Of a stretch of DNA of 64,000 nt, positions 1 to 64,000 are shown in pieces. The notes under the pieces were generated by a model. It had not been told where the DNA came from, did not search any database, and saw only the letters and a program-made list of their open reading frames with translations. The stretch is taken from the NCBI RefSeq assembly GCF_000768315.1, contig NZ_AQQX01000009.1, forward strand, positions 1-64,000, read 5' to 3'. This DNA comes from Pseudooceanicola atlanticus (lineage in GTDB: Bacteria > Pseudomonadota > Alphaproteobacteria > Rhodobacterales > Rhodobacteraceae). The position numbers and the translations under genes are program-made. Position 1 is the first letter of the stretch, and the number at the start of each line of letters is the position of its first letter.

Positions 1-110
1 TCGCTCTTGCGGCAACCGTCATCTACTGGTTATGAATCCTGACCCTAGACACCAACGCGACCGGCAATGATCTGGACAACTACATACTGGCGTCCACTGG
101 AAACAACGTC

Positions 111-1046
111 GTGATCGGCTGTGGCGGGCATGATCGCCTTGAAGCTGCCGGGGGCGATGACACGCTTTTCGGCGGCGGCGGGAATGACACGCTGAATGGC
201 GGACCCGGATCAGACATCATCCATGTGGATGATACTGGTGACCGCGTCGCTGAAAGCCGCCGCTGGGCAGGAATGGACACGGTCATCTCATCTGTCGATT
301 TTCGGATGGGCACCGCCCATATCGAAAACCTCGAACTTACAGGAAGCGCCATGCTGGGCGCAGGCAATGGCCTGATGAATCTCATTACCGGCAATGACGA
401 GGATAATATTCTGGATGGCGGCAAGAATATCGACACGCTAATCGGGGGGGAAGGGAACGACACATACCTGATCCGATCACCTGGCGACAATGCAGTGGAA
501 TTGGCAGGCGAGGGCATAGATACGGTCAAGGCGTTTCGTGCCTATGCGCTCGATGCGAATGTCGAACGGTTATTTCTACAGACCCTGCGAAATGATGCAG
601 GCGAAGGGATTTCCGGAATAAACGGGATTGGCAATGAACTGGACAACACCATCGTAGGAAATCCTTTCGACAACGTTCTTGTCGGGCGCAATGGTCGCGA
701 CACTTTGAAAGGACAGGCAGGTGCGGATACCTTCGTCTTCGATCGCCCACTCGGGCCGGACAACTACGATCGTATCATCGATTTCAATGTCAACGAAGTG
801 GACGAGGGTGATATGCTCAGGTTCAAGGCGGACGTACTGCACGGCATGACTGCAGGTCCGCTCGACGCCACAATGCTGGCCTTTGGGCCGGTCGCTACGG
901 ATCCGGCACACCGTTTCATCTTCGATCAGGCCGCCGGTGAATTGTACTGGGACACTGACGGATCAGGCAACTTGGCAACACAAGTCTTGCTGATGACATT
1001 CGATCAGAATGCGACCGTGACGATCGACGATATCGAACTTTTTTGA
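111..1046 (+). CDS. RTX calcium-binding protein, C-terminal fragment
   Basis: The 311-residue frame opens with a GTG that has no Shine-Dalgarno and consists only of the tail shared with the four genes that follow. It starts with glycine/aspartate nonapeptides (GGDDTLFGG, GGGNDTLNGG). A middle part contains WAGMDTVIS, FRMG and LDGGKN, and the end contains DTLKGQAG, FVFDRP, DRIIDFNV and HRFIFDQAAG, closing with a hydrophobic Ile-Glu-Leu-Phe terminus. In known RTX proteins such repeats bind calcium and the C-terminus is the type I secretion signal. RTX-like residues continue upstream in frame (TGNDLDNYI) to position 36, where a TGA at 33-35 stops the frame. The true gene has therefore probably lost its head, or is frameshifted near the window edge. 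It faces the paralogue at 1177-3543. Family assignment is secure; whether it is expressed is doubtful. Confidence 0.6.
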   Translation: MIGCGGHDRLEAAGGDDTLFGGGGNDTLNGGPGSDIIHVDDTGDRVAESRRWAGMDTVISSVDFRMGTAHIENLELTGSAMLGAGNGLMNLITGNDEDNILDGGKNIDTLIGGEGNDTYLIRSPGDNAVELAGEGIDTVKAFRAYALDANVERLFLQTLRNDAGEGISGINGIGNELDNTIVGNPFDNVLVGRNGRDTLKGQAGADTFVFDRPLGPDNYDRIIDFNVNEVDEGDMLRFKADVLHGMTAGPLDATMLAFGPVATDPAHRFIFDQAAGELYWDTDGSGNLATQVLLMTFDQNATVTIDDIELF

Positions 1047-1055
1047 CACAATAAA

Positions 1056-1082
1056 GGGGCGCCATTGGCGCCCCTTTTCTTT
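1056..1082. terminator. bidirectional intrinsic terminator between convergent RTX genes
   Basis: A perfect 8-bp stem (GGGGCGCC at 1056-1063, GGCGCCCC at 1067-1074) has a 3-nt loop. It is followed by TTTTCTTT on the + strand and by TTTATT on the - strand, so it can serve both the + fragment ending at 1046 and the - strand gene ending at 1177. Confidence 0.85.
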
Positions 1083-1176
1083 CCACGAAGATTGTCCTGA
1101 GGCCAATAATGGCTTGTTTGGCCCGCTACATCACGCAAGGGTTCTCGGGGCCGCACTTTTAACAATACCGACGACC

Positions 1177-3543
1177 TCAGAAAATTTCGAAATCGGTGTT
1201 GCTAAGCGTCGCTCCTTGATCGAAGGTCGCGATCAAGTGCTGCGCGCCGGCCCCGGATCCGTCCGCATCGAACCACAGACGCCCCGAGGCCTGATCAAAG
1301 ATGAAACGATCGTTTGCGTCGGCCGCGGATGTCCCCGCCCGGAACAAGGCCGCGCCAAGGGTTCCGACACCGATTCCGCCAAAAATCGCGCCCTTCATCT
1401 TGAGGATGTCCCCGGCCCCCCCGCCGCCGACGTTGAAATCGATGATCCGGTCGACATTTGTCGGGCCGTAAGCGCGGTCGAATACAAAGGTGTCTGCCCC
1501 ACCCTGTCCCTTCAGCGTATCTCGCCCTTCGCGGCCGACGATGGTGTTGGCGTAGGGTGTACCGATAATGGTGTTGTCGAGCGCATTGCCGATCCCGTTC
1601 AGGTTGGCCGGCGTTCCGTTCTTAGTGAAGACGTTCTGCATATGCAGTTGTTCCACATGTGCCTCGAGAGCGTAGGAACGATAAGCGCGGACCGCGTCGT
1701 TGCCCTCCGCGGCTTGTTCCTGAACCGTATCGCCAGGTGCGCGGACAAGATAGGTATCGTCACCTTCTCCACCGATCATGGTGTCGTTGTTCTTGCCACC
1801 GTCCAGGATATTGTCCTGGCTATTGCCGGTGATCTTGTTCTGAAGACCGTTGCCCGCGCCGAGGATCGCAGTATCGGTCAGCTCCAAGTCTTCGATATGC
1901 TTCCGCCCCATTCGGAAATCCACGCTGGAAACCACGGTGTCATGACCTGCCCAATTGCGACTTTCGACGACGACGTCGAATTGGCTGTCGACGTGGATTA
2001 CGTCGGAGCCGGGGCCCCCATTCATGTAGTCGGCTCCCGCTCCACCTAAGATGGTGTCGTTTCCGGCGCCCCCCAAAAAACGTTCGCCTCCGTTTCCTCC
2101 TTTCAGAAAATTGTTCAAACTGTTTCCGTTGACGGTCAACGGCGCATTCCCAGTCAGCCAGATGTCATTCACATTGCCCGCCAAGAAGAACTCGCCCGAC
2201 GCACCCAATTCGCCCTCCAAGGTCAGATTGTCGTGCGAAACCACGCCCCGATCAATAAACGCATGGCGCTCCATTATCACTTCGCCATTGTCAGCCAAGG
2301 ACTCGTTCGCGGTTTCCCAATCCGCAAAATTGATCTCATACGCGTCATCACCATCGCCCATGGCGACCCGGAAGACGGGAGCATCCAGTTCGACCGTGCG
2401 GAAATACGTGGTGTTTGCGGTGCCAGCCTCGTTCTCAAGCGCCCATGACACAAGAACCTCATTCGCGGACAGGGCCGCAACTTCTGGCTTGCCCATCAGC
2501 ATACGCCCGCCAAGATCACTGGCGACCACCATTGGAGGTTCGTCCACACGGGGACCGGACGAATTCATCTCCATCAGCCACAGCTTGTTGTCGCCGTAGA
2601 ACACCATGACACCGCGATCAGACGAAACCGGAACCGCCGACAGCCCCCTCATATCCGTTACGCCAAAAAGCGCCGTTCCGGGATAGGTGGAATGCGCCTG
2701 TGTAAATGTAGATTTCAGCCCCTCACCTTCAGTCCGAAGGAAATAGAGGCTCGAGCCGTTGGTATAGACAAAGCCGACCGCCCCATCACCAAATCCAATA
2801 CCCGCCGCGTCCTGTCCATCCCCATTACGTGGATGCGCGCTTCCACCTATCGCGCCGTTCGTCGCAGTGATCGTGCTTTCGCTGTAGTAGGATACGGTTG
2901 GGTCCTCATATTGCACCACTTTGGCAAACCCGAAATAACTGCCATCCGGAGCAATCGCGATTTCTGCCCCGGTTTCATCGTAGGCACTGCTGTTCGAGAT
3001 ACGGACATAGTTCGTGTTTCCGTCGGACGTTAGGAAGACCCGATATGCGTTAGAACCGTTACCGGACGATCCTTCACTCGGGTCAATCTGGTCATAGGCG
3101 GCGACGATGGTATTCTGTGTCGTGACTTCAAGGTCGGTGAGCGTCAGATTTTCGCCCGACACAAGGGTGACCAGGTCCCCAACCGGTGCTGCCGCCGTGT
3201 TGAATTTCTGGATTACGATCTCTTCAACGGGTCCATCTACAGTGTTGTGGACTTGGACCCAAGCAAGAACGAAACCCCCGAATTTCAGGGCGGCAATGAA
3301 AGGTGGACGCTCTTCGGGAATGTATTCAAGGAATCCATCATCACCCAGAATGGCCGGAGCAACTTCGAAATCGTGCGTGACCTCGCCGTCGGCCGTCTGA
3401 ACCACAACACCTCTTGTGCCTGAACTTTCGCCCGCCTGGAAATAGGTCGACACGATCCGACCGTCGAAGGTACGCACGAAAGTATCCGCAAACTCTGAGT
3501 TGAGCGTATTGGTCTTAACAACAAAAGGCGACGAAACGGTCAT
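1177..3543 (-). CDS. RTX hemolysin-type calcium-binding protein with unknown N-terminal domain
   Basis: This 788-residue, probably secreted protein has no signal peptide, as expected for type I secretion. Residues 1 to about 480 form a head with recurring strands such as GGFVLAWVQ and NEVLVSWAL, which suggests a beta-propeller-like fold seen in other roseobacter RTX proteins; I do not recognise an enzyme. Residues from about 485 carry RTX nonapeptides (GGAGNDTILGG, GGAGADYMNGG) and then the conserved tail (WAGHDTVVS, FRMGRKHIEDLEL, GREGRDTLKGQGG, RFIFDQASGRLWFD). The protein ends in Phe-Glu-Ile-Phe. The ATG is preceded by AGGAG on the - strand. No T1SS ABC/membrane-fusion genes are in the window, so the exporter would have to be encoded elsewhere. 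Confidence 0.85.
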   Translation of the reverse strand: MTVSSPFVVKTNTLNSEFADTFVRTFDGRIVSTYFQAGESSGTRGVVVQTADGEVTHDFEVAPAILGDDGFLEYIPEERPPFIAALKFGGFVLAWVQVHNTVDGPVEEIVIQKFNTAAAPVGDLVTLVSGENLTLTDLEVTTQNTIVAAYDQIDPSEGSSGNGSNAYRVFLTSDGNTNYVRISNSSAYDETGAEIAIAPDGSYFGFAKVVQYEDPTVSYYSESTITATNGAIGGSAHPRNGDGQDAAGIGFGDGAVGFVYTNGSSLYFLRTEGEGLKSTFTQAHSTYPGTALFGVTDMRGLSAVPVSSDRGVMVFYGDNKLWLMEMNSSGPRVDEPPMVVASDLGGRMLMGKPEVAALSANEVLVSWALENEAGTANTTYFRTVELDAPVFRVAMGDGDDAYEINFADWETANESLADNGEVIMERHAFIDRGVVSHDNLTLEGELGASGEFFLAGNVNDIWLTGNAPLTVNGNSLNNFLKGGNGGERFLGGAGNDTILGGAGADYMNGGPGSDVIHVDSQFDVVVESRNWAGHDTVVSSVDFRMGRKHIEDLELTDTAILGAGNGLQNKITGNSQDNILDGGKNNDTMIGGEGDDTYLVRAPGDTVQEQAAEGNDAVRAYRSYALEAHVEQLHMQNVFTKNGTPANLNGIGNALDNTIIGTPYANTIVGREGRDTLKGQGGADTFVFDRAYGPTNVDRIIDFNVGGGGAGDILKMKGAIFGGIGVGTLGAALFRAGTSAADANDRFIFDQASGRLWFDADGSGAGAQHLIATFDQGATLSNTDFEIF

Positions 3544-3712
3544 TGAAAAACTCCTAAGTGAAAATTTGGCTCTAAATATTGCGACCCTTGCAGGTCTTAT
3601 CCGTGAGGGAAAGCCACAGGATCAGCGCGTCGGCCTTTTTCAGGAGCCACGAAACCTGAAGGCGACCGAAGTTGCCACCTTTGCAAATTGTTTGAACTAG
3701 TCCATCGACCGT

Positions 3713-5389
3713 TCAGAAAATTTCGAAGTCCGAAACCGACAGACTTGCCGACTGCCCAAAGGTCGCGACAAGCACCTTTTCTGCAGCTCCGCTGCCGTCC
3801 TCGTCGAACCACAATTGACCGGTCGCCTGATTAAAAACGAAGCGGTGATCTGCCGTAGAAGCTGCGGCACCGAAACCCAGGGCATTGGAGGCCAGACTGC
3901 CTGCGGCCATGCTGCCGAATTCAATACCTTTCAACTTCAGCATATCGCCCGCGCCTCCGCTACCGACGTTGAAGTCGACGATATGATCAACGTTTCCGGC
4001 CCCTAGTGCTCGGTCAAAAATAAAAATGTCCGCCCCACCCTGTCCTTCAAGCGTATCGTTACCCTCCCGACCGATCAGCCAGTTCTCGCCGTCATTTCCG
4101 GTGATCGTGTTATCAAGCCCATTGCCGATCCCGTTTGCAGTACGATCTTCGAAAGGATTCAGACTGACATCCGTAAGGATCAGGTTTTCCAAATGGGCGG
4201 ACAACTTGTAGCGAGAACTTGCCGCCACAGTGTCAATGCCGCGGTTCGCCCCTTCGATCACGACCGAATCCGGACTGCGAACGATATAGTAGTCGTCACC
4301 CGACCCTCCGAGGAGCCGCGTGATATCCTCTGGCTCCACAAAGGCATCTGGGTGGTAGTAGGATGTCAGAGTGTCATTTCCGGCCAACCCGCGCAGCGTA
4401 CCGCCTGGTCCAGTGGTCATGTCGTTATCACCGACATTCCCGACTCCAACCAAGGCTTCGCTAGATCCGATCGCACGGACCACGCCGAGGTTCTCGATCG
4501 CATCTGGCAATTTGTAGCTGTAGCTCACGGTGACCAGGTCAGTGCCACCACCCCCACTCTCGATGATCTTGACAGTCCGGTTGTCAGAAAGCCTGTACCA
4601 GTCATCGCCGTCGCCGCCGGACAACAGGTCAACACCTTCGCCAGGGTTAAGAGTGTCATTAGAGGACGAGCCTAACAGCGTATCGTTACCACGCTGTCCC
4701 TTGAGGTCTGCGCCGAACTTTCGGCCCCCGAACGCCAGTTCTGGCGCGCGGCGCGCATCTAGCAGATCGTCCCCACCAAACCCGAAAACCTCAACATTCT
4801 GACCGTTGACCCGAACCACATTGTCCAAACCGTTCATGTAGACGATGCGGGTATCGAAGTTCAGGTTGTCAGGGCTGGGTGCATCGCCGACGATCGAAAG
4901 ATTTTCGATATAGCCACCGCCCTTCGCTGCCTGACTTCCTGTTCCAAGGTTAATTGCACTGTCAGTGATTACGTGGTCGGTCCCTGGAGCGCCGTCTTCT
5001 TCGAAGATATCGGGATAGTCCCAGTCGCGGTTGGAATTGCCGGTATTGTATATGACATAGGTGTCAGACCCATCACCACCATTGATAAACGTGTCGAGCG
5101 GCTCCGCGAAGAACGTATCGTCACCGGCACCGCCAAAATAACCATCACCGCCGTCGCCCCCAACGAACCAATCATCCCCAGAATTCCCGGTGAGAAGATC
5201 ATTGCCCCCCATACCGAAAAGACTGTCGTCACCGATACCTCCGAAGATTTGATCGTTGTCGTTGCCACCCCTCAGCAGATCCGCTCCTGCTGCGCCGAAT
5301 ACGGTGTCCTGCCCGGCGCCTCCATATATCGAGTCGTCCGCTGAGCCTCCAGAAAGCCCGTCGCCGAAGTTCGTTCCGTTGATAAGCAT
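3713..5389 (-). CDS. RTX calcium-binding protein, repeats throughout
   Basis: I chose the ATG at 5389 (product MLINGTNFGDG...), because RTX repeats begin at once and a GGGGTGG lies just upstream. An in-frame ATG at 5443 would add 18 hydrophobic residues from AT-rich leader DNA and has no visible ribosome site. The 558-residue product is mostly glycine/aspartate-rich nonapeptides (GGAGQDTVFG, GGIGDDSLFG, GGDGSDTYVI) separated by linkers ending in IENL-type strands. Its last 120 residues are a diverged version of the tail of its neighbours (GREGNDTLEGQGG, HIVDFNV, HRFVFNQATGQLWFD, ending FEIF). There is no separate enzymatic or adhesive head, so it may be structural or a surface-layer-like calcium-binding protein; that is inference. 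It is followed by the 1177-3543 gene after 169 bp. Confidence 0.82.
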   Translation of the reverse strand: MLINGTNFGDGLSGGSADDSIYGGAGQDTVFGAAGADLLRGGNDNDQIFGGIGDDSLFGMGGNDLLTGNSGDDWFVGGDGGDGYFGGAGDDTFFAEPLDTFINGGDGSDTYVIYNTGNSNRDWDYPDIFEEDGAPGTDHVITDSAINLGTGSQAAKGGGYIENLSIVGDAPSPDNLNFDTRIVYMNGLDNVVRVNGQNVEVFGFGGDDLLDARRAPELAFGGRKFGADLKGQRGNDTLLGSSSNDTLNPGEGVDLLSGGDGDDWYRLSDNRTVKIIESGGGGTDLVTVSYSYKLPDAIENLGVVRAIGSSEALVGVGNVGDNDMTTGPGGTLRGLAGNDTLTSYYHPDAFVEPEDITRLLGGSGDDYYIVRSPDSVVIEGANRGIDTVAASSRYKLSAHLENLILTDVSLNPFEDRTANGIGNGLDNTITGNDGENWLIGREGNDTLEGQGGADIFIFDRALGAGNVDHIVDFNVGSGGAGDMLKLKGIEFGSMAAGSLASNALGFGAAASTADHRFVFNQATGQLWFDEDGSGAAEKVLVATFGQSASLSVSDFEIF

Positions 5390-5484
5390 GGCCCACCCCA
5401 AAAAATAGAAAAATAATATTCTGATAGTCAGCTTAGCCATCAAAGACTAAAAGACAAATACAAAGCGCTATCACTTCAGGGGCT

Positions 5485-8400
5485 TTAGAATATCAGAATG
5501 TCTGTTTCCGTGACATTTGCATTCTGCTCGAATGTCGCGATCAATACCTGAGCCGCTGCCCCCGTACCGTCATCGTCAAACCACAATTGGCCGCTGGCCT
5601 GGTCAAAGATGAACCGGTCATCAGCATCAGCCGCCGACGTGCCAGCCACGAACGCGGACGCCGTCAGCGCACCCGCTGACATGCCACCGAATTCTGCGCC
5701 TTTCATTTTCAGGATGTCGCCGGTCCCGCCTCCGCCTACGTTGAAGTCGATGATACGGTCTACGTTCGAAGGTCCGATCGCGCGATCGAAAACGAAGGTA
5801 TCCGCGCCGCCTTGTCCCTTGAGCGTATCTCGCCCTTCCCTCCCAATCAGAGTGTTAGCGTAAGGCGTGCCGATGATCGTGTTCGCGATCCCGTTTCCAA
5901 TCCCGTTCAAGTTTGCGGGGTCACCGTCCCGTGTGAACACATTCTGCATATGGAGTTGTTCTATATGTGCTTCGAGAGCGTAGGAACGGAAGGCGCGAAC
6001 AGCATCCATTCCCTCGCCAGCGTTTTCGATTGCCATATCGCCCGGGGCACGGATCAGGTAGGTATCATCGCCCAAACCGCCCCACATAGTATCGTTGTTC
6101 TTGCCGCCGTCGAGAATATTATCCTGATCATTCCCGGTCAGCCGGTTGGCAAGGCCGTTGCCGGCACCGATAATCGCCGCCCCTTCAAGTCGAAGGTTTT
6201 CTACATGAGCGCTGCCCAAGCGGTAGTCGATTGTCGCCACGACCATGTCGTTGCCAGCCCAGTTACGACTCTCGCTGACACGATCCCCCTCGTCCTCCAC
6301 GTGAATCGTATCTGAGCCGACACCACCAATCAGCCAATCATCGCCAGCCCCACCGTAAAGAACGTCGTTTCCTGCATCCCCTCGCAACTCATCGACACCG
6401 TCACCGCCCAGCAGAGTGTCATGCCCTTCCCCGCCGAACAGCAGGTCGGCATGATTGCCACCCTGGACATAATCTTCGCCCTGCTCACCACGGACGGTAT
6501 CGGTTCCGTTGTCCCCATTCAGTGTGTCATCATCATAGCCACCGTACAGATCATCAGCTTGGCCACCCCCATAAATCTCGTCCGGGCCCTCGCCCCCGTA
6601 GGCGACATCGTTGCCGCGTCCACCAGTGAGCGTATCTCCCCCCGGACCGCCGTCCAGAATGTCTTCTCCGCTGCCCCCGGACAGGGAATCTCCGCCACCG
6701 CTGCCGTTCAGCGTGTCGTCGCCTCCTTGTCCAAGCAGCGTATCGTCACGCCACAGACCGCTAAGCTCTTCTCCTGCGGGATCGGCCGTCGTCAGAAACG
6801 GCTCGGCGCGGTAGAATTGTGCCGTGTCGATCTCAAAGTCGATCGCACCATCAAGAGCATCGAGTTGACTAAGTTCCGCGGCGGAAATCAGAAACCCGCC
6901 GGTCGTGTAGGTCCGATCAGTAGAGTGATAGAGCGAGGTCTCTCCGAGCCAGAAATCAACTCTGCCGTCGCCGTCCATATCGCCCAGGGGCTGGACAGAA
7001 ATGCCCAATTCAGAATTGTTGTGCCCGCCCTGCAGGACATAACTTCCTGCAATGCCCTGCACATTCTCCATCTCGACGACGCCGTCTACCAGGCCATCTG
7101 CCGCATCCGCGAGAGGCAGCGCCGCGCCGGACAATAGATAGACTTTGCCGGGTCCGAAAATGTTGTTCGCTGCGGCGGCATCAATCAGGTAATCCTCGAC
7201 GCCATCATCGTCAAAATCGCCAATCGCCGTAACATCCATCCCGAGGTAACTACCAATGGATTCCCCGATCAGAGCGTAACCACGAATCTTACCTCCGACA
7301 TTCGTCCCAGCGACGTTGTCGAGGTCAATGACACCGTCTACGGTACCGTCCGCCAAATCCATGGCAGCCAGACCCGCTGACATGATCAGGTAAGCCGTCC
7401 CGACATAATTTTCTCCATCATGTTGGGCCGTAGAAGCTGAGATAAAGAAGTCGTCCTTACCGTCACTGTCGTAATCGCCTGCCGCACCCAAGCCGAGCCC
7501 GGCGCTGTCACCGGGGGACCCGTCATTGCCAAGAAAACCATAGCCCACTCCGGCACCGACCGCGTTATCGATGCTGATCAGGCCGTCACTGGTGCCATCA
7601 GCAGCATCTGCGATCGCAAGCATGGAAGTGTCGATCAGAAAGGCATCCCCTAGCGGAATTTCCCCCTGTCCAGCGCGAACCAGGAAATCCACGTCTCCAT
7701 CACCGCCCACATCGCCCGCCGCTTCTAAATTGCTGCCGAGATAGTTGAAGTTTCCGAGACCAGATATCGAAAAGGACCCACTTTGCCCGGCGATATTGTC
7801 GACGTCTATGCTGCGGTCACTTGTCCCGTCAGCTGCGTCGGCACTATCGAGGCTTTCCCCTGCGACGACGTGGACTTCTCCACGGTAGAACGTTGCATTC
7901 GGGGCGGTGAAGGCGAAAGAGCCAAAACTTGATCCATCCAAATATCCCAAGGATGCCGCTGCCGTTCCCAGACGGTCGCTGGCGCCGGCGCCGGTCAAAA
8001 CATATGATAGGCTGCCCGAGAGAATATTGCTCAGATCGATCGCGTGATCGCTTACGCCATCGGCAGCGTCTAGTACGTCCAATTCGGCGCTGGAAACAAG
8101 GTACCCGATCCCGCCTGAGGACGCCCCTTCGCTAGAATTCGAAGCCCCGATAAAGATATCGTCCACAAGGTCGCCATCAAAATCTTCCACAAAGGCCAGT
8201 GACTCGCCCAATCGGGCCGCGTCCGTTGTCCCGGAAAAACGATATACGCCAGTTATGTTGGGCTGGGTCAGATCGACGATACCGTCCTCTCCATCAGCAG
8301 CATCAAGGAACGGGATGGCGTAGCCGGTGACCAGAAAGACATCACCACTATTGGACGTGCCAGACCCAAGGTCGCCGTTTACCGCCGAAATAAGAAGGTC

Positions 8401-8493
8401 GGACTTGTTGTCACCATCGATATTACCAGCCGCGTCGACATTGTAACCGGCGTCCGAAAAAATATCGGAACCCTTGAAAATATAACTCGTCAT
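5485..8493 (-). CDS. FG-GAP (integrin-like) beta-propeller RTX protein
   Basis: The product has 1002 residues and starts at an ATG 6 nt after GGAGGCG. Residues 1 to about 560 hold seven repeats. Each has an FG-GAP calcium loop (for example GDYDSDGKDDFFISA, GDFDDDGVEDYLIDA, GDMDGDGRVDFWLGE), followed by a G-x-Y/F strand and a conserved D-A-A-D-G-x-x-D-G-x-I-D linker. Seven such blades are what a closed integrin-alpha-type propeller needs. Residues from about 575 contain roughly eight RTX nonapeptides, then the tail common to this cluster, ending in Ile-Leu-Ile-Phe. The known role of such propellers is adhesion or ligand binding outside the cell, with export by type I secretion. The architecture is clear; the ligand is unknown. 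Confidence 0.88.
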   Translation of the reverse strand: MTSYIFKGSDIFSDAGYNVDAAGNIDGDNKSDLLISAVNGDLGSGTSNSGDVFLVTGYAIPFLDAADGEDGIVDLTQPNITGVYRFSGTTDAARLGESLAFVEDFDGDLVDDIFIGASNSSEGASSGGIGYLVSSAELDVLDAADGVSDHAIDLSNILSGSLSYVLTGAGASDRLGTAAASLGYLDGSSFGSFAFTAPNATFYRGEVHVVAGESLDSADAADGTSDRSIDVDNIAGQSGSFSISGLGNFNYLGSNLEAAGDVGGDGDVDFLVRAGQGEIPLGDAFLIDTSMLAIADAADGTSDGLISIDNAVGAGVGYGFLGNDGSPGDSAGLGLGAAGDYDSDGKDDFFISASTAQHDGENYVGTAYLIMSAGLAAMDLADGTVDGVIDLDNVAGTNVGGKIRGYALIGESIGSYLGMDVTAIGDFDDDGVEDYLIDAAAANNIFGPGKVYLLSGAALPLADAADGLVDGVVEMENVQGIAGSYVLQGGHNNSELGISVQPLGDMDGDGRVDFWLGETSLYHSTDRTYTTGGFLISAAELSQLDALDGAIDFEIDTAQFYRAEPFLTTADPAGEELSGLWRDDTLLGQGGDDTLNGSGGGDSLSGGSGEDILDGGPGGDTLTGGRGNDVAYGGEGPDEIYGGGQADDLYGGYDDDTLNGDNGTDTVRGEQGEDYVQGGNHADLLFGGEGHDTLLGGDGVDELRGDAGNDVLYGGAGDDWLIGGVGSDTIHVEDEGDRVSESRNWAGNDMVVATIDYRLGSAHVENLRLEGAAIIGAGNGLANRLTGNDQDNILDGGKNNDTMWGGLGDDTYLIRAPGDMAIENAGEGMDAVRAFRSYALEAHIEQLHMQNVFTRDGDPANLNGIGNGIANTIIGTPYANTLIGREGRDTLKGQGGADTFVFDRAIGPSNVDRIIDFNVGGGGTGDILKMKGAEFGGMSAGALTASAFVAGTSAADADDRFIFDQASGQLWFDDDGTGAAAQVLIATFEQNANVTETDILIF

Positions 8494-8660
8494 TATATCG
8501 CCTCCGACGAAATCATTCGGAAAAAAGATCAGTTCGAAATACCGAGACTTTGCCCGGGGCTCTCGGCAAAATCAACTCAAATGGAAAGCTCAAGCCACCT
8601 TCAGATCGACAGGCCCGACCTCAAGCGTGGCTTTTCGCGCGCGACGTGGCGGCAAAATGT

Positions 8661-8692
8661 AAAAGGAAAAGGCCCCGCCGTCCGGCGAGGCC
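8661..8692 (-). terminator. intrinsic terminator after the 1211-residue RTX gene
   Basis: On the - strand a 9-bp stem (GGCCTCGCC / GGCGGGGCC, one U-G pair, 4-nt loop) is followed by TTTTCCTTTT. It lies just past the stop codon at 8714, so the long RTX gene is probably a separate transcription unit from the FG-GAP RTX gene that follows. Confidence 0.8.
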
Positions 8693-8713
8693 TCTGAAAA
8701 AGAAGCAGCGAAA

Positions 8714-11700
8714 TCAGAAGATAAGGATATCTGCCGCGATGACCGATGCATTCTGTTCGAATGTTGCCACCAGTTCCTGCTCAGCGGCACCGGAACCATC
8801 AACATCGAACCACAAACGACCAGATGCCTGATCGAATATGAACCGATCATCCGCATCTGCCGCAGCGGTGCCGGAGGCGAACGCCGTCGCGGCAAGTGTC
8901 CCCGCAGAAACACCACCAAGGATGGAGCCCTTAAACTTCAGAATATCGCCTTCGTTCGCAGTATTCACATTGAAGTCGATGATCCGGTCAACGTTATCGA
9001 CACCAAGGGCCCGGTCAAAGACGAAGGTGTCCGCGCCGGCCTGCCCTTTCAGCGTGTCACGGCCTTCGCGGCCGACGATCGTGTTATCGTACGGCGTCCC
9101 GACGATAGTGTTGTCCAGCCCATTGCCGATGCCGTTGAAATTGACCGGCGTTCCAGCCTTTGACAGCACATTCTGCATATAGAGACGTTCAACATGCGCG
9201 CCGAGAGCGAAGCTACCATACGCTTTCACCGTATCCACGCCCTCACCGAATTCCTCGACAGCCGTGTCGCCAGGCGCCCGCAGGAGGTAAGTATCGTTAC
9301 CTTCCCCACCGATCAGAGTGTCATTGTTCTTGCCGCCATCCAGGATATTGTCACCGTCGTTGCCCTTGATGACGTTTTGCAAACCGTTCCCGGCCCCGAT
9401 CCGGGCGTTGCCAGTAAGTTCCAAATCCTCGATGTGCTTCCGCCCCATGCGGAAATCGACAGACGAAATCACGGTGTCATGGCCGGCCCAGCTGCGGCTT
9501 TCCGCGACCCGATCTGCGGCATTATCGACATATATCACGTCAGACCCCGGGCCACCGATCAACAGGTCGGCGCCTGGCCCACCATAGAGCGAGTCGTCGC
9601 CGGCACCGCCATTCAACGTATCGTCCCCAGCCTCGCCAAGCAGCCGCTCATCGTTAGACGTACCGGTGAAGCTGTTGTCGGCTCCATCGCCAAAGAACGT
9701 TGTTGCGGGGTCGTAGTCGGCCTGGAGGACAAGGCTGTACCGTCCGTTCCATGCATAGCTTGACGTCGTGAAGATATCGAAATCACCCTCTGCCGTAAAA
9801 GCAAGTTCGACGCTGCCGTCAGAGCCGAGGTCAAGCTCGGTGAAGCCGGTGTCGCGATCCCGATTCAGTGTGAAGACGGCCGATCCGACGGGTGAGGACA
9901 GGATATCGTAGATGACGACGGTCTCGAGCCGCTCCATGTCAACAATCCGATCCCCTTCCAGTTCGTAGCTCTGGCCCGCCACCGTGTCCTCACCGGCGCC
10001 CAGGAAGATAAGGTCGGCATCTGCTCCACCCTCGACCCGGTCATCGCCGTCGCCGGCGTCGATCCTGTCATTGCCCGCATCACCGAACAGCGTATCGTTG
10101 CCTGCCATGCCGTTGATCGTGTCGTCGCCATGTTTGCCGACAAACCGGTTGGCGAACTGGTTTCCAACCAACACATCGTTGCCAAAGTTGTTGCCGACCA
10201 CGTATTCGACGTTCGCCAGGGTATGTGTGAAAGCTGCACCGTACCAAACGCCGGTTGCCAAACCGGTGGTCAGGTTGACATTAACTCCTCCTTCGACGCC
10301 GCCGCGGTCATAGCGGACTCGGTCGAAGCCACCGGCGCCGTCGATCGTGTCGTCACCGCCGCGAGAGATGAAGCTTTCGTCCTGCGTGCTCCCGGTCATC
10401 TGGTCAGCCTGGCGGGTACCACGCAATTCGAACCCGCGGGAGGAGTTGTTGAATATGGTATCGATGCCGTAAATGCCCTTGTCGACCCATCCGTTCTCAA
10501 GATCCGCCGTGATGCCGACATCAAGTGGATGGTAGGTGATCCGCAGCCCTGCATCATCGGAATAGGTAGAAGAGATATTGTACGTGTCGTTGCCGCTATA
10601 GCCTTGCAATTGCAGGTAATAATACTGCCCCGCCGGCACATTCCCCAACTCAACGTTGAAAGTATCGTTGCCGCCCCATGTGCCGCTGATCCCAAGGCCG
10701 TCGCCCCGAAGCGCGTAGATGGAATTTAGGATCGTTGTGGTCCCGAGCGCACCTTTGTCGACGCTTGCGGTTCCGTTGCTGCTGTTGACGTCAACGACGA
10801 CCGAGGTCCCCGAAAGATCACTGAAGCCCACAAAGCCGAAGGCAACGGCGGACTGGTACGCCTGAAAATCGATCGTGTCCTGGCCAGCGCCGGAATACAG
10901 ATCATCCCAATAGTAATCTGCGGTATTTCCCGGGCTTAGGAAGTCGTCGCCGCTGCCACCATAGATGACATCGATCCAATCACCACCGACGAGGGAGTCA
11001 TCACCAAGATTGCCGATCAGGGTGTCTTCGCCCCCCATACCGCGGATCGTATCGTTGCCGCCCAGACCATTGAGCACGTCATCCGCGGAGGTCCCGGTCA
11101 GGCTGTCATCGGCCTGCGTCGGGGTCGTTGAAACCGAACCACCGTTGTTTTGATCGGCAGCCAAAAGATCCGCCAGGTTGAAAGTGCCATCGGTAAAACG
11201 GATCTGCTCGAAATTACGCAGGTACCCGATCAAGCCGCTGCCATCACTATTGACGATAGTTACATTGTCGGCCGTACCAGACAATGTGGTGGCCGAATTG
11301 AAGAAGCTCGAGCTGATCCCTCGCGCCGGGTTGCCGAATTCATCCTCATGCCAGGCCCGGTGTAACTCGAGGCGGTCGGAGCCGCCTGCCCCATCCAAAT
11401 CGAAGACCGCTGGAAGTTCCGCGAACTTGATACGGTTATTACCGTCGTCGCCGGTCATGATCACGTCGCCGGTAAAGCCCGTCGTGACCCTCTCGATCTC
11501 GGAGGCCAGAGCAGTCCAGTAGATCGACGCGCCCGCGGTGGTGTCGGATTGACCGTTTACCCGGATCATTCCGAGCCCTTGCAGAAACTCGATGTTGAGA
11601 GCCTGCGAGGGCATGGGATCGAACGCCATGGGATAAATTGTCAGATCGTCATAGCCTTCACCGCCGACAATCGTGGCATCCCCCCAGCCGAATTCAATCA

Positions 11701-12349
11701 CGTCATCACCACTGCCACCGGACAGGAAGTCGTCGCCGCCTCGGCTTACAATAGCGTCAAATCCGGCACCGCCCTCCAGGCTGTCGGCTTCAGGCGTGCC
11801 GATGATCACGTCATCTTCATCGAGAGAGACGCCAGGAATGGCAGGAACGCTGATTTCTTGGCCCGCAGCAAAAGGATGCCCCGCAGGAACATCGTAATTG
11901 GCCTGGATTTGCGCGTCGAAAGCTTCGAAATCGGCCACCGAGTTGAGGGTCGGCAGCGGATCTCCCCCCAACGTGACAACGAAAGTCTGGTTTTCCGCTT
12001 CCGCTGCTCCGGTTTCGAGAAGAAACACGGATAAAACTACGGTCGACCTCAGGCTCCCGCCATCGTCCAGCCATTCAAGAATGCTGATCGACGCGTCATC
12101 AACGACATCATCCCAATAAAACGTCCCATCGAACCCGAAGTTGTAGATATCGATCCCATCATCGACGAGCGTGATAGAGCTGAGCGATCCCGGCTCGGGC
12201 GTCTCGCCGGGCTCGTTGGGTTCATATTCATACACGAAACTGTCGACGCCAGGCGCAGTAACCATGCTGACGGTACCCGGGCGGACAGCGACCAAATCCC
12301 GATTCTCGTCCGAGCCAAGAAACAAAGCTTGAAAACCATACGTGCTCAT
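8714..12349 (-). CDS. large RTX calcium-binding protein with uncharacterised head
   Basis: This is the longest of the cluster, 1211 residues, from an ATG with GAGGAA upstream. Residues 1 to about 185 form a non-repeated head with no signal peptide and no fold I can name. Several blocks of RTX nonapeptides follow (GGAGFDAIVSRGG, GLGGNDTIRGMGGEDTL, GMAGNDTLFGDAGNDRI, GGAGDDSLYGGPGADLL), separated by linkers of 60-150 residues such as ENGWVDKGIYGIDTIFNN. The last 300 residues are the common tail (WAGHDTVISSVDF, GREGRDTLKGQAG, RFIFDQASGRLWFDVDG, ending ILIF). The multi-block layout suggests several calcium-folded beta-rolls in an extended surface or released protein. There is no protease HExxH motif or lipase GxSxG context I would trust, so no activity is assigned. 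Confidence 0.85.
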   Translation of the reverse strand: MSTYGFQALFLGSDENRDLVAVRPGTVSMVTAPGVDSFVYEYEPNEPGETPEPGSLSSITLVDDGIDIYNFGFDGTFYWDDVVDDASISILEWLDDGGSLRSTVVLSVFLLETGAAEAENQTFVVTLGGDPLPTLNSVADFEAFDAQIQANYDVPAGHPFAAGQEISVPAIPGVSLDEDDVIIGTPEADSLEGGAGFDAIVSRGGDDFLSGGSGDDVIEFGWGDATIVGGEGYDDLTIYPMAFDPMPSQALNIEFLQGLGMIRVNGQSDTTAGASIYWTALASEIERVTTGFTGDVIMTGDDGNNRIKFAELPAVFDLDGAGGSDRLELHRAWHEDEFGNPARGISSSFFNSATTLSGTADNVTIVNSDGSGLIGYLRNFEQIRFTDGTFNLADLLAADQNNGGSVSTTPTQADDSLTGTSADDVLNGLGGNDTIRGMGGEDTLIGNLGDDSLVGGDWIDVIYGGSGDDFLSPGNTADYYWDDLYSGAGQDTIDFQAYQSAVAFGFVGFSDLSGTSVVVDVNSSNGTASVDKGALGTTTILNSIYALRGDGLGISGTWGGNDTFNVELGNVPAGQYYYLQLQGYSGNDTYNISSTYSDDAGLRITYHPLDVGITADLENGWVDKGIYGIDTIFNNSSRGFELRGTRQADQMTGSTQDESFISRGGDDTIDGAGGFDRVRYDRGGVEGGVNVNLTTGLATGVWYGAAFTHTLANVEYVVGNNFGNDVLVGNQFANRFVGKHGDDTINGMAGNDTLFGDAGNDRIDAGDGDDRVEGGADADLIFLGAGEDTVAGQSYELEGDRIVDMERLETVVIYDILSSPVGSAVFTLNRDRDTGFTELDLGSDGSVELAFTAEGDFDIFTTSSYAWNGRYSLVLQADYDPATTFFGDGADNSFTGTSNDERLLGEAGDDTLNGGAGDDSLYGGPGADLLIGGPGSDVIYVDNAADRVAESRSWAGHDTVISSVDFRMGRKHIEDLELTGNARIGAGNGLQNVIKGNDGDNILDGGKNNDTLIGGEGNDTYLLRAPGDTAVEEFGEGVDTVKAYGSFALGAHVERLYMQNVLSKAGTPVNFNGIGNGLDNTIVGTPYDNTIVGREGRDTLKGQAGADTFVFDRALGVDNVDRIIDFNVNTANEGDILKFKGSILGGVSAGTLAATAFASGTAAADADDRFIFDQASGRLWFDVDGSGAAEQELVATFEQNASVIAADILIF

Positions 12350-12967
12350 GTCGAATTCCTCAAAGTATTGCAGCGGTCGAAACCGATCTTCACTTTCCCA
12401 AAAGCCAGCGTGATTGCCACCAAATCCCGGTGCCAGAATTACCCAAAACGCCAGTCACAGACGCGTGGTCGCCAGTGCGACACCAGGCGAACAACAGACT
12501 TCTTTTGCCCGCTTTTCCCCGACGAAACAAGAATTTCGTACCCTTGAAAAAGCGACTGACATGAACAGTTGGAAGGCTGCGACAAGTACTCGTGTCCAAC
12601 TGAGAAAGGCTCTCGAAGCCTGGCGGGGCATAGCGACGCGGAGTCTGTTTTAGCCGGATACTCAGCCAAGAAATGCGGGCTCTCAACGTCTTTCACCCGT
12701 GCCACCAAGTGAACCGACCTACGCATACGAATCGTGCAAGTAGCAAGAAGTGGTAGATGGGCCCGAAGCTGAAACAGCCGTTGGGTCGGAAGTTGGACGC
12801 GGAACCGACCAATGCTCCACGGTTTCCGCCGCAAGCCTCGATCGCTATTTGCGCAAATGCACAATTATTAACCACGCCCTCCCGACCTACTCCCGAGCAC
12901 CCGGACCCAGGGTTGCCGCATCGCCGGAATTCCCCGCTAGTGGATCGGCGGAAGGGGGACACTGCGC
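12350..12967. other. 618-bp stretch without recognisable gene; composition boundary
   Basis: I find no convincing coding region. Short frames exist on both strands, but they lack ribosome sites and family motifs. The stretch contains an 8-bp inverted repeat (CAGTTGGA 12566-12573, TCCAACTG 12595-12602). It also has a 12-bp perfect palindrome at 12847-12858 next to AT-rich DNA upstream of the amino-acid transporter. The RTX side is poorer in GC than the genes to the right, so this may be the edge of an acquired segment. Confidence 0.5.
12847..12858. promoter_or_regulatory. palindrome upstream of amino-acid ABC operon
   Basis: ATTTGCGCAAAT is a perfect 12-bp palindrome followed by an AT-rich run (ACAATTATTAACC), about 110 bp before the first transporter start. 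This is compatible with an operator, but no regulator family is indicated. Confidence 0.3.
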
Positions 12968-13645
12968 TTGGAACTTCGCTTTTTCGAGATCTACCGGAAC
13001 CCGGAATACCTGTGGCTGCTGGCCGAAGGGGTCGGGTTCAGCGCCGCGCTGACACTGGCCGGCGCCGTTCTGGGGTTCATCCTCGCCTGCGGACTGGCCG
13101 TGGCACGGCACGAACAGATCCCCGTCCTGCGCTGGATCGCCGCCGCCTATGTCGACTTCATCCGCAACACGCCGCTGATCGTGCAGCTGTTCTTCGTGGC
13201 CTTCGGTCTGCCGCAACTGCTGGGCTATGTCTGGCCGTTCTGGGCCCATGCGGTGCTGGCGCTGACGCTGAACTTCTCGGCCTATTTCGCGGAAATCCTG
13301 CGCGCCGGGTTCCAGACCGTCAGCGAAGGCCAGCATGACGCGGCCAAGGCGCTTGGCATCGGGCGATTCACCCGGTTCTTCAAGATCGTGATGCCGCAAT
13401 CGGTGGCGCAGATGTTCGCCTCGCTGAATTCGCAGTTCATCTTCCTGTTCCTGACCACAGGCGTGATCTCAGAGATCGGGGTGCGCGACCTGACCTTTGC
13501 CGGTCTCTATATCGACAGCCGGACCTTCCGCTCCTTCGAGGTCTTCATCACCCTGACGATCCTCTACATCCTGATCTCGCTGGCCTTCAAAGCGATGATG
13601 AGCCTGGTCGAGGCCCGCGCCTTCCGCTGGAAGACCGCACGATGA
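12968..13645 (+). CDS. polar amino-acid ABC transporter permease (HisM/GlnP family)
   Basis: This is an inner-membrane permease of 225 residues. The start is a TTG with GAAGGGGGA about 8 nt upstream; no ATG fits the conserved N-terminus. It has hydrophobic segments near residues 18-42, 60-85, 88-105 and 185-210. The family signature region reads FIRNTPLIVQLFF (residues 59-71), and the EAA-like cytoplasmic loop with EGQHDAAKALGIGRFTRF (about 117-134) would contact an ATPase. It overlaps the next permease by ATGA, so translation is probably coupled. Known members import polar or charged amino acids with a partner permease, a binding protein and an ATPase. No ATPase gene accompanies this operon, so it must be supplied from elsewhere. 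Confidence 0.9.
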   Translation: MELRFFEIYRNPEYLWLLAEGVGFSAALTLAGAVLGFILACGLAVARHEQIPVLRWIAAAYVDFIRNTPLIVQLFFVAFGLPQLLGYVWPFWAHAVLALTLNFSAYFAEILRAGFQTVSEGQHDAAKALGIGRFTRFFKIVMPQSVAQMFASLNSQFIFLFLTTGVISEIGVRDLTFAGLYIDSRTFRSFEVFITLTILYILISLAFKAMMSLVEARAFRWKTAR

Positions 13646-14355
13646 GGGATCTGCTGATCGCGCTACTCGGAAAACCCGAGGGCATCATCCTGTTCCAGCT
13701 GCTCGAGGCGACGCAGTTCACGATCTACCTGTCGCTCATCGCCTTCCTGGGCGGCGGGATCGTGGGCGGGCTGATCACGCTGATGCGGATCACGCCCAGC
13801 AAGACCTCGAAGCGGCTGGCGGTCAGCTATATCTGGCTGTTCCAGTCCACGCCGCTGCTGATGATGCTGTTCCTGACCGGGCTTGGCCTGCCGCGCCTTC
13901 TGGGGGTCGACGTGAACCCATGGACGGCGGCGGTGATCTCGCTTGTCATCTATGCCTCGGCCTACCTGTCCGATGTCTGGCGCGGCGCGGTGGAAAGCGT
14001 GCCGACCGGCCAATGGGAGGGCGCGCGGTCCGTCGGGCTGGGCTTTCTGCCGACGCTGCGGCTGGTGATCCTGCCGCAGGCCTTCCGCATCGCGCTGGCC
14101 CCGACGGTCGGCTTCATGGTGCAGATCATCAAGGGCACCTCGCTGGCCTATATCATCGGCTTCCACGACCTCATGGCCATCGGCAAACGCTGGGCCAATG
14201 CCCCGGTCGACGGTTCCGAACCCTTCATCATCTTCCCGATCATGGCGCTGATCTACTTTGCGCTGTGCTACCCGCTGACCCTGTGGTCGCGCCACCTGGA
14301 GCGGCGACTGGGCAGCATCAACAAGAGAGAAAAGGTCGCCGTGGCGGCCGCATGA
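13642..14355 (+). CDS. polar amino-acid ABC transporter permease, second subunit
   Basis: A 237-residue inner-membrane protein with the same fold as the preceding gene. The motif WLFQSTPLLMMLFL lies at about residue 64, the EAA loop VPTGQWEGARSVGLGFLPT near residue 118, and further membrane spans at about 12-38, 88-105 and 190-215. The start codon overlaps the stop of the first permease (ATGA). Together the two would form the heterodimeric channel of a type I amino-acid importer. The 22-bp gap to the binding-protein gene contains GAGGAG, so all three genes are one operon. Confidence 0.9.
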   Translation: MRDLLIALLGKPEGIILFQLLEATQFTIYLSLIAFLGGGIVGGLITLMRITPSKTSKRLAVSYIWLFQSTPLLMMLFLTGLGLPRLLGVDVNPWTAAVISLVIYASAYLSDVWRGAVESVPTGQWEGARSVGLGFLPTLRLVILPQAFRIALAPTVGFMVQIIKGTSLAYIIGFHDLMAIGKRWANAPVDGSEPFIIFPIMALIYFALCYPLTLWSRHLERRLGSINKREKVAVAAA

Positions 14356-14377
14356 GACCCAACAGAGGAGACAAGAA

Positions 14378-15166
14378 ATGTTCAAATCCAAGTTGAAGAC
14401 CCTGGTCGCCGCGGCGGTCATGGCGCTGCCCTTCGCAGCCCCGGCCCAGGCTGACCTGTCCGACATCCTGGAGGCCGGCGTGGTCAAGATCGCCGTGCCC
14501 GAAAGCTTCCCGCCCTTCGGTGCGCTTGGCGCGGAAGGCGAACATGAGGGCTATGACGTCGACGTGGCCAAGCTGATCGCCGAAAACCTCGGGGTAGAGC
14601 TGGAACTGGTCCCCGTCGTGTCCAAGCAGCGGATTCCGTTCCTGGAAACCGACCGCGTCGACCTGGTCGTGTCGGTGATGGGTGCCAACCCGGAACGCGC
14701 GAAATCCATCTGGTTCTCGGCGGCCTATGCCCCGTTCTTCTCGGGGGCCTTCGCGACGGCGGACATGGATATCTCTTCGGCCGAGGACTTGGTCGGCATG
14801 AAGGTCGGCCTGACCGGCGGCACGCTGGAAGACCTGGAGCTGACCAAGATCGCGCCCGACGGGGTCGAGATCATCCGCTTCGGTGACAATGCCGCGACGC
14901 TGGCCGCCTACAGCTCGGGCCAGGTGGACGTTCTGGTGTCGGGCAACACCGCCGCCGCCGAGATCTCGGAAAAGAACCCCGATACGCCGCTCGAGACCAA
15001 GTTCATCCTCAAGGAAAGCCCCGCCTTCATCGGCGTGAAGAAGGGCAATTTCGACCTGCTGCAATGGGTCAACGTCTTCATCCTGCACAAGAAACTGGGC
15101 GGGGAGCTGGACGAGATCTCGGTCAAGTGGCTGGGTCAGCCGCTGCCGGCGCTGCCCACGTTCTGA
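14378..15166 (+). CDS. amino-acid ABC transporter substrate-binding protein (SBP family 3)
   Basis: A periplasmic binding protein of 262 residues. The Sec signal peptide (KSKLKTLVAAAVMALPFAA, cleavage likely after AQA at residue 25) is followed by the family 3 fold. It shows KIAVPESFPPFG near residue 36, EGYDVDVAKLIAENLGV at about 55, RVDLVVSVMGANPERA near 96 and VGLTGG at about 140. These segments line the amino-acid site in known members. The ligand cannot be read from sequence; the family binds polar, basic or acidic amino acids. It lies last in the operon, directly before a strong terminator. Confidence 0.9.
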   Translation: MFKSKLKTLVAAAVMALPFAAPAQADLSDILEAGVVKIAVPESFPPFGALGAEGEHEGYDVDVAKLIAENLGVELELVPVVSKQRIPFLETDRVDLVVSVMGANPERAKSIWFSAAYAPFFSGAFATADMDISSAEDLVGMKVGLTGGTLEDLELTKIAPDGVEIIRFGDNAATLAAYSSGQVDVLVSGNTAAAEISEKNPDTPLETKFILKESPAFIGVKKGNFDLLQWVNVFILHKKLGGELDEISVKWLGQPLPALPTF

Positions 15167-15187
15167 TCCCAACCATATCTCAACGAA

Positions 15188-15215
15188 AAGGCGCCCCGTC
15201 CGGGCGCCTTTTTTT
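15188..15215 (+). terminator. intrinsic terminator of amino-acid ABC operon
   Basis: A 9-bp perfect stem (AAGGCGCCC 15188-15196, GGGCGCCTT 15202-15210) with a 5-nt loop ends in a run of seven T, 22 bp after the stop codon. Confidence 0.9.
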
Positions 15216-15338
15216 GTTCCCACCCCGGTCCGGCCCGACCTGTCAGCGGTGTATCGGCGGGCTTGCCGCCCCGTGCATTGCGCTATGCCGCCGCCTGCTC
15301 TACCGAGGCCCGGAGGCTTTCATCCGGACGAATTCGAC

Positions 15339-16064
15339 ATGACGAGAGAGCGCTGGCGGGAAATTCGCGCCCTGATCGAACGGGACATCATGGACGGTGT
15401 GCTGGAACCCGGCGCCCGCCTGCCCACCGAACCGGAGCTGGCCACCCAGTACGAAGCCGGGCGTCACACGATCCGCCGCGCCATCGCCGAACTGGCCAAG
15501 GAAGGGCATCTGAGCGTCGAACAGGGCCGCGGGACCTTCGTCCAGCCCCGCCCGATGATCGACTACCCGATCGGCCGCCGCACCCGGCTGCGCCGCAACC
15601 TCGGCGCGCAGGGGATCGACGTCACAAGCGAACCCTTCGGCGCAGACCGGATCCCGGCAGAGGGGCGCGTGGCCCGGATGCTGAACCTGTCAGAGGGCAG
15701 CCCGGTCATCGCCTCGCGCCGCCTGTCCCATGCCGATGGCGTACCGGTCTCGTTCGGCACGCTCTACCACGACGCGGAGCGGTTTCCCGACATCGCGGAA
15801 CGGCGGATCGGGCTGGGATCGGTCAGTGCCGTCTACCGCTCCTACGGGATCGAGGATTACCTGCGCGGCCAGACCCAGATCCACGCCCGCCCCGCCCGCA
15901 GCGAAGAGGCGCGGCGCCTACGTCAGCACCCTGACATGCCGGTGCTGGTGGTGCGCGCGCTGGACCGGGAACTGGACGGCACGCCCCTGGCCTATGGTCA
16001 GGTCATCTGGTCCGCCGCCCGTGTCCGGTTCAGCATCAATATCGACGACGAGGATGCGGGCTGA
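15339..16064 (+). CDS. phnF: GntR/HutC-family regulator, PhnF-like
   Basis: A cytoplasmic DNA-binding regulator of 241 residues. Residues 1-70 form the GntR winged helix (REIRALIERDIMDG, LPTEPELATQYEAGRHTIRRA, GRGTFV). Residues 95-235 form the UTRA ligand-binding domain (VIASRRLSHADGVPVSFG, LDGTPLAYGQVIW). I chose the ATG at 15339 because the winged helix starts immediately; the frame is open 90 bp further upstream, but that part has no family similarity. Its stop is 3 bp from the stop of the opposing phn operon, which supports the PhnF assignment. In E. coli and others PhnF-type proteins repress phosphonate genes. The effector and operator are not visible here. Confidence 0.8.
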   Translation: MTRERWREIRALIERDIMDGVLEPGARLPTEPELATQYEAGRHTIRRAIAELAKEGHLSVEQGRGTFVQPRPMIDYPIGRRTRLRRNLGAQGIDVTSEPFGADRIPAEGRVARMLNLSEGSPVIASRRLSHADGVPVSFGTLYHDAERFPDIAERRIGLGSVSAVYRSYGIEDYLRGQTQIHARPARSEEARRLRQHPDMPVLVVRALDRELDGTPLAYGQVIWSAARVRFSINIDDEDAG

Positions 16065-16067
16065 GGC

Positions 16068-16886
16068 TCAGACCGCCAGCCCCCGGTCGCGCAGATAGGC
16101 AAAGCCCGCGGGGATGTGCGTGGCATCGCGCAGCTCCAGCACCAGGTGGGGCGGCGCCTCGCATTCGGCGATCGCGCGGAAGACGGCGCTCCATTCGATC
16201 TCTCCCTCGCCCGGGGCCCAGTGGCGATCCGCGTGGCCGTCGACATCCTGCAGATGCACATGGGCCAGCTGCGCCCCGGCATCGCGCACGAAATCCTCGA
16301 CCGGTGGCGCGCCGGACATGCGCCGCGCCAGCTGGGCGTGGCCGGTGTCGATCGACAGCGCCATCGCGTCAGAACCGAAGCTGTCCACCATCGCCCGTCG
16401 CGTTTCGGGGCGCACGTCCTGTATGTTCTCGATGACCAGGGTGATCCCCAGTTCCTCCGCCCGGCGCAGCACGGGTCCCAGCACGTCGTGGATGCGGGCC
16501 AGCTTGGTTTCGGCATAGCCCGGATAGCTGTGCAGGTTGTTCTGATACCAGAGCGTGTAGGGCGAATGGACCACCATCTTGCGCGCGCCGATCCGGTCGG
16601 CGACCTCGAGAGCGGATAGGAACCGCGCGGTGATGACCGGCCGCAACTCCGGGTCCTTGTTGTCGATGTCCAGCCCTTCGAAGGGGCCGTGAATGCTCAG
16701 CTTTCCACGGAACCCGTCCAGCGCTTGCCGGGCCCGTTCGATCAGGACGTCGCGGTCGGTGGTCAGGGCGGCATGGGATAGGAAATCCTGCAATTCCAGG
16801 TCCCTGTCGGCCTCGAATATCCAATCGCGATGGTCCGGCAACGTGTCGAGCGTCAGACAGGCCCCGATCTTGAGTCGCGTCATCAT
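16068..16886 (-). CDS. sugar phosphate isomerase/epimerase (xylose isomerase-like TIM barrel)
   Basis: A soluble 272-residue protein of the AP-endonuclease-2/xylose-isomerase-like TIM-barrel family. Family strand ends carrying metal ligands are visible: LSIHGPFEG (about residue 62), MVVHSPYT (about 104), LVIENIQD (about 148), SIDTGHAQL (about 179), HVHLQDVDGHADRHW (about 209) and LVLELRD (about 247). The ATG overlaps the phnM stop (ATGA), so it is the last gene of the phn operon. Relatives act as isomerases, epimerases or endonucleases on phosphorylated or free sugars. In this context it may act on a ribose phosphate released from phosphonate breakdown, but that is inference and no exact substrate is supported. 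Confidence 0.82.
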   Translation of the reverse strand: MMTRLKIGACLTLDTLPDHRDWIFEADRDLELQDFLSHAALTTDRDVLIERARQALDGFRGKLSIHGPFEGLDIDNKDPELRPVITARFLSALEVADRIGARKMVVHSPYTLWYQNNLHSYPGYAETKLARIHDVLGPVLRRAEELGITLVIENIQDVRPETRRAMVDSFGSDAMALSIDTGHAQLARRMSGAPPVEDFVRDAGAQLAHVHLQDVDGHADRHWAPGEGEIEWSAVFRAIAECEAPPHLVLELRDATHIPAGFAYLRDRGLAV

Positions 16887-18100
16887 GCACCGGCCCCCGC
16901 AGGCACCCCGCGATAGGCCGCACGGCCCGCGACCCAGGTGCCCAGAACCGCCGGGGCGTGTCCGTCGGGCCAGTCGATCAGCACCAGGTCGGCGCGCTGG
17001 CCGACCGCGATCTCGCCCCGGTCACCCAGGTTCATCGCCCGCGCCGGCCCGGACGACACCAGCGACCACAGACGCGATCTGTCGGCGCGTTTCTCGGCAT
17101 CCAGCCGGGCAATCGCTGCCAGCATTGCTGGGTAGAAATAGTCGGAGGCAAGCACATCGCACAGCCCCGCCTCGACCATGTCGCCCGCCCCGAGCGAGCC
17201 GATATGGCTGCCCCCCCGCGCCGCATTGGGGGCACCAAAGATGATCGGATCGCCATGGTCGCGGGCGGCCTGCGCGGCCTCCAGCACCATGGGAAACTCG
17301 GCCACTCCGGCGCCGATATCCCGGAACCAGGCGCGGGTTTCTGCGCGGGTGTCGTCATGGCTGAGCATCGGCGCCCCCGCCGCACGCCCCATCCCGGCCA
17401 CGGCGCGAATGCTGTCGGGCACCTCTGCCCGCCGGTCCCAGACCTTGCCCAGCAGCTCGATATAAGCGTCCTCGGAAATCCCGGCGCGGTCCGCGTTCTT
17501 GCCCGTCCGCGCCTTCATCCGGTCATCGTCCAGCGACGCGATGGAGAAATCGGGCGACAATTCGAACCCGCGATCCTGGATCGCCACGTCATAGGCCCGC
17601 ATCGTCATAGAGGTATGGTCGTTGAAGGCGATGGCCGGCGTTAACGGCCCTTCCAGCGCCCAGGCGATGGTGTCGAGCGCGTCGAAGGCGAAGGTTTCCC
17701 ACCTCAACTGAACCCGGTTCTCGACCGTCAGGCGCGGGGCCAGGTCGCGCAGCGCCTGCATCATCTCGCGCCCGCGGGACACGTCGCGCAGGCCCGGCTC
17801 CCAACTGAGCGTGATGGCATGATAGGCCGTGGCGATCCCGTTGGCGGCCAGCTGCCGATCCGTGTCGATGACCGCGGCCTCAATCGGGAAGAACACCTTG
17901 GGCCGCGGCATCAATTGCCGTTCGAAGGCATCGCCATGCACGTCGATCAGCGCCGGGGCCAGGATCCGGCCCGTCGCGTCGATCACCTCGCCCTGTGCCG
18001 GGCCGCCGATCTCGACGATGCGGCCCGCATCGACGGTCACGTTGGTTTCGACGATCTCGCCCGGCAGGTAGACCTGCGCCCCCTGAAACGTCACGCTCAT
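16883..18100 (-). CDS. phnM: PhnM-like alpha-D-ribose 1-methylphosphonate 5-triphosphate diphosphatase
   Basis: A metal-dependent amidohydrolase-superfamily protein of 405 residues. I chose the ATG at 18100 because it overlaps the upstream methyltransferase stop as ATGA; a longer frame runs into that gene. PhnM hallmarks are present: a metal site in IDVHGDAFERQLMPRP (from about residue 53), DRQLAANGIATAYH (about 82), SWEPGLRDV (about 100), FNDHTSM (about 159) and a late LSHDDT (about 245). In the C-P lyase pathway PhnM removes pyrophosphate from the triphosphate intermediate. Here the PhnGHIJKL proteins that make this intermediate are missing from the whole operon. Either the C-P lyase genes lie elsewhere or this paralogue has another substrate. 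Confidence 0.82.
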   Translation of the reverse strand: MSVTFQGAQVYLPGEIVETNVTVDAGRIVEIGGPAQGEVIDATGRILAPALIDVHGDAFERQLMPRPKVFFPIEAAVIDTDRQLAANGIATAYHAITLSWEPGLRDVSRGREMMQALRDLAPRLTVENRVQLRWETFAFDALDTIAWALEGPLTPAIAFNDHTSMTMRAYDVAIQDRGFELSPDFSIASLDDDRMKARTGKNADRAGISEDAYIELLGKVWDRRAEVPDSIRAVAGMGRAAGAPMLSHDDTRAETRAWFRDIGAGVAEFPMVLEAAQAARDHGDPIIFGAPNAARGGSHIGSLGAGDMVEAGLCDVLASDYFYPAMLAAIARLDAEKRADRSRLWSLVSSGPARAMNLGDRGEIAVGQRADLVLIDWPDGHAPAVLGTWVAGRAAYRGVPAGAGA

Positions 18101-18744
18101 CCCAGACGCTCCATCACGAGATGCCAGTGCCATGAGCCATCGCCGGAATGGTCGCGATCCTCCAGCGCCTTGACCTCGAACCCGGAAAAGAGCGCCAGCA
18201 ATTCGGCAGCGGAACAGAAGTAATGCGGGTGGCCCTTGTCGGTGCCCGGCGCGTCGAAGACCCAGGCATTGCGCCCGATCTCGCGCCCCGGGTAGCGGGT
18301 CTGTTCATGGGGCAGACGTCGCTTGGACAGCATCGTGCCCAGGTATTGCCCGCCGGGGCGAAGCACGCGCCGGATCTCGGCGATGGTACGCAGCAGGATA
18401 TCCTCGTTGCCGTGATAGATGACATTCCAGCGGAGCACGTGGTCGAAGGCACCATCCTCGAACGGCAGGGCGTCCATGCGGCCCAGCACCGTGGTCACGC
18501 CGCCCGCCTTGTCAATCTCGGCCAGGCCATCGGGTGCGGCGTCCAGCGCGGTGACGTCAAAGCCCTGCCCGGCCAGCCACAGCGCATGGCGCCCGACGCC
18601 GGCGCCCAAGTCGAGGATACGCGCACCCGGTGCCAGCGTCGCGGCCCAGGCCTGCACGTCCGGTTCCGGCGTCAGCCATGCGCTGCCGGTTTCGATATTG
18701 GCCCATTCCTGGTTCCAGTGGCTGTCTGCGGTATCGGTCTTCAC
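18097..18744 (-). CDS. class I SAM-dependent methyltransferase
   Basis: A cytoplasmic methyltransferase of 215 residues with the Rossmann SAM site ILDLGAGVGRHALWLA (motif I, about residue 40), the acidic TALDAAPDGL (motif II, about 63) and DGAFDHVLRWNVIYH (about 97). LRPGGQYLGTM follows at about 123. Both ends overlap its neighbours phnE and phnM by ATGA, so it is an integral part of the phn operon. The acceptor (small molecule, phosphonate or protein) is not indicated. Methyltransferases are not part of the classical phn gene set, which makes this position notable. Confidence 0.85.
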   Translation of the reverse strand: MKTDTADSHWNQEWANIETGSAWLTPEPDVQAWAATLAPGARILDLGAGVGRHALWLAGQGFDVTALDAAPDGLAEIDKAGGVTTVLGRMDALPFEDGAFDHVLRWNVIYHGNEDILLRTIAEIRRVLRPGGQYLGTMLSKRRLPHEQTRYPGREIGRNAWVFDAPGTDKGHPHYFCSAAELLALFSGFEVKALEDRDHSGDGSWHWHLVMERLG

Positions 18745-19553
18745 CTTTGGTCTCCAATGATTTTCGTTCTGGCCCAGCCGCTCAGCTGCTCGATGCCGAT
18801 GACGACCACCGCGATCATCAGGATCACGGTAAAGGCCGTGGGATAGTCGAAAAGGTCAAAGCCCACCTTCAACTCTATGCCGATCCCCCCGGCCCCGACG
18901 AGTCCCAGGATCGTCGAGGACCGTACCGCCTTTTCCAGCGCGTAGAGAGAGGTCGACACGAAGGCGGGCATCGCCGCCGGGATTGTCGCGCAGGCCACCA
19001 CGTCGATGCGGCGCGCGCCGGTGGCGGTCAGGGATTCCGCCGGGCCCTTGTCGACGGATTCCATGTCATCCGCGAAGAAGCGGCCGCAGAACCCGATCGT
19101 GTCCACGACGATGGCCAGCATCCCCGCAAAAGGCCCCAACCCTACGGCGACGACAAAGACCAGCGCCCAGGCGATATCCGGCACTGCCCGCAGGAAGCCC
19201 AGCACCATGCGCACCACCTGGTTCACCCACGGCCCGGCGATCAGGCCACGTCCTGCCAGCAGGGCGACGGGCAGCGACAGGATCACCCCGATCACGGCCC
19301 CCGCGACGGCGATCTGCAAGGTCTCGACCATTTTCCAGCCCAGCCGGGACAACACCTGCGGTTCCAGGTTCGGCGGGAAAGCCCGTGATACGAAATCGGC
19401 GAAACGCGGCGGTGCGCTGACCACCTTGTCGAGGGAAAATCCCGCCCCCGCGAGGCACCACAGCATCAGCGCCAAGCCCAGGGCATAGCCCAGAAAGCCA
19501 AGCGCGCTCACCCGCTCCATCCGGGCGGGCGTCCGGTTCGTCATGTCAGTCAT
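18741..19553 (-). CDS. phnE: phosphonate ABC transporter permease PhnE
   Basis: An inner-membrane permease of 270 residues. Membrane spans lie around residues 15-37, 78-105, 120-150, 195-222 and 235-255. The EAA-type loop is SLTATGARRIDVVACATIPAAM (about 178-199), and IEQLSGWARTKI near the C-terminus is typical of PhnE. The ATG at 19553 overlaps the phnC stop by 8 bp and has a G-rich ribosome site; the longer frame upstream is phnC DNA read in another frame. It pairs with PhnC and PhnD to import phosphonates or related organophosphorus compounds. Confidence 0.87.
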   Translation of the reverse strand: MTDMTNRTPARMERVSALGFLGYALGLALMLWCLAGAGFSLDKVVSAPPRFADFVSRAFPPNLEPQVLSRLGWKMVETLQIAVAGAVIGVILSLPVALLAGRGLIAGPWVNQVVRMVLGFLRAVPDIAWALVFVVAVGLGPFAGMLAIVVDTIGFCGRFFADDMESVDKGPAESLTATGARRIDVVACATIPAAMPAFVSTSLYALEKAVRSSTILGLVGAGGIGIELKVGFDLFDYPTAFTVILMIAVVVIGIEQLSGWARTKIIGDQR

Positions 19554-20376
19554 ACAGCCCCCGCAGGTCCGGCGCCTTGAGCGATGCTGCCGTCGCATCC
19601 AGTTGCAGGCGGCCATCGGCCAGCCCCAGCACCCGGTCGCCATAGCGCAGCGCATGTTCGATATTGTGAGAGATGAAGACCACGGTCACCGTGTCCTCGC
19701 GGGCCAGCTGGAAGAACAGCTCCATCACGTCCTCCCCCGCTGCCGGGTCGAGCGACGCGGTCGGTTCATCCGCGATCAGGATCTCGGGCTGACCGACGAT
19801 GGCGCGGGCGATGGCGACGCGCTGTTGCTGCCCTCCTGACAGGCGGTCGGCGCGACGCATGGCGAGATGCGCGAGCCCCACCTTGTCCAGCGCGGCCATC
19901 GCGGCGTGGCGCGAGGCTTCCGGGGCAAGGCTATGGCTCCAGTGGCGCGGACCGGCATGTCGGCCCAACAGCCCGTGCAGCACGTTCGACAGGACCGACA
20001 GGCGGGGCACAAGGTTATGTTTTTGCGACACCATTCCGATCCGGGCGCGCAATGTCCTGAGCTCTGCCTGGCGGGCCTTGACGGTATCGTGGCCCAGCAG
20101 CGTCACCTGCCCGGAGGAGACCGGCACAAGCCCCATCATGCAGCGCAGCAGGGTCGACTTGCCCGTGCCGTTGGCGCCCACCAGCGCCGCCGCCTCGCCC
20201 CGCACCAGGCGGAAGGAGACATCCTCGAAGATCGGCGTAGCGCCGAACTGCTTGGATACCGACTTGGCCTCGATATCCACGCGCGGCACCGGGATGCGCT
20301 GCACCCCGGTGTCGAGGGCCCGCTCGGTTCGAACGGGCCTGTCCTGAAGGTCGAGATCAGTCACCGATGAAGGCAT
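19546..20376 (-). CDS. phnC: phosphonate ABC transporter ATP-binding protein PhnC
   Basis: A cytoplasmic ATPase of about 276 residues with Walker A GANGTGKST (about residue 62), Q-loop MVSQKHNLVPRLSVLSNVLHG (about 109), signature LSGGQQQR (about 166) and Walker B ILIADEPTASLD (about 187). HNLVPRLSVLSNVLHG is characteristic of PhnC. The start is uncertain. ATG 20376 overlaps phnD by 20 bp, and a GTG at 20364 overlaps its stop by 8 bp; neither has a clear ribosome site, as is common for coupled genes. It energises PhnE. Confidence 0.87.
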   Translation of the reverse strand: MPSSVTDLDLQDRPVRTERALDTGVQRIPVPRVDIEAKSVSKQFGATPIFEDVSFRLVRGEAAALVGANGTGKSTLLRCMMGLVPVSSGQVTLLGHDTVKARQAELRTLRARIGMVSQKHNLVPRLSVLSNVLHGLLGRHAGPRHWSHSLAPEASRHAAMAALDKVGLAHLAMRRADRLSGGQQQRVAIARAIVGQPEILIADEPTASLDPAAGEDVMELFFQLAREDTVTVVFISHNIEHALRYGDRVLGLADGRLQLDATAASLKAPDLRGLYD

Positions 20377-21226
20377 CGAACTGGGGGAAGCCCGCGTTGC
20401 TATACATCGAGCGGACATAGTCGTAGGCACCGTCGTTGATCGACACCAGGTCCATGCCGACATACTTGTCGTTCTCTTCATGCTCGGTGATGCCGGCGAT
20501 GATTTGCGCCTTGTTTTCAAGGATCGCGTCGCGCACGGCCTGGGCCTTTTCGGCGGGGACGTGGGCGCCGACCATGATCATGTCGTTGGGCAGATCGCCC
20601 GACCGCGCGATCATCTTGAACGACCCGTAGGGCAGATCGGTTTCCTTGGCGCGGATGCTCATGAAGGACCCGGCATTCATGCCCATGGCGTCGATATCGC
20701 CGTTCTTCAGCGCCTCGTGGGCGATGTTCTTGGAGGTGTGGGTCTTCTGGATGTCGTTGACCGGATCGACACCGTGATCCGCCAGAACCTGCATCGGGCA
20801 CAGCATGTTGGAGGTCGACCCGATATCGCCGAAGGCCACCTTCTTGCCCTTCAGGTCGGCGGGCACGTTGATGCCGCTATCGGCGCGCACGATGATGGCG
20901 CAGTGATAGTCCGGGCGGCCCAGGCCGATCAGCGGCTCGGCTTGGGTCAGCTTGTTGATGACGACGTATTCGGCGGGGCCGGAGACAACGAAATCAACGG
21001 TTTGGCCGCGCAGCGCCTCGGCGGCGGCGGTGCGGGAATTGACCGGGAAGAACTCGAAAGTTTCGCCGGTGGCCTCTTCCAGGGCGGACTTGAACGGGCC
21101 CCATTCCAGTTGCAGCCGCTCCATGCCTTCGACATCGGTGACGGCCAGTTTCCAGGTATCCGCCGCGACGGACAGGGCAGAGACGGCTGCCAGGCCGAGG
21201 CCCAGCACGAGAGATTTGAGTTTCAT
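20357..21226 (-). CDS. phnD: phosphonate ABC transporter substrate-binding protein PhnD
   Basis: A periplasmic binding protein of 289 residues. The ATG at 21226 follows GGAGG at good spacing, and the Sec signal peptide (LVLGLGLAAVSALSVAA) ends near residue 22. PhnD-family segments are FEFFPVNSRTAAAEALRG, DFVVSGPAEYVVIN, KKVAFGDIGSTSNMLCP (phosphonate-contacting loop in homologues), HEALKNGDIDAMGMNAGSF and LPNDMIMVGAHVP. It is first in the operon phnD-phnC-phnE-methyltransferase-phnM-isomerase. A tripled 11-bp repeat lies 111-143 bp upstream of its start. The ligand could be a phosphonate, phosphite or a phosphate ester. Confidence 0.88.
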   Translation of the reverse strand: MKLKSLVLGLGLAAVSALSVAADTWKLAVTDVEGMERLQLEWGPFKSALEEATGETFEFFPVNSRTAAAEALRGQTVDFVVSGPAEYVVINKLTQAEPLIGLGRPDYHCAIIVRADSGINVPADLKGKKVAFGDIGSTSNMLCPMQVLADHGVDPVNDIQKTHTSKNIAHEALKNGDIDAMGMNAGSFMSIRAKETDLPYGSFKMIARSGDLPNDMIMVGAHVPAEKAQAVRDAILENKAQIIAGITEHEENDKYVGMDLVSINDGAYDYVRSMYSNAGFPQFDAFIGD

Positions 21227-21336
21227 GGCATCCTCCATTGAAAATTCATCCGAATGAATCGCAGGAGGCTGTTTCAGTGCCACGACGCTTATGTGAAACC
21301 TTGATGACGGTGGGCCGTTTTTGGCCATCGGCATCG

Positions 21337-21369
21337 CGTCGGTATCACGTCGGTATTACGTCGGTACTG
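21337..21369. repeat. three head-to-tail 11-bp repeats upstream of phnD
   Basis: Three units CGTCGGTATCA, CGTCGGTATTA and CGTCGGTACTG follow each other without gaps. The same array recurs at 59778-59810. The constant part is GTCGGTA, repeated every 11 bp (about one helical turn), a spacing used by OmpR/PhoB-type regulators. The sequence itself does not match the usual TGTCA of PhoB sites. Confidence 0.7.
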
Positions 21370-21454
21370 CAGCGCAGCATTCGCCGTTGCCGTGCGGGGC
21401 GCGGGACACCCGCCCGCACCGACCGAACAGACCTGGTCCGCTCTGACAAGACCG

Positions 21455-22813
21455 TCAGAGCAGCTTGCGCATGAAGGAGTAGAAGCGGCTGTCCTGTACC
21501 CGGCTCCAGTTCACGCGGATCGAGGGGGTGTCGGACACGCCGGAGACACGGAAGAGGCTGCCGGGCGCCAGGAGGATGCCCTGCTGCGCAGCCTCGTGCG
21601 AGACCTCCATGTCGTTCAATCCGTCGGGCAGCAGGACGAACCCGTAAAGCCCGTGATCGGGCGGCGCGAAAAGGTCGAAGCCCAGCTGGGTCAGTTTCTC
21701 CACCCCCTCTTCGCGTTCCGGGTCGAGGCGCCGCTTGAGGCTGGCGCCGAGCTTTGCGAACCGGCGGGACAGGATCGCCTCGGCGATCAGGCGTTCGGTA
21801 TAGGTGGAGCTGTTGACGGCCAGGATCATCTTCAGCTCGGCCAGGGACGCGGCGATTTCGGGCTCGGCGATCAGGAAACCGCAGCGCAGCGAAGGCGAGA
21901 AGATCTTGGAGTAGCTGCCGATCTGGATCACCCGGCGGAACTGGTCCAGCGCGGCCAGCCTGGTGCCGCGCAGCCCGGGCAGGTCGATGAAGGGGTCGTC
22001 GTCAATCACCAGCAGGTCATGCCGGTCCGCCACCTTGAGGATCGCGTGGGCGGTCGGCAGGTCGATGGAACAGCCCGTCGGGTTCTGCGCCAGCGACTGC
22101 GTGAAGAAGAGCCGCGCGCGATGCGTCTGTGCCGCCCGGTCGAGCGCGTCCGGGTCCGGGCCCCGCGGGGTGCGAGGGATGCCGACGACATTGACCTCGG
22201 ACAGTTTGAGTTTCGAGAAGAGCGGGTAATAGCCGGGATCGTCGACCAGAACCGTATCGCCGGGCCGGGTGAAGCGGCGGATCACCAGGTCGAGCGCATT
22301 GTTGGCGCCGAAGGTGGTGACGATCTGCGCGGGCGTGGCGGTGATGCCGGCGGCGATCTGCGACGCCGCGATGCATTCGCGCAGCGCCATCAGCCCATGG
22401 GGCGAGCCATAGCCCCCCTCGCCCGTCGGCAGGTTCACCGCGGGCATGTTGGTCATCAGCCAGTTTTCCGGCGGCCGCCCATCCCCGGTCAGCACCTTGT
22501 ACGGGCGGTCCAGCTGAACATGCAGCAACGACACGGTATCGCTGGCCTCGCGCAGGTGGGTGGGTTCGGCGATGGTCGGCGCGACCCGCGCCACATAGAA
22601 GCCCGAGCCACGCTGCGACCGGGCCAGCCCATGCGCCACCAGCCGGTCATAGACCGTGACGATCACGTTCTTGGAGGCGCCATAGCGGTCGGAGGCCTGG
22701 CGCAGCGACATCAGCTTGGCCCCTTCGGCGAGGTCGCCGGTTTCGATCTGCTGGCGGAGGGATTCGAAGATGCGGTCTGTCTTGCTCTGGCTCATGTCCG
22801 TTAGTGTATCCAT
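21455..22813 (-). CDS. MocR-type GntR/aminotransferase-fold regulator
   Basis: A regulator of 452 residues. Residues 1-75 are a GntR winged helix (DRIFESLRQQIETGDLAEG, SLRQASDRYGASKNVIVTVYDRL, GSGFYV). Residues 110-452 are a fold-type I aminotransferase domain with QIVTTFGANNALDLV, DDPGYYPLF, LVIDDDPFIDL and the PLP-lysine motif IGSYSKIFSPSLRCG (about residue 295). Known MocR proteins sense a PLP adduct or amino acid and activate or repress a neighbouring catabolic gene. It diverges from mvaA across 95 bp holding a strong dyad, so it probably controls mvaA and the TRAP genes. The GTG/ATG choice is not an issue; ATG 22813 and 22795 are both possible. Confidence 0.88.
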   Translation of the reverse strand: MDTLTDMSQSKTDRIFESLRQQIETGDLAEGAKLMSLRQASDRYGASKNVIVTVYDRLVAHGLARSQRGSGFYVARVAPTIAEPTHLREASDTVSLLHVQLDRPYKVLTGDGRPPENWLMTNMPAVNLPTGEGGYGSPHGLMALRECIAASQIAAGITATPAQIVTTFGANNALDLVIRRFTRPGDTVLVDDPGYYPLFSKLKLSEVNVVGIPRTPRGPDPDALDRAAQTHRARLFFTQSLAQNPTGCSIDLPTAHAILKVADRHDLLVIDDDPFIDLPGLRGTRLAALDQFRRVIQIGSYSKIFSPSLRCGFLIAEPEIAASLAELKMILAVNSSTYTERLIAEAILSRRFAKLGASLKRRLDPEREEGVEKLTQLGFDLFAPPDHGLYGFVLLPDGLNDMEVSHEAAQQGILLAPGSLFRVSGVSDTPSIRVNWSRVQDSRFYSFMRKLL

Positions 22814-22822
22814 TCTTCTATG

Positions 22823-22876
22823 GGTACAGTTGGGAAAAATTTCCTTAACTGTACCAATACATCCCGAAATTTTTCC
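22823..22876. promoter_or_regulatory. MocR operator region between mocR and mvaA
   Basis: A perfect 9-bp inverted repeat GGTACAGTT (22823-22831) / AACTGTACC (22847-22855) surrounds GGAAAAATTTC (22833-22843). The latter has its own exact inverted copy GAAATTTTTCC at 22866-22876. The interlocked dyads occupy over half of the 95-bp divergent region and probably are the regulator binding sites for both promoters. Confidence 0.65.
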
Positions 22877-22908
22877 GAGATGGTCGCCGCCAAGACGGAG
22901 GAGATCTC

Positions 22909-24213
22909 ATGACAGACAGCGCCCCGGGCAGCACGCCCGCACTCAATTCCCGTATCGAGGGGCTTCGCGACATGGAGCCCGCAGACCGCCGCCAGGCGAT
23001 TGCCGGTGCCGCCGGTCTGGACCAGTCGGGCGCCGCGGCGCTGGCCGGCGAAGGCGTGCTGAACCTGAACGTGGCCAACGGCATGATCGAGAATGTCATC
23101 GGCAAGTTCGAACTGCCCCTGGGCGTGGCGGCGAACTTCCTGGTGAACGGGCGCGATTACCTAGTGCCGATGGCGGTCGAGGAACCCTCGGTCGTGGCGG
23201 CGGCGTCCTACATGGCAAAGCTGGCCCGGCAGGGTGGCGGGTTCACCGTGTCCTGCACCGCGCCGATCATGCGCGCGCAGGTCCAGGTGATCGGCATCAG
23301 CGATCCCTATGGTGCGCGGGCCGCCGTGCTGGCGCACAAGGACGAGCTGATCGAGAAGGCCAATTCCCGCGACACGGTGCTGGTCGGGCTGGGCGGCGGC
23401 TGCAAGGATATCGAGGTCGAGGTTTTCGCCGAAAGCGCGATCGGGCCGATGGCCGTTGTCCACCTGCTGGTCGATGTGCGCGATGCCATGGGGGCGAACA
23501 CGGTCAATTCCATGGCCGAGATGCTGGCTCCCCGGATCGAGGAGATCACCGGCGGCAAGGTGCGTCTGCGCATCCTGTCGAACCTGGCGGACAAGCGGAT
23601 CGTCACGGCGAGCGTGCGGATCCCGCCCGCGGCGCTGGACACCAAGTCGTTGAAGGGGACCGAGGTCGCCCAGGGCATGGTCGAGGCCTGCACGCTGGCG
23701 ATCATCGACCCCTACCGGGCGGCCACGCACAACAAGGGCATCATGAACGGCATCGACCCGGTCGTCGTCGCCACCGGCAACGATTGGCGCGCCATCGAGG
23801 CGGGCGCCCACGCCTATGCGGCGCGCAACGGACGCTATACCTCGCTGACCACCTGGGAGATTGCCAATGACGGCACCCTGGTGGGCACGCTGGAAATGCC
23901 GATGGCGCTTGGCATCGTGGGCGGCGCGACGCGCACCCACCCGGCTGCACAGGCGGCGCTGGCGCTGATGCAAATCGGATCGGCCCAGGAACTGGCCGAG
24001 GTGACCGCGGCCGTCGGGCTGGCGCAGAACATGGCGGCCTTGCGGGCGCTCTCGACCGAGGGCATCCAGCGCGGACACATGGCGCTGCACGCCCGCAACA
24101 TCGCGATCACGGCAGGCGCCAGCGGCGCCGATATCGACAGGGTGGCCAAGGCCATCGTGGCGGCAGGCGACGTCAGTGTCGGCCGCGCAAAACAGGTGCT
24201 GGAAAGCAGCTGA
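22909..24213 (+). CDS. mvaA: hydroxymethylglutaryl-CoA reductase, class II (degradative)
   Basis: A cytoplasmic enzyme of 434 residues that in class II organisms oxidises mevalonate to HMG-CoA with NAD. Class II catalytic motifs are intact: Glu in [12 protein letters not shown] (residue 61), the binding loop [20 protein letters not shown] (about 198), Lys in THNKGIMNG (about 279), Asp in [11 protein letters not shown] (about 295) and His in MALHARNIA (about 388). GGATRTHP follows the dehydrogenase part. The ATG follows GGAGGA. It is co-directional with a TRAP transporter 25 bp downstream and divergent from a MocR regulator. This argues for use of external mevalonate as a carbon source, because the bacterium should make isoprenoids by the MEP route. 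HMG-CoA lyase is not in the window. Confidence 0.93.
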
Positions 24214-24237
24214 ACCAATCCAAGGGAGGAACCTGAA

Positions 24238-25278
24238 ATGACCAATACAACCCGGCGCCACCTGCTGCGCCACGCCGCAGCCGGGGCGATTGCCGCCCCT
24301 GCCATCGTCGCTGCTAGCTCTGTCCGGGCGCAGGGCGTCACGAAATGGCGGATGCAGGCCCTTTGGGGCGGCGGTACCACCCCGATGATGTACGAGGAAC
24401 AGTTCTGCGAACGCGTGAAGCAGCTGACCGGCGGGTCGCTCGAGATCACGCCGTTCGCGGGCGGGCAGATCGTGCCCTCGGCCCAGGCGTTCGACGCGGT
24501 GCGCGGCGGCGCCTTCGAGATGATGAAGACGTTTGACGGCTACACGGCCGGCAAGATCAAGGCACATGGCTTTTCCTCGACCGTGCCGTTCGGCTTCCCC
24601 GAGGCGGACCAGTACGAGGCGTGGTTCTATGAACGCGACGGCCTGGCCATGGCCAAGGAAAGCTACCAGCCCGCGGGCCTGACCTATGTCGCGCCGACGG
24701 TCTATGGCGAAGAGCCGATCCACTCCAAGGTCGAGATCCGCAAGATCGCCGACATGAACGGGCTGAAGGGCCGCTTCGTCGGGCTGGCCTCGGCGGTGAT
24801 GGCGGATTTCGGCGTCTCCGTGTCGCCGTTGCCGACCTCCGAAGTGTACTCGGCGCTCGACAAGGGGCTGATCGATTTCGCAGACCGCGGCGACATCAAG
24901 GCCAATTACGAGGAAGGCATCCACGAGGTCGCCAAGTACCTGATCCTGCCCGGCGTGCACCAGCCGTCGACCGCGACCGCCTATGTCGCCAATACCGGCG
25001 CCTACAGCCGGCTGGACGACCAGCAGAAGGCGGCGCTGGAAGTGGCCGCGCGGGAAGTGTCCGGCGCACTGCGTCAGAACATCATCGTGGATAACGGCGA
25101 ATACCTGAAGAAATACGAGGAAGCCGGCGTCGAGATCATCGATCTGGCCGAGGATGACGTGGTCGAGAACCGCGCCAAGGCCGTCGAATCCTGGAAGAAG
25201 GCCGCGGGCGACGATGCGCTTGCCAAGCGGATGATGGAGAGTCAGATGTCGCTGATGGAAGAGCTGCGCCTGCTCTGA
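24238..25278 (+). CDS. TRAP transporter substrate-binding protein (DctP family), probable mevalonate system
   Basis: A periplasmic binding protein of 346 residues. The N-terminus TRRHLLRHAAAGAIAAPAIV resembles a Tat signal (twin Arg at 6-7), with cleavage near residue 33. The family core shows WRMQALWGGG, GSLEITPFAGGQIVPS, KGRFVGLASAVMADFG (the helix with the conserved Arg that binds a carboxylate in known DctP proteins) and GLIDFADRGDIKANYEEG. It starts 24 bp after mvaA with GGGAGG upstream, so it is part of that operon. The ligand is inferred from mvaA to be mevalonate; another hydroxy acid is possible. Confidence 0.88.
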   Translation: MTNTTRRHLLRHAAAGAIAAPAIVAASSVRAQGVTKWRMQALWGGGTTPMMYEEQFCERVKQLTGGSLEITPFAGGQIVPSAQAFDAVRGGAFEMMKTFDGYTAGKIKAHGFSSTVPFGFPEADQYEAWFYERDGLAMAKESYQPAGLTYVAPTVYGEEPIHSKVEIRKIADMNGLKGRFVGLASAVMADFGVSVSPLPTSEVYSALDKGLIDFADRGDIKANYEEGIHEVAKYLILPGVHQPSTATAYVANTGAYSRLDDQQKAALEVAAREVSGALRQNIIVDNGEYLKKYEEAGVEIIDLAEDDVVENRAKAVESWKKAAGDDALAKRMMESQMSLMEELRLL

Positions 25279-25294
25279 TCCGACATTCCAATCC

Positions 25295-25322
25295 GGCCGC
25301 GCCCCGAAACCGGGGCGCGGCC
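25295..25322 (+). terminator. strong hairpin between TRAP binding protein and membrane genes
   Basis: A perfect 12-bp GC stem (25295-25306 and 25311-25322) has the loop AAAC and only a weak T run (CTTTT a few bases later). It probably stabilises the binding-protein mRNA or partly stops transcription, so that the soluble protein is made in excess over DctQM. Confidence 0.7.
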
Positions 25323-25359
25323 CCCTGCTTTTCCGCCCCTACTTTCCCGGAGGCATCTG

Positions 25360-25887
25360 ATGATCACCCTCGCCCGGAGCGTGACAGCGCTGAACCGGCT
25401 TCTGTTCACGGCGGCCAAATGGCTGGTCTATGTCATCGTCCTGCTGATGCTCTGGGAGGTGCTGTCGCGCTACCTGCTGGCCGCGCCGACCTCCTGGGCG
25501 CCGGAGCTGGCCACCCTGATCTTCGGCCCCTTCTTCTTGCTGGGCGGGCCCTACCTGCTGCATCTGGGTGGCCATGTCGCCGTCGACGTGCTGTCGGAAA
25601 AGGCCACCGGACGCACCGCCGCGATCCTGCAGATCGTGGGGTTTGTCCTGGCCGCCGCCTTTGGCTCGATCCTGTTGTGGTTCAGCGTGCCGCTGGCCCT
25701 GCAATCCTTCAGTTACGGCGAAACGAGCTTTTCCGCCTGGAACCCGGTGATCTGGCCGGCCAAGGCGTTCCTGCCGCTGGCCTCGGCCCTGCTGAGCCTT
25801 CAGGCCCTGGCCGAGATCGTTTTGGTCCTGTCGGGCGCCGCCCCCGGTGAAACCAACGGTGAGCCCAATGGCGGGGAGGCCGCGTGA
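25360..25887 (+). CDS. TRAP transporter small permease (DctQ)
   Basis: A 175-residue membrane protein with four predicted spans (about 18-38, 45-66, 88-112, 130-152), as usual for DctQ. The family segment WEVLSRYLLAAPTSWAPELA lies at residues 30-49. It has no enzymatic motif; DctQ supports assembly of the large transport subunit. It overlaps the DctM gene by ATGA and ends with a short hydrophilic tail rich in Gly and Glu. Confidence 0.88.
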   Translation: MITLARSVTALNRLLFTAAKWLVYVIVLLMLWEVLSRYLLAAPTSWAPELATLIFGPFFLLGGPYLLHLGGHVAVDVLSEKATGRTAAILQIVGFVLAAAFGSILLWFSVPLALQSFSYGETSFSAWNPVIWPAKAFLPLASALLSLQALAEIVLVLSGAAPGETNGEPNGGEAA

Positions 25888-27209
25888 TGGAAAGCTCCCT
25901 GATCCTTCTGTTCATGTTCTCGTCGCTGGTGGTCTTCATGCTGTCCGGCGCGGGGCTGGCCTTCGTGCTGGGCGCGATCGCCTTCATCTCGACCATCCTG
26001 CTGTGGGGACCTTCGGCGCTGATCGTGGCGGTGCTGAACACGTTCGAGACGATGACATCGGAAAGCCTGATGGCCATTCCGCTTTATGTCCTGATGGCCT
26101 CGATCCTGCAGAAATCGGCGATCATCGACGCGCTGTACGATGCGATGGAGGCCTGGTTTTCCGGCGTCAATGGCGGGCTGGCCATCGGCACCATCGCGAT
26201 CTGCACCATCCTGGCGGCGATGACCGGCGTGGTCGGTGCGGCGGTGGCGGCCATGGGCATCCTCGCCCTGCCCTCGATGCTGTCGCGCGGCTATCATCCG
26301 CCGCTGGCGCTTGGCGCGATCTGCGCGGGCGGCACGCTGGGCATCCTGATCCCGCCCTCGGTCGTGACCATCGTCTACGCGATCACCGCCCAGATCTCGA
26401 TCGGCAAGATGTTCGCTGCGGGCATCGTGCCGGGGCTGATCCTGGCGGGAAGCTATGCCGGGTACATCCTGGTGCGGACCTGGCTGAACCCTTCGCTGGC
26501 TCCGAAACCCGAAGAGGCCGTGGCGATCCCCCTGCGCGAGAAGCTGTCGAAGCTGAAGGCGCTGATCCTGCCGGGCCTTGTCGTGATGGGTGTGCTCGGG
26601 TCGATCTATGCCGGCATCGCCACCCCGACCGAAGCCGCCGCCGTCGGCGTGCTGGGGGCTGCGGCCTCGGCCATCGTGACAAGGCGCCTGTCCTTCCCGA
26701 TGCTGTCGGAGGCCGCGACGGACACGCTGCGCGTGACCGCGATGATCCTGTGGATCACCATCGGTGCGCGGGCCTTCATCTCGGTCTTCGTGGCGACAGG
26801 TGGCGCGGACAGCCTGCTGAACTTCGTGGAAACGCTTGAGGCCTCGCGCTGGATCGTGCTGGGGGCAATGGTGCTGATCCTGATCTTCCTCGGCCTGTTC
26901 CTGGACGAGATCGGGATCATCCTGCTGTGCGTGCCGGTCTTCCTGCCGATCGTGGCGGCGCTGGATTTCGACCCGCTGTGGTTCGGCGTGCTGTTCATGA
27001 TTACCGCGCAGATGGCCTATATCACCCCGCCCTTCGGCTACACGCTGTTCTACCTGAAGGGCGTGCTGCCCGACGGGATCGGCATTGGCCAGGTCTATCG
27101 CGGCGTGATCCCGTTCTTCCTGATCCAGGTGGTGGTGCTGATCCTGTTCGCACTGTTCCCGGACCTGGTGACGTGGCTGCCCGAAAAGCTGACGGCGCGG
27201 GTGCAGTAA
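25884..27209 (+). CDS. TRAP transporter large permease (DctM)
   Basis: A membrane protein of 441 residues with about 12 hydrophobic segments. DctM features are SLMAIPLYVLMASIL (about residue 57), MTGVVGAAVAAMGILALPSM (about 112), GAICAGGTLGILIPPSV (about 144), TPTEAAAVGVLGA (about 252) and ITPPFGYTLFYLKGV (about 383). The conserved IPPS and TEAA-type motifs of the ion transporter superfamily are intact, so it should drive sodium-coupled uptake of the ligand captured by the DctP at 24238. Its stop faces the SDR gene stop 17 bp away. Confidence 0.92.
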   Translation: MMESSLILLFMFSSLVVFMLSGAGLAFVLGAIAFISTILLWGPSALIVAVLNTFETMTSESLMAIPLYVLMASILQKSAIIDALYDAMEAWFSGVNGGLAIGTIAICTILAAMTGVVGAAVAAMGILALPSMLSRGYHPPLALGAICAGGTLGILIPPSVVTIVYAITAQISIGKMFAAGIVPGLILAGSYAGYILVRTWLNPSLAPKPEEAVAIPLREKLSKLKALILPGLVVMGVLGSIYAGIATPTEAAAVGVLGAAASAIVTRRLSFPMLSEAATDTLRVTAMILWITIGARAFISVFVATGGADSLLNFVETLEASRWIVLGAMVLILIFLGLFLDEIGIILLCVPVFLPIVAALDFDPLWFGVLFMITAQMAYITPPFGYTLFYLKGVLPDGIGIGQVYRGVIPFFLIQVVVLILFALFPDLVTWLPEKLTARVQ

Positions 27210-27226
27210 CGGCGCAGGCCCGCCCG

Positions 27227-27973
27227 TCAGAGCAGCCCACCGTCCGCGCGGATCGTGCGGCCGGTGATCCAGCCCGCATCATCGGAGGCCAGGAAGGCCA
27301 CGATGCCGGCGATATCGCCGGGCTGACCGATGCGGCGCAGAGGGGTATTGGCGCGGATCGCCTCTCCCCTCTCCTGCACCGCCGCCGCCGTCATGTCGGT
27401 TTCGATCAGGCCCGGGGCCACCGCGTTGATGGTGATGCCCTTCGGCCCGAGCTCCTGCCCGAGGGCGAGGGTCAGGGCCGAGACGGCCGCCTTGGAGGCC
27501 GCATAGACCGAGGTTCCGGGCATCGGGCTTTCCGCCAGACGAGACGAGACATGGACGATCCGGCCGGGGGTTTCCATCACCTCAGCCGCGGCGCGGGTCA
27601 GGGACAGGGTGCCCAGGACGTTGGGCCCGAAGATCGCGTGGTAATGGTCGGCATCGGCCTCGGCCAGCGGCTTGTAGGTGGCGATGCCCGCCGCGTTGAC
27701 CAGGATGTCGAGCCGCCCGAACCGGTCGATGCAGGTCCGGACCAATGCCGCGCAGGCGGCGGGGTCGACGATGTCCATGGCTTGGGATGCGGCCTGCGTG
27801 CCGGTTGCGGCCAGGTCGTCGACCACGGCCCGGGCGGCATCGGCGTCACTGCGATAGGCGATCAGGATCGCGGCCCCGTCGGCGGCGAGGCGGCGCGCCA
27901 CCGCCGCGCCGATCCCGCGTGATCCGCCGGTCACCAGGGCGACCTTGCCGGAGAGAGGGAGGGATCGGGTCAT
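27227..27973 (-). CDS. short-chain dehydrogenase/reductase (FabG-like)
   Basis: A cytoplasmic classical SDR of 248 residues: cofactor loop TGGSRGIGAA (about residue 15), DILVNAAG (about 88), catalytic Ser in VHVSSRL (about 143) and the YxxxK pair in YAASKAA (about 156). PGLIETDM (about 186) and the C-terminal GRTIRADGG complete the family pattern. Arg/Ser after the first strand (AYRSD) suggests NADP preference. It is the last gene of the IclR-linked operon, 21 bp after the flavodoxin-fold gene. Known relatives reduce 3-keto groups or oxidise secondary alcohols; the substrate is not determined. Confidence 0.88.
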   Translation of the reverse strand: MTRSLPLSGKVALVTGGSRGIGAAVARRLAADGAAILIAYRSDADAARAVVDDLAATGTQAASQAMDIVDPAACAALVRTCIDRFGRLDILVNAAGIATYKPLAEADADHYHAIFGPNVLGTLSLTRAAAEVMETPGRIVHVSSRLAESPMPGTSVYAASKAAVSALTLALGQELGPKGITINAVAPGLIETDMTAAAVQERGEAIRANTPLRRIGQPGDIAGIVAFLASDDAGWITGRTIRADGGLL

Positions 27974-27994
27974 GGCGGGCTCCTTTCGGATGGG

Positions 27995-28723
27995 TCAGGC
28001 CTTGCGGCTCCAGGCGCCGTCGGGGACGCTGTCGATGGCCGTGCGGTAATCGTCGGTGCGGGTGACGGGCAGCGCAGCCATGTCGAGCGCGGCCTTGGCG
28101 AAGGCGTCGAGATGGGCCTGCCGTTCGGCCTGATCCGAGCGGGGGACGCCGTGGGCCAGGTAGGGGGCCGAGACCTCGAAGCCCATATATTCCAGCGCGA
28201 GCCGTTGCAGCGGCATCAGGATCGGGCCGATCGGACCGTAGACGCCGCCCTCTTCGAACCGGGCGGGGGTGCCGCCGGTGGTGACGCTGAGCATCGCGCG
28301 ACGGCCCTGGAACACCCCGGTGTCGAAACGGCGCGCGTCGACATAGGCAAACCCGTAGGCCAGCACCCGGTCGATCCAGCCCTTCAGGATGGCCGGCGGG
28401 CCGCCCCACCAGAGCGGGAATTGCAGAATGACGTTGTCGGCCTCGGCCACGCGGGCCTGTTCACGGGCGATGTCAGGGGCGAAGGCGTCCTTGCGGGTCG
28501 CCTCGGTCTGTTCGGCCTGGACGTGGAAGCGCTCAGGATCGGCGGTACTGGTCATGTCGTGGCGCCCGATATCGGCGCGGAAGCCCTCGCCGCAGAGATC
28601 GGAGACCTGGACGTTGTGCCCTGCCCCGCGCAGCGCGGTCGCGGCGGCATCGGCCATGGCGTGGTTGAACGACTTCGGTTCGGGATGCGCGACGACGATG
28701 AGGATGTTGCGGGTCTCGGTCAT
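27995..28723 (-). CDS. NAD(P)H:quinone oxidoreductase-like flavodoxin-fold protein
   Basis: A soluble flavoprotein of 242 residues from the NQO1/MdaB/YwrO family: VVAHPEPKSFNHAMA (FMN/FAD phosphate loop, about residue 10), DNVILQFPLWWGGPPAILKGWIDR (about 96-119), GFAYVDARRFDTG and SVTTGGTP (about 146). These motifs bind flavin and form the quinone pocket in relatives, which do two-electron reduction of quinones or similar compounds with NAD(P)H. The gene lies 1 bp after the BKACE gene, inside the operon. Its role may be reduction of an electron-poor pathway intermediate; this is inference. Confidence 0.85.
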   Translation of the reverse strand: MTETRNILIVVAHPEPKSFNHAMADAAATALRGAGHNVQVSDLCGEGFRADIGRHDMTSTADPERFHVQAEQTEATRKDAFAPDIAREQARVAEADNVILQFPLWWGGPPAILKGWIDRVLAYGFAYVDARRFDTGVFQGRRAMLSVTTGGTPARFEEGGVYGPIGPILMPLQRLALEYMGFEVSAPYLAHGVPRSDQAERQAHLDAFAKAALDMAALPVTRTDDYRTAIDSVPDGAWSRKA

Positions 28724-28724
28724 C

Positions 28725-29651
28725 TCAGAAATCCACCTTGTCGCCGCCCTTGAGGTTCAGGATCTCGCGGGCCTCATCGGGGGTCGCGACCTCGAAGCCC
28801 ATGTGCTCGATCATCTCGCGCGCAATGGTGACCTGTTCCGCGTTGCTCTTGGCGAGGCGCCCGCGCCCGGCATGGAGCGAGTCCTCGAGCCCCACGCGCA
28901 GATGGCCGCCCAGCAGCATGGATTGCGTGGCGATCGGCATCTGATGCTTGCCCGCGCCCAGCACGGACCAGCGGTAATCGTCACCGAACAGACGGTCGGC
29001 GGTGCGGCGCATGTGCAGCACGTCTTCGGGATGGGCGCCGATGCCGCCCAGGATGCCGAAGACGGACTGCACGAAGAAGGGCGGTGTCACCAGCCCGCGC
29101 TGCACGAAATGGTGCAGCGTGTAGAGGTGGCCGATGTCGTAGCACTCGATCTCGAACCGGGTGTTGTTGTCGGCGCAGGTGGCGAGGATGCCCTCTATAT
29201 CGGCGAAGGTGTTGCGGAAGACGCGGTCGCGCGAGCCTTCGATATAGGGCTCTTCCCAGTCGTGCTTGAACTTTTTCAGCTTGTCGAGGATCGGGTAGAT
29301 ACCGAAATTCATCGACCCCATGTTGAGCGAGGCGACCTCGGGCTTGAAGACGGCCGCGGGGGCGAGCCGTTCCTCGACCAGCATGGTCGGCGCGCCGCCG
29401 GTGGTGATGTTGATGACCACGTCCGAGCGCTGCTTGATGACCCCGAGGAATTGTTCATAGGCCTCGGGCGACTGGTCGGGCTGGCCGGTTTCGGGGTTGC
29501 GGGCATGCAGGTGGACGATGGCCGCCCCCGCCTCGCGCGCGCCGATGGCGGCCTCTGCGATCTCGGACGGGGTGATCGGCAGGTGCGGCGACATGGAGGG
29601 CGTATGGATCCCGCCCGTGACGGCACAGGTGATGATGACTTTGCGTGACAT
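28725..29651 (-). CDS. beta-keto acid cleavage enzyme (BKACE, DUF849)
   Basis: A TIM-barrel, zinc-dependent enzyme of 308 residues. BKACE landmarks are ITCAVTGGIHTPSMSPHLPITP (the GGIHTP stretch near residue 14), the metal-binding VHLHARN (His-x-His, about 46), NITTGGAP (about 80) and the Glu in IECYDIGH (about 166). FGILGGIGAHPED (about 198) and LGGHLRVGLEDS (about 247) follow. Known members condense a beta-keto acid with acetyl-CoA (or another acyl-CoA) to give acetoacetate and a new CoA ester. Here it lies between the TRAP genes and two oxidoreductases, so it likely cleaves a beta-keto acid formed from the imported substrate. Confidence 0.92.
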   Translation of the reverse strand: MSRKVIITCAVTGGIHTPSMSPHLPITPSEIAEAAIGAREAGAAIVHLHARNPETGQPDQSPEAYEQFLGVIKQRSDVVINITTGGAPTMLVEERLAPAAVFKPEVASLNMGSMNFGIYPILDKLKKFKHDWEEPYIEGSRDRVFRNTFADIEGILATCADNNTRFEIECYDIGHLYTLHHFVQRGLVTPPFFVQSVFGILGGIGAHPEDVLHMRRTADRLFGDDYRWSVLGAGKHQMPIATQSMLLGGHLRVGLEDSLHAGRGRLAKSNAEQVTIAREMIEHMGFEVATPDEAREILNLKGGDKVDF

Positions 29652-29659
29652 GGATGTCC

Positions 29660-30931
29660 TCAGAACAGCATTTTGGGCAGGAACAGCGACAGGGCCGGGA
29701 TCAGCGCGATGGAGGCCAGCACCAGGATGCAGATGCCGACCAGCGGCAGCGCTTCGCGGATGACCTTTGTCACCGGTTCACCGGATATCGCCGAGGCGAT
29801 GAAGAGCAGGATCCCGACCGGTGGCGTGGCCATGCCGATCACCACGTTGAGCACCACGACCGTGCCGAACTGCACCGGGTCCATCCCGATCAGGGCCTGG
29901 AACTTGAGCAGGATCGGCATGGTCAGGATCAGGATGGAGATCGGTTCCAGGAACATGCCCAGGATCAGCAGGAAAAGGTTCAGCAGCAGCAGGATCAGCC
30001 ACGGATTGTCGGTCAGCAGCAGCACCATGTCGGCGATGCGCTGCGGCACCTGTTCCAGCGTGAAGACGAAGGACACGATGGAGGCCATCGAGGTGATGAA
30101 CAGGATCGAGGCCGAGACCAGCGTGGTGGCGATCAGCGCCTCCCACAGGCGGCGCAGGTTCAGGTCGCGATAGGCGAAACCGATGATCAGCGCATAGCCC
30201 ACGGCGACGGCTGCCGCCTCGGTCGGGGTGAAGATGCCGGCCTTGATGCCGACAAGGATGATCGCGGGCAGCAGCAGCGCGGGCAAGGTGCGCGCCGTGG
30301 CCTTCCAGCGGTCGCGCCCGACCATGCGTTCGGTGACCGGGAAGCCGTCCCGCTTGGCCCGCCAGGAGGCGTAGAAAAGCAGACCGGCGGCGATGCCGAT
30401 GCCCGGCGCGATCCCGGCCAGGAAGAGTTGTCCGATGGAGGTGCCCGAGAGCACGCCATAGATGATCATGGTGATCGAGGGCGGGATGATCGGTCCCATC
30501 ACGGAGGCCACGGCGATCAGCGCCGCCGCATAGGCCGCGGGCATGCCCTGGCGGCTCATCGTCGGGATCAGGATCGAACCGAGGGCCGAGGCCTCGGCCG
30601 TGGCGCTGCCCGAGATACCGGCGAAGAAGCCCGAGGACAGGATCGACACCGACGACATGCCACCGCGGCGGTGGCCCACCATGGCACGGGCGAAATGCAC
30701 GATCCGGTCGGTCACGCCGCCCACGTTCATCAATGCGCCCGCCAGCAGGAAGAGCGGGATGGTCAGCAGCACGAACTGGTCGATGCCGGCCATCATGCGC
30801 TGCGGCAGCATCAGCACCATCATGCCGTTGCCCGAGAGGTACAGGTAGGCGGTGCCGGCGATGCCCAGCGTCAGGGCGATCGGAATGCCGCTGGCCAGGA
30901 GGCCCGCGAAAATGACGAAGAATGCGCTCAT
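29660..30931 (-). CDS. TRAP transporter large permease (DctM)
   Basis: A membrane protein of 423 residues with about 12 spans. Family motifs are TIPLFLLAGALMN (about residue 56), GMSSVSILSSGFFAGISGSATAEA (about 90), ASVMGPIIPPSITMIIYG (about 142), FTPTEAAAVAVGYALI (about 238) and MATPPVGILLFI (about 368). It shares one base with the DctQ stop (TGATG). With DctQ and the DctP at 31580 it forms a second, unrelated TRAP importer in this window, serving the IclR-linked pathway. Confidence 0.92.
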   Translation of the reverse strand: MSAFFVIFAGLLASGIPIALTLGIAGTAYLYLSGNGMMVLMLPQRMMAGIDQFVLLTIPLFLLAGALMNVGGVTDRIVHFARAMVGHRRGGMSSVSILSSGFFAGISGSATAEASALGSILIPTMSRQGMPAAYAAALIAVASVMGPIIPPSITMIIYGVLSGTSIGQLFLAGIAPGIGIAAGLLFYASWRAKRDGFPVTERMVGRDRWKATARTLPALLLPAIILVGIKAGIFTPTEAAAVAVGYALIIGFAYRDLNLRRLWEALIATTLVSASILFITSMASIVSFVFTLEQVPQRIADMVLLLTDNPWLILLLLNLFLLILGMFLEPISILILTMPILLKFQALIGMDPVQFGTVVVLNVVIGMATPPVGILLFIASAISGEPVTKVIREALPLVGICILVLASIALIPALSLFLPKMLF

Positions 30932-31518
30932 CAGCCCTGTCTCCCACCGGTTGCGGAGGTGTCGCCCGCATCATCGAGCCCGTTCTGCACCGCGCCCAGC
31001 ATCTGCGGGCCGAAGCTGGTCACGACATCGGCCAGCACGTGCAGGATCATCAGCACGCTGCCGACGGTGACCGAGATGTAGACATAGGTGATCGACAGCC
31101 CCAGCGGACGGCCGGCGATGGCCTCCCATATGAAATCGAGCGCGGGGATCGTCTGGCGCCCGAAGCGCGAGGCGAAATCGGCCCCGTAATAGGCGACGAC
31201 GGCGAGGAAGATGACGATGGGCACGGCGGTGATCGCCTTGAGCAGCCATTTGCCCTTGTCGCCAAGCACGCCGGGCAGGAAGTCGAGAGAGACGAATTCG
31301 CCCTTGGAATAGGCCAGGCCCAGCACGAGGAAGGTCTGCCAGATCAGTAGGTAGCGGCAGAGCTCTTCTGCCCAGATCAGCGAACTGCCCATCACGTAGC
31401 GGGACCAGACCTGGGCGATCATGACCACGACGATGATCGCCATGGACAGCCCGGCCAGGAAACGCAGGCATTGGATATAGGCCGAGACGAGCCTCGACAG
31501 GAACGGGGGCAGTTGCAT
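30931..31518 (-). CDS. TRAP transporter small permease (DctQ)
   Basis: A 195-residue protein with four hydrophobic segments (about residues 15-38, 50-72, 92-115, 138-162) and the family segment WSRYVMGSSLIWAEELCRYLLIW at about 33-55. A hydrophilic C-terminal tail of about 30 residues is longer than usual. The gene follows the binding-protein gene after 61 bp that hold a 10-bp GC hairpin. Confidence 0.87.
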   Translation of the reverse strand: MQLPPFLSRLVSAYIQCLRFLAGLSMAIIVVVMIAQVWSRYVMGSSLIWAEELCRYLLIWQTFLVLGLAYSKGEFVSLDFLPGVLGDKGKWLLKAITAVPIVIFLAVVAYYGADFASRFGRQTIPALDFIWEAIAGRPLGLSITYVYISVTVGSVLMILHVLADVVTSFGPQMLGAVQNGLDDAGDTSATGGRQG

Positions 31519-31543
31519 GGTCTACTACAATTTATTCGGGGGT

Positions 31544-31573
31544 GGGCGCCGCGTGGGAGCGGTCGCGGCGCCC
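31544..31573 (-). terminator. hairpin between TRAP binding protein and DctQ genes
   Basis: A perfect 10-bp stem (GGGCGCCGCG 31544-31553, CGCGGCGCCC 31564-31573) lies 6 bp after the dctP stop, without a T run. It is analogous to the hairpin at 25295-25322 and probably balances binding-protein and membrane-subunit expression. Confidence 0.65.
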
Positions 31574-31579
31574 TTGGGG

Positions 31580-32578
31580 TCAGGCAGTGCTGCTTGCGGT
31601 TTCGACGAATTCCGCGATCAGCGGGTCCTTTTCGGCCCATTCCGCGGTCAGAGGGGCCACGGTGTCGCGCATTTCGGCCAGGTTATCGAGTTCGATGATC
31701 TCGACGCCCTTCTCCTGCAGCTCCGCTCGACCGTTCAGGTCCTGTTCCTTGGCATAGGCCAGGGTGGCGGAGGTCGACCGGCGGCCGGCTTCGCGCATCG
31801 CCTCTTTTTCCTCGTCCGACAGGGTATTCCAAAACCCGGTGGAGACGACGTTGGAGGCATGCCACGGGTAATGGCCGGTCAGGGTGAAGTTCTTGCCGAT
31901 CTCCCACAGGTTTTCACCCAGCATGGAGGAGACGTTGATTTCCACCGCGTCGATCACGCCGGTTTCCAGCGCGCCATAGACCTCGCCATAGGGCAGACCG
32001 ACGGGGGCGGTGCCAAGCGCTTCCCAGATCGCCTTGTGCAGCGGCACCGGCACGATGCGGGTCTTGAGCCCGGCCATGTCGGCGACGGAGCGGACCTGCG
32101 AATTGACCGACAGGAAGTTCCGCTGGCCGATATCCGCAGTGGCAAGGCCGATGATGCCCGAGGGCTCCAGGTCGTCCTGCAGTTTCTGACCTGCGGGGCT
32201 GAGCGCGATCTTTTCGAAGTGATCGTAATCGCGCACCAGGAAGGGCAATTGCCAGGCATCGTAGGCCGGACGGCCGGTGACCAGCGGGATCAGAACGCCC
32301 GACACCATGGACATTTCCAGCGAGCCCGCCACGGTAGCCTCGAGCACCTGCTTGTCCCCGCCAAGCTGACGGTTGGGGAAGATCTGGACGTTGAAGCCGC
32401 CGGGCAGGATATCGTCCAGCGCTTCCTGGAAGCTGGTGGCGAGCTTGTGACCCGGATGGATTTCGTTGGAGGCATGCGCAATGCGGATCATCTTGCCCGA
32501 GGCGCGCGCGATATGGGGCATGGCCAGCGTCGCGCCAAGTGCGGCGCCGGTCTGCATCAGGGTTCTACGGGTAATCAT
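31580..32578 (-). CDS. TRAP transporter substrate-binding protein (DctP family)
   Basis: A periplasmic binding protein of 332 residues. I chose ATG 32578 because GGAGGAG lies 7 nt upstream and the signal (TRRTLMQTGAALGATLAM, Tat-like, cleavage near residue 26) starts there; the frame remains open 42 bp further. The DctP core includes IRIAHASNEIHPGH, GGFNVQIFPNRQLGGD, GLKTRIVPVPLHKAIWEALG (with the conserved carboxylate-binding Arg region) and TGVIDAVEINVSSM. IHPGHKLATSFQEAL is typical of DctP proteins binding sugar acids or other carboxylates. The ligand is unknown and would define the pathway of this operon. Confidence 0.88.
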   Translation of the reverse strand: MITRRTLMQTGAALGATLAMPHIARASGKMIRIAHASNEIHPGHKLATSFQEALDDILPGGFNVQIFPNRQLGGDKQVLEATVAGSLEMSMVSGVLIPLVTGRPAYDAWQLPFLVRDYDHFEKIALSPAGQKLQDDLEPSGIIGLATADIGQRNFLSVNSQVRSVADMAGLKTRIVPVPLHKAIWEALGTAPVGLPYGEVYGALETGVIDAVEINVSSMLGENLWEIGKNFTLTGHYPWHASNVVSTGFWNTLSDEEKEAMREAGRRSTSATLAYAKEQDLNGRAELQEKGVEIIELDNLAEMRDTVAPLTAEWAEKDPLIAEFVETASSTA

Positions 32579-32638
32579 CGGTTTCTCCTCCCGGTGGTTT
32601 CGGCCGGTCTGTGTGGCCACGTGAAAGGGATGCGCCGG

Positions 32639-33538
32639 TCAGGACGGCATCGGGTAATCGTCGGCATTCAGCACCCAGCCCGGCTTTTCCGAGAAATCGG
32701 TCCGCGGGGGGCAGAAGATGTCGACAAGCTGATTGGTGTCGGGGCCGGAGGCCCGGGTCGTGTGGATCACCGGCGGCGGGATCACCAGCGCCGAGGGCGC
32801 GCCCATCGTCACCGTGCGGTCCTCGCGCCAGTCGGCCATGTCCGTGGTCCAGGGCCAGCGCAGGTAGTGGCTGAACTCTCCGGTGATGGCGAGCGAGCAT
32901 TGTTCGAAATCGTCGTGGTGGTGCGGCGACATCTTGGACGGATCGCGCGGCCCTTCGAACGGGTCGAGCACGTTCACCATCATCGTCGTGCAACGGAAGA
33001 TACGGCCGAAGCGCCCCTCTTCCTTGGGCACGTCGAGGCTGTAATGGCGCACTTTCCAGCCGCCCTTCGGATCGGGCCAGGGTTCGAAGGCCGGGATATG
33101 CGTGCGCGGCGTGTCATAGCCGCGCGCATTCGAGCATTGTTCGGCCAGGTCGGTGGATTTCGTGGTGAAGAGCCGGGTCATCGACCCGCCATCCTTGAGC
33201 GTCACAACGCTGTCGCCCGCCGGCACGAAGGCCAGGGAAAAGCCCGGCACCTCGGTCACGTCGCCGTTCCATTCGATGGTCGCGCCGCCTTCGGGCAGGA
33301 GCACGGCATATTCGTCGGGCTGGTCCTTGCGGGCAAAGCTGCCGCCGGGCTGCGCCTGGGTCCAGGCCAGCACGAAGTTATGGCCGCGGATCAGCCAGGT
33401 CTGGCCCGCCGCATCGTCGATCTGCGGGGCGTCGCGGTAGAAATAGCTCTCCTGCGCCTCGGCGATCAGGCCGGTGCTGGGGGCGGCGGGGGCGCCCTTG
33501 GGGGCGAGGGCCGCGCGGGGATCGGATTTATCGTACAT
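32639..33538 (-). CDS. cupin-fold protein of unknown function
   Basis: A soluble protein of 299 residues whose C-terminal half shows a cupin-like metal pattern: SPHHHDDFEQCSLAITGEF (about residues 204-222) and VIPPPVIHTTRASG (about 250-263), giving a His-x-His, Glu and late His. The N-terminal half (PGGSFARKDQPDEYAVLLPEGGATIEWNG) has a second barrel-like pattern without all ligands, so it may be a bicupin. It is second in the operon, 3 bp after the aldolase gene. I do not recognise an exact family. An isomerase, hydrolase or dioxygenase acting on the imported compound is possible. Confidence 0.72.
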   Translation of the reverse strand: MYDKSDPRAALAPKGAPAAPSTGLIAEAQESYFYRDAPQIDDAAGQTWLIRGHNFVLAWTQAQPGGSFARKDQPDEYAVLLPEGGATIEWNGDVTEVPGFSLAFVPAGDSVVTLKDGGSMTRLFTTKSTDLAEQCSNARGYDTPRTHIPAFEPWPDPKGGWKVRHYSLDVPKEEGRFGRIFRCTTMMVNVLDPFEGPRDPSKMSPHHHDDFEQCSLAITGEFSHYLRWPWTTDMADWREDRTVTMGAPSALVIPPPVIHTTRASGPDTNQLVDIFCPPRTDFSEKPGWVLNADDYPMPS

Positions 33539-33541
33539 CTC

Positions 33542-34330
33542 TCAGCCTTTCTTTGCCTGGGTCACGGCCTCGGACATCTTGCCATGGGTCTGCATCGCGG
33601 CAGCCCGGAGGAAGCCCTGGTCGGAGGACAGGATGAAGGTCGTCGTTCCGGCCTGCGCCTGGATCGCCGCGTCTTCGGGCGTGGAGGGCAGGATCGCCAC
33701 GGTGCGCCCGACCTTGCCGGCGGCCTTCTGCACGGTTTCGGTGGCGGTGCGGACCTTGTCGGCCGCATCGGCGTCGCCCGCATAGGCCGCACCGAGGTCA
33801 CCACGCCCGATGAACACGCCATCAAGGCCCTCGACCGCGACGATGTCGTCGATATGGTCGATCGCCTCGGGATCCTCGATCATGGCGATGATCGTGGCGC
33901 GCCCGTCTTCGTCGGCCATGTGCTCTGCCTGGCTCTTGCGGCCGAAATCACCGGCGCGGGTCGTCGGCGCGAAGCCGCGTTTGCCGCCGCGATAGCGCCC
34001 CGCCGCGACGATCGCGCGGGCCGTGTCGGCGTCGGTCACATGGGGCACCAGCACGCCGTCGGCCCCGCAATCGAGCACCGACAGGATATGCGCGGGATCG
34101 CCGCTTTGCACCCGGACGATGGCCGCGATGCCCGACACCTTGCAGGCCAGGACGATGCGATCCGTGGTCTCGCGGTTGAAGGGCGAATGCTCCTCGTCGA
34201 TGACGACGAAATCGTAGCCGATGGAGCCGAGGATCTCGGCCGGCATGGTCGCGGGCACCTTCAGAAAGGTGCCGTACAGAGTGTCGCCCGCGAGAAATCT
34301 TTCGCGGAAGTTCAGCGGCTCAGCAGTCAA
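33542..34330 (-). CDS. HpcH/HpaI-type aldolase/citrate lyase family protein
   Basis: A TIM-barrel class II aldolase of 262 residues. Metal and catalytic motifs are VIDEEHSPFNRE (about residue 43), IVRVQSGDP (about 71), GADGVLVPHV (about 88), MIEDPEAIDHIDDI (the Glu metal ligand, about 149) and GLDGVFIGRGDLGA (Asp ligand, about 167). The start is a TTG at 34330 with GGGAGGAA 5-6 nt upstream; an in-frame TGA directly precedes it, and the nearby ATG is out of frame. Relatives cleave 4-hydroxy-2-oxo acids to pyruvate or glyoxylate plus an aldehyde. It is the first gene of the operon and lies 16 bp after the candidate IclR operator. Confidence 0.9.
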   Translation of the reverse strand: MTAEPLNFRERFLAGDTLYGTFLKVPATMPAEILGSIGYDFVVIDEEHSPFNRETTDRIVLACKVSGIAAIVRVQSGDPAHILSVLDCGADGVLVPHVTDADTARAIVAAGRYRGGKRGFAPTTRAGDFGRKSQAEHMADEDGRATIIAMIEDPEAIDHIDDIVAVEGLDGVFIGRGDLGAAYAGDADAADKVRTATETVQKAAGKVGRTVAILPSTPEDAAIQAQAGTTTFILSSDQGFLRAAAMQTHGKMSEAVTQAKKG

Positions 34331-34345
34331 TCATTCCTCCCTTGC

Positions 34346-34362
34346 GTTCTGATAGGTAGAAC
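34346..34362. promoter_or_regulatory. candidate IclR-family operator, operon/regulator intergenic region
   Basis: GTTCTGATAGGTAGAAC is a dyad (extended GCGTTCT / AGAACGC, 34344-34364, 7-nt centre) between the divergent aldolase and IclR genes. It matches the reverse complement of the dyad at 36283-36299 in 12 of 17 positions, giving the shared pattern GTTCyGATArGyrrAAC. Confidence 0.6.
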
Positions 34363-34441
34363 GCTATCCTTCTTAACGAAACATTGCGGGGTCTGACGCC
34401 TAAAGTCAACCCACAGGAAGCAGCGAAACGAGGTGCGGGGC

Positions 34442-35242
34442 ATGCCAAAGATATCATCTGAAAAAACCGAGGGAGTTCAGAGTGTTGTGCTGGCCCTGTC
34501 GATTCTGGAGACGTTGGGACGCGCGCGCAGTCACCTTGGCGTGACCGCCCTGGCCGAGTCGCTGGGCACCACCAAGAGCCGGATCCACCGCCACCTGCAG
34601 ACCCTGGTCCAGCAGGGCTATATCGTTCAGTCGCCCACGACCGAACGCTACCGACTGGGATCGCGCCTGATCGAGCTGGGCAACGCGGCAGCGAATGCGT
34701 CGGACATCGCCACCGTTGCGGCGCAGCCTATGCGCGAGTTGCGCGACGCGCTGGAACAGGCGGTGATCCTGGGACAGGTGGAAAACGACGGCATCCGCAT
34801 CCTGACCACCCTCGGCGGTACCATGTCGGTCGAGGTCGGCGTGCGCCCCGGGTCGATCCTGGGCTTCAACACCTCGGCCCAGGGCAAGATCGCCCTGACC
34901 TACATGGACGAGGTCGCACGGGAACGGATCCTGGCGCGCCCCCTGACCGGCGAGACGATGCATTCGATCACCGATCTCGACGTGCTGCGCGGCCATCTGG
35001 ACGACGTGCGCGACCGCGGCTGGGCGGATGCCCCGAACGAGGCGGCGACCGGGCTGAACGCCCTGTCCTTCCCCCTGCTCGGCCCGAACGGAGAGCTGGC
35101 GGGCACGCTGGCCATCGTCAGCCTGACGCAATATATCGGCTCGCCCCCGTCGCAGGAGCAGATCCGGGGCGTCGGCCAGGCGGCCGAAGAGATCTCCCGC
35201 GCGCTTGGATATAACGGCGCGCTGCCGGGCAGCTGGCGCTAG
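34442..35242 (+). CDS. IclR-family transcriptional regulator
   Basis: A regulator of 266 residues. The N-terminal winged helix (SVVLALSILETLG, LGVTALAESLGTTKSRIHRHLQTLVQQGYI) covers residues 12-70. The IclR effector domain follows (GSRLIELGNAA, LGQVENDGIRILTTLGG, GSILGFNTSAQGKIALTYM, NEAATGLNALSFPLLGPNGELAGTLAIV). I chose ATG 34442, 9 bp inside the longer frame that begins with GTG. It diverges from the eight-gene catabolic operon, and the same candidate operator also precedes the hydrolase gene at 35304. It probably senses the substrate or an early intermediate. Confidence 0.9.
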   Translation: MPKISSEKTEGVQSVVLALSILETLGRARSHLGVTALAESLGTTKSRIHRHLQTLVQQGYIVQSPTTERYRLGSRLIELGNAAANASDIATVAAQPMRELRDALEQAVILGQVENDGIRILTTLGGTMSVEVGVRPGSILGFNTSAQGKIALTYMDEVARERILARPLTGETMHSITDLDVLRGHLDDVRDRGWADAPNEAATGLNALSFPLLGPNGELAGTLAIVSLTQYIGSPPSQEQIRGVGQAAEEISRALGYNGALPGSWR

Positions 35243-35303
35243 GCCCCCGCCCGGCGCCCGGCCCGGCCGCCCTTCAGGGGCGATGCCGGGCGCTATCGGG
35301 GTT

Positions 35304-36224
35304 TCAGCCCGCCAGGCCAATCACGTTGCCCGCATTGGTCGCGAACATCGCATGGGTCTGTTCGTCGGAATAGCCCAGGGCGATGCAGGTCGCAACGCCG
35401 CGCCGGATGCCTTCCAGCGGGGTCAGCGTGCCAACCTGGCCCAGGTCGGAACACAGGATCGTCTTGTCCGCGCCGACGATGTCGATGAATTCGCGCAGCT
35501 CCTCGTTGGTCCGGTTGCGGAACTTCGACCCTTCGATGAAGAAGCCCAGCGAGTGTTCCACATAGGCGCCCATGGCGGCGATTTCCTTGGTATCCTCGAA
35601 ATTCGCGCCGACGATGTCCTCGGGATGGGTGAAGATCAGCCGTTCGACGCCACGCTTGCGCGCCTCTTCGAACACGATCTTGGTTTCCGAGACATGCACG
35701 TGACCACTGGCCAGGGCCATGCCGGTCTTGGCCAGCACATCCAGCACATCCAGCACTTCGGGCCGCAGCTTGCCATCCTCGAACAGCGGCACGGCAGAGG
35801 CCGGACGGATTTTCTGGGTGGAGGCGGGATGCGCCCAGCCGGAGGTCTTTTCCCATTCCAGGTGGTTTTCCGCGGCCAGCGTCGGCAGCCAGCAGATCCG
35901 CCCGTCCATCGCCGCGGTATGTTCGACCGCGTAGGGGTTGAAGCCGCCCACGACGTTGTTGAGCACGATCCCCGAGAACAGCTGTGTCGACAGCTGGGGA
36001 TGATGGTCGCGGATCAGCTTGGCGCACATGACGCCGGAATAATCGTGGTCCTTGGTCACGACGGCGGCAAAGCCCGCATCGGAATAGACCTGGGCCAGGT
36101 CGAGGTGATCGATGGCACGCGGCGCGATCGAGGGTCCGCTATGTACATGCGGGTCCACCGCGCCTTTGAGGATCTCGCTGATCCTGTCGGCCTCGTCACG
36201 TTCGATCGCTTCGATTTCGGTCAT
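35304..36224 (-). CDS. DUF6282-like metal-dependent hydrolase
   Basis: A soluble 306-residue protein of the amidohydrolase/PHP-like fold. Likely metal ligands are in GAVDPHVHSGPS (about residue 21), VTKDHDYSGV (about 56), ASGHVHVSE (about 171), LIFTHPED (about 197) and CSDLGQ (about 258). The sequence resembles DUF6282 proteins, for which I know no settled reaction. It stands alone on the - strand, 61 bp from the IclR stop, with its own promoter and the IclR-type dyad upstream, so it is likely part of the same pathway: hydrolysis of a lactone, amide or ring before or after transport. Confidence 0.75.
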   Translation of the reverse strand: MTEIEAIERDEADRISEILKGAVDPHVHSGPSIAPRAIDHLDLAQVYSDAGFAAVVTKDHDYSGVMCAKLIRDHHPQLSTQLFSGIVLNNVVGGFNPYAVEHTAAMDGRICWLPTLAAENHLEWEKTSGWAHPASTQKIRPASAVPLFEDGKLRPEVLDVLDVLAKTGMALASGHVHVSETKIVFEEARKRGVERLIFTHPEDIVGANFEDTKEIAAMGAYVEHSLGFFIEGSKFRNRTNEELREFIDIVGADKTILCSDLGQVGTLTPLEGIRRGVATCIALGYSDEQTHAMFATNAGNVIGLAG

Positions 36225-36282
36225 GGGGTCTCCTCCGGGGTTTGGTTCGGTCCATGATCGATGTTACGCAGTACGGATCATG

Positions 36283-36299
36283 GTTTCGCTTATCGGAAC
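36283..36299. promoter_or_regulatory. candidate IclR-family operator upstream of hydrolase gene
   Basis: GTTTCGCTTATCGGAAC is a dyad with one mismatch in its six-base arms. Its reverse complement shares 12 of 17 bases with the dyad at 34346-34362. It lies just downstream of the predicted -10 box, where binding would block transcription. Confidence 0.6.
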
Positions 36300-36307
36300 A
36301 CGCATTC

Positions 36308-36336
36308 TAGATATTTTTGCGGAGGCGGGCTGTCAA
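36308..36336 (-). promoter_or_regulatory. sigma-70-type promoter of the hydrolase gene
   Basis: A consensus -35 box TTGACA (36331-36336 read on the - strand) is followed by a 17-bp spacer and a weak -10 box TATCTA. The predicted start near position 36300 falls on the IclR-type dyad. Confidence 0.4.
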
Positions 36337-36431
36337 GTGGGCGTCGCCGGACGGGGGATGTGGTGGGCGGGTCGCGTGGAAACGGCGTGATCCCCGGCTT
36401 ATCCGGGCTGTTTCGTCGTTCGTGGAGGAGA

Positions 36432-36495
36432 GGGCAGCGCCGTCCCGCGGGGTGACGCAATAGCGCCGCCCCATGGGGGCGGGACGGCGCTGCCC
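36432..36495. repeat. 17-bp perfect inverted repeat
   Basis: GGGCAGCGCCGTCCCGC at 36432-36448 is repeated exactly in inverse orientation at 36479-36495, with a 30-nt loop that can itself pair (GGGG/CCCC). There is no T run. It may be a factor-independent stop or mRNA-protecting structure for the operon to its right, or a mobile intergenic repeat. Confidence 0.7.
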
Positions 36496-36552
36496 GGCGT
36501 GCCGCCGGGCGGGTGTTCATGTTCAGAGCGCTGCGCGGTATGGACCGGGCAT

Positions 36553-36569
36553 TTTGATTTTAAATCAAA
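36553..36569. promoter_or_regulatory. AT-rich palindrome
   Basis: TTTGATTT-T-AAATCAAA is a perfect 17-bp palindrome in otherwise GC-rich DNA. Both flanking genes have other candidate signals, so its target is unclear. Confidence 0.35.
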
Positions 36570-36652
36570 TAATTACGCGCCACGGCATTTGACCGGGCGC
36601 GCGCGGGATCGAACGATGTGTCAGAGGAAATCCGGCCTCGATTCAGGCCGTG

Positions 36653-36682
36653 GCCCCGCCGGGCGAACCGGCGGAGCGGGGC
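36653..36682 (-). terminator. GC hairpin after enoyl-CoA hydratase gene
   Basis: A 7-bp stem GCCCCGC / GCGGGGC with further internal pairing starts 6 bp after the stop. It lacks a T run, so it is a weak terminator candidate. Confidence 0.3.
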
Positions 36683-36688
36683 GGCGCC

Positions 36689-37459
36689 TCAGCGGTTTTT
36701 CCACTGGGGCGCGCGTTTCTCGACGAAGGCGTTGACGCCTTCGCTGAAGTCTTCGGTCAGGCGCAGTTCGTTCATGACGTGGCGCGAATAGAGCAGGCTG
36801 ACCTTCAGGTTCTCCATGTCGTCCATCATGTTCAGAACCCGCTTGGTCGCCTTGACCGAGGAGGGCGAGACGGAGGCGATTTCCTGCGCCTTGGCCATCG
36901 CGACCTCCATCAGGTCGGCCGCCGGCACGACCTCGTTGACGAAGCCCAGTTCCTTGCCTTCGGCCGCCTGGACATGGCGGCCGGTCAGCATGATCTCGAC
37001 CGCAGGCTTGCGACCGATCTGGCGGCTGAGGCGCTGCACCCCGGAGGCGGCGGCGAAGAGCCCGACCTTGACCTCCGGCAGGGCGAACTTGGCAGTGTCG
37101 GCCGACAGGATGATGTCGCAGGACAGCGCGGTTTCGAATCCGCCGCCCATGGCAAACCCGTTGACCGCGGCGATGATCGGCTTTTCCATGTCATAGCGCA
37201 TCGACAGCCCGGCAAACCCGGTCGGGGGCGGCGTGCCCTTGCCACCCTGGGCGGTGTATTTCAGGTCGTTCCCGGCCGAGAACGCCTTGTCCCCTGCCCC
37301 GGTCAGCACCGCGACCCAGAGGTCGGGATCGGCGGCGAAATCCTCCCAGACCTGGTGCATCTCGTTGTGCATGGGAGCGTGCATGGCGTTGTAGACCTCA
37401 GGCCGGTTCATTGTGACCAGCAGGACGTTGCCGCGTTTTTCGGTTGTGACGAATTCCAT
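36689..37459 (-). CDS. enoyl-CoA hydratase/isomerase family protein
   Basis: A cytoplasmic crotonase-fold enzyme of 256 residues. It has NRPEVYNAM (about residue 18), the first oxyanion loop KAFSAGNDLKY (about 58) and the second GFAMGGGFETALSCDIILS (about 101-119). FALPEVKVGLF follows at about 126. The catalytic Glu of true hydratases is present in GGGFE and PEVKVG regions. It lies 3 bp after the dehydrogenase gene and ends near hairpins. With its neighbour it provides hydration and oxidation of a short enoyl-CoA in beta-oxidation-like breakdown. Confidence 0.9.
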   Translation of the reverse strand: MEFVTTEKRGNVLLVTMNRPEVYNAMHAPMHNEMHQVWEDFAADPDLWVAVLTGAGDKAFSAGNDLKYTAQGGKGTPPPTGFAGLSMRYDMEKPIIAAVNGFAMGGGFETALSCDIILSADTAKFALPEVKVGLFAAASGVQRLSRQIGRKPAVEIMLTGRHVQAAEGKELGFVNEVVPAADLMEVAMAKAQEIASVSPSSVKATKRVLNMMDDMENLKVSLLYSRHVMNELRLTEDFSEGVNAFVEKRAPQWKNR

Positions 37460-37462
37460 GGC

Positions 37463-38767
37463 TCAGGCTCCTTTTCCGGTCTTCAGACCGCCAAGATCGA
37501 GGTCGGTGAAACGGCCGCCATCGCTGGCCAGCTTGCGCAGCGTGTCGGCGGGGGCGAAATCGGGGTCCTCGGCGCCCAGTTTCTCCATCCGGTCCAGCAC
37601 CGCCCGGGCGCCGACCATATCGCCGTAGAACATCGGCCCGCCCTTATCGACCGGCCAGCCGTAGCCGTTGAGCCAGATCACGTCGATATCGGAGGCGCGC
37701 TGCGCCTTGTTGTCCTCGAGGATCTTCACCCCCTCGTTGATCATCGGGAAGATGCAGGTCTCGATGATCTCGTCGCGGGTCATGGTAGAGGGTTCGGCCC
37801 CGGTGATGTCGCGGATCACCTGCGCGGTCACGTCCGAGGGCGTGCGGTTGCGCGCCTCGTCGTAATCGTAATACCCGGCGCCCGTTTTCTGGCCGCGGCG
37901 GTCCATCTCGCACAGGGCGTCGCGGATCGGGTTCTGGGTCTTGGCGCCCTTGGACCAGCCGATATCCAGACCGGCGAGGTCGGACATCTGGTAAGGCCCC
38001 ATCTTGAAGCCGAATTCATTGATCGCGGCGTCGATATCCCAGGGCATCACACCCTTGTAGAGCAGCTTGTTCGCCTGCATCTGGCGCTGGCGCAGGATGC
38101 GGTTGCCGACGAATCCGGGGCAGACCCCGACGAGCGCGGCGATCTTGTTAATCTTCTTCGCAATGTCCATCGAGGTGGCGACGACATCGTCAGCCGTGTC
38201 GTCGGCGCGCACGATTTCCAGCAATTTCATGACATTGGCCGGAGAGAAGAAGTGCAGCCCGATCACGTCCTTCGGCCGCTTCGTGGCCGAGGCGATCTCG
38301 TCGATATCGAGGCCGGAGGTGTTGGTGGCGAGGATCGCCCCCTGTTTCACGATCCGGTCGAGATTGCCGAAGATCTCTTTCTTGATCTCCATGTTCTCGA
38401 AGACGGCTTCGATCACGAGGTCACAATCGGCCAGGTCATCCATGTTCAGCGTGCCGGTCAGGCGGCCCATCCGCGCCTCGACCTCGTCCTGGGGAAAACG
38501 GCCCTTGTCGGCGCTGCGCTGGTAGTTCTTGCGCACCACACCGAGCCCGCGATCCAGGGCCTCCTGCCGGGTTTCGACGATGGTGACGGGGTATTCGGCG
38601 GTGGCGAAGTTCATGGCGATGCCGCCGCCCATCGTGCCGGCGCCGATGATACCGACCTTTCGGATCTCGCGCAGTTCGGTGCCCGGAGCGAGGCCCGGAA
38701 CCTCCCAGGCGAGTTTGCCTGCCGTGGCCACGTAATCGGACACGGCCTGTTGATTGGCGTCTGTCAT
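37463..38767 (-). CDS. 3-hydroxyacyl-CoA dehydrogenase
   Basis: A cytoplasmic NAD-dependent enzyme of 434 residues: nucleotide loop [19 protein letters not shown] (about residues 37-55), [17 protein letters not shown] (about 117), [12 protein letters not shown] (about 148) and the catalytic His in [18 protein letters not shown] (about 170). GFVGNRIL (about 215) completes the first dehydrogenase domain. The C-terminal third ([40 protein letters not shown]) is the second helical domain known from multifunctional FadB/FadJ proteins. Together with the adjacent hydratase it therefore looks like a split version of that fused enzyme. Confidence 0.92.
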
Positions 38768-38929
38768 TTCGGATTCTCCCCCCTCTTTGACATGGACGTG
38801 ATCAGGTTATCCGATCCGACGCCCGATACCAGACCGAACGTTCAAATCGTTTGCCTGACGGTTATCAGTATTACTGACGCGAGGGAAGCGGGGCGCGCGA
38901 TCGGCGGATTGTCGGGGGAAACGGGGGGA

Positions 38930-39883
38930 TCAGGCGGCCAGGTCGGTGCGGCGCGCGGCCCAGGCGGCATCCGCCAGGGCAGTGGGATCATCGGCCCCGA
39001 GCGTGGCAAAGGCCAGCGCGGCCGTGCCGGTGACGATGGCCTGCGCGAAGGGGTCATCGAGTTGCCCGCGCCACAGCGCCGGCACCGCGTCGCGGGTCAT
39101 GGCGTCATCGGCCAGCCGCCGGGTTTCGTCGATCAGGGCGGGGTGGACCTCGTCCCAGAAGACGCCGTCGCGGCGGCCGAACCCGGCCATCGCCTTGCTG
39201 GGGTGGCGTTCGAATTCACCGCCGCCGCCCTTGATGACGGTCAGGTTGCGCAGGTCCAGAAGCTCTGCCGCGTCGGCCTGGAGCAGCCGGTAGGAGGGGT
39301 GGAAGACCCCCTGCACGCTGGCCCCGGCGCGGGCGGGGTTCAGCATCCGGCAGACCGTGTTCACGCAGGACCGAAGGCCGAGCACGTCGCGCAGCGTCAG
39401 CAAATCGAACAGCGCGGGGTGCATGTCTTCCAGCGGCAGGTAGGCGATGTTCCGGCGGTCCAGCGCCTCGCCCGCCGTATCGGGGGTGACCACGGGAATG
39501 CCCAGATCGCCCAGCCCGTCGCGGATCGCCGTATCGGCGCCATTCCAGCCATGCAGCAGCACGCGGTAACCCTGATCGGCGACCAGTAGCGCAGACAGCA
39601 GGAACCAAGGCAGGCCGCGGGTGCGCCCGGCAGCGTAGCAGGGCCAGTCGAGATCGGGCGCCGCGGTTTCGGGCAGATCGGCACGGGCGGCTTCGGCAAA
39701 GCCCGCGATCTCCTCGGCGATCTCGCCCTTCATCCGCATCAGCATGAGGATCGCGCCCACGGCCTGCGGGGCGGCATCGGGGCGCAGCATCAGCGTCATG
39801 GCCTCGCGCGCCTCGTCCTGGGTGAAGGATCGGGCCCGGCCCTGCCCGCGCCCGAGGATGCGGACGTAAGCGGCCAGGCTCAT
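38930..39883 (-). CDS. TrpD2/YbiB-like phosphoribosyltransferase-fold protein
   Basis: A 317-residue protein with the anthranilate phosphoribosyltransferase fold: an N-terminal helical domain (LTQDEAREAMTLML-like stretch at about residues 20-33, GAILMLMRMKGE at about 43) and a C-terminal alpha/beta domain. The glycine-rich TVIKGGGGEFERHPSKA (about 218) is like that of TrpD2. YbiB-type proteins have lost anthranilate synthesis and bind nucleic acid. The ATG overlaps the nasA stop (ATGA), so it is the last gene of the nitrate operon. This placement recurs in proteobacterial nas operons as far as I know, but its role there is unclear. Confidence 0.82.
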   Translation of the reverse strand: MSLAAYVRILGRGQGRARSFTQDEAREAMTLMLRPDAAPQAVGAILMLMRMKGEIAEEIAGFAEAARADLPETAAPDLDWPCYAAGRTRGLPWFLLSALLVADQGYRVLLHGWNGADTAIRDGLGDLGIPVVTPDTAGEALDRRNIAYLPLEDMHPALFDLLTLRDVLGLRSCVNTVCRMLNPARAGASVQGVFHPSYRLLQADAAELLDLRNLTVIKGGGGEFERHPSKAMAGFGRRDGVFWDEVHPALIDETRRLADDAMTRDAVPALWRGQLDDPFAQAIVTGTAALAFATLGADDPTALADAAWAARRTDLAA

Positions 39884-42513
39884 TCCGCGGCCTCGCGCAG
39901 CTTGGCCCGGGACAAGAGCGTCGCGATTTCGGGGCGGCAGGACCCGCAATTGGTCCCCGCCTGGAGCGCCGCGCCAACCTGGTCGACCGACACGAGCGCC
40001 TCGTCCTCGATCGCGGCCAGGATCGTGTTGACCCCGACATTGAAGCACGAGCAGATCACCGGCCCCGGATCGGGGCGGTCGCTGGGCGTGCGGCCGGTCA
40101 GGATGTCGGGGGCGTCGGTGCCCGGCACGGTGGCCAGGTAATCGCGCATGACCGCGACGGGTTCGTCCGCCACGAAGAGCGCGGCGAGAAGCCGATCCCC
40201 GTCCCGGAACGCGATCCGGGCCATGTTGCGCGACACGTCCGTCACCATCTGCACCTCTGCATCTGGCAGATCAAATAGCCTACGTGCCTCGGATTCCCAA
40301 TCGGAAACCGCATTCAGCCCCGCCATTTCCGCGCGATACCCGGTGCGGGTGCGGGCGCGGGCCCAGTATTCGGCGCGGGGCGCAAGCGTGCCTGACGAGA
40401 CCGCGAAGCCGTACCAGCGAGCCTTGAGCCGTTCGACCGCGACCACTCCGGCCTTGCTTTCGGGCTGGCCCGAGACCGGGTCGGTCACCGGCGCGACCAG
40501 CGCGTCGATCCGGGCCGAGGGCGCGGTTTCGCCGGTCCAGTGCATGGGGGCAAAGACATCGCCCGGCTGCATGTCGGCGGTGATCCGGGCGCGCAGGATC
40601 GACTGCTTTCCACCGGGGCTGCGGACACGGACCAGATCGGCCGGCTGCACCCCGAGGTCGGCGGCATCGTTCGGGTGCAGGTCGAGATAGGGTTCGGCCA
40701 GGTGGGCGGACAGGCGCGGCGACAGCGCGGTGCGGGTCATCGTGTGCCACTGGTCGCGGATCCGGCCGGTGTTGAAGCGGAACGGGTAGCGCGGGCCGGT
40801 CTTGGCGGCGGGCGCGCGGTAGGTCACGGGGATCATCCGCGCCTTGCCGTCGGGATGGTAGAACTGGCCATCCGCGAAGAACCGTCCGCCCTGCCGCGCG
40901 ACGGTGACGGGCCAGCGGGTGGGGCGCAGGGCGGCATAGCCGCGATCGTCCAGGGCGGCCCAGAGCGAGATGTCGAAATCCTTGCCGAACCGCCCGGCAA
41001 TGCCGGACAGCGCGGCGTATTCACGGAAGATCTCGGCCGGGGTTTCGTAATCGAAGGCCGCGTGCCAGCCCATGCGGCGCCCGACCTCGGCCAGTTGCTG
41101 CCAGTCGGGGCGCGCCTCGCCGGGGATCGGCAGGACCGGGCGCTGGCGGCTGATCGTGCGGTCGGAATTGGTGACGGTGCCGTCCTTTTCGCCCCAGGCG
41201 GCGGCGGGCAACAGCACGTCGGCCAGACGCGCGGTGTCGGTCTGGTCGGTGATGTCCGACACGACGGTGAAGTCGCAGCCGGCAATGGCGTCGCGCACGC
41301 GGTCGGCATCGGGCATCGACACGGCGGGATTGGTGTGGATGATCCACAGCGCCTTGATCTGCCCCTCGCCCACGGCACGGAACATGTCCACGGCCTTGAG
41401 GCCCGGCGCCTCGGGCATGGCAGGCGATTGCCAGAACTGGCGCACCGCTCCGCGATGTTCGGAATTTTCCAGATCGAGGTGACAGGCCAGCATGTTGGCC
41501 AGCCCGCCGACCTCGCGCCCACCCATGGCATTGGGCTGGCCGGTCACGCTGAACGGCCCCATGCCGGGGCGGCCGATACGGCCCGTGGCCAGGTGGCAAT
41601 TGAGGATCGCGTTGACCTTGTCGGCCCCGGCGGAGGATTGGTTCACCCCCTGGCTGAAGATCGTCACGACCTTTTCGTTGCGCATCCAGAGATCGCAGAA
41701 CCGCTCGACCAGATCGGCGTCGAGGCCGGTCGCCGCCACATCGTCGGCATAGGCGGCGCGCAGGGTGTCGTCGAAGCCATTCACCCGGGCCAGGAATTCC
41801 TTGTCGAGCGCGCCCCCTTCGTAAAGCCGCACCAGCAGCCGGTTGAACAGCGGCACGTCACCGCCGGCCTTCACGGGCAGGTGCATCTCGGCGGTGTCGC
41901 AGCTGGCGGTGCGGCGCGGGTCGATGACGACGATGCGCGTGCCACGGGCCTTCTGCGCGGCCAGGATGCGCTGGTAGAGCACCGGGTGACACCAGGCGAG
42001 GTTGGAACCGACCAGGACGATCACGTCGGCCTCTTCGAGGTCCTCGTAGGTGCCGGGCACGGTGTCGGTGCCGAAGGCGCGGCGGTGACCAGCCACGGTG
42101 GACGCCATGCAGAGCCTTGAATTCGTGTCGATATTCGCCGAACCGATGAAACCCTTCATCAGCTTGTTTGCGACGTAGTAATCCTCGGTCAGCAACTGGC
42201 CGGAGACATAGAAGGCGACGCTGTCGGGCCCGTGATCGGCGATGGTCTGGCGGAACCGGTCGGCGACGAGCGTCAGGGCGCTGTCCCAGCTGGCCTGCTG
42301 TCCGCCGATGCGGGGGGTCAGCAGGCGGTTGTCCAGCCCGACGGTTTCGGCCAGCGCCGATCCCTTGGAGCAGAGCCGCCCGCCATTGGCCGGGTGATCC
42401 GGGTCGCCCTTCACATCCAGCCCGCCATGGCCATCGGGGCGCAGGAGCACACCGCACCCCACCCCGCAATAGGGGCAGGTGGAGCAGGTCGTGGGCATCC
42501 CGGACCCGTCCAT
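39880..42513 (-). CDS. nasA: assimilatory nitrate reductase catalytic subunit
   Basis: A cytoplasmic molybdenum enzyme of 877 residues that reduces nitrate to nitrite. I chose ATG 42513 because it overlaps the nirD stop as ATGA. The N-terminal [4Fe-4S] ligands are Cys13, Cys16, Cys20 and Cys48. Molybdopterin-binding stretches follow (NIDTNSRLCMAS, GSNLAWCHPVLYQRI, VIDPRRTASCDTA, GMGPFSVTGQPNAMGGREVGG). The C-terminal 60 residues form a BFD-like [2Fe-2S] domain (VICSCFNVG and TNCGSCRPEI). No twin-arginine signal is present, as expected for Nas rather than Nap. No separate NADH- or ferredoxin-linked small subunit (NasC) is in the locus, so electrons probably come through the BFD domain from a shared donor. 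Confidence 0.95.
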   Translation of the reverse strand: MDGSGMPTTCSTCPYCGVGCGVLLRPDGHGGLDVKGDPDHPANGGRLCSKGSALAETVGLDNRLLTPRIGGQQASWDSALTLVADRFRQTIADHGPDSVAFYVSGQLLTEDYYVANKLMKGFIGSANIDTNSRLCMASTVAGHRRAFGTDTVPGTYEDLEEADVIVLVGSNLAWCHPVLYQRILAAQKARGTRIVVIDPRRTASCDTAEMHLPVKAGGDVPLFNRLLVRLYEGGALDKEFLARVNGFDDTLRAAYADDVAATGLDADLVERFCDLWMRNEKVVTIFSQGVNQSSAGADKVNAILNCHLATGRIGRPGMGPFSVTGQPNAMGGREVGGLANMLACHLDLENSEHRGAVRQFWQSPAMPEAPGLKAVDMFRAVGEGQIKALWIIHTNPAVSMPDADRVRDAIAGCDFTVVSDITDQTDTARLADVLLPAAAWGEKDGTVTNSDRTISRQRPVLPIPGEARPDWQQLAEVGRRMGWHAAFDYETPAEIFREYAALSGIAGRFGKDFDISLWAALDDRGYAALRPTRWPVTVARQGGRFFADGQFYHPDGKARMIPVTYRAPAAKTGPRYPFRFNTGRIRDQWHTMTRTALSPRLSAHLAEPYLDLHPNDAADLGVQPADLVRVRSPGGKQSILRARITADMQPGDVFAPMHWTGETAPSARIDALVAPVTDPVSGQPESKAGVVAVERLKARWYGFAVSSGTLAPRAEYWARARTRTGYRAEMAGLNAVSDWESEARRLFDLPDAEVQMVTDVSRNMARIAFRDGDRLLAALFVADEPVAVMRDYLATVPGTDAPDILTGRTPSDRPDPGPVICSCFNVGVNTILAAIEDEALVSVDQVGAALQAGTNCGSCRPEIATLLSRAKLREAAE

Positions 42514-42845
42514 CACGCGGCGTGCCTTCTGGTCAGGGCGGTGCCGTCGATCAGGATGCGACCGTTTTCGACGCGGACCGGGTAGGTGTCGACTCGGCCC
42601 TCGTCGGCGCCCTGGGCCTCGCCGGTTTCCAGCGAGAACACCCAATTGTGCAGCGGGCAGGTCACCTTGCGGTCATGCACGATCCCGTCCGACAGGGGGC
42701 CGCCCTTGTGGGGGCAACGGTCCGACAGGGCATAGGCCTCGTCCTCGGTCGGGCGGAAGACGGCGACACAGCCCGCGGCGGTCTTGAGCACGCGGGCCCC
42801 GCGCAGGGGAATGTCGTCGATGGCGGCGATATCGATCCAGCTCAT
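42513..42845 (-). CDS. nirD: nitrite reductase small subunit, Rieske type
   Basis: A cytoplasmic protein of 110 residues with a complete Rieske site: Cys44-x-His46 in RCPHKGG and Cys63-x2-His66 in TCPLHNW. Many enteric NirD proteins lack these ligands; here they are intact, like NasG-type proteins of alphaproteobacteria. It overlaps nirB (ATGA at 42842-42845) and nasA (ATGA at 42513), so the subunits are made together. The likely role is electron transfer within the nitrite (and perhaps nitrate) reductase complex. Confidence 0.92.
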   Translation of the reverse strand: MSWIDIAAIDDIPLRGARVLKTAAGCVAVFRPTEDEAYALSDRCPHKGGPLSDGIVHDRKVTCPLHNWVFSLETGEAQGADEGRVDTYPVRVENGRILIDGTALTRRHAA

Positions 42846-45286
42846 TCTGCGGCCTCCAGGGTCAGATCGGCAAGCGGGGCATAGCGGTTGCGTTCGGTTT
42901 CGACATGCTGTGCCCAGGGGTCTTTGCGGTAGACGGATTGGGAAATCTCGAACCGTTCGACCAGCGCGGCACGGCTGTCGAGGTCATCGACGACACGTTC
43001 CTGAACCCAGTCGAGGCCCACCTTGGCCAGCCACTTGTACGGCCGGTCGAGATACTTGGCGTTCTCTCGGTACAGCTGGATGAAGGCGACGGTCAGGTCG
43101 ATCGCTTCCTGTTCGGTCGCAGCATCGCCCAGGCGTTCGGTTTCCTTCACATCCATGCCCGCCGCCCCGCCGACACCGATCTGGTAGCCGCTGTCGACGC
43201 AGACGATGCCCACATCCTTGCAGGTCGCCTCGGCGCAGTTGCGGGGGCAGCCGGACACGCCGAGCTTGACCTTGTGAGGCGTCCACGACCCCCAGAGGAT
43301 TTTCTCGAGCTTGATGCCCAGCCCGGTGCTGTCCTGGGTGCCGAAGCGGCAGTGATCGCTGCCGACGCAGGTCTTCACCGTGCGCAGGCCTTTGGAATAG
43401 GCGTGGCCCGAGACCATGCCGGCCTCGTTGAGGTCCTTCCAGATGTTCGGCAGGTCCTCGCCCTTGACGCCCAGCAGGTCGATGCGCTGACCGCCGGTGA
43501 CCTTGACGGTCGGCACGGCGTATTTGTCGGCGGCATCGGCGATGGCGCGCAGCTCGTCCGGGGTGGTGATCCCGCCCCACATGCGCGGCATGACGCTGAA
43601 GGTGCCGTCCTTCTGGATGTTGGCGTGCTTGCGTTCGTTGACGAACCGCGATTGCGGGTCGTCCTGATACTCCAGCGGCCAGTCCGCCAGCAGGTAGAAG
43701 TTCACCGCCGGGCGGCAGGTGTGACAGCCGTTCGGGGTCTTCCAGCCCAGTTCCTGCCAGACGGCGGGCTGGGATTTCAGCTCTTTCGACTTGATCAGGC
43801 GGCGGACGTCCTCGTGGGTCAGGTCGCAGCAGGCGCAGATCGGCTGGGCCGCGGGGGCGGCATAGTCGTCGCCGAGCGTCAGTTCCAGCAGCTGTTCCAC
43901 CAGACCGGTGCAGGTGCCGCAAGAATTGCTGGCCTTGGTCGTGGCCTTCAGCGAGGGCAGATCCCCTGCCCCGCCCTGGATCGCGTCCACGATGGTTCCC
44001 TTGCACACGCCGTTGCAGCCGCAGATTTCCGCATCATCCGGCAAGGCTGCAACGGCCGCCAAAGGGTCCGCGGAGGCGCCCCCCTGGTAGGCCGGGCCAA
44101 AGATCAGGGTGTCGCGCATCTCGGACACGTCGGTGGCGTCCTTGATATGGCTGTAGAACCACGCGCCGTCGCCGGTATCGCCGTACATGACGGCCCCGAC
44201 GATGCGGTTGCCTTCGAGAACGAGGCGTTTGTAGACGCCGCGTGCCGGGTCGCGGAAGACGATGTCCTCGCGGTTGGCCGCATCGGCGAAATCGCCCGCG
44301 CTGAAGAGGTCGCAGCCCGTCACTTTGAGCTTGGTCGACACTTCCTTGTTCACGAAACGGTCCTCGACCCCCAGCAGGGTATGGGCCAGCACCTTGGCCT
44401 GATCGTAGAGCGGTGCCACGAGGCCGAAGAGCGCGCCGTCATGTTCGACGCATTCGCCAAGCGCCAGGATGTCAGCGTCGGAGGTGACCATCTGGTCGTC
44501 CACATGGACGCCCTTGCCCACGGCCAGCCCGGCCTCCTGCGCGAGCGCGGTGCTGGGACGGATGCCGACGGCCATGACCAGCAGGTCGCAGGGCAGTTCG
44601 GTGCCGTCATCCAGCATCAGCGCGCGGACGCGGCCATCGTCGCCGGCCACGATTTCCTTGGAATTGGCAGAGCAGAGAACCTTGATCCCCTTGTCCATCA
44701 GCGACCGCCGCAGCAGGAAGCCCGCGCTTTCGTCCAGCTGACGTTCCATCAGGTGGCCCATGATATGTACCACGGTGACATCGACACCACGCGCGGCCAT
44801 GCCGGCTGCGGCCTCGAGCCCCAGGAGACCGCCGCCGATGACGACGGCCCGCGCCCCCGGCCTGGCGCCCAGGTCGATCATCGACTGGGTGTCCTCGAGG
44901 TCGCGATAGGCGATCACGCCGGGCAGGTCATGCCCCGGCAGCGGGATCATGAAGGGGTTCGATCCGGTGGCGAAAACCAGCTTGTCGTAGGCGACCTCGC
45001 CCTTCTCGCCGATGACGACCTTGCGGTCGCGATCCACCGCAACGACCTTTTCGCCGAAGCGGGTGGTCACGTTGTTCTCGGCGTACCAGTCATCATCATG
45101 GGTGACGATGTCCTCATAGGTCTTTTCGCCCGACAGAACCGGGGACAGCATCAGGCGGTTGTAATTGCCGCGCGGTTCCGCGTTGAACAGGGTGATGTCG
45201 TAGGCCTGGGGATCGCCGGCAATCAGGTGTTCCAGCATCCGGCCCGAGGCCATGCCGGCCCCGATGACAACCAGTTTCTTGGTCAT
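42842..45286 (-). CDS. nirB: NAD(P)H-dependent assimilatory nitrite reductase large subunit
   Basis: A cytoplasmic enzyme of 814 residues that reduces nitrite to ammonium. Domains in order: an FAD/NADH-binding reductase (VIGAGMASGRMLEHL at residue 6; VVIGGGLLGLEAAAGMAARG at about 150), two BFD-like [2Fe-2S] modules (ICGCNGVCKGTIVDAI and CACCDLTHEDVRRL) and the ferredoxin-like half. The siroheme/[4Fe-4S] site carries CVGSDHCRFG and SGCPRNCAEATCKD. Length and order match NirB. Its start overlaps the globin stop and its stop overlaps nirD, so all are translationally coupled. Siroheme synthase is not in the window. Confidence 0.95.
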   Translation of the reverse strand: MTKKLVVIGAGMASGRMLEHLIAGDPQAYDITLFNAEPRGNYNRLMLSPVLSGEKTYEDIVTHDDDWYAENNVTTRFGEKVVAVDRDRKVVIGEKGEVAYDKLVFATGSNPFMIPLPGHDLPGVIAYRDLEDTQSMIDLGARPGARAVVIGGGLLGLEAAAGMAARGVDVTVVHIMGHLMERQLDESAGFLLRRSLMDKGIKVLCSANSKEIVAGDDGRVRALMLDDGTELPCDLLVMAVGIRPSTALAQEAGLAVGKGVHVDDQMVTSDADILALGECVEHDGALFGLVAPLYDQAKVLAHTLLGVEDRFVNKEVSTKLKVTGCDLFSAGDFADAANREDIVFRDPARGVYKRLVLEGNRIVGAVMYGDTGDGAWFYSHIKDATDVSEMRDTLIFGPAYQGGASADPLAAVAALPDDAEICGCNGVCKGTIVDAIQGGAGDLPSLKATTKASNSCGTCTGLVEQLLELTLGDDYAAPAAQPICACCDLTHEDVRRLIKSKELKSQPAVWQELGWKTPNGCHTCRPAVNFYLLADWPLEYQDDPQSRFVNERKHANIQKDGTFSVMPRMWGGITTPDELRAIADAADKYAVPTVKVTGGQRIDLLGVKGEDLPNIWKDLNEAGMVSGHAYSKGLRTVKTCVGSDHCRFGTQDSTGLGIKLEKILWGSWTPHKVKLGVSGCPRNCAEATCKDVGIVCVDSGYQIGVGGAAGMDVKETERLGDAATEQEAIDLTVAFIQLYRENAKYLDRPYKWLAKVGLDWVQERVVDDLDSRAALVERFEISQSVYRKDPWAQHVETERNRYAPLADLTLEAAE

Positions 45287-45708
45287 TTCTCCGTCTCCTT
45301 CCCGTAGGCGGCGTCGATCATGACGCCCGACAGCGTTGTGTAGGCGGTGGTCCAGGCCTCTTTCACCTCGGGGGTGAAATCCTCGCCCAGACCCTTTTCG
45401 AGTGTGCGGAGCAGCGAGGCCCCGACGGCGTTGTAATCCTCGGGCTTCACGCCGTAGCCGACGTGGCGCACCGCGAGTTCCTGTGCGACCGGCACGATCT
45501 TATCCAGGTCGCGCAGGCCGTTGACGACGACGGCAAGCGTCGCCATCAGCTTGGAGCCCTGTTCGGCCATGTCCGCATTGGCGAAGTAGGGCTTCACATG
45601 TGGGGCGGTTTCGAACAGGTCGTCGTAGAAGATGCCGGCGGCGGCGTCCTTGATCGGGACGACCTTGGCAAAGCTCGACTGGACGAGGGTGATCTGGGGG
45701 TCCTGCAT
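45283..45708 (-). CDS. single-domain bacterial hemoglobin (Vgb-like)
   Basis: A 141-residue globin without the reductase part of flavohemoglobin. The proximal His is His82 in VRHVGYGVKPEDY. Tyr28 in the B helix, Phe42 at CD1 and Gln50 in the distal region fit a ligand-stabilising pocket. PVAQELAVRHVGYGV and LGEDFTPEVKEAW are typical of Vgb/Hmp-type globins. It sits between the transporter ATPase and nirB, overlapping nirB by ATGA. A role in removing nitric oxide formed during nitrite reduction, or in handing electrons within the complex, is the likely explanation; this is inference. Confidence 0.9.
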   Translation of the reverse strand: MQDPQITLVQSSFAKVVPIKDAAAGIFYDDLFETAPHVKPYFANADMAEQGSKLMATLAVVVNGLRDLDKIVPVAQELAVRHVGYGVKPEDYNAVGASLLRTLEKGLGEDFTPEVKEAWTTAYTTLSGVMIDAAYGKETEK

Positions 45709-45712
45709 CAGA

Positions 45713-47395
45713 TCACTCCGCCGCGATGGCCTTGGGGGCCGGTTTAGAGCGCGGCTTGGCGCCGTGTTCGTATTCTTCGAGGAAGTCGAGCACTTCCTGC
45801 CGGTAATGGTAGTAATCCGGATGCTCTAGCAGCGCCTTGCGGGTGCGCGGGCGCGGCAGGTCGACATTGGTGATCTTGCCGATCGTGGCCTGTGGCCCGT
45901 TGGTCATCATCACCACGCGGTCGGCCAGCAGGATCGCCTCGTCGACGTCGTGGGTGACGCAGATCGCGGTGACCTTGGTACGGGACCAGACCTCCATCAG
46001 GACTTCCTGAAGCTCCCACCGGGTGAGGCTGTCGAGCATGCCGAAGGGTTCGTCCAGCAGCAGCAGCTTGGGCGACAGGGCGAAGGCGCGGGCGATGCCG
46101 ACGCGCTGCTTCATGCCGTTGGACATCGAAGACGCCGCCTGGTCCATCGCATCGGCCAGGCCGACGCGTTCCAGGTAGTATTCGATCACGTCCTGACGTT
46201 CGGCCATCGACGCCTTGGGATAGACCTTGTCGACCCCGATCGCGACGTTTTCCTTGGCGGTTAGCCAGGGGAAGAGGTTGGGCGACTGGAAGACGACCGC
46301 GCGTTCCGGGTCGGCATCGCGCACCTCGTAGCCATCCAGCTTGATCACCCCCTTGGAGATTGCGTTCAGACCGGCGGTCATGGTCAGCACGGTGGACTTG
46401 CCACAGCCGGAATGCCCGATCAGCGAGATGAACTCGCCCTTGTTGAGCTTGAGGTTGAAATCCTCGACCACGGTCAGCGGCCCCTTGGGCGTCGGGTAGA
46501 CCTTGTGCAGCTGTTCGAAGGACAGGTAGCGTTCCTCGAGCCCGCCTTCCTGGGCCTCGGCCACGGCGCGGGGCACGGAATGGATCGGTTCGACATTGGG
46601 CAGGCTGCGGGTGCCTTCGGCCTTGGCCTCGATCCCCACATCCATCAGGTAATTGGTCACCTGGGCGCGCAGGGCCTTGAACTGCTCGTTATTGTTCATC
46701 TCGGACCGGTCGCGCGGACGCGGCAGGCTGACCGGGAAATGTTCTCCCAGCGTCCCGTCGGGATTGAGCGCGATGATCCGGTCGGCCAGCAGGATCGCTT
46801 CGTCCACGTCGTTGGTGATCAGCACGCAGGTCTTCTTGTCCTGGTCCCAGATATGTTCGATCTCGTCCGCCAGGTTGGCGCGGGTCAGCGCATCGAGCGC
46901 CGACAGCGGTTCGTCCAGCAGCAGCACTTCGGGGTTCATGGCAAGCGCCCGGGCCACGTTGACGCGCTGGCGCATGCCGCCCGACAATTCCGCGGGGCGG
47001 CGGGTCGTGGCGTGGGACAGGCCCACCATCTTCACGAAGTGGTCGACCTTGGCCGCCTTTTCCGCCTTGGGCAGGTCCGGGAAGATCGTGTCGACCGCCA
47101 GCCGCACGTTGCCGTTCACGGTGAGCCACGGCATCAGCGAGTAGTTCTGGAAGATCACGCCGCGTTCCGGGCCGGGGCCGGTGACCGGCTTGCCCCTGAA
47201 CAGCACCTCGCCCTTGCTGGGCGCCTCGAGGCCCGCCATCAGGTTGATGAGGGTGGTCTTGCCGGTGCCGGAGAACCCCAGGAGGACGAGGAACTCGCCC
47301 TCCTGCACTTTCAGGTCGATCCCGCGCAGCACGTCGTTACGCGCGGTGCCTTCGCCGAAGCTCTTGAAGACGTTCTTGAACTCAATGACAGCCAT
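45713..47395 (-). CDS. nitrate ABC transporter ATPase, two fused ATP-binding domains (NrtC/NrtD type)
   Basis: A 560-residue protein with two complete ABC ATPase domains joined head to tail. Domain 1 (about 1-235) has Walker A GFSGTGKTT, signature LSGGMRQR and Walker B VLLLDEPLSALD. Domain 2 (about 285-530) has GHSGCGKST, the variant signature MSNGMKQR known from NrtD, and LLLLDEPFGMLD. Usually these are two genes, and NrtC carries a binding-protein-like extension that is absent here. The start is either ATG 47395 or GTG 47404, which overlaps the nrtB stop. It powers nitrate uptake through NrtB. Confidence 0.92.
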   Translation of the reverse strand: MAVIEFKNVFKSFGEGTARNDVLRGIDLKVQEGEFLVLLGFSGTGKTTLINLMAGLEAPSKGEVLFRGKPVTGPGPERGVIFQNYSLMPWLTVNGNVRLAVDTIFPDLPKAEKAAKVDHFVKMVGLSHATTRRPAELSGGMRQRVNVARALAMNPEVLLLDEPLSALDALTRANLADEIEHIWDQDKKTCVLITNDVDEAILLADRIIALNPDGTLGEHFPVSLPRPRDRSEMNNNEQFKALRAQVTNYLMDVGIEAKAEGTRSLPNVEPIHSVPRAVAEAQEGGLEERYLSFEQLHKVYPTPKGPLTVVEDFNLKLNKGEFISLIGHSGCGKSTVLTMTAGLNAISKGVIKLDGYEVRDADPERAVVFQSPNLFPWLTAKENVAIGVDKVYPKASMAERQDVIEYYLERVGLADAMDQAASSMSNGMKQRVGIARAFALSPKLLLLDEPFGMLDSLTRWELQEVLMEVWSRTKVTAICVTHDVDEAILLADRVVMMTNGPQATIGKITNVDLPRPRTRKALLEHPDYYHYRQEVLDFLEEYEHGAKPRSKPAPKAIAAE

Positions 47396-47400
47396 GGGGA

Positions 47401-48483
47401 TCACCGGTTGTTCGAGAAGGTGAAGAGGGATTGCAGCGCGTACATCACACGGTCCAGCAGGAAGCCGATGATGCCGATGGTGAGCACTGCGACGATGATC
47501 TTGGCCAGCGATTGCGAGGAGCCGTTCTGGAACTCGTCCCAGACGAACTTGCCCAGACCCGGGTTCTGCGCCAGCATTTCCGCGGCGATCAGCACCATCC
47601 AGCCCACACCGAGCGACAGGCGCAGACCGGTGAAGATCAGCGGCAGGGCCGAGGGCAGGACCAGCTTGGTGATCTTGGTCCAGGTGTTCATCTTGAGCAC
47701 CTTGGAGACCGACACCAGATCCTTGTCGATGGAGGCCACGCCAAGCGCGGTGTTGATCAGCGTGGGCCAGAGCGAACAGAGCGTCACGGTGATCGCCGAG
47801 ACCAGGAAGGACTTGGAGAACAGCCCGTCATTGGTGGCGTAGACGGCCGAGACGACCATGGTCACGATCGGGAGCCAGGCCAGCGGGCTGACCGGTTTGA
47901 AGATCTGCACCAATGGGTTGATCGCGGCATTTGCGGTGGCAGAGAGGCCGGCGAGGATGCCCAGCGGAATGGCCACGGCAGAGGCGATCAGGAAGCCGAA
48001 GAAGACGGTTTTGATCGAGGTCCAGATCTGCTGGTAGTAGCTGGGCGAGCCGGTATAGGGGATGTCCTTGACCTTTTCCGGCTCTCCGCGGTCGATGTAG
48101 CGCTGGTTGCGCGCCTCGACGCGCTCGTAATGCTTTTCTTCCTTTTCCGCCTTGGCCTGCGCGTCTTCGTGCAGGTTGACGGCTTCGGTCCAGACCTCGG
48201 CCGGGCCGGGAATGGCGCCGAGCGATGTCTGCACGCGGGGGGCCAGCGTGCCCCAGAGCAGCAGGAAGGCCAGGATGGCGATCACCGGCACGGCCAGCAG
48301 GCGCCAGATTTCCTTGGCCTGGGTACGGGGGTTGTCGCCGGCGGCGGCGCGCAGGATCGGGGTGATCCAGGCAAGACCGAGCACCTGGAACCAGGCATCG
48401 GCTTTGTTGATCCGGGTGAAGAGCCGGGCCCGACGGGCCTCGCGCGATTCATCGGCAGCAAATTGGGGGTCGATAGTGGTCAT
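47401..48483 (-). CDS. nrtB: nitrate ABC transporter permease
   Basis: An inner-membrane permease of 360 residues, longer than typical NrtB because of an N-terminal cytoplasmic part and a charged periplasmic stretch (HEDAQAKAEKEEKHYERVEARNQR-like region, about residues 103-126). Membrane spans lie near 68-88, 155-180, 195-215, 225-250, 285-305 and 325-350. The EAA loop is VSVSKVLKMNTWTKITKLVLP (about residue 264), and GWMVLIAAEMLAQNPGLGKFVWD matches the NrtB/SsuC family. It works with NrtA and the fused ATPase to import nitrate/nitrite. Confidence 0.9.
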   Translation of the reverse strand: MTTIDPQFAADESREARRARLFTRINKADAWFQVLGLAWITPILRAAAGDNPRTQAKEIWRLLAVPVIAILAFLLLWGTLAPRVQTSLGAIPGPAEVWTEAVNLHEDAQAKAEKEEKHYERVEARNQRYIDRGEPEKVKDIPYTGSPSYYQQIWTSIKTVFFGFLIASAVAIPLGILAGLSATANAAINPLVQIFKPVSPLAWLPIVTMVVSAVYATNDGLFSKSFLVSAITVTLCSLWPTLINTALGVASIDKDLVSVSKVLKMNTWTKITKLVLPSALPLIFTGLRLSLGVGWMVLIAAEMLAQNPGLGKFVWDEFQNGSSQSLAKIIVAVLTIGIIGFLLDRVMYALQSLFTFSNNR

Positions 48484-48601
48484 GTCTCGGTCCTTGGGTG
48501 TCTGCCCCTCGCCCCGGCCTGTTGCCTCGTGCGTGAAGCGTTGAAATCCGGGCCGCCTGTCCCCGGCGGGGCCATGGCGGTGAGGGTGGGGTCTGGCAAG
48601 G

Positions 48602-48625
48602 CCCTCTCCTCCGTGGAGGAGAGGG
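48602..48625 (-). terminator. strong hairpin in nrtA-nrtB gap
   Basis: CCCTCTCCTCC (48602-48612) and GGAGGAGAGGG (48615-48625) form a perfect 11-bp stem with a 2-nt loop. It is followed on the + strand by GTTGGGTGAGGGG, which together resembles a widespread intergenic REP-like element. There is no T run. In the 189-bp gap between nrtA and nrtB it may protect the nrtA message or dampen read-through. Confidence 0.65.
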
Positions 48626-48672
48626 TTGGGTGAGGGGGGAGGGAGCGTCCCGCCCTCGGGTGGAAGTCAGGC

Positions 48673-50040
48673 TCAGCCCTTGACGTCGGTGCCGACGACC
48701 GTCTGCTCGCCCTTCAGCCCGATCGGCAGGCTGTCGAGGTAGGCGTTCGGGGTCTTGCCGTCGTAGGGGATGCCATCGATGATGTCGCCGGCCGGGGTCG
48801 GCTCCTTGTAGCCGTCGCTGTCCCAGGGGAAGTCGGCCTCGTTGGCCAGGCCTTCGTCGACCAGCAGGCGGGCGGCTTCGAGGTAGATGTCCGGCTTGTA
48901 GACCGACTTGGCGACCTCGTCGTACCAGCTGTCGGGCTTGGCTTCCGAGATCTGGCCCCAGCGGCGCATCTGGGTCAGGTACCAGACGGCGTCGGAATAG
49001 TAGGGATAGGTCGCGTTGTAGCGGAAGAACACGTTGAAGTCGGGGACCTCGCGCTTGTCGCCCTTCTCGTATTCGAAGGTGCCGGTCATCGAGTTCGCGA
49101 TCACCTCGTAATCGGCGCCGACGTAATCGGGGCGCGACAGGATCTTGACCGCCTCTTCGCGGTTGGCGTTGTCGTTCTCATCCAGCCACATCGCGGCGCG
49201 GATCAGCGCCTTGACCACGGCCTTGGTGGTGTTGGGATATTCCTCGGCGAACTCGGCGGTGATGCCGAAGACCTTTTCGGGGTTGTTCTTCCACAGTTCG
49301 TAATCGGTGATGACCGGAACGCCGATCCCCTTGAAGACGGCCTGCTGGTTCCAGGGCTCGCCCACGCAATAGCCATAGATCGTGCCGGCCTCGAGCGTGG
49401 CGGGCATCTGCGGCGGCGGGGTCACGGACAGCAGGACATCGGCGCCGATCTGGCCGGTGATGTTCTCGGTCGAGTAATAGCCCGGGTGCAGGCCGCCGGC
49501 GGCCAGCCAGTAGCGCAGTTCGTAATTGTGTGTGGAGACCGGGAAGACCATGCCCATGTTGAACGGCTTGCCTTCGGATTTGTACTTCTCGACCACCGGC
49601 GCGAGAGCAGAGGCAGAGATCGGGTGCTGCGGACGGCCGTCATCCATGGTCGGGATATTCGGCTTCATCTGTTCCCAGATCTCGTTGGAAACCGTGATGC
49701 CGTTGCCGTTCAGGTCCATGGAGAAGGGGGTGATGATATGCGCCTCGGTGCCGAAACCGATCGTGGCGGCCAGGGGCTGACCGGCCAGCATGTGCGCGCC
49801 GTCCAGGGTGCCGTCGATCACACCGTCCAGCAGGACCTTCCAGTTGGCCTGGGCTTCGAGCGTGACGAAGAGGCCTTCGTCGTCGAAAAAGCCCTGTTCG
49901 TAGGCGACGGCCAGCGGCGCCATGTCGGTCAGCTTGATGAAGCCGAAGGTCAGTTCGTCTTTTTCAAGATCCAGCATCTCGGCGAAGGCCGGGCCGGTCA
50001 GTGCAGTCGAGGCCGCGAGGGCAAACATCAGTTTCTTCAT
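48673..50040 (-). CDS. nrtA: nitrate ABC transporter substrate-binding protein
   Basis: A periplasmic binding protein of 455 residues. ATG 50040 follows AAGGGA and begins a Sec signal peptide ([19 protein letters not shown], cleavage near residue 21). NrtA/CmpA-family segments are [73 protein letters not shown] and [23 protein letters not shown]. These include the Trp, Gln, Gly and Lys contacts that bind nitrate in homologues. It is the first structural gene of the nas operon and is preceded by a leader with an intrinsic terminator. Confidence 0.93.
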
Positions 50041-50092
50041 CGGGCGTATCCCTTTTTCAGATGCGTCCGGGCCGATGGCGCCGGACAAATAC

Positions 50093-50147
50093 AAAAAGCC
50101 GCAACAACCTATCCGCCTTGTGAGTAAGGCAGTGGTTGAGCGGCTTT
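50093..50147 (-). terminator. leader terminator of nrtA, likely NasT antitermination target
   Basis: Read on the - strand, AAAGCCGC (50140-50147) pairs with GCGGCTTT (50095-50102), and CAACC with GGTTG inside it. The stem encloses a smaller hairpin GCCTT-ACTCAC-AAGGC with a six-base loop, and the whole ends in TTTTTG. It lies 53 bp before the nrtA start. Such a terminator in a leader is the known target of the ANTAR protein NasT, whose gene lies just upstream. The loop begins with A as ANTAR sites do, but has C rather than G at position 4. Confidence 0.75.
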
Positions 50148-50310
50148 GCTCTTCAGACCCAGTCTATGGGAGAATTCGTCCGGACGGCGCCATTGCTGTC
50201 CTTGAACCCTGAATGTCAGACCCGCCGATTCCTGCAAAGGCAATTTTGCCGTTTCGGAGGGATTTTTCCGCGGCGCGGCGTCGAATGGTGGGGATTTGCG
50301 TAAATCTTGA

Positions 50311-51489
50311 TCAGCGATCGAGGTCAGGGTCGAAAATTCGACCATCGAAGAATCGATCCGGCCGCAGGATCAGCCGCCCGGAGGCCGAGGCGACCGCTGT
50401 ATCCTGCCGGTTCGACCCTTCCAGTTTCGACGAGGCACCCGGCAGATCGGCATCGAGCCCCGCCAGCGCCGCGCGATACAGGTCGCTGCGGAACACGTCC
50501 CCACCGGCCCGCATCGCGGCATCGCGGTCCAGTCCGGTACGCGAGGCGAGTTGCATCGCGATCCAGTTGCCCTGGCTGCGCCACGGGAAGCCCGCCGCGC
50601 CGTCATGGAAGGCGACGAACCCCGGCACAGAGCGTTGCAGACCCTGCGCATTGACGGTCAGCTGCCCGGTCAGCGCGCGGTCGATGATCTCGGGCGGGAG
50701 ATTCAGATAGGGCTCGCGGGACAGCAATTCGGCGGCAAGCGTCCGGCTGTCCGGCCGCGCAAGCCAGCGCGCCGCTCGCCAGACCGACCGGATCAGCCGA
50801 CCCGATAGCGCGGTTTCCTGCGCGGCCCAGTCGCGGCGCACGGCCAGCACCTTTTCCGGCGCGAAACCCCAGATCGCCTTGCCGGGCAGCAGCAGGACGC
50901 CGTGCCCCTGCTCTACCGCGATGGAGCCCCAGGGTTCGCCCACGCAAAAGGCGTCGATCTCGCCCGCACGGATCGCGTCGGCCATCAGCGGCGGCGGCAC
51001 GGTGCGGATGTCGACATTCTGCGGCGCGGGCAGGCCAAGCGCGGTGAGCCAGTAATAAAGAAGCTCCGCATGCATGGAGAACGGGAAAGGCACCCCGATC
51101 CTGAGCCGCGCCTTTGCCGCCCCGATCAGCGCCTTGCCCGCGGCCTCAGCGTTATTGAAGGCAAAGTCGTGCCCGGCCTCTGCCATGGCGGCGGCGAGGT
51201 CGGTGTTCACCCCGATGACGTTGCCGTTGACCGACAGGACCGACAGGGCGGCCAGCGGCGTCCCTGCCCCGCCCAGGCCTAGCGCGGTGGCCACGGGCAC
51301 GGGCGACAACATATGCGCGGCATCGACCTGTCCGAAGCTCAGCATATCGCGCAGGCCGGACCAGGACGGCGCGCGGCGCAGGTCGAGGTGCAGCCCCTCT
51401 TCGGCGGCATAGCCCATTTCATGCGCGACGATCAGCGGGGCGCTGTCGACAAGCGGGATGAACCCGACCGGGATCCTGACACCCTTCAT
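50311..51489 (-). CDS. nasS: nitrate/nitrite sensor NasS (NrtA-like)
   Basis: A 392-residue NrtA/CmpA-fold protein without a signal peptide, so it should be cytoplasmic. Family segments are VGFIPLVDSAPLIVAHEMGYAAEEG, PSWSGLRDMLSFGQVDAAHMLSP, IDAFCVGEPWGSIAVEQG and FRSDLYRAAL near the end. In known NasS-NasT pairs the nitrate-free sensor holds NasT inactive and releases it when nitrate or nitrite binds. The gene is 40 bp after nasT and before the nrtA leader. The missing export signal separates it from the transport protein NrtA. Confidence 0.9.
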   Translation of the reverse strand: MKGVRIPVGFIPLVDSAPLIVAHEMGYAAEEGLHLDLRRAPSWSGLRDMLSFGQVDAAHMLSPVPVATALGLGGAGTPLAALSVLSVNGNVIGVNTDLAAAMAEAGHDFAFNNAEAAGKALIGAAKARLRIGVPFPFSMHAELLYYWLTALGLPAPQNVDIRTVPPPLMADAIRAGEIDAFCVGEPWGSIAVEQGHGVLLLPGKAIWGFAPEKVLAVRRDWAAQETALSGRLIRSVWRAARWLARPDSRTLAAELLSREPYLNLPPEIIDRALTGQLTVNAQGLQRSVPGFVAFHDGAAGFPWRSQGNWIAMQLASRTGLDRDAAMRAGGDVFRSDLYRAALAGLDADLPGASSKLEGSNRQDTAVASASGRLILRPDRFFDGRIFDPDLDR

Positions 51490-51529
51490 GCGGCGCCTCC
51501 CCGGCGCGGTGACATCGGCAGGCGGCGGA

Positions 51530-52114
51530 TCATGACAGCAGCCCCGCCGCGGTCACAAGCGCCTGCGCCACGTCGGCCACGCGCTTGTTCTGGTCCATCG
51601 CCGTCTTGCGCAGCAGGGCATAGGCCTCGTCCTCGGTCAGGCCGCGGGCCTTCATGACCATGCCCTTGGCGCGGTCGATCACCTTGCGTTCCTCCAGCGC
51701 GCGCTTGGTTTCCGCCAGTTCCGTGCGCATCCGCTGGAACATCCGGAACCGCGCGATGGCGGCGTCGAGCACGGGTTTCAGACGGGCGGGCTTCATCCCG
51801 TCGACGACATAGGCCGACACGCCGGCCTCGATCGCGGCGGCGGACATGCCTTCTTCGGACCGGTCGACGAACATGGCCACTGGGCGCTCCATCGGGCCGG
51901 AGGCCAGGGCCAGTTCCTCGAGGCTGTCGCGCGACGGGTTCTCGATGTCGATCAGCACGATATCGGGTTGCAGGGACTGGATTTGCCGCGAGAGCGAGGT
52001 CGCCTCGGAAATCACGTGAATCTCGAAATCGCCGGCCGATCGCAGGCTGTCGACGATCTGCAGGGCACGGTCGCGATCCGCTTCGACAACGATGATGGAG
52101 AGAGGGGCGCTCAT
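51530..52114 (-). CDS. nasT: ANTAR antiterminator NasT
   Basis: A cytoplasmic RNA-binding regulator of 194 residues. Residues 1-120 are a receiver-like domain (Glu11/Asp13 acidic pair and Asp56 in LIDIE, although known NasT proteins are controlled by NasS rather than by phosphorylation). Residues 128-190 are the ANTAR helices (ALEERKVIDRAKGMVMKARG, LTEDEAYALLRKTAMDQNKRVADVAQALV). It binds paired hairpins in nascent leader RNA and prevents termination. The obvious target is the leader at 50093-50147. No internal promoter for nasS is visible, so both sensor genes are probably co-transcribed. Confidence 0.93.
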   Translation of the reverse strand: MSAPLSIIVVEADRDRALQIVDSLRSAGDFEIHVISEATSLSRQIQSLQPDIVLIDIENPSRDSLEELALASGPMERPVAMFVDRSEEGMSAAAIEAGVSAYVVDGMKPARLKPVLDAAIARFRMFQRMRTELAETKRALEERKVIDRAKGMVMKARGLTEDEAYALLRKTAMDQNKRVADVAQALVTAAGLLS

Positions 52115-52255
52115 ACCCCTCCATTACGCCGCAGCGCAGCAGCTTGGCAAATGCCGCGCGGGTCGTCACGCATCATTCCTGAGCAACCGCATGATTTTTG
52201 GGCGACGGACAAATGGTAGCTGTTTCGCCTCCTTCGCACCAGGAGATTGCGCATC

Positions 52256-52275
52256 ATGACATGATGTCATAACAT
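52256..52275. promoter_or_regulatory. GntR-type operator upstream of TauD-like gene
   Basis: ATGACATGATGTCAT (52256-52270) is a perfect 15-bp palindrome overlapping TGTCATAACA (52266-52275 region), which fits the HutC-type pattern yGT-N-ATAAC. Its right part resembles ACGTTATAACCTTT upstream of the GntR gene. It lies 31-50 bp before the start codon. Confidence 0.6.
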
Positions 52276-52305
52276 TTAAACTGCATTGCGGAGAGGGAGA
52301 ACCAC

Positions 52306-53208
52306 ATGCAGATCACACCCAATGACGATATCATGGGGGCCGTCGGGACGGGCATCGATCTGTCACAGCCCCTGCCCGACGAGGATTTCGCACGGATTTT
52401 CGCGGGCCTCGGGCGCCACGGCGTGATCTGTTTCCCCGACCAGTCGCTTGATGCCGGCACGTTGAAACAGTTCTCGGAACGGTTCGGCGGGCTTCAGACC
52501 TCGCTGGGTGGCCTTTACACCGATCCGGTCCATCCGGAGGTGATGACGCTGTCCAACATGGTGAAGGACGGCAAGCCGCTGGGCCTGGCCGATGCCGGGC
52601 AGGACTGGCACACCGACATGTCCTACAACCAGATGATCGGCTTCGTGAACGTCCTCTTCGCCGTGGAGGTGCCGCAAAGGCACGGCAAGCCGCTGGGCGG
52701 CACGGTCTTTGCCAACATGAAGGCGGCCTATGACGACCTGCCCGAGGACATGAAGACGCGGCTGGCCGATGCGACCTGCACCCACGACTTCAACAAGTTC
52801 TGGGAGGCGATGCGGGCGCGCCCCGGCTCCACCCGACCACCGCTGAGCGCGGAGCAGCGGGCCAAGCGGCCGCCTGCCACGCATCCGCTGTTCCTGACCC
52901 ATCCAATCACCGGCGACCGCATCCTCTATGCCAATCCCGGCTACGCAATGCGGATCAACGAATTGCCCGAAGACGAAAGCGCCGAGGTGCTGGAGTTCCT
53001 CTTTGCCCATCAGCTTCAGGAGAAATACCAGTACACGCATCACTGGACCAAGGGCGACGTGCTGATCTGGGATCACATCGGCACGCTGCACAACGCCATA
53101 GCCGATTACGGGCCGGACGAGCACCGAATGATGATCCGCTGCCAGGTCTATGCGGACAAGGTTTTTGACCCGTCCTTCGTGCAACACGCGCTTGGCGCGG
53201 CGGCGTGA
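52306..53208 (+). CDS. TauD/TfdA-family 2-oxoglutarate-dependent dioxygenase
   Basis: A cytoplasmic Fe(II) oxygenase of 300 residues. The iron site has WHTDMSY (His-x-Asp, about residue 104) and the distal His in WDHIGTLHNAI (about 262), with the 2-oxoglutarate Arg in EHRMMIRCQ (about 275). HGVICFPDQSL and SERFGGLQ are typical of the family. GAGAGGGAGA precedes the ATG. It faces the FAH/Ldh2/GntR operon and carries a GntR-type site, so it is probably part of the same pathway. Substrates of relatives include taurine, sulfonates and other carboxylates or ethers; the present one is unknown. Confidence 0.9.
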   Translation: MQITPNDDIMGAVGTGIDLSQPLPDEDFARIFAGLGRHGVICFPDQSLDAGTLKQFSERFGGLQTSLGGLYTDPVHPEVMTLSNMVKDGKPLGLADAGQDWHTDMSYNQMIGFVNVLFAVEVPQRHGKPLGGTVFANMKAAYDDLPEDMKTRLADATCTHDFNKFWEAMRARPGSTRPPLSAEQRAKRPPATHPLFLTHPITGDRILYANPGYAMRINELPEDESAEVLEFLFAHQLQEKYQYTHHWTKGDVLIWDHIGTLHNAIADYGPDEHRMMIRCQVYADKVFDPSFVQHALGAAA

Positions 53209-53220
53209 TCGGCTGAGCCG

Positions 53221-54285
53221 TCAGCCGAGGCGGAAGGGCACGCCCGCCGCCTCGGCAATCTCGCGCAGCTTTGCCAGCAGGCCGGGCGCGACGGGGATGC
53301 CATTCGCCCCGCGCTCTGCCGCGCGGGCACGTTCGGGATCGCCCGCGATCATCACCGGCTGTGCCGGATCGGCGGGCGGCGTGGCCGACAAAGCGTCCGA
53401 CAGCGCGGCGACATCCGCCTCGAACGCGCCGGGTTCGCGGAACAGATCCGGGTCGAGCGCCAGGAAGAAATGCCCGATATCCATGCCCTGCGGTTTCTTC
53501 GTGTGCTGCGGATCGGTGACCAGGGTTGCCCCCGACAGGCCGGAAGACAGGATGTTCACCATCACCGCCAGGCCGTAGCCCTTGTAGCTGCTGCCCTCCA
53601 GCGCCCCGCCGAGAGAGGTGAGGTAGCCGCCCTTCTCCCGCGCCTCCGTCGGATCGACGGAGGGCTGGCCATCGGCGGTCAGCACCCAGCCCGGCGGGCA
53701 ATCGGCGCCTTCATTTTCGCGATTGCGCAGCTTTCCGGCGGCGACGGTCGTGGTTGCCATGTCCAGCAGGAAGGGCCGGTCCGGTGCGCCGGGGGCGGCA
53801 AAGGCCAGCGGATCGGTGCCCAGCCGCGCCGCCGCACCGCCCGCGGGTGCGACCTGGATCGTGGCGGCACTGGTCGTGACCAGCCCGACCAGACCGGCCT
53901 GCGCGGCCATCAGCGCGTAGAACCCGCAGGCCCCGAAATGGGCGGAGTTGCGCACTGCCACTGCGCCGATCCCCGACGCATGCGCCTTGTCGATGGCCAG
54001 CGCCATGCCGGTGCGTGCAGGCACATGGCCCAGCCCGCCGCCGCCATCCAGCAGTGCATGAACCGGCCCGTCGCGGACCGTCCGGCACTGCGCCGCCATG
54101 TCCATGCGCCCGGCGCGGCGGTGGCGATCATAGACCGTCAGCATGGAAATCCCGTGGCTGTCGATCCCGTGCAGATCCGCCCAGGCCATGACCTCGGAAG
54201 TCTGCGCGGCCTCGGGCTCGGGCATGCCCCAGGCGATCAGGATATCGGCGATCTGCTGGCGGTGGATGTCGGGCATCTGGGCCAT
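53221..54285 (-). CDS. Ldh2-family malate/L-lactate-type dehydrogenase
   Basis: A cytoplasmic NAD(P)-dependent oxidoreductase of 354 residues from the Ldh2/YlbC/ComC family: EVMAWADLHGIDSHGISML (catalytic His region, about residue 27-45), AVRNSAHFGACGFYALMAAQAGLVG (about 118-142), LGTDPLAFAAP (about 166) and GSSYKGYGLAVMVNILSSGLSGA (about 240). I chose ATG 54285, which follows GAGGAG 4 bp after the FAH stop; the longer frame is FAH DNA. Relatives oxidise 2-hydroxy acids or reduce 2-keto or imino acids. It is the last gene of the GntR operon. Confidence 0.88.
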   Translation of the reverse strand: MAQMPDIHRQQIADILIAWGMPEPEAAQTSEVMAWADLHGIDSHGISMLTVYDRHRRAGRMDMAAQCRTVRDGPVHALLDGGGGLGHVPARTGMALAIDKAHASGIGAVAVRNSAHFGACGFYALMAAQAGLVGLVTTSAATIQVAPAGGAAARLGTDPLAFAAPGAPDRPFLLDMATTTVAAGKLRNRENEGADCPPGWVLTADGQPSVDPTEAREKGGYLTSLGGALEGSSYKGYGLAVMVNILSSGLSGATLVTDPQHTKKPQGMDIGHFFLALDPDLFREPGAFEADVAALSDALSATPPADPAQPVMIAGDPERARAAERGANGIPVAPGLLAKLREIAEAAGVPFRLG

Positions 54286-54289
54286 CGGC

Positions 54290-55072
54290 TCACTCCTCTG
54301 CCGTGACGGGGTTGGAGAGCGTGCCGATGCCGGTGATCTCGACCTCGACCCGGTCACCGGGGCGCAGGTTCGGGGCATGGCCGTCCGTGCCCATCCAGAT
54401 CACGTCGCCGGGTTGCAGGGTGATGTAGCGGGTGATCGCCACCAGGAAGTCGCGCACTCCAAAGATCATGTCGGCGGTGCGAAACCGGGTGGTGACGTCG
54501 CCGTTGACGCGGACGATGGTTTCCATGTCCTCCAGCCGGGCTTCGGTGTCGATCCAGGGGCCCATCGGCTTGAACGTGTCGGCATTCTTCGCGCGCCACA
54601 GGGTGCGGTCGGATTTCTGCCAGCTGCGTTCGGAGACATCGTTGCCGATCGTGTAGCCCAGCACGCAATCCAGCGCGGTCTCTTCGGTCAGATGACGGGC
54701 CTGCCGGCCGATTACCACGACCAGTTCGCCCTCGTATTGCACCTTCTCGGTGGCGTCGCGGGGGATGATTATGGGGGCGTCATGGGGGATCAGCGCGCTT
54801 TGGGCGCGATAGCCGACATCGGGCTGGGTCGGCAGGTTCGGCACCTGGCCCGCGCGTTCCGCGACCTCGCGGACATGGGCGGCATAGTTCAACCCGACGC
54901 AATAGAAGGTGGGCGGGACCACGGGGACCATCAGGGTGACCTCGGCCAAGGGCAGCACCCGGTCGGTCAGGCTGTGCCCGGCAAAGGGGTCGCCCTCAAT
55001 CACGCGCAGGGTGTCGCCCTCGACCAACCCGTAGCGGGGCGTGCCCGCATCGTCAAAGCGCGCCCACCTCAT
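54290..55072 (-). CDS. fumarylacetoacetate hydrolase (FAH) family protein
   Basis: A cytoplasmic protein of 260 residues. The FAH core contains FYCVGLNYAAH (about residue 55), a metal site including YEGELVVVIGRQARHLTEETAL (Glu pair, about 113), GYTIGNDVSERSWQ (Asp, about 145) and PMGPWIDTEARLED (about 172). LQPGDVIWMGTDGHAPNLRPGD at the end is the usual closing motif. Such enzymes hydrolyse acylpyruvates, decarboxylate oxaloacetate-like acids or hydrate dienoates. The gene overlaps the SnoaL-like gene by 4 bp and precedes the dehydrogenase by 4 bp. Confidence 0.9.
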   Translation of the reverse strand: MRWARFDDAGTPRYGLVEGDTLRVIEGDPFAGHSLTDRVLPLAEVTLMVPVVPPTFYCVGLNYAAHVREVAERAGQVPNLPTQPDVGYRAQSALIPHDAPIIIPRDATEKVQYEGELVVVIGRQARHLTEETALDCVLGYTIGNDVSERSWQKSDRTLWRAKNADTFKPMGPWIDTEARLEDMETIVRVNGDVTTRFRTADMIFGVRDFLVAITRYITLQPGDVIWMGTDGHAPNLRPGDRVEVEITGIGTLSNPVTAEE

Positions 55073-55491
55073 GCCCTTGCCTCCGCCTGGAAGGTGACGG
55101 GATCGCTCCAGACCCGGCGAAGGCGCCAGCCCTCGGGCGTTTCGACCGCACGGGCATGGACAGAGCGGAGCGAGGTGAAGCCCGGCATAGGCAACGGCCC
55201 CTCGTGGTCCGGGCCGGGATCGTGTTGCAGCACGCTCATATAGGCCGAAACGGATACTGCATCGGGGCCGCGTTCGGTGGTGATATTGGTCAGCAGGTGG
55301 CGGATGATCCGGGTCTGGGAGCGGTCGGCCATGGCCGCCATCAGGCTGTCGCGATCCGCGATCTCGACTCCGCGGCGCAGCCAGACGCCGCCCTCGATCA
55401 GGTCGGCCATCAGCGCGTAATCATTGCGATCCAGCGCGCCGAAGAAGCGGGTCAGCGCGTTGGCCGCCCCCCAGGTGTCGTGATGTTGCAT
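55069..55491 (-). CDS. SnoaL/NTF2-like protein
   Basis: A small cone-shaped-barrel protein of 140 residues. ALTRFFGALDRNDYALMADLI (about residues 11-31), TRIIRHLLTNITTE (about 64), VSAYMSVLQHD (about 85) and GWRLRRVWSDP at the C-terminus match the SnoaL_4 pattern. I chose ATG 55491, with GGGAGGG upstream; the frame is open further but then overlaps the GntR gene. Relatives act as small isomerases, dehydratases or hydroxylase subunits, often with TauD-like or Rieske oxygenases. Its exact role is not known. Confidence 0.8.
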   Translation of the reverse strand: MQHHDTWGAANALTRFFGALDRNDYALMADLIEGGVWLRRGVEIADRDSLMAAMADRSQTRIIRHLLTNITTERGPDAVSVSAYMSVLQHDPGPDHEGPLPMPGFTSLRSVHARAVETPEGWRLRRVWSDPVTFQAEARA

Positions 55492-55543
55492 GTCCCTGGG
55501 GCCCTCCCCTGCCCCGGTGCCGTGCCGCCCCGATCCGGCGGCG

Positions 55544-56290
55544 TCAGTCCGGCGGATCGACGAAGCCGATACCGGACGAGCCGTCGCGCAGCACCAGGTC
55601 CACGTTGAACGCGTAGCGGGACGGGTGATAGCGGACCTCCTGGTAGTAGATCCGTTCGTCCTTGACGGTGAAATAGACGCGGGCGGCGCAGATGATCGGC
55701 GTGCCCTCATCCAGGTCCAGGGCCTGGGCGACCTCTCCCTCGGCGGCCATGGGGCGCAGGACCTGTTCGGCGCGGTGCACGCGGCGCTTGATCCGGATGC
55801 CCATGGCGATGGCTGTGGCGATCGGGCGCTGTGAATCGCCCTCTTCCACGCGGCCCTCGTCCGTATCGGGGGAATAGCCGTCGGCGATGGTCAGGGGCGC
55901 GTCGTCATCGCGGCGCACCAGCGTGCGCAGGTGGCGCACCGGCGCCCCAAGGTCGAGGCCAAGCGCATGCGCGACCTCGGCCCCCGCCGTTTCGGCGACG
56001 TTGAAGACCGGTTCCGACCGGAAAAGCCGCGCCTCTTCGATAAAGCCCACGAGGTTGAATTCGCGCGCCGTGTGACTGCGCCCGGTGACGAAGGTGCCGA
56101 CGCCGGGGCGGCGCACCAGCAGCCCCTTTTCGACCAGCTGCGCGATGGCGGCGCGGATGGTGATGCGGCTGACCCCGTATTCCTCGCACAGGGAGGCCTC
56201 GCTTGGCAGCATGGCCCCCTTTTCGAACCCGTCCCGCTGGACACGGGAGAGCAGATCGCGCGACACTCTTTCATACAGGACTTCGGCCAT
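55544..56290 (-). CDS. GntR/HutC-family regulator
   Basis: A DNA-binding regulator of 248 residues: winged helix at 1-70 (LYERVSRDLLSRVQRDGFEKG, LPSEASLCEEYGVSRITIRAAIAQLVEKGLLVRRPGVGTFV) and UTRA domain at 90-240 (VRHLRTLVRRDDDAPLTIADGY, CAARVYFTVKDERIYYQEVRYHPSRYAFNVDL). It is first in the - strand operon with the SnoaL-like, FAH and Ldh2 genes. A TTAT/ATAA dyad lies 26-45 bp before its ATG, consistent with self-repression. A related site precedes the TauD-like gene. Confidence 0.9.
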   Translation of the reverse strand: MAEVLYERVSRDLLSRVQRDGFEKGAMLPSEASLCEEYGVSRITIRAAIAQLVEKGLLVRRPGVGTFVTGRSHTAREFNLVGFIEEARLFRSEPVFNVAETAGAEVAHALGLDLGAPVRHLRTLVRRDDDAPLTIADGYSPDTDEGRVEEGDSQRPIATAIAMGIRIKRRVHRAEQVLRPMAAEGEVAQALDLDEGTPIICAARVYFTVKDERIYYQEVRYHPSRYAFNVDLVLRDGSSGIGFVDPPD

Positions 56291-56315
56291 GCTCTCTCCA
56301 TCTGGCTAGGTGTGT

Positions 56316-56335
56316 TTATGACGTTATAACCTTTG
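56316..56335. promoter_or_regulatory. GntR-type operator upstream of its own gene
   Basis: TTATGACGTTATAA forms a dyad (TTAT...ATAA around ACGT) and continues as CCTTTG. ACGTTATAACCTTT agrees in 11 of 14 positions with ATGTCATAACATTT at 52264-52277. Confidence 0.55.
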
Positions 56336-56363
56336 ATATGGATCGGCAAGCCTGACCGCATGC

Positions 56364-56400
56364 AAAAAGGCCCGACGCGACGGCGCCGGGCCCTTTCTTT
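56364..56400 (-). terminator. intrinsic terminator after molybdenum hydroxylase operon
   Basis: GGCCCG (56369-56374) pairs with CGGGCC (56387-56392); on the - strand it is followed by TTTTTGC and on the + strand by CTTTCTTTG. It mainly terminates the operon ending at 56419. Confidence 0.8.
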
Positions 56401-56418
56401 GTGCGCAAGGCCAAGACC

Positions 56419-58596
56419 TTAGCCGAAGGAATGCTTCGACAGCGGCAGGCTGCGGATACGCTGACCGGTCAGGGCGTAGACCGCGTTGACGATGGCCGGA
56501 CCGACGGCCGGCAGACCCGGCTCGCCGACGCCGCCCATCTCTGCGCCGCTTTCGATGATGTCGACATGAACCGCCGGCATCTGGTCGGGCCGCAGGATCG
56601 GATAGCCGTCGAAGTTGCGCGCCGTGGGTTCGCCGTTCTCGTAGACCAGCTCCTCCACCAGCGTCTGGGACACGCCAAGCGCGACGGCGGATTGCACCTG
56701 CGCCTCGATGATGCCGGGGTTCACGATCTGGCCCGGATCCAGCACCGTCCAGACATTGTGCACCCGCACCTCGCCCCGGTCGAGCGAGACCTCGGCAATC
56801 GCCGCGGCCTCGGACCCGAAGGGCGACGCCATGGCGACGCCCCGGGCGCGGGTCGTGCCGTCAACCTCGTAGGGGCCGGACTGCCAGCCCCCGGACAGCT
56901 CCCCGGTGCGGGTCAGCAGGGTGTGCAGGCGGTCGTTGCCGGACAACAGGTTCAGCCGCATCTGGTAGGGATCGAGGCCCCCGGCCGCCGCCAGTTCATC
57001 CAGGAAACATTCATACATGAAGTCATGCATGGAATGGCCGACCGAACGCCAGTATCCGATCACCGCCGGGTTCGCGACGGGCACCTGCCCGACATAGCTG
57101 TTGGCGATGGCATAGCTCTTGCCCGAGATGCCTTCGTGGGCCGAGACATCGGGCCCCGGAGGGGCGCCGTACCACCGCTGGGTCGGGCCTTCGCCCACCA
57201 CCGTCGCCTCGAGCGCGACAGGGCCGTCGGCGCCGACCGCACCGCGGAACCGAGCGAGGCCAAGCGGGCGCGGCGCGTCGCGCAGGAAATCCTCTTCACG
57301 GCTCCAGATCAGCTTGACCGGGCGGCCAGTGGCCTGGGCCATCGCGATGGCCTGCGGGAAGGGATTGGCCGTGCGGTACAGGAAATGCCGCCCGAAGAAC
57401 CCACCCAGCATCTGCGAGTGAATCCGCACCTGCGCCGGTTCAATTCCGGCGGCAGAGGCCGCGGCCCCCTGGAACTGCTCCGGCGCCTGGTTCGGCAGCC
57501 AGAGGTCCAGCGTGCCGTCCTCGTTGAAGCGGGCAGTGGCCGATGGCGGCTCCAGCTGGCCATGCACGACGAAGGGGGCGTCATATTGCGCCTCGATCAC
57601 GTTGTCGGCCTCGGACAGGGCGGTGGCGGCATCGCCTGTCGCCTCAATCTCGACCGCGTCGCCGCTGGCCTCCGACAGGGTCGCGCGGAAGCTGTCGGAG
57701 GAGAAATCGGCTGGCATCGGCCATTCGGCCTCGCCTTCGGTCCATTCGACCTGAAGCGCGGCCACCGCGTTGCGGGCCTGCCAGAACTTCTCGGCCACGA
57801 CACCGACGGCACCGTTCAGCAGATGCACCGAATGCACGCCGCGCATGCCTTCGACCTCTGCAAGGTTGGCGACGGAGGCCGGGGTCAGACCCAGCCGGGG
57901 CGCGTGCAGGACGGCGGCGAGCAGCATGTCCTCGACCGTGACGTCGATGGCATATTGCGCCTTGCCGGTGGATTTCTCGTAGACATCGAGCCGCGGTACG
58001 GCGGTCTTGATCCAGCGGAAATCGGCCTCGTCCTTCAGGGCGACCTCGGCGGGGACAGGCAGGGCCATGGCGGCGTCGGCCAGATCGCCGTAGGGCGCGC
58101 GGCGGTTCGATGCCGCATGCACCACGACACCGGGTTCGGTCGTCAGTTCGGACGCATCGACATCCCATTCGGCGGCGGCGGCCTGCAGCAGCATCGCGCG
58201 GGCAGAGGCGCCCAGCTGACGCATCAGCCCGTAAGCCGTGCGGGTGGAGGCGCTGCCCCCGGTGATGCGGAAACCGCCCATGACACCATAGGGCGGGCCC
58301 GGCGGTGCGGAGGTGACGGTGAAGTTTTCCGGAGCGAGATCAAGCTCTTCACCGATGATCTGGGCGAAGGTGGTGAACACCCCCTGCCCGCCTTCGATGA
58401 AGGGGCTGAGCAGGCGCGCGGTGCCATCGGTGTGCAGTTCGAGGAAGGCGGGGACGTCGGGGCCGGCGGCGGCCTCCTGCGCCTTGGGCGCGCGCACCGG
58501 GATGGTGGTGGACAAGACCAGCGCACCGGAACCGGCGAGGAAACCGCGGCGCGAGACCTTGGCGGGCATGCGGGTGAGGCGTTGCATGAGGGTCAT
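56419..58596 (-). CDS. xanthine dehydrogenase-family molybdopterin subunit (IorB-like)
   Basis: The large subunit of a molybdenum hydroxylase, 725 residues. A Tat signal (VSRRGFLAGSGALVL, twin Arg at 16-17) suggests export of the folded holoenzyme. Mo-cofactor segments are SPFIEGGQGVFTTFAQIIGEEL (about residue 63), GGFFGRHFLYRTANPF (about 398) and WSREEDFLRDAPRPLG (about 432). AVALGVSQTLVEELVYENG (about 634) and GGVGEPGLPAVGPAIVNA, with the catalytic Glu, lie near the end. Two-subunit enzymes of this type oxidise N-heterocycles or aldehydes and pass electrons to a cytochrome c. It follows the [2Fe-2S] gene by 3 bp. The substrate is not evident. Confidence 0.9.
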   Translation of the reverse strand: MTLMQRLTRMPAKVSRRGFLAGSGALVLSTTIPVRAPKAQEAAAGPDVPAFLELHTDGTARLLSPFIEGGQGVFTTFAQIIGEELDLAPENFTVTSAPPGPPYGVMGGFRITGGSASTRTAYGLMRQLGASARAMLLQAAAAEWDVDASELTTEPGVVVHAASNRRAPYGDLADAAMALPVPAEVALKDEADFRWIKTAVPRLDVYEKSTGKAQYAIDVTVEDMLLAAVLHAPRLGLTPASVANLAEVEGMRGVHSVHLLNGAVGVVAEKFWQARNAVAALQVEWTEGEAEWPMPADFSSDSFRATLSEASGDAVEIEATGDAATALSEADNVIEAQYDAPFVVHGQLEPPSATARFNEDGTLDLWLPNQAPEQFQGAAASAAGIEPAQVRIHSQMLGGFFGRHFLYRTANPFPQAIAMAQATGRPVKLIWSREEDFLRDAPRPLGLARFRGAVGADGPVALEATVVGEGPTQRWYGAPPGPDVSAHEGISGKSYAIANSYVGQVPVANPAVIGYWRSVGHSMHDFMYECFLDELAAAGGLDPYQMRLNLLSGNDRLHTLLTRTGELSGGWQSGPYEVDGTTRARGVAMASPFGSEAAAIAEVSLDRGEVRVHNVWTVLDPGQIVNPGIIEAQVQSAVALGVSQTLVEELVYENGEPTARNFDGYPILRPDQMPAVHVDIIESGAEMGGVGEPGLPAVGPAIVNAVYALTGQRIRSLPLSKHSFG

Positions 58597-58599
58597 GGA

Positions 58600-59046
58600 T
58601 CAGGCCTCCGACGCGCTGCGCACGGCGTCGCGGATCTTGTTGTAGGTGCCGCAGCGGCACAGGTTGCTCATCGCGGCCTCGACATCCTCATCGGTGGGAT
58701 TGGGCGTCTCGGAGAGCAGCGCGGTCGCGGCAAGGACCTGACCGGATTGGCAATATCCGCATTGCGGCACCTGGTTTTCGACCCAGGCCTCGACCACGCG
58801 GCGGCCCACATCGGTGTCCTCGACGGTTTCGATGGTGCGAATCTCGGTGCCTTCGGCGCTGGAGGCCGGCGTCACGCAGGACCGGGTGGCGTAGCCGTCG
58901 ACCAGCACGGTGCAGGCACCGCAGGCGGCGATGCCGCAGCCATATTTGGTGCCGGTGAGGCCCAGTTCCTCGCGAATGACCCAGAGCAGGGGCGTGTCCG
59001 GATCGACGTCGACCTCGCGGGTCGTTCCATTGACTGTCAGCTGCAT
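58600..59046 (-). CDS. [2Fe-2S]-binding subunit of molybdenum hydroxylase (IorA-like)
   Basis: A 148-residue protein with two [2Fe-2S] clusters: plant-ferredoxin-type Cys37, Cys42, Cys45 and Cys57, and the helical-domain set Cys96, Cys99, Cys130 and Cys132 ([15 protein letters not shown]). I chose ATG 59046 with GGAAGGAG upstream. The protein lacks its own signal, so it would be co-exported with the Tat-tagged large subunit. No FAD subunit gene is nearby, in line with the IorAB/aldehyde-dehydrogenase two-subunit type. Confidence 0.93.
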
Positions 59047-59217
59047 CGGAAGGCTCCTTCCATGATGTTGCGCCCCTCGACCGGTTGCTAACCCACGGTG
59101 AGAGAACAGAATTTTGGCTATACTCAGAATATGGGGCAAACCCGGCCCATGACCATGAGGCGCAGGCCGATAGCAGCTATGGGGCAGGCTCATCAATCGC
59201 GCCCCGCCCCGGAGCCG

Positions 59218-59664
59218 CTAGTCCGCCAGGGTGATCCGCACCGGGATTTCCCCGGCACGGGACAGCGCGTCGATGGGGCCGTCGAATTCGCCGATCCGGA
59301 CCAGCCCGGCAGAGGACTGGAAGGGTTTCAGAAAGATGGCGAGGTTGCTCCATGGGCGGTACTGGGTGATGTCGCCGGCCTTGGGTTCATAGGCGCGCGG
59401 GGCGCCTGCATTGTCGATCTGGCGCCCAAGATCTCCAACCTTTTCAATGCCGTGGTAGTCGTCCAGCGTGATTTCGAGCGGCAGCATGGAGGCAAAGTCA
59501 CGACCCGCTGCGGTATCGTCCAGGGTGGCGGTCAATGTCTCGGTGCCGATTGTCACGTCTATCTTGATCATCTTGTCCTCGTTCTGGGCCATGGCGGGCC
59601 CGGCAAGACCCGCGAGGGTGAGGCCGATCAGGGCGGAAAAGGCGGTGCCGGTCCTGTGCATCAT
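59218..59664 (-). CDS. exported cyclophilin-like fold protein
   Basis: A 148-residue protein. The ATG at 59664 follows AAAGGA and begins a Sec signal (ALIGLTLAGLAGPAMA, cleavage near residue 26). The mature part is a cyclophilin-like barrel of the DUF/Cyclophil_like type: IKIDVTIGTETLTATLDD, AAGRDFASMLPLEITLDDYHGIEK, GDITQYRPWSNLAIFLKPF and VRIGEFDG. Family members that I know are usually cytoplasmic and sit near LysR regulators, cupins and carboxymuconolactone-decarboxylase proteins, as here. No activity is established. Two LysR-type dyads and an 11-bp repeat array lie in its upstream region. Confidence 0.82.
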   Translation of the reverse strand: MMHRTGTAFSALIGLTLAGLAGPAMAQNEDKMIKIDVTIGTETLTATLDDTAAGRDFASMLPLEITLDDYHGIEKVGDLGRQIDNAGAPRAYEPKAGDITQYRPWSNLAIFLKPFQSSAGLVRIGEFDGPIDALSRAGEIPVRITLAD

Positions 59665-59739
59665 GGGTCCTTTCATCTGCGTCACCTTGCAAGATAGCCC
59701 AGCGACGGGCCGGGATAAGCCCCGCAAGATCGCTGGCAC

Positions 59740-59758
59740 TCATGAGCCGCCCTCATCA
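59740..59758. promoter_or_regulatory. LysR-type dyad A
   Basis: TCATGAGCCGCCCTCATCA: arms TCATGAGC and CCTCATCA around a 3-bp centre, the same layout as the perfect dyad at 63578-63596. Confidence 0.6.
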
Positions 59759-59777
59759 TTGGGTACGCCCGAAACCG

Positions 59778-59810
59778 CGTCGGTATCACGTCGGTATCAC
59801 GTCGGTGTGT
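59778..59810. repeat. three head-to-tail 11-bp repeats (second copy)
   Basis: Units CGTCGGTATCA, CGTCGGTATCA and CGTCGGTGTGT. The first 30 bases differ from the array at 21337-21369 in one position. Here it lies 114-146 bp upstream of the cyclophilin-like gene, in the same orientation as the first array has to phnD. Confidence 0.7.
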
Positions 59811-59825
59811 CATCAGTCGGGCCGC

Positions 59826-59844
59826 TCATGAGCCTGCCTCATCG
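59826..59844. promoter_or_regulatory. LysR-type dyad B
   Basis: TCATGAGCCTGCCTCATCG differs from dyad A in two of 19 positions and has the same orientation. Confidence 0.6.
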
Positions 59845-59966
59845 GTGTCATCCAGAGCGGGCGCATTGTTCGCCCGGCCCCGGCCCATAGGTTCTGGGCA
59901 GCAGACCGGGATCGGCCCGGTCGCCGGCCCCTCTGGCCGCCTCGCTTGATAAAGGAGACGACCGAC

Positions 59967-60473
59967 ATGACACTTACCCTTGCCAAACCGACGCGCCGCC
60001 CCGCGCTGTTCCCCGCCCTTGCCGCCGGGCTGGGCCTTGCCCTGACCCTGGCCGCCCAGACGGCCAACGCGCAATCCATGGAAGTCACCAAGGCCGAGGA
60101 CCTGGCCGGCCAGATCGGGTCGTCCGAGACCTTCACCGGCACCGCCTATGTCGCGCCGGTCTTCGGCCCGAACATGAACCAGGTGACCGCCGGTCACGTG
60201 ACCTTTCTGCCCGGCGCCCGGTCGGCCTGGCACACCCATCCCGTCGGCCAGCAACTGGTCGTGACCTCGGGCACCGGCTGGACCCAGGAACGCGGTGGCG
60301 AGAAATACGTGATCGAAGCCGGTGACGTGGTGTGGTGCCCGCCGGGTGTCGAACACTGGCACGGCGCGACCGATACCACCGCCATGTCGCATTACGCGAT
60401 CCAGGCCAGCGACGGCGAAAGCGCCGTGGAATGGGGCGAACTGGTTTCCGACGAGGAATATCATGACCATTGA
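59967..60473 (+). CDS. exported cupin-domain protein
   Basis: A 168-residue protein. ATG 59967 follows GGAGA, and a Sec signal (LFPALAAGLGLALTLAAQTANA, cleavage near residue 36) opens the product. The single cupin barrel has metal ligands in WHTHPVGQQLVV (His-x-His and Gln, about residue 84) and GDVVWCPPGVEHWHGA (His, about 122). Homologues of this small type are often annotated as quercetin-dioxygenase-like, but usually lack a signal peptide. Its stop overlaps the PQQ-type dehydrogenase start by 11 bp. Confidence 0.87.
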   Translation: MTLTLAKPTRRPALFPALAAGLGLALTLAAQTANAQSMEVTKAEDLAGQIGSSETFTGTAYVAPVFGPNMNQVTAGHVTFLPGARSAWHTHPVGQQLVVTSGTGWTQERGGEKYVIEAGDVVWCPPGVEHWHGATDTTAMSHYAIQASDGESAVEWGELVSDEEYHDH

Positions 60474-61482
60474 TCCTGCAAAGGGTGTGCGCGGCCTGAT
60501 CCTGGCCGCGCTTCTTCTGCCTGCGGCCCAGCCGGTCGCAGCGCAGGAGGAGGTTCTGGCCGGGCTCGATTACCCTTGGGATATCGAGGCGGCTGAGGGC
60601 CGCATCTACATCACCGAAAAGGCCGGCACGCTGGGCATCTTCGACGGCGAGAGGCTGGACCGACTGCCGGTCCAGACCAGCGCGCCGATCCTGAACGATC
60701 GCGGCGGCGGGTTGATGGGCCTGGCGCTGACACCGGATTTCGCCAGCAGCGGGCGGGTTGTCCTCTATCACCACACCGGCACCCCGCAGGCGCGGGAGAA
60801 CCGGGTGATCGAGGCCGTTCGCGACGGCGATACCTGGCGCGAGACACGGGTCCTGCTGGACGGCATCCCCGGCCATCCGCTCTATAACGGGGGGCGTGTC
60901 GCCTTTGGGCCGGACGGGATGCTGTACGTCACCACCGGCTGGACCGAGAACCGCGAACGACCGCAGGACCCCGACAGCCTGGCGGGCAAGATCCTGCGCC
61001 TGACCCCGGACGGGGCGGTGCCGGAGGACAACCCGTTCGAGGGCTCGCCCGTCTGGTCGCTGGGCCACCGCAACCCGCAGGGCATCGCCTGGTCCGGGGA
61101 CGGCACGCTATATGCCGCCGAGCATGGGCAATCCGGTCATGACGAGGTCAACCGGATCGAGGCGGGCGGCAATTACGGCTGGCCGCTGATCCAGGGCGAC
61201 GAAACCGGCGACGGGCTGACCGCGCCGCTGGCCCATTCCGGCGGCCGGACCTGGGCGCCCTCGGGGCTGGCCTGGGACGGGGACCGGCTGTTGCTGGCCT
61301 CCTTGCGGTCGGGCGCGGTGCTGTCGGTGTCGACCGGCGGCGACGTGGGCACGGCCCATGATGCGGGCGAGCGGATCCGCGACGTGCTGGTGACCGAGGA
61401 TGGCCTGTGGGCGATCACGACGAACCGGTCGCCGCGCCGCGACGGCCCGTCGCGCGACCGGCTGATCCGGTTCACCCGGTAG
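60463..61482 (+). CDS. exported PQQ-dependent sugar dehydrogenase family protein
   Basis: A 339-residue beta-propeller protein of the soluble glucose/sorbosone dehydrogenase family. ATG 60463 follows GAGGAA, and the Sec signal ends near AAQ (residue 28). Family segments are GLDYPWDIEAAEGRIYITEKAG, GGGLMGLALTPDF, VLYHHTGT, GGRVAFGPDGMLYVTTG, SLAGKILRLTPDG and WSLGHRNPQGIAWSGDGTLYAAEHG (holding the conserved His/Arg of the active site). GGNYGWPLIQGDETG follows. Known members oxidise sugars or aldehydes in the periplasm with PQQ. Translational overlap with the cupin suggests related functions. Confidence 0.88.
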   Translation: MTIDPAKGVRGLILAALLLPAAQPVAAQEEVLAGLDYPWDIEAAEGRIYITEKAGTLGIFDGERLDRLPVQTSAPILNDRGGGLMGLALTPDFASSGRVVLYHHTGTPQARENRVIEAVRDGDTWRETRVLLDGIPGHPLYNGGRVAFGPDGMLYVTTGWTENRERPQDPDSLAGKILRLTPDGAVPEDNPFEGSPVWSLGHRNPQGIAWSGDGTLYAAEHGQSGHDEVNRIEAGGNYGWPLIQGDETGDGLTAPLAHSGGRTWAPSGLAWDGDRLLLASLRSGAVLSVSTGGDVGTAHDAGERIRDVLVTEDGLWAITTNRSPRRDGPSRDRLIRFTR

Positions 61483-61499
61483 CACTTAATCCATGGACC

Positions 61500-61518
61500 T
61501 CATGAGGGAGGCGCATAT
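61500..61518. promoter_or_regulatory. weak LysR-type dyad D upstream of lysR
   Basis: TCATGAGGGAGGCGCATAT keeps the left arm TCATGAG, but the right arm is poorly conserved. It lies 54-72 bp before the preferred lysR start. Confidence 0.35.
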
Positions 61519-61571
61519 ATCATGTGCAGAGATCAGAGATGATCCTTGATCGACAAAGCCAGGCCTCCCTC

Positions 61572-62468
61572 ATGTTGCGCGAAAATATCAACGACCTCAT
61601 CGCTTTGGCGGCCGTGGCCGAAGAGCGAAGCTTTACCAAGGCCGCCGCGCGGCTGAACGTGTCGCAATCGGCGCTTAGCCATACGATCAAGGGGCTGGAA
61701 AAGCGCCTTGGCCTGCGGCTGCTGACCCGCACGACGCGATCCGTGGCGCCGACGCTGGAGGGCGAGGATCTGCTGGCCACGCTGAACCCGTGTTTCGAGA
61801 AGATCGAGGCGCGGCTTCAGGCCTTGAACGATGCACAGGACCAGCCCACGGGCACGGTGCGGATCGTGGCGGTGGAATATGCCATCGACACCATCCTGTG
61901 GCCCAAGCTCGGGCCGGTGCTGAAGCAGCATCCCAGCGTGAATGTCGAGTTCGTGATGGATTACGGCTATACCGACCTGGCCGCGTCGCAATGCGATGCG
62001 GGCGTGCGTTATGGCGACCAGGTGAGCGACGGCATGATCGCGATGCGGATCGGCCCGGATGAACGGATGATCTGCGTCGGGGCGCCGGACTACCTGGACG
62101 ATGCCGGGACGCCGCAGCGACCGCAGGATCTGACCGATCACCGCTGCATCAACCTGCGGCTCTCGACCCATGGCGCGCTCTATGCCTGGGAATTCGAAGA
62201 ACCGGACGGGACCGAGATCAACGTGAAGGTGCGCGGGCAGGCCTGTTTCAACACCATCCACCCGGTGATGCGGGCGGCGATCGACGGACATGGGCTGGCG
62301 CTGGTGCCCGACCGGCTGGCCGCCCCCGAGATCGAGGCCGGGCGGTTGCGCGTCTGCCTCGAGGATTATTCGCCGCCTTTCCCCGGTTTCCACCTCTATT
62401 ACCCCAGCCGGCAGCGCCCGTCCTCGGCCTTCCAGGTGGTGCTGGACGCGTTGCGGCATCGCGACTGA
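61572..62468 (+). CDS. LysR-family transcriptional regulator
   Basis: A 298-residue regulator. Residues 1-62 form the winged helix (ALAAVAEERSFTKAAARLNVSQSALSHTIKGLEKRLGLRLLTRTTRSV). Residues 88-295 form the LysR effector domain (GTVRIVAVEYAIDTILWPKL, DAGVRYGDQVSDGMIAMRIG, FNTIHPVMRAAIDGHGLALVPDRLA). I chose ATG 61572 because family members start with MLRENxNDL. In-frame GTG 61524 and ATG 61539 are alternatives, and no start has a good ribosome site. It lies in the middle of the exported-protein module and probably binds the dyads listed around it. Confidence 0.9.
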   Translation: MLRENINDLIALAAVAEERSFTKAAARLNVSQSALSHTIKGLEKRLGLRLLTRTTRSVAPTLEGEDLLATLNPCFEKIEARLQALNDAQDQPTGTVRIVAVEYAIDTILWPKLGPVLKQHPSVNVEFVMDYGYTDLAASQCDAGVRYGDQVSDGMIAMRIGPDERMICVGAPDYLDDAGTPQRPQDLTDHRCINLRLSTHGALYAWEFEEPDGTEINVKVRGQACFNTIHPVMRAAIDGHGLALVPDRLAAPEIEAGRLRVCLEDYSPPFPGFHLYYPSRQRPSSAFQVVLDALRHRD

Positions 62469-62495
62469 TCCCGCGGGGGCGTTGCGGGGGACCAT

Positions 62496-62514
62496 TGATG
62501 AGGGGCGTTCATGG
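62496..62514. promoter_or_regulatory. LysR-type dyad C upstream of CMD-family gene
   Basis: On the - strand it reads CCATGAACGCCCCTCATCA, matching dyad A in 14 of 19 positions. It lies 85-103 bp before the CMD-family start. Confidence 0.55.
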
Positions 62515-62598
62515 CTGCCTTGGGGGGCTGGGCCATTAACCTGACGTCCGGGAACCCCAGATTGTGGTGCAGACATGCATTGCAACAGGAGACCCCTC

Positions 62599-63363
62599 AT
62601 GAAGTCCTATATCGCCGCCTCTGCCATGGCGCTTTTCGCCACCGGTGCCACCGCCCAGGAGCTGGGCTCGACCCTGCCCGGGTCTGTCGGCCAGGTCGCG
62701 CCCGCCCTTCAAAACTACATGACCGAAGACCTGTTCGGCGATGTCTGGGGCGGCGAGGAATTGTCGGCCCGCGATCGCGCGCTGGTCACCTTTGCCGCGC
62801 TGATGACCCGACATGAGACCGACAATCTGGAAAGCCACGTTGCCCTGGCGCTGGATGCCGGCGTGACCCCGGCCGAAATTTCCGAGACGATCACCCATCT
62901 CGCCTTCTATACCGGGGTCGGCAACGCCTTTGCCGCCGCCGAGGCCGCAGCCCCTGTCTTCGAGGCGCGCGGGATCGCGGCCGAGGACCTGCCCGGCACC
63001 GACGTGGAGTTGCTGCCGCTGAACGAAGAGGCCGAGGCCGCCCGCGAGGAAACCGTGAGCGGGAATTATGGCAACGTGTCCATGGGCGTCGTCGACACCA
63101 CCCGCGAGATCCTGTTCCGCGACGTCTGGCTGCGCCCGGACCTTGTACCGCGCGACCGGTCGCTGGTGACCGTGGCCGGGCTGATTGCCGCGGGCCAGCC
63201 CGAGCAGATGACCTTTCACCTGAACCGCGCGATGGATAACGGGCTGACCCAGGAAGAGGCCGGCGCGATGCTGTCGCACCTGGCCTTCTACGCAGGCTGG
63301 CCGCGGGTCTTCTCGGCGCTGCCGGTGGCCAAGGAGGTCTTCGAGACCCGCGCCGGCGACTGA
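62599..63363 (+). CDS. exported double carboxymuconolactone decarboxylase-family protein
   Basis: A 254-residue protein. ATG 62599 follows GGAGA, and a signal peptide (SYIAASAMALFATGATAQ) ends near residue 20. Two CMD domains follow. The first has LSARDRALVTFAALMTRHETDNLESHV and ITHLAFYTGVGNAFAAAEAA (about 55-125). The second has VPRDRSLVTVAGLIAAGQPEQMTFHLNRA and LSHLAFYAGWPRVFSALPV (about 180-245). The protein contains no cysteine, so it cannot work as an AhpD-type peroxidase-reductase; a lyase, lactonase or binding role remains possible. Export is unusual for the family. It is followed by a strong terminator. Confidence 0.88.
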   Translation: MKSYIAASAMALFATGATAQELGSTLPGSVGQVAPALQNYMTEDLFGDVWGGEELSARDRALVTFAALMTRHETDNLESHVALALDAGVTPAEISETITHLAFYTGVGNAFAAAEAAAPVFEARGIAAEDLPGTDVELLPLNEEAEAAREETVSGNYGNVSMGVVDTTREILFRDVWLRPDLVPRDRSLVTVAGLIAAGQPEQMTFHLNRAMDNGLTQEEAGAMLSHLAFYAGWPRVFSALPVAKEVFETRAGD

Positions 63364-63378
63364 CCCCCGGCGCATTCC

Positions 63379-63416
63379 CCGGCCCGCGCGAGGGACAGCG
63401 CGCGGGCCGGTTTTTT
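63379..63416 (+). terminator. intrinsic terminator after CMD-family gene
   Basis: A perfect 12-bp stem (CCGGCCCGCGCG 63379-63390, CGCGCGGGCCGG 63399-63410), 8-nt loop, then six T. Confidence 0.92.
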
Positions 63417-63577
63417 GTGGGGTGTTGTTCGGGTTCTTCGGCCCTGCGGATGGCCTGGCTCTTTCTTTGAGCTCAGCCGTTATCTACCGCCCGGCGGACA
63501 GGCCGGGCCGCGCCGCGTTCACCGGCAGCGGATTGCAGCGCACCAACTCTCTCCAATCCTCCTCTCAAATACCTCAC

Positions 63578-63596
63578 TCATGAAGCCCCTTCATGA
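63578..63596. promoter_or_regulatory. LysR-type dyad F, perfect copy
   Basis: TCATGAAG-CCC-CTTCATGA is a perfect 8-bp inverted repeat with a 3-bp centre. It lies 121-139 bp upstream of the last gene and defines the layout shared with dyads A, B and C. Confidence 0.65.
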
Positions 63597-63716
63597 CTGG
63601 CGTGCATTGAAACGCCTTTACGCCTTGTCGTTACATCCCACATCTACAGCATGAACACGGCACGGGCGGTCCCTTCAAACGGACCCGTTCGCCAGGCAAT
63701 ACAAACGGAGACGGAC

Positions 63717-64000
63717 ATGAAGATCGGCATTCTGGGATCGGGACTGATGGGCGGCAAGCTGGGTCAGATCTGGGCCAGAAGCGGCCATGACGTCACCTTT
63801 GCCTATGCCCGCAACCACGCCAAGCTGGAACGGCTGGCCGCCGAATGCGGTGGCCATGCGGGCAGCGTGGCCGAGGCGGTCGAGGGCGCGGATGCGGTTC
63901 TGCTGGCGGTGCATTGGTCGCGGGTTGGCGACGTGCTGGACCAGGCCGGTGACCTGGCGGGCATGGTCGTGCTGAATTGCTGCGTGCCGCTGGATGACAG
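63717..64000 (+). CDS. NAD(P)-binding oxidoreductase (F420-dependent NADP reductase-like), partial
   Basis: Only the first 94 residues are in the window. ATG 63717 has GGAG 7-8 nt upstream. The product begins with a Rossmann loop (KIGILGSGLMGGKLGQIWARSGHDVTF; Gly8, Gly10 and Gly13 region), followed by ARN/AKLERLAAECG and ADAVLLAVHWSRVGDVLDQAG, as in NADPH-dependent F420 reductase-family proteins that mostly use NADP. It has no signal peptide, unlike the other structural products of this LysR module. The 3' end lies beyond the window. Confidence 0.85.
   Translation, partial: MKIGILGSGLMGGKLGQIWARSGHDVTFAYARNHAKLERLAAECGGHAGSVAEAVEGADAVLLAVHWSRVGDVLDQAGDLAGMVVLNCCVPLDD

Follow-up and report, generated by a model that had tools for sequence, protein, structure and literature searches.

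At one end of a 64,000-nucleotide stretch of DNA from the marine bacterium Pseudooceanicola atlanticus (contig NZ_AQQX01000009.1, positions 1 to 64,000; hereafter the window), a LysR-family regulator gene lies among genes for a cupin, a cyclophilin-like protein, a double-CMD protein and a protein of the sugar dehydrogenase fold, all four with what appear to be signal peptides. The question raised by this locus is what one regulator could be controlling largely outside the cytoplasm, and against or for which compound. The first-pass annotation of the DNA proposed a relocated, periplasmic version of the module, perhaps for detoxifying a reactive compound. In the present study, the module was compared with 83 related loci, the lowest threshold being used for the export survey; 22 of the 83 are shorter than 18 kb, so that neighbouring genes are undercounted.

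Gene content and predicted export of the module

Every gene named at the outset was found where it had been placed. The cyclophilin-like gene (59218..59664, minus strand; PF18050 Cyclophil_like2, 105 bits) encodes a protein with a signal peptide. On the plus strand follow the gene for an exported cupin of the (R)-mandelonitrile lyase family, cupP (59967..60473; NF049940, 160.4 bits), an exported GSDH-fold protein (60463..61482; PF07995, 218.8 bits against a cut-off of 25), the LysR-family regulator (61572..62468; HTH_1 and LysR_substrate domains), an exported double-CMD protein (62599..63363; PF02627, 130 bits in two stretches) and a cytosolic NAD(P)-binding oxidoreductase identified by a profile match of the F420_oxidored type (63717..64352, running past the window end at 64000). 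Just past the window, after the oxidoreductase, lies the gene for a cytosolic cupin, cupC (contig positions 64392-64787; NF049940, 189 bits). On the other side, an IorAB-type molybdenum hydroxylase pair (56419-59046, minus strand) is led by the IorA-type 2Fe-2S subunit (58600..59046; Fer2/Fer2_2), with the IorB-type molybdopterin subunit of the xanthine dehydrogenase family (56419..58596; MoCoBD_1/2, twin-arginine signal) behind it. A repeat search of the window gave nothing useful.

The signal peptides proposed for the cyclophilin-like protein, the cupin, the GSDH-type protein and the CMD protein were borne out, all four having Sec-type N-termini, while the LysR regulator and the oxidoreductase lack them. 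It had also been claimed that only the last oxidoreductase is cytosolic; its want of a signal peptide holds, but the cytosolic cupin belongs to the same cluster. The survey of signal peptides in homologous clusters that had been called for was run over the 83 loci, and the export pattern recurs. By a home-made signal rule, used only where its controls behave, the CMD protein scored as exported in 81/83, CupP in 56/56, the GSDH-type protein in 19/22 and the cyclophilin-like protein in 41/56, against one of 81 cytosolic cupins, none of 80 LysR proteins and none of 16 IorA subunits. The figure for the cyclophilin-like protein is a low count, because five loci scored as lacking a signal (L062, L099, L103, L113 and L132) look exported by eye. 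The rule fires on the oxidoreductase in 60 of 63 cases, presumably on account of its hydrophobic, glycine-rich Rossmann start, and for that reason was not applied to this protein. A Tat-like signal was found in 12/12 clustered IorB orthologues; the Tat rule also fires on 6 of 74 CMD proteins and, wrongly by eye, on one hydrolase (L088_5). Given the controls, the predicted export pattern of the module proteins is not due to chance, and export of the module's enzymes is, as a prediction from their N-termini, well supported.

The idea of a relocated periplasmic module is thus upheld for the conserved exported CMD protein, for one cupin and, where present, for the GSDH-type protein, all under LysR, but the module is two-sided and has cytosolic members too. 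'Relocated' is a fair word since cytosolic relatives exist: in L201-L203, single-domain CMD proteins adjoin cytosolic cupins. In relatives, one and the same family can be present in an exported and a cytosolic form, as with a hydrolase, and their modules add Tat-exported Ahr-type aldehyde reductases and Tat-exported hydrolases.

The predicted LysR operator and the extent of the regulon

A predicted LysR-type box, ATGAG-N5-CTCAT, occurs in six copies in five gaps of the module. Two are exact (59742..59756 and 59828..59842), three have one mismatch, upstream of iorAB (59179..59193), of lysR (61502..61516) and of the CMD gene (62498..62512), and the weakest, a box-like palindrome upstream of the oxidoreductase gene (63580..63594), has two; only 5 of 63 oxidoreductase orthologues have a box with at most one mismatch upstream. 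A form of the operator with a spacer wrong by one base proved too weak and was given up for the present one. The two exact copies are the only ones in the 4.94 Mb genome. At up to two mismatches the whole window holds 11 boxes, fewer than its shuffles (mean 20.9), and it is only the clustering of six of these in the last 5 kb that is informative.

Far larger numbers come from the 83 related loci, whose modules hold 200 sites with at most one mismatch in 501 kb, against 23 in 924 kb elsewhere, and 199 of these 200 fall outside the coding hits of module genes. Exact boxes number 66 in the related modules, while the best of 29 other permuted half-sites gave five. A box with at most one mismatch is present in 56 of the 57 loci with a LysR at least 70% identical and in 17 of the 26 without one; ten modules have no such box, one of which (L114) does have a close LysR. 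The T-N11-A palindrome typical of LysR regulators is conserved at the regulator's own promoter and at its predicted targets. The nearest NCBIfam model to the regulator is YafC (143 bits, below the cut-off of 470), and the regulator's cysteines are conserved among proteins at least 70% identical and mostly absent from nine more distant ones. From these sequence patterns, a single LysR regulon with a box before the transcription units here, the box accompanying a close LysR, is well supported as a prediction.

The box is nevertheless no marker of the module by itself, since within the genus 12 exact copies also occur in 16 genomes without the module; the six module-bearing genomes hold 12 as well, ten of them within the module or before its iorA. 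A single remote box may likewise be chance, because the reversed pattern gives 14 genome rows against 30 for the box. The IorAB-type pair adjoins the module in relatives, and its membership of the regulon is very likely; 11 of 16 iorA orthologues have a box with at most one mismatch in the 350 bases ahead of them. Genes for an aldo/keto reductase (AKR) occur in 30/83 loci and for an Ahr-type zinc alcohol dehydrogenase (Zn-ADH) in 15/83. In a second count, boxes precede 12 of the 16 iorA-type genes, 13 of the 30 AKR genes and 12 of the 15 Zn-ADH genes, against a background of 18/873 in which, unlike the AKR and Zn-ADH genes, the starts were not corrected before the search. Elsewhere in the genome the box has 15 off-module places, of which four were inspected. 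Two of these fit: one precedes an unlinked aldo/keto reductase gene, whose protein lacks an export signal, and the other a PaoA-type gene (327.6 bits against the PaoA cut-off of 322) with a twin-arginine N-terminus, a locus that is predicted to belong to the LysR regulon. The other two stand at genes resembling sucA and moaC. Among the neighbours seen by eye are MFS-like transporter genes near 16 modules and superoxide dismutase genes near seven, with a box before none of the seven; superoxide dismutase is also annotated on plasmid pPABY4.

The proteins of the module

The GSDH-type protein had been called a PQQ-type dehydrogenase. It does belong to the GSDH fold family, PF07995, but it lacks the His and the acidic residue of solved GSDHs, with Tyr where 3A9G, 2ISM and 3DAS show His and Trp where five of five aligned structures have Asp or Glu. 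These positions are presumably catalytic, judging by the sGDH of A. calcoaceticus. The altered motifs recur: of the 22 hits, 18 have HPLYNGGR exactly or with one residue changed, and 20 have TTGW. PqqE (TIGR02109), the single marker used for PQQ synthesis, was over its cut-off in none of 20 genomes, the source genome included, nor in any of 14 control genomes, a test with no positive control; PQQ might also be taken up from outside. Ordinary sugar oxidation is doubted on the altered catalytic positions and, weakly, on this PqqE result, so that the label 'sugar dehydrogenase' is doubtful for a protein judged from its residues. A GSDH-type gene is found in only 21/83 loci.

Both cupins exceed the NCBIfam cut-off of 140 for (R)-mandelonitrile lyase, an aldehyde-cyanide lyase. 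The motif HxH...Q...H, whose residues have metal-binding roles, is present in 55 of 56 cupP and 79 of 81 cupC genes. In the cupin tree (L165 being labelled exported by hand), the 23 sampled CupP members form one branch (SH-aLRT 96). The 'cupin 2 conserved barrel' entries 4BIF, 4UXA and 8OZ8 of the PDB, which we take to be the hydroxynitrile lyase of Granulicella tundricola (GtHNL), are of the same family (E = 9e-37) and share the metal-ligand motif, but the CupP of the module is, by its predicted signal peptide and tree position, exported and on a branch of its own.

That the CMD protein lacks cysteine proved correct for the window and is the rule among its relatives, with none in 77/83 loci and the CXXC motif in 0/83, which speaks against a peroxidase of the AhpD/RclX type. 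Such CMD proteins belong to the same superfamily and are tied to stress, whereas the CMD of the module has no CXXC, has two domains and is predicted to be exported. Against the PcaC model TIGR02425 it scores 120.1 bits in two stretches, under the cut-off of 155.7. A relative of the same two-domain kind has a solved structure (4G9Q; 350 bits with the family profile), the source of which is presumably S. meliloti. On pSymA of that species, a CMD relative with a signal peptide lies beside LysR, AKR, GSDH and exported cupin genes; unlike the present module, the 15 kb examined there include an exported quinol-monooxygenase-like protein and DUF2255, and have neither an annotated cyclophilin-like gene nor a box.

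Matches to PF18050 were found in 24 of 240 genomes of a class sample, most of them weak. The cyclophilin-like gene has its upstream start at 59664 or 59676, and a second is proposed at an internal ATG (59569..59571, minus strand). This ATG is preceded by GAGGA and coincides in the alignment with the Met at which cytosolic orthologues begin, five of which (L059, L060, L063, L071 and L084) have no room for a signal peptide. Because the internal ATG and a Shine-Dalgarno sequence kept ahead of it sit at the very start of the cytosolic orthologues, the alignment suggests that one gene may serve two compartments.

Nearly as good as an even chance must be given to export only, the internal Met being a leftover of relocation and the likeness to a Shine-Dalgarno sequence a product of the amino acids of the linker. 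The linker residues do explain much: in a less redundant set of 20 genes the observed mean core is 4.4, and synonymous shuffles already give 3.8 (one row, L085, being misregistered and scored as no site), and a core of at least 4, seen in 29 of 36 genes, is inside the shuffle range (mean 25.7, maximum 33). CupP, too, retained its old Met, in 36 of 56. In the cyclophilin-like gene, however, the Met is kept in 36 of 37 (P = 1e-4 against the cupin, relatedness ignored), the observed mean core is reached by none of 500 shuffles for the full set and by 23 of 2000 for the reduced one, and the Met of the cupin has no such ribosome site (mean core 0.27, n = 33). In these counts, four of 55 genes without a clear motif were dropped, two of which (L097 and L103) look exported; L092 and L111 are exported yet were taken as non-exported, and L122, with a doubtful signal, was counted as exported. 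A purely cytosolic protein, with the internal ATG as the real start and the signal-like stretch upstream untranslated, is hardly probable: the cytosolic orthologues begin precisely at this position, the predicted structure (mean pLDDT 87) reaches high confidence at around residue 31, immediately behind the internal Met, and the pPABY4 annotation takes the internal start despite the in-frame upstream stretch, but an upstream signal peptide is encoded in 41 of 56 cases, which is unexpected for untranslated DNA, ribosome sites at the upstream starts resemble those of other genes (mean core 4.6, n = 40), and the pP73A annotation takes the upstream start.

A possible defence against reactive carbonyls

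Detoxification of a reactive compound, as first proposed, remains the best reading, the AKR, Ahr-type and RibD-like reductases fitting it better than catabolism. We lean, somewhat beyond an even balance, towards a single LysR-controlled regulon that acts on either side of the inner membrane against reactive carbonyls, of which aldehydes are the likeliest. That the substrate is an aldehyde is inferred from the AKR, the Ahr-type Zn-ADH, the box-preceded PaoA-type gene and the two cupins of the mandelonitrile lyase family. The regulator would bind the box and sense the electrophile, the exported enzymes would meet the compound or its products ahead of passage through the membrane, the cytosolic enzymes would deal with the share that enters, and the cyclophilin-like gene could feed both compartments from its two start codons.

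Known systems offer partial parallels. PaoABC of E. coli is a periplasmic aldehyde oxidoreductase, and the genome studied here has a LysR box ahead of the gene for a PaoA that passes its cut-off, but at a locus unlinked to the module and of predicted membership. In citral-treated Acinetobacter baumannii, the top five raised spots on 2D gels were 'BchC' (three), a cupin and a CMD protein (PMC7677002, Table 1), with consecutive accessions as given there; we infer that this 'BchC' is a Zn-ADH. The same kinds of enzyme are jointly raised there by a reactive aldehyde, but they are described as intracellular, the cupin is labelled yhhW and the likeness drawn here is one of enzyme kind; one glyoxalase-family protein decreased (PMC7677002). 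Among the matches listed in the open literature, judged by titles and the beginnings of abstracts, there was no paper on such a module, and the excerpts of PMC12542777 and PMC7326052 have no bearing on it.

A catabolic regulon is unlikely, though less so than any oxidant defence. In it, the exported enzymes would degrade an aromatic or furan compound, with the CMD protein a true decarboxylase, IorAB a hydroxylase and LysR sensing an intermediate. Protocatechuate pathways commonly include a LysR regulator and a CMD protein, enzymes of the IorAB and PaoABC types attack ring compounds or aldehydes by hydroxylation or oxidation, and the MFS-like transporter genes by 16 modules would suit it. Against it stand the CMD score below that of PcaC, the reductases already mentioned, and the result of inspecting the listed neighbour clusters by eye, in which no ring-cleavage gene was recognised, representatives of six families having been run against libraries. 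A defence against reactive chlorine or peroxide, to which the hypochlorite named in the first-pass annotation would point, is less likely still: the CMD-family protein RclX of P. aeruginosa does respond to HOCl and HOSCN in its expression under RclR (PMC7950407), superoxide dismutase genes lie near seven modules and one is annotated on pPABY4, but RclX has the CXXC that the cysteine-free CMD of the module lacks, and the box is absent before those dismutase genes.

Within the preferred carbonyl-directed regulon, we tentatively suggest, at odds clearly below even, a mirror arrangement across the inner membrane. It would comprise paired genes (exported and cytosolic cupins; in relatives, Tat-exported and cytosolic hydrolases), the two-start cyclophilin-like gene, in some species a Tat-exported reductase of the NADPH-dependent Ahr family, and GtHNL-type cupins handling carbonyls partly in the periplasm. 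If this is true, the periplasm is defended from reactive carbonyls by a coordinated counterpart of the cytosolic enzymes, governed by a single LysR, and the cyclophilin-like gene is a candidate for internal initiation serving two compartments. The GtHNL-type cupins would gain a natural role in carbonyl handling, and three poorly understood families, these cupins, the double-CMD proteins and PF18050, would be brought together in one testable regulon.

Layout and distribution of the module

The window spans positions 1–64000 of a 124 kb contig in a genome of 4.94 Mb, and the genes that the first-pass annotation had listed for 59218–64000 are encoded as named. The oxidoreductase (63717–64352) runs beyond the right edge of the window and is followed by a second cupin (64392–64787) without a signal peptide. 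To the left, on the reverse strand, lies a pair of genes whose products are a 2Fe-2S subunit of the IorA type and a molybdopterin subunit of the IorB type, the latter with a twin-arginine signal. By eye, this pair is adjoined by a GntR-like regulator and a fumarylacetoacetate-hydrolase-like gene (54290–56290, reverse strand).

Orthologues of the double-CMD protein (at least 55% identity across nearly the whole protein) occur in 10 of 194 related genomes, and in 6 of 22 within the genus. A profile built from 11 CMD orthologues and searched against one genome per species gave 458 relatives; the best 80 loci, mostly from Rhodobacterales-type genera and also from Bosea, Rhizobium, Duganella, Arhodomonas and an acidobacterium, were combined with the window locus and two further loci (L048, L049) into a set of 83, eight duplicate loci being left uncounted. 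Plasmids also carry such genes, with a CMD relative (E ≤ 1e-30) in 120 plasmid records, a shorter related module on a Chimaeribacter plasmid, and a related exported module on Sinorhizobium meliloti pSymA (LysR, exported monooxygenase-like protein, exported CMD, DUF2255, aldo/keto reductase (AKR), exported GSDH and exported cupin; signals by eye). Full-text searches of open-access papers brought up none that was recognised as describing such a module. A sister module, comprising an exported cupin, a CMD and a cytosolic cupin with a different LysR (38–41% identical), was seen in nine loci (L078, L083, L086, L096, L101, L110, L117, L118 and L119), where the oxidoreductase and cyclophilin-like gene were not found; in seven of the nine, a Tat-exported hydrolase lies upstream. 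In Mameliella alba (L123), the lysR, GSDH, CMD and cyclophilin-like genes appear broken or split.

Export signals and enzyme identities

A single signal-peptide rule, at its lowest threshold, was applied to every gene of the 83 loci. It called exported 81/83 CMDs, 56/56 of the exported cupins (cupP), 41/56 cyclophilin-like proteins, 19/22 GSDH-type proteins and 11/13 IorB subunits; among the controls it called 1/81 cytosolic cupins, 0/80 LysRs and 0/16 IorA subunits, and it misfires on the oxidoreductase (60/63). The signal peptides described earlier on the cyclophilin-like, cupin, GSDH-type and CMD proteins are confirmed, and are conserved across these loci, with controls near zero, and the case for predicted export of the module proteins is strong. 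The proposal of a periplasmic module was partly right but too narrow, as the module appears two-sided, with one exported and one cytosolic form of cupin, and its predicted regulon is wider.

Sampling of the phylum gave a CMD match (E ≤ 1e-20) in 24 of 398 genomes. Full-length double CMDs were called exported in nine of ten loci (L188–L197, including the window and the genome of L049; the partial L198 is excluded), and no single CMD was called exported, one (L204) being exported-looking by eye. In another sample, cupins exceeded the cut-off in 42 of 299 genomes, and 28 of the best 30 loci were called non-exported, including L165, which looks exported by eye. A quick tree built from 85 of 167 cupins placed the 23 sampled cupP proteins in one branch (SH-aLRT 96); the exported state required 4 changes versus 23 in shuffles, with many forks open and the direction of change not shown. 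Three GtHNL-type cupins outside this branch (L158, L160, L165) have export signals of their own, two of which are twin-arginine-like, and this suggests independent relocations.

Tat-like signals, by a rule that also fires on 6/74 CMDs, were found on 12/12 IorB subunits and 11/15 Ahr-type (NADPH-dependent) zinc alcohol dehydrogenases (L054, L056, L062, L064, L065, L067, L068, L070, L073, L114 and L126; L114 was the member compared with family libraries). Export of an NADPH-type reductase would not be expected, since free NADPH is not known to occur in the periplasm. Alpha/beta hydrolases were called in 15/17 cases, one of the 15 (L088_5) looking cytosolic by eye, and this family therefore has Tat-exported and cytosolic forms. 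There were none on AKR (0/30), SDR (0/20), RibD-like (0/18) or oxidoreductase (0/55) proteins.

The label of PQQ-type dehydrogenase is doubtful; in this GSDH-type protein, Tyr stands at the position of His in three solved relatives and Trp at that of Asp/Glu in five; these altered residues are kept in 18/22 and 20/22 module members. PqqE was above its cut-off in 0/20 genomes, including this one, and also in 0/14 controls, hence there is no positive control. The CMD protein fails the PcaC cut-off and lacks the CXXC of AhpD/RclX-like proteins (RclX is described in PMC7950407), so both assignments were rejected; its match to 4G9Q, a solved double CMD, covers most of the length of that protein.

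The predicted LysR box and its regulon

The palindrome ATGAG-N5-CTCAT, of the LysR-type T-N11-A form, occurs at six sites (0–2 mismatches) in five gaps of the module stretch: before iorA, twice between the cyclophilin-like gene and cupP, and before lysR, cmd and the oxidoreductase gene. The 11 sites of the whole window are fewer than the 20.9 of shuffles, so only their clustering is informative; the only two exact boxes in the genome are both in the module. Across the 83 loci, boxes with at most one mismatch number 200 in 501 kb of module versus 23 in 924 kb elsewhere, with 199 of the 200 outside coding hits of module genes, and exact boxes number 66 versus 5 for the best of 29 other permuted half-sites. 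Of the 57 loci whose LysR is at least 70% identical, 56 have a box, as do 17 of the 26 that lack such a LysR; four of the ten boxless loci show only another LysR, at 39–45% identity. A search did not find it in the pSymA stretch.

Within 350 bases upstream, a box (at most one mismatch) precedes cmd in 55/83 cases, cupP in 37/56, the cyclophilin-like gene in 37/56, lysR in 38/79 and iorA in 11/16, and rarely the genes for the oxidoreductase (5/63), cytosolic cupin (3/81), GSDH (3/22) or IorB (0/13), which lie downstream of another same-strand gene here and in many relatives. Among neighbours, it precedes Zn-ADH (12/15), iorA-type (12/16, including three Tat-bearing, PaoA-like genes), AKR (13/30), cytochrome P460 (4/6), hydrolase (6/17), RibD-like (6/18), SDR (3/20), transporter-like (1/16) and superoxide-dismutase-like (0/7) genes, against a background of 18/873 other genes; the binomial tests on these neighbours ignore relatedness. 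Exported cytochrome P460-like genes lie near the module at L095:6439-6876 and in five other loci.

Elsewhere in the genome there are 15 further places with such a box (30 rows in all, the module included, versus 14 for the reversed pattern), of which four were inspected. One box stands 143 bases upstream of an aldo/keto reductase gene similar to the AKR found beside the module in 30/83 loci, and another 125 bases before PaoA (327.6 bits, cut-off 322); those at sucA-like and moaC-like genes appear accidental. Taken together, the boxes argue strongly for one predicted LysR regulon. In L053, genes for PaoA plus an FAD subunit and a divergent quinone-oxidoreductase-like protein (1138–2729, reverse, and 3202–4314, forward) share a gap with a LysR-type box at 2854.

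A possible dual start and a proposed link to aldehydes

Exported cyclophilin-like proteins have a Met where the signal peptide joins the domain; it aligns with residue 1 of orthologues having no room for a signal. As an ATG it persists in 36 of the 37 exported genes counted, and the exported cupin retains its matching Met in 36 of 56 (P = 1e-4, with relatedness left out of account). Here the internal ATG (59571–59569) follows GAGGA, and directly after it the predicted fold becomes confident. Shine-Dalgarno likeness (mean core score) is equal at the internal Met (4.64, 28 genes) and the upstream start (4.58, 40 genes), lower at other internal Mets (2.31, n=1404), and missing at the exported cupin's Met (0.27, n=33). 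Synonymous shuffles of the same linkers averaged 4.05 versus 4.64, with a maximum of 4.47 in 500 (36 genes); 19 genes scored at least 5, equal to the shuffles' maximum, and 29 scored at least 4, within the shuffles (mean 25.7, maximum 33). For 20 less redundant genes the mean was 4.4 versus 3.8, and 23 of 2000 shuffles scored that high. The annotated start is internal on plasmid pPABY4 and upstream on pP73A. These data are suggestive, though not proof, of a second, internal start, the boldest claim that the evidence permits, and a mirror reading of the module that includes such a dual-start gene can be entertained only tentatively.

The recurring company of the module is aldehyde chemistry: AKR (DkgA/DkgB-like, below cut-off), Ahr-type aldehyde reductase (258 bits, cut-off 470), a PaoA-type gene, an IorAB-type pair and (R)-mandelonitrile lyase family cupins. 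The module's LysR is closest to YafC, whose gene adjoins dkgB in E. coli. Five of its six cysteines are retained in 55 of 56 close orthologues (identity of 70% or more in every case), but C192 alone is common (8/9) in distant LysRs, so thiol sensing is only a suggestion.

In citral-treated A. baumannii, PMC7677002 reports 'BchC' spots up 9.8-, 8.7- and 4.3-fold, a cupin up 5.5 (second spot 2.8) and a CMD up 4.3, the raised proteins having consecutive accessions, and a glyoxalase-family protein down. The cupin and CMD raised there are of the same kinds as those of the module and may be related to them. Defence against aldehydes is the best, though unproven, reading of function, and on balance we favour a module that would provide LysR-controlled reactive-carbonyl defence on both sides of the inner membrane.
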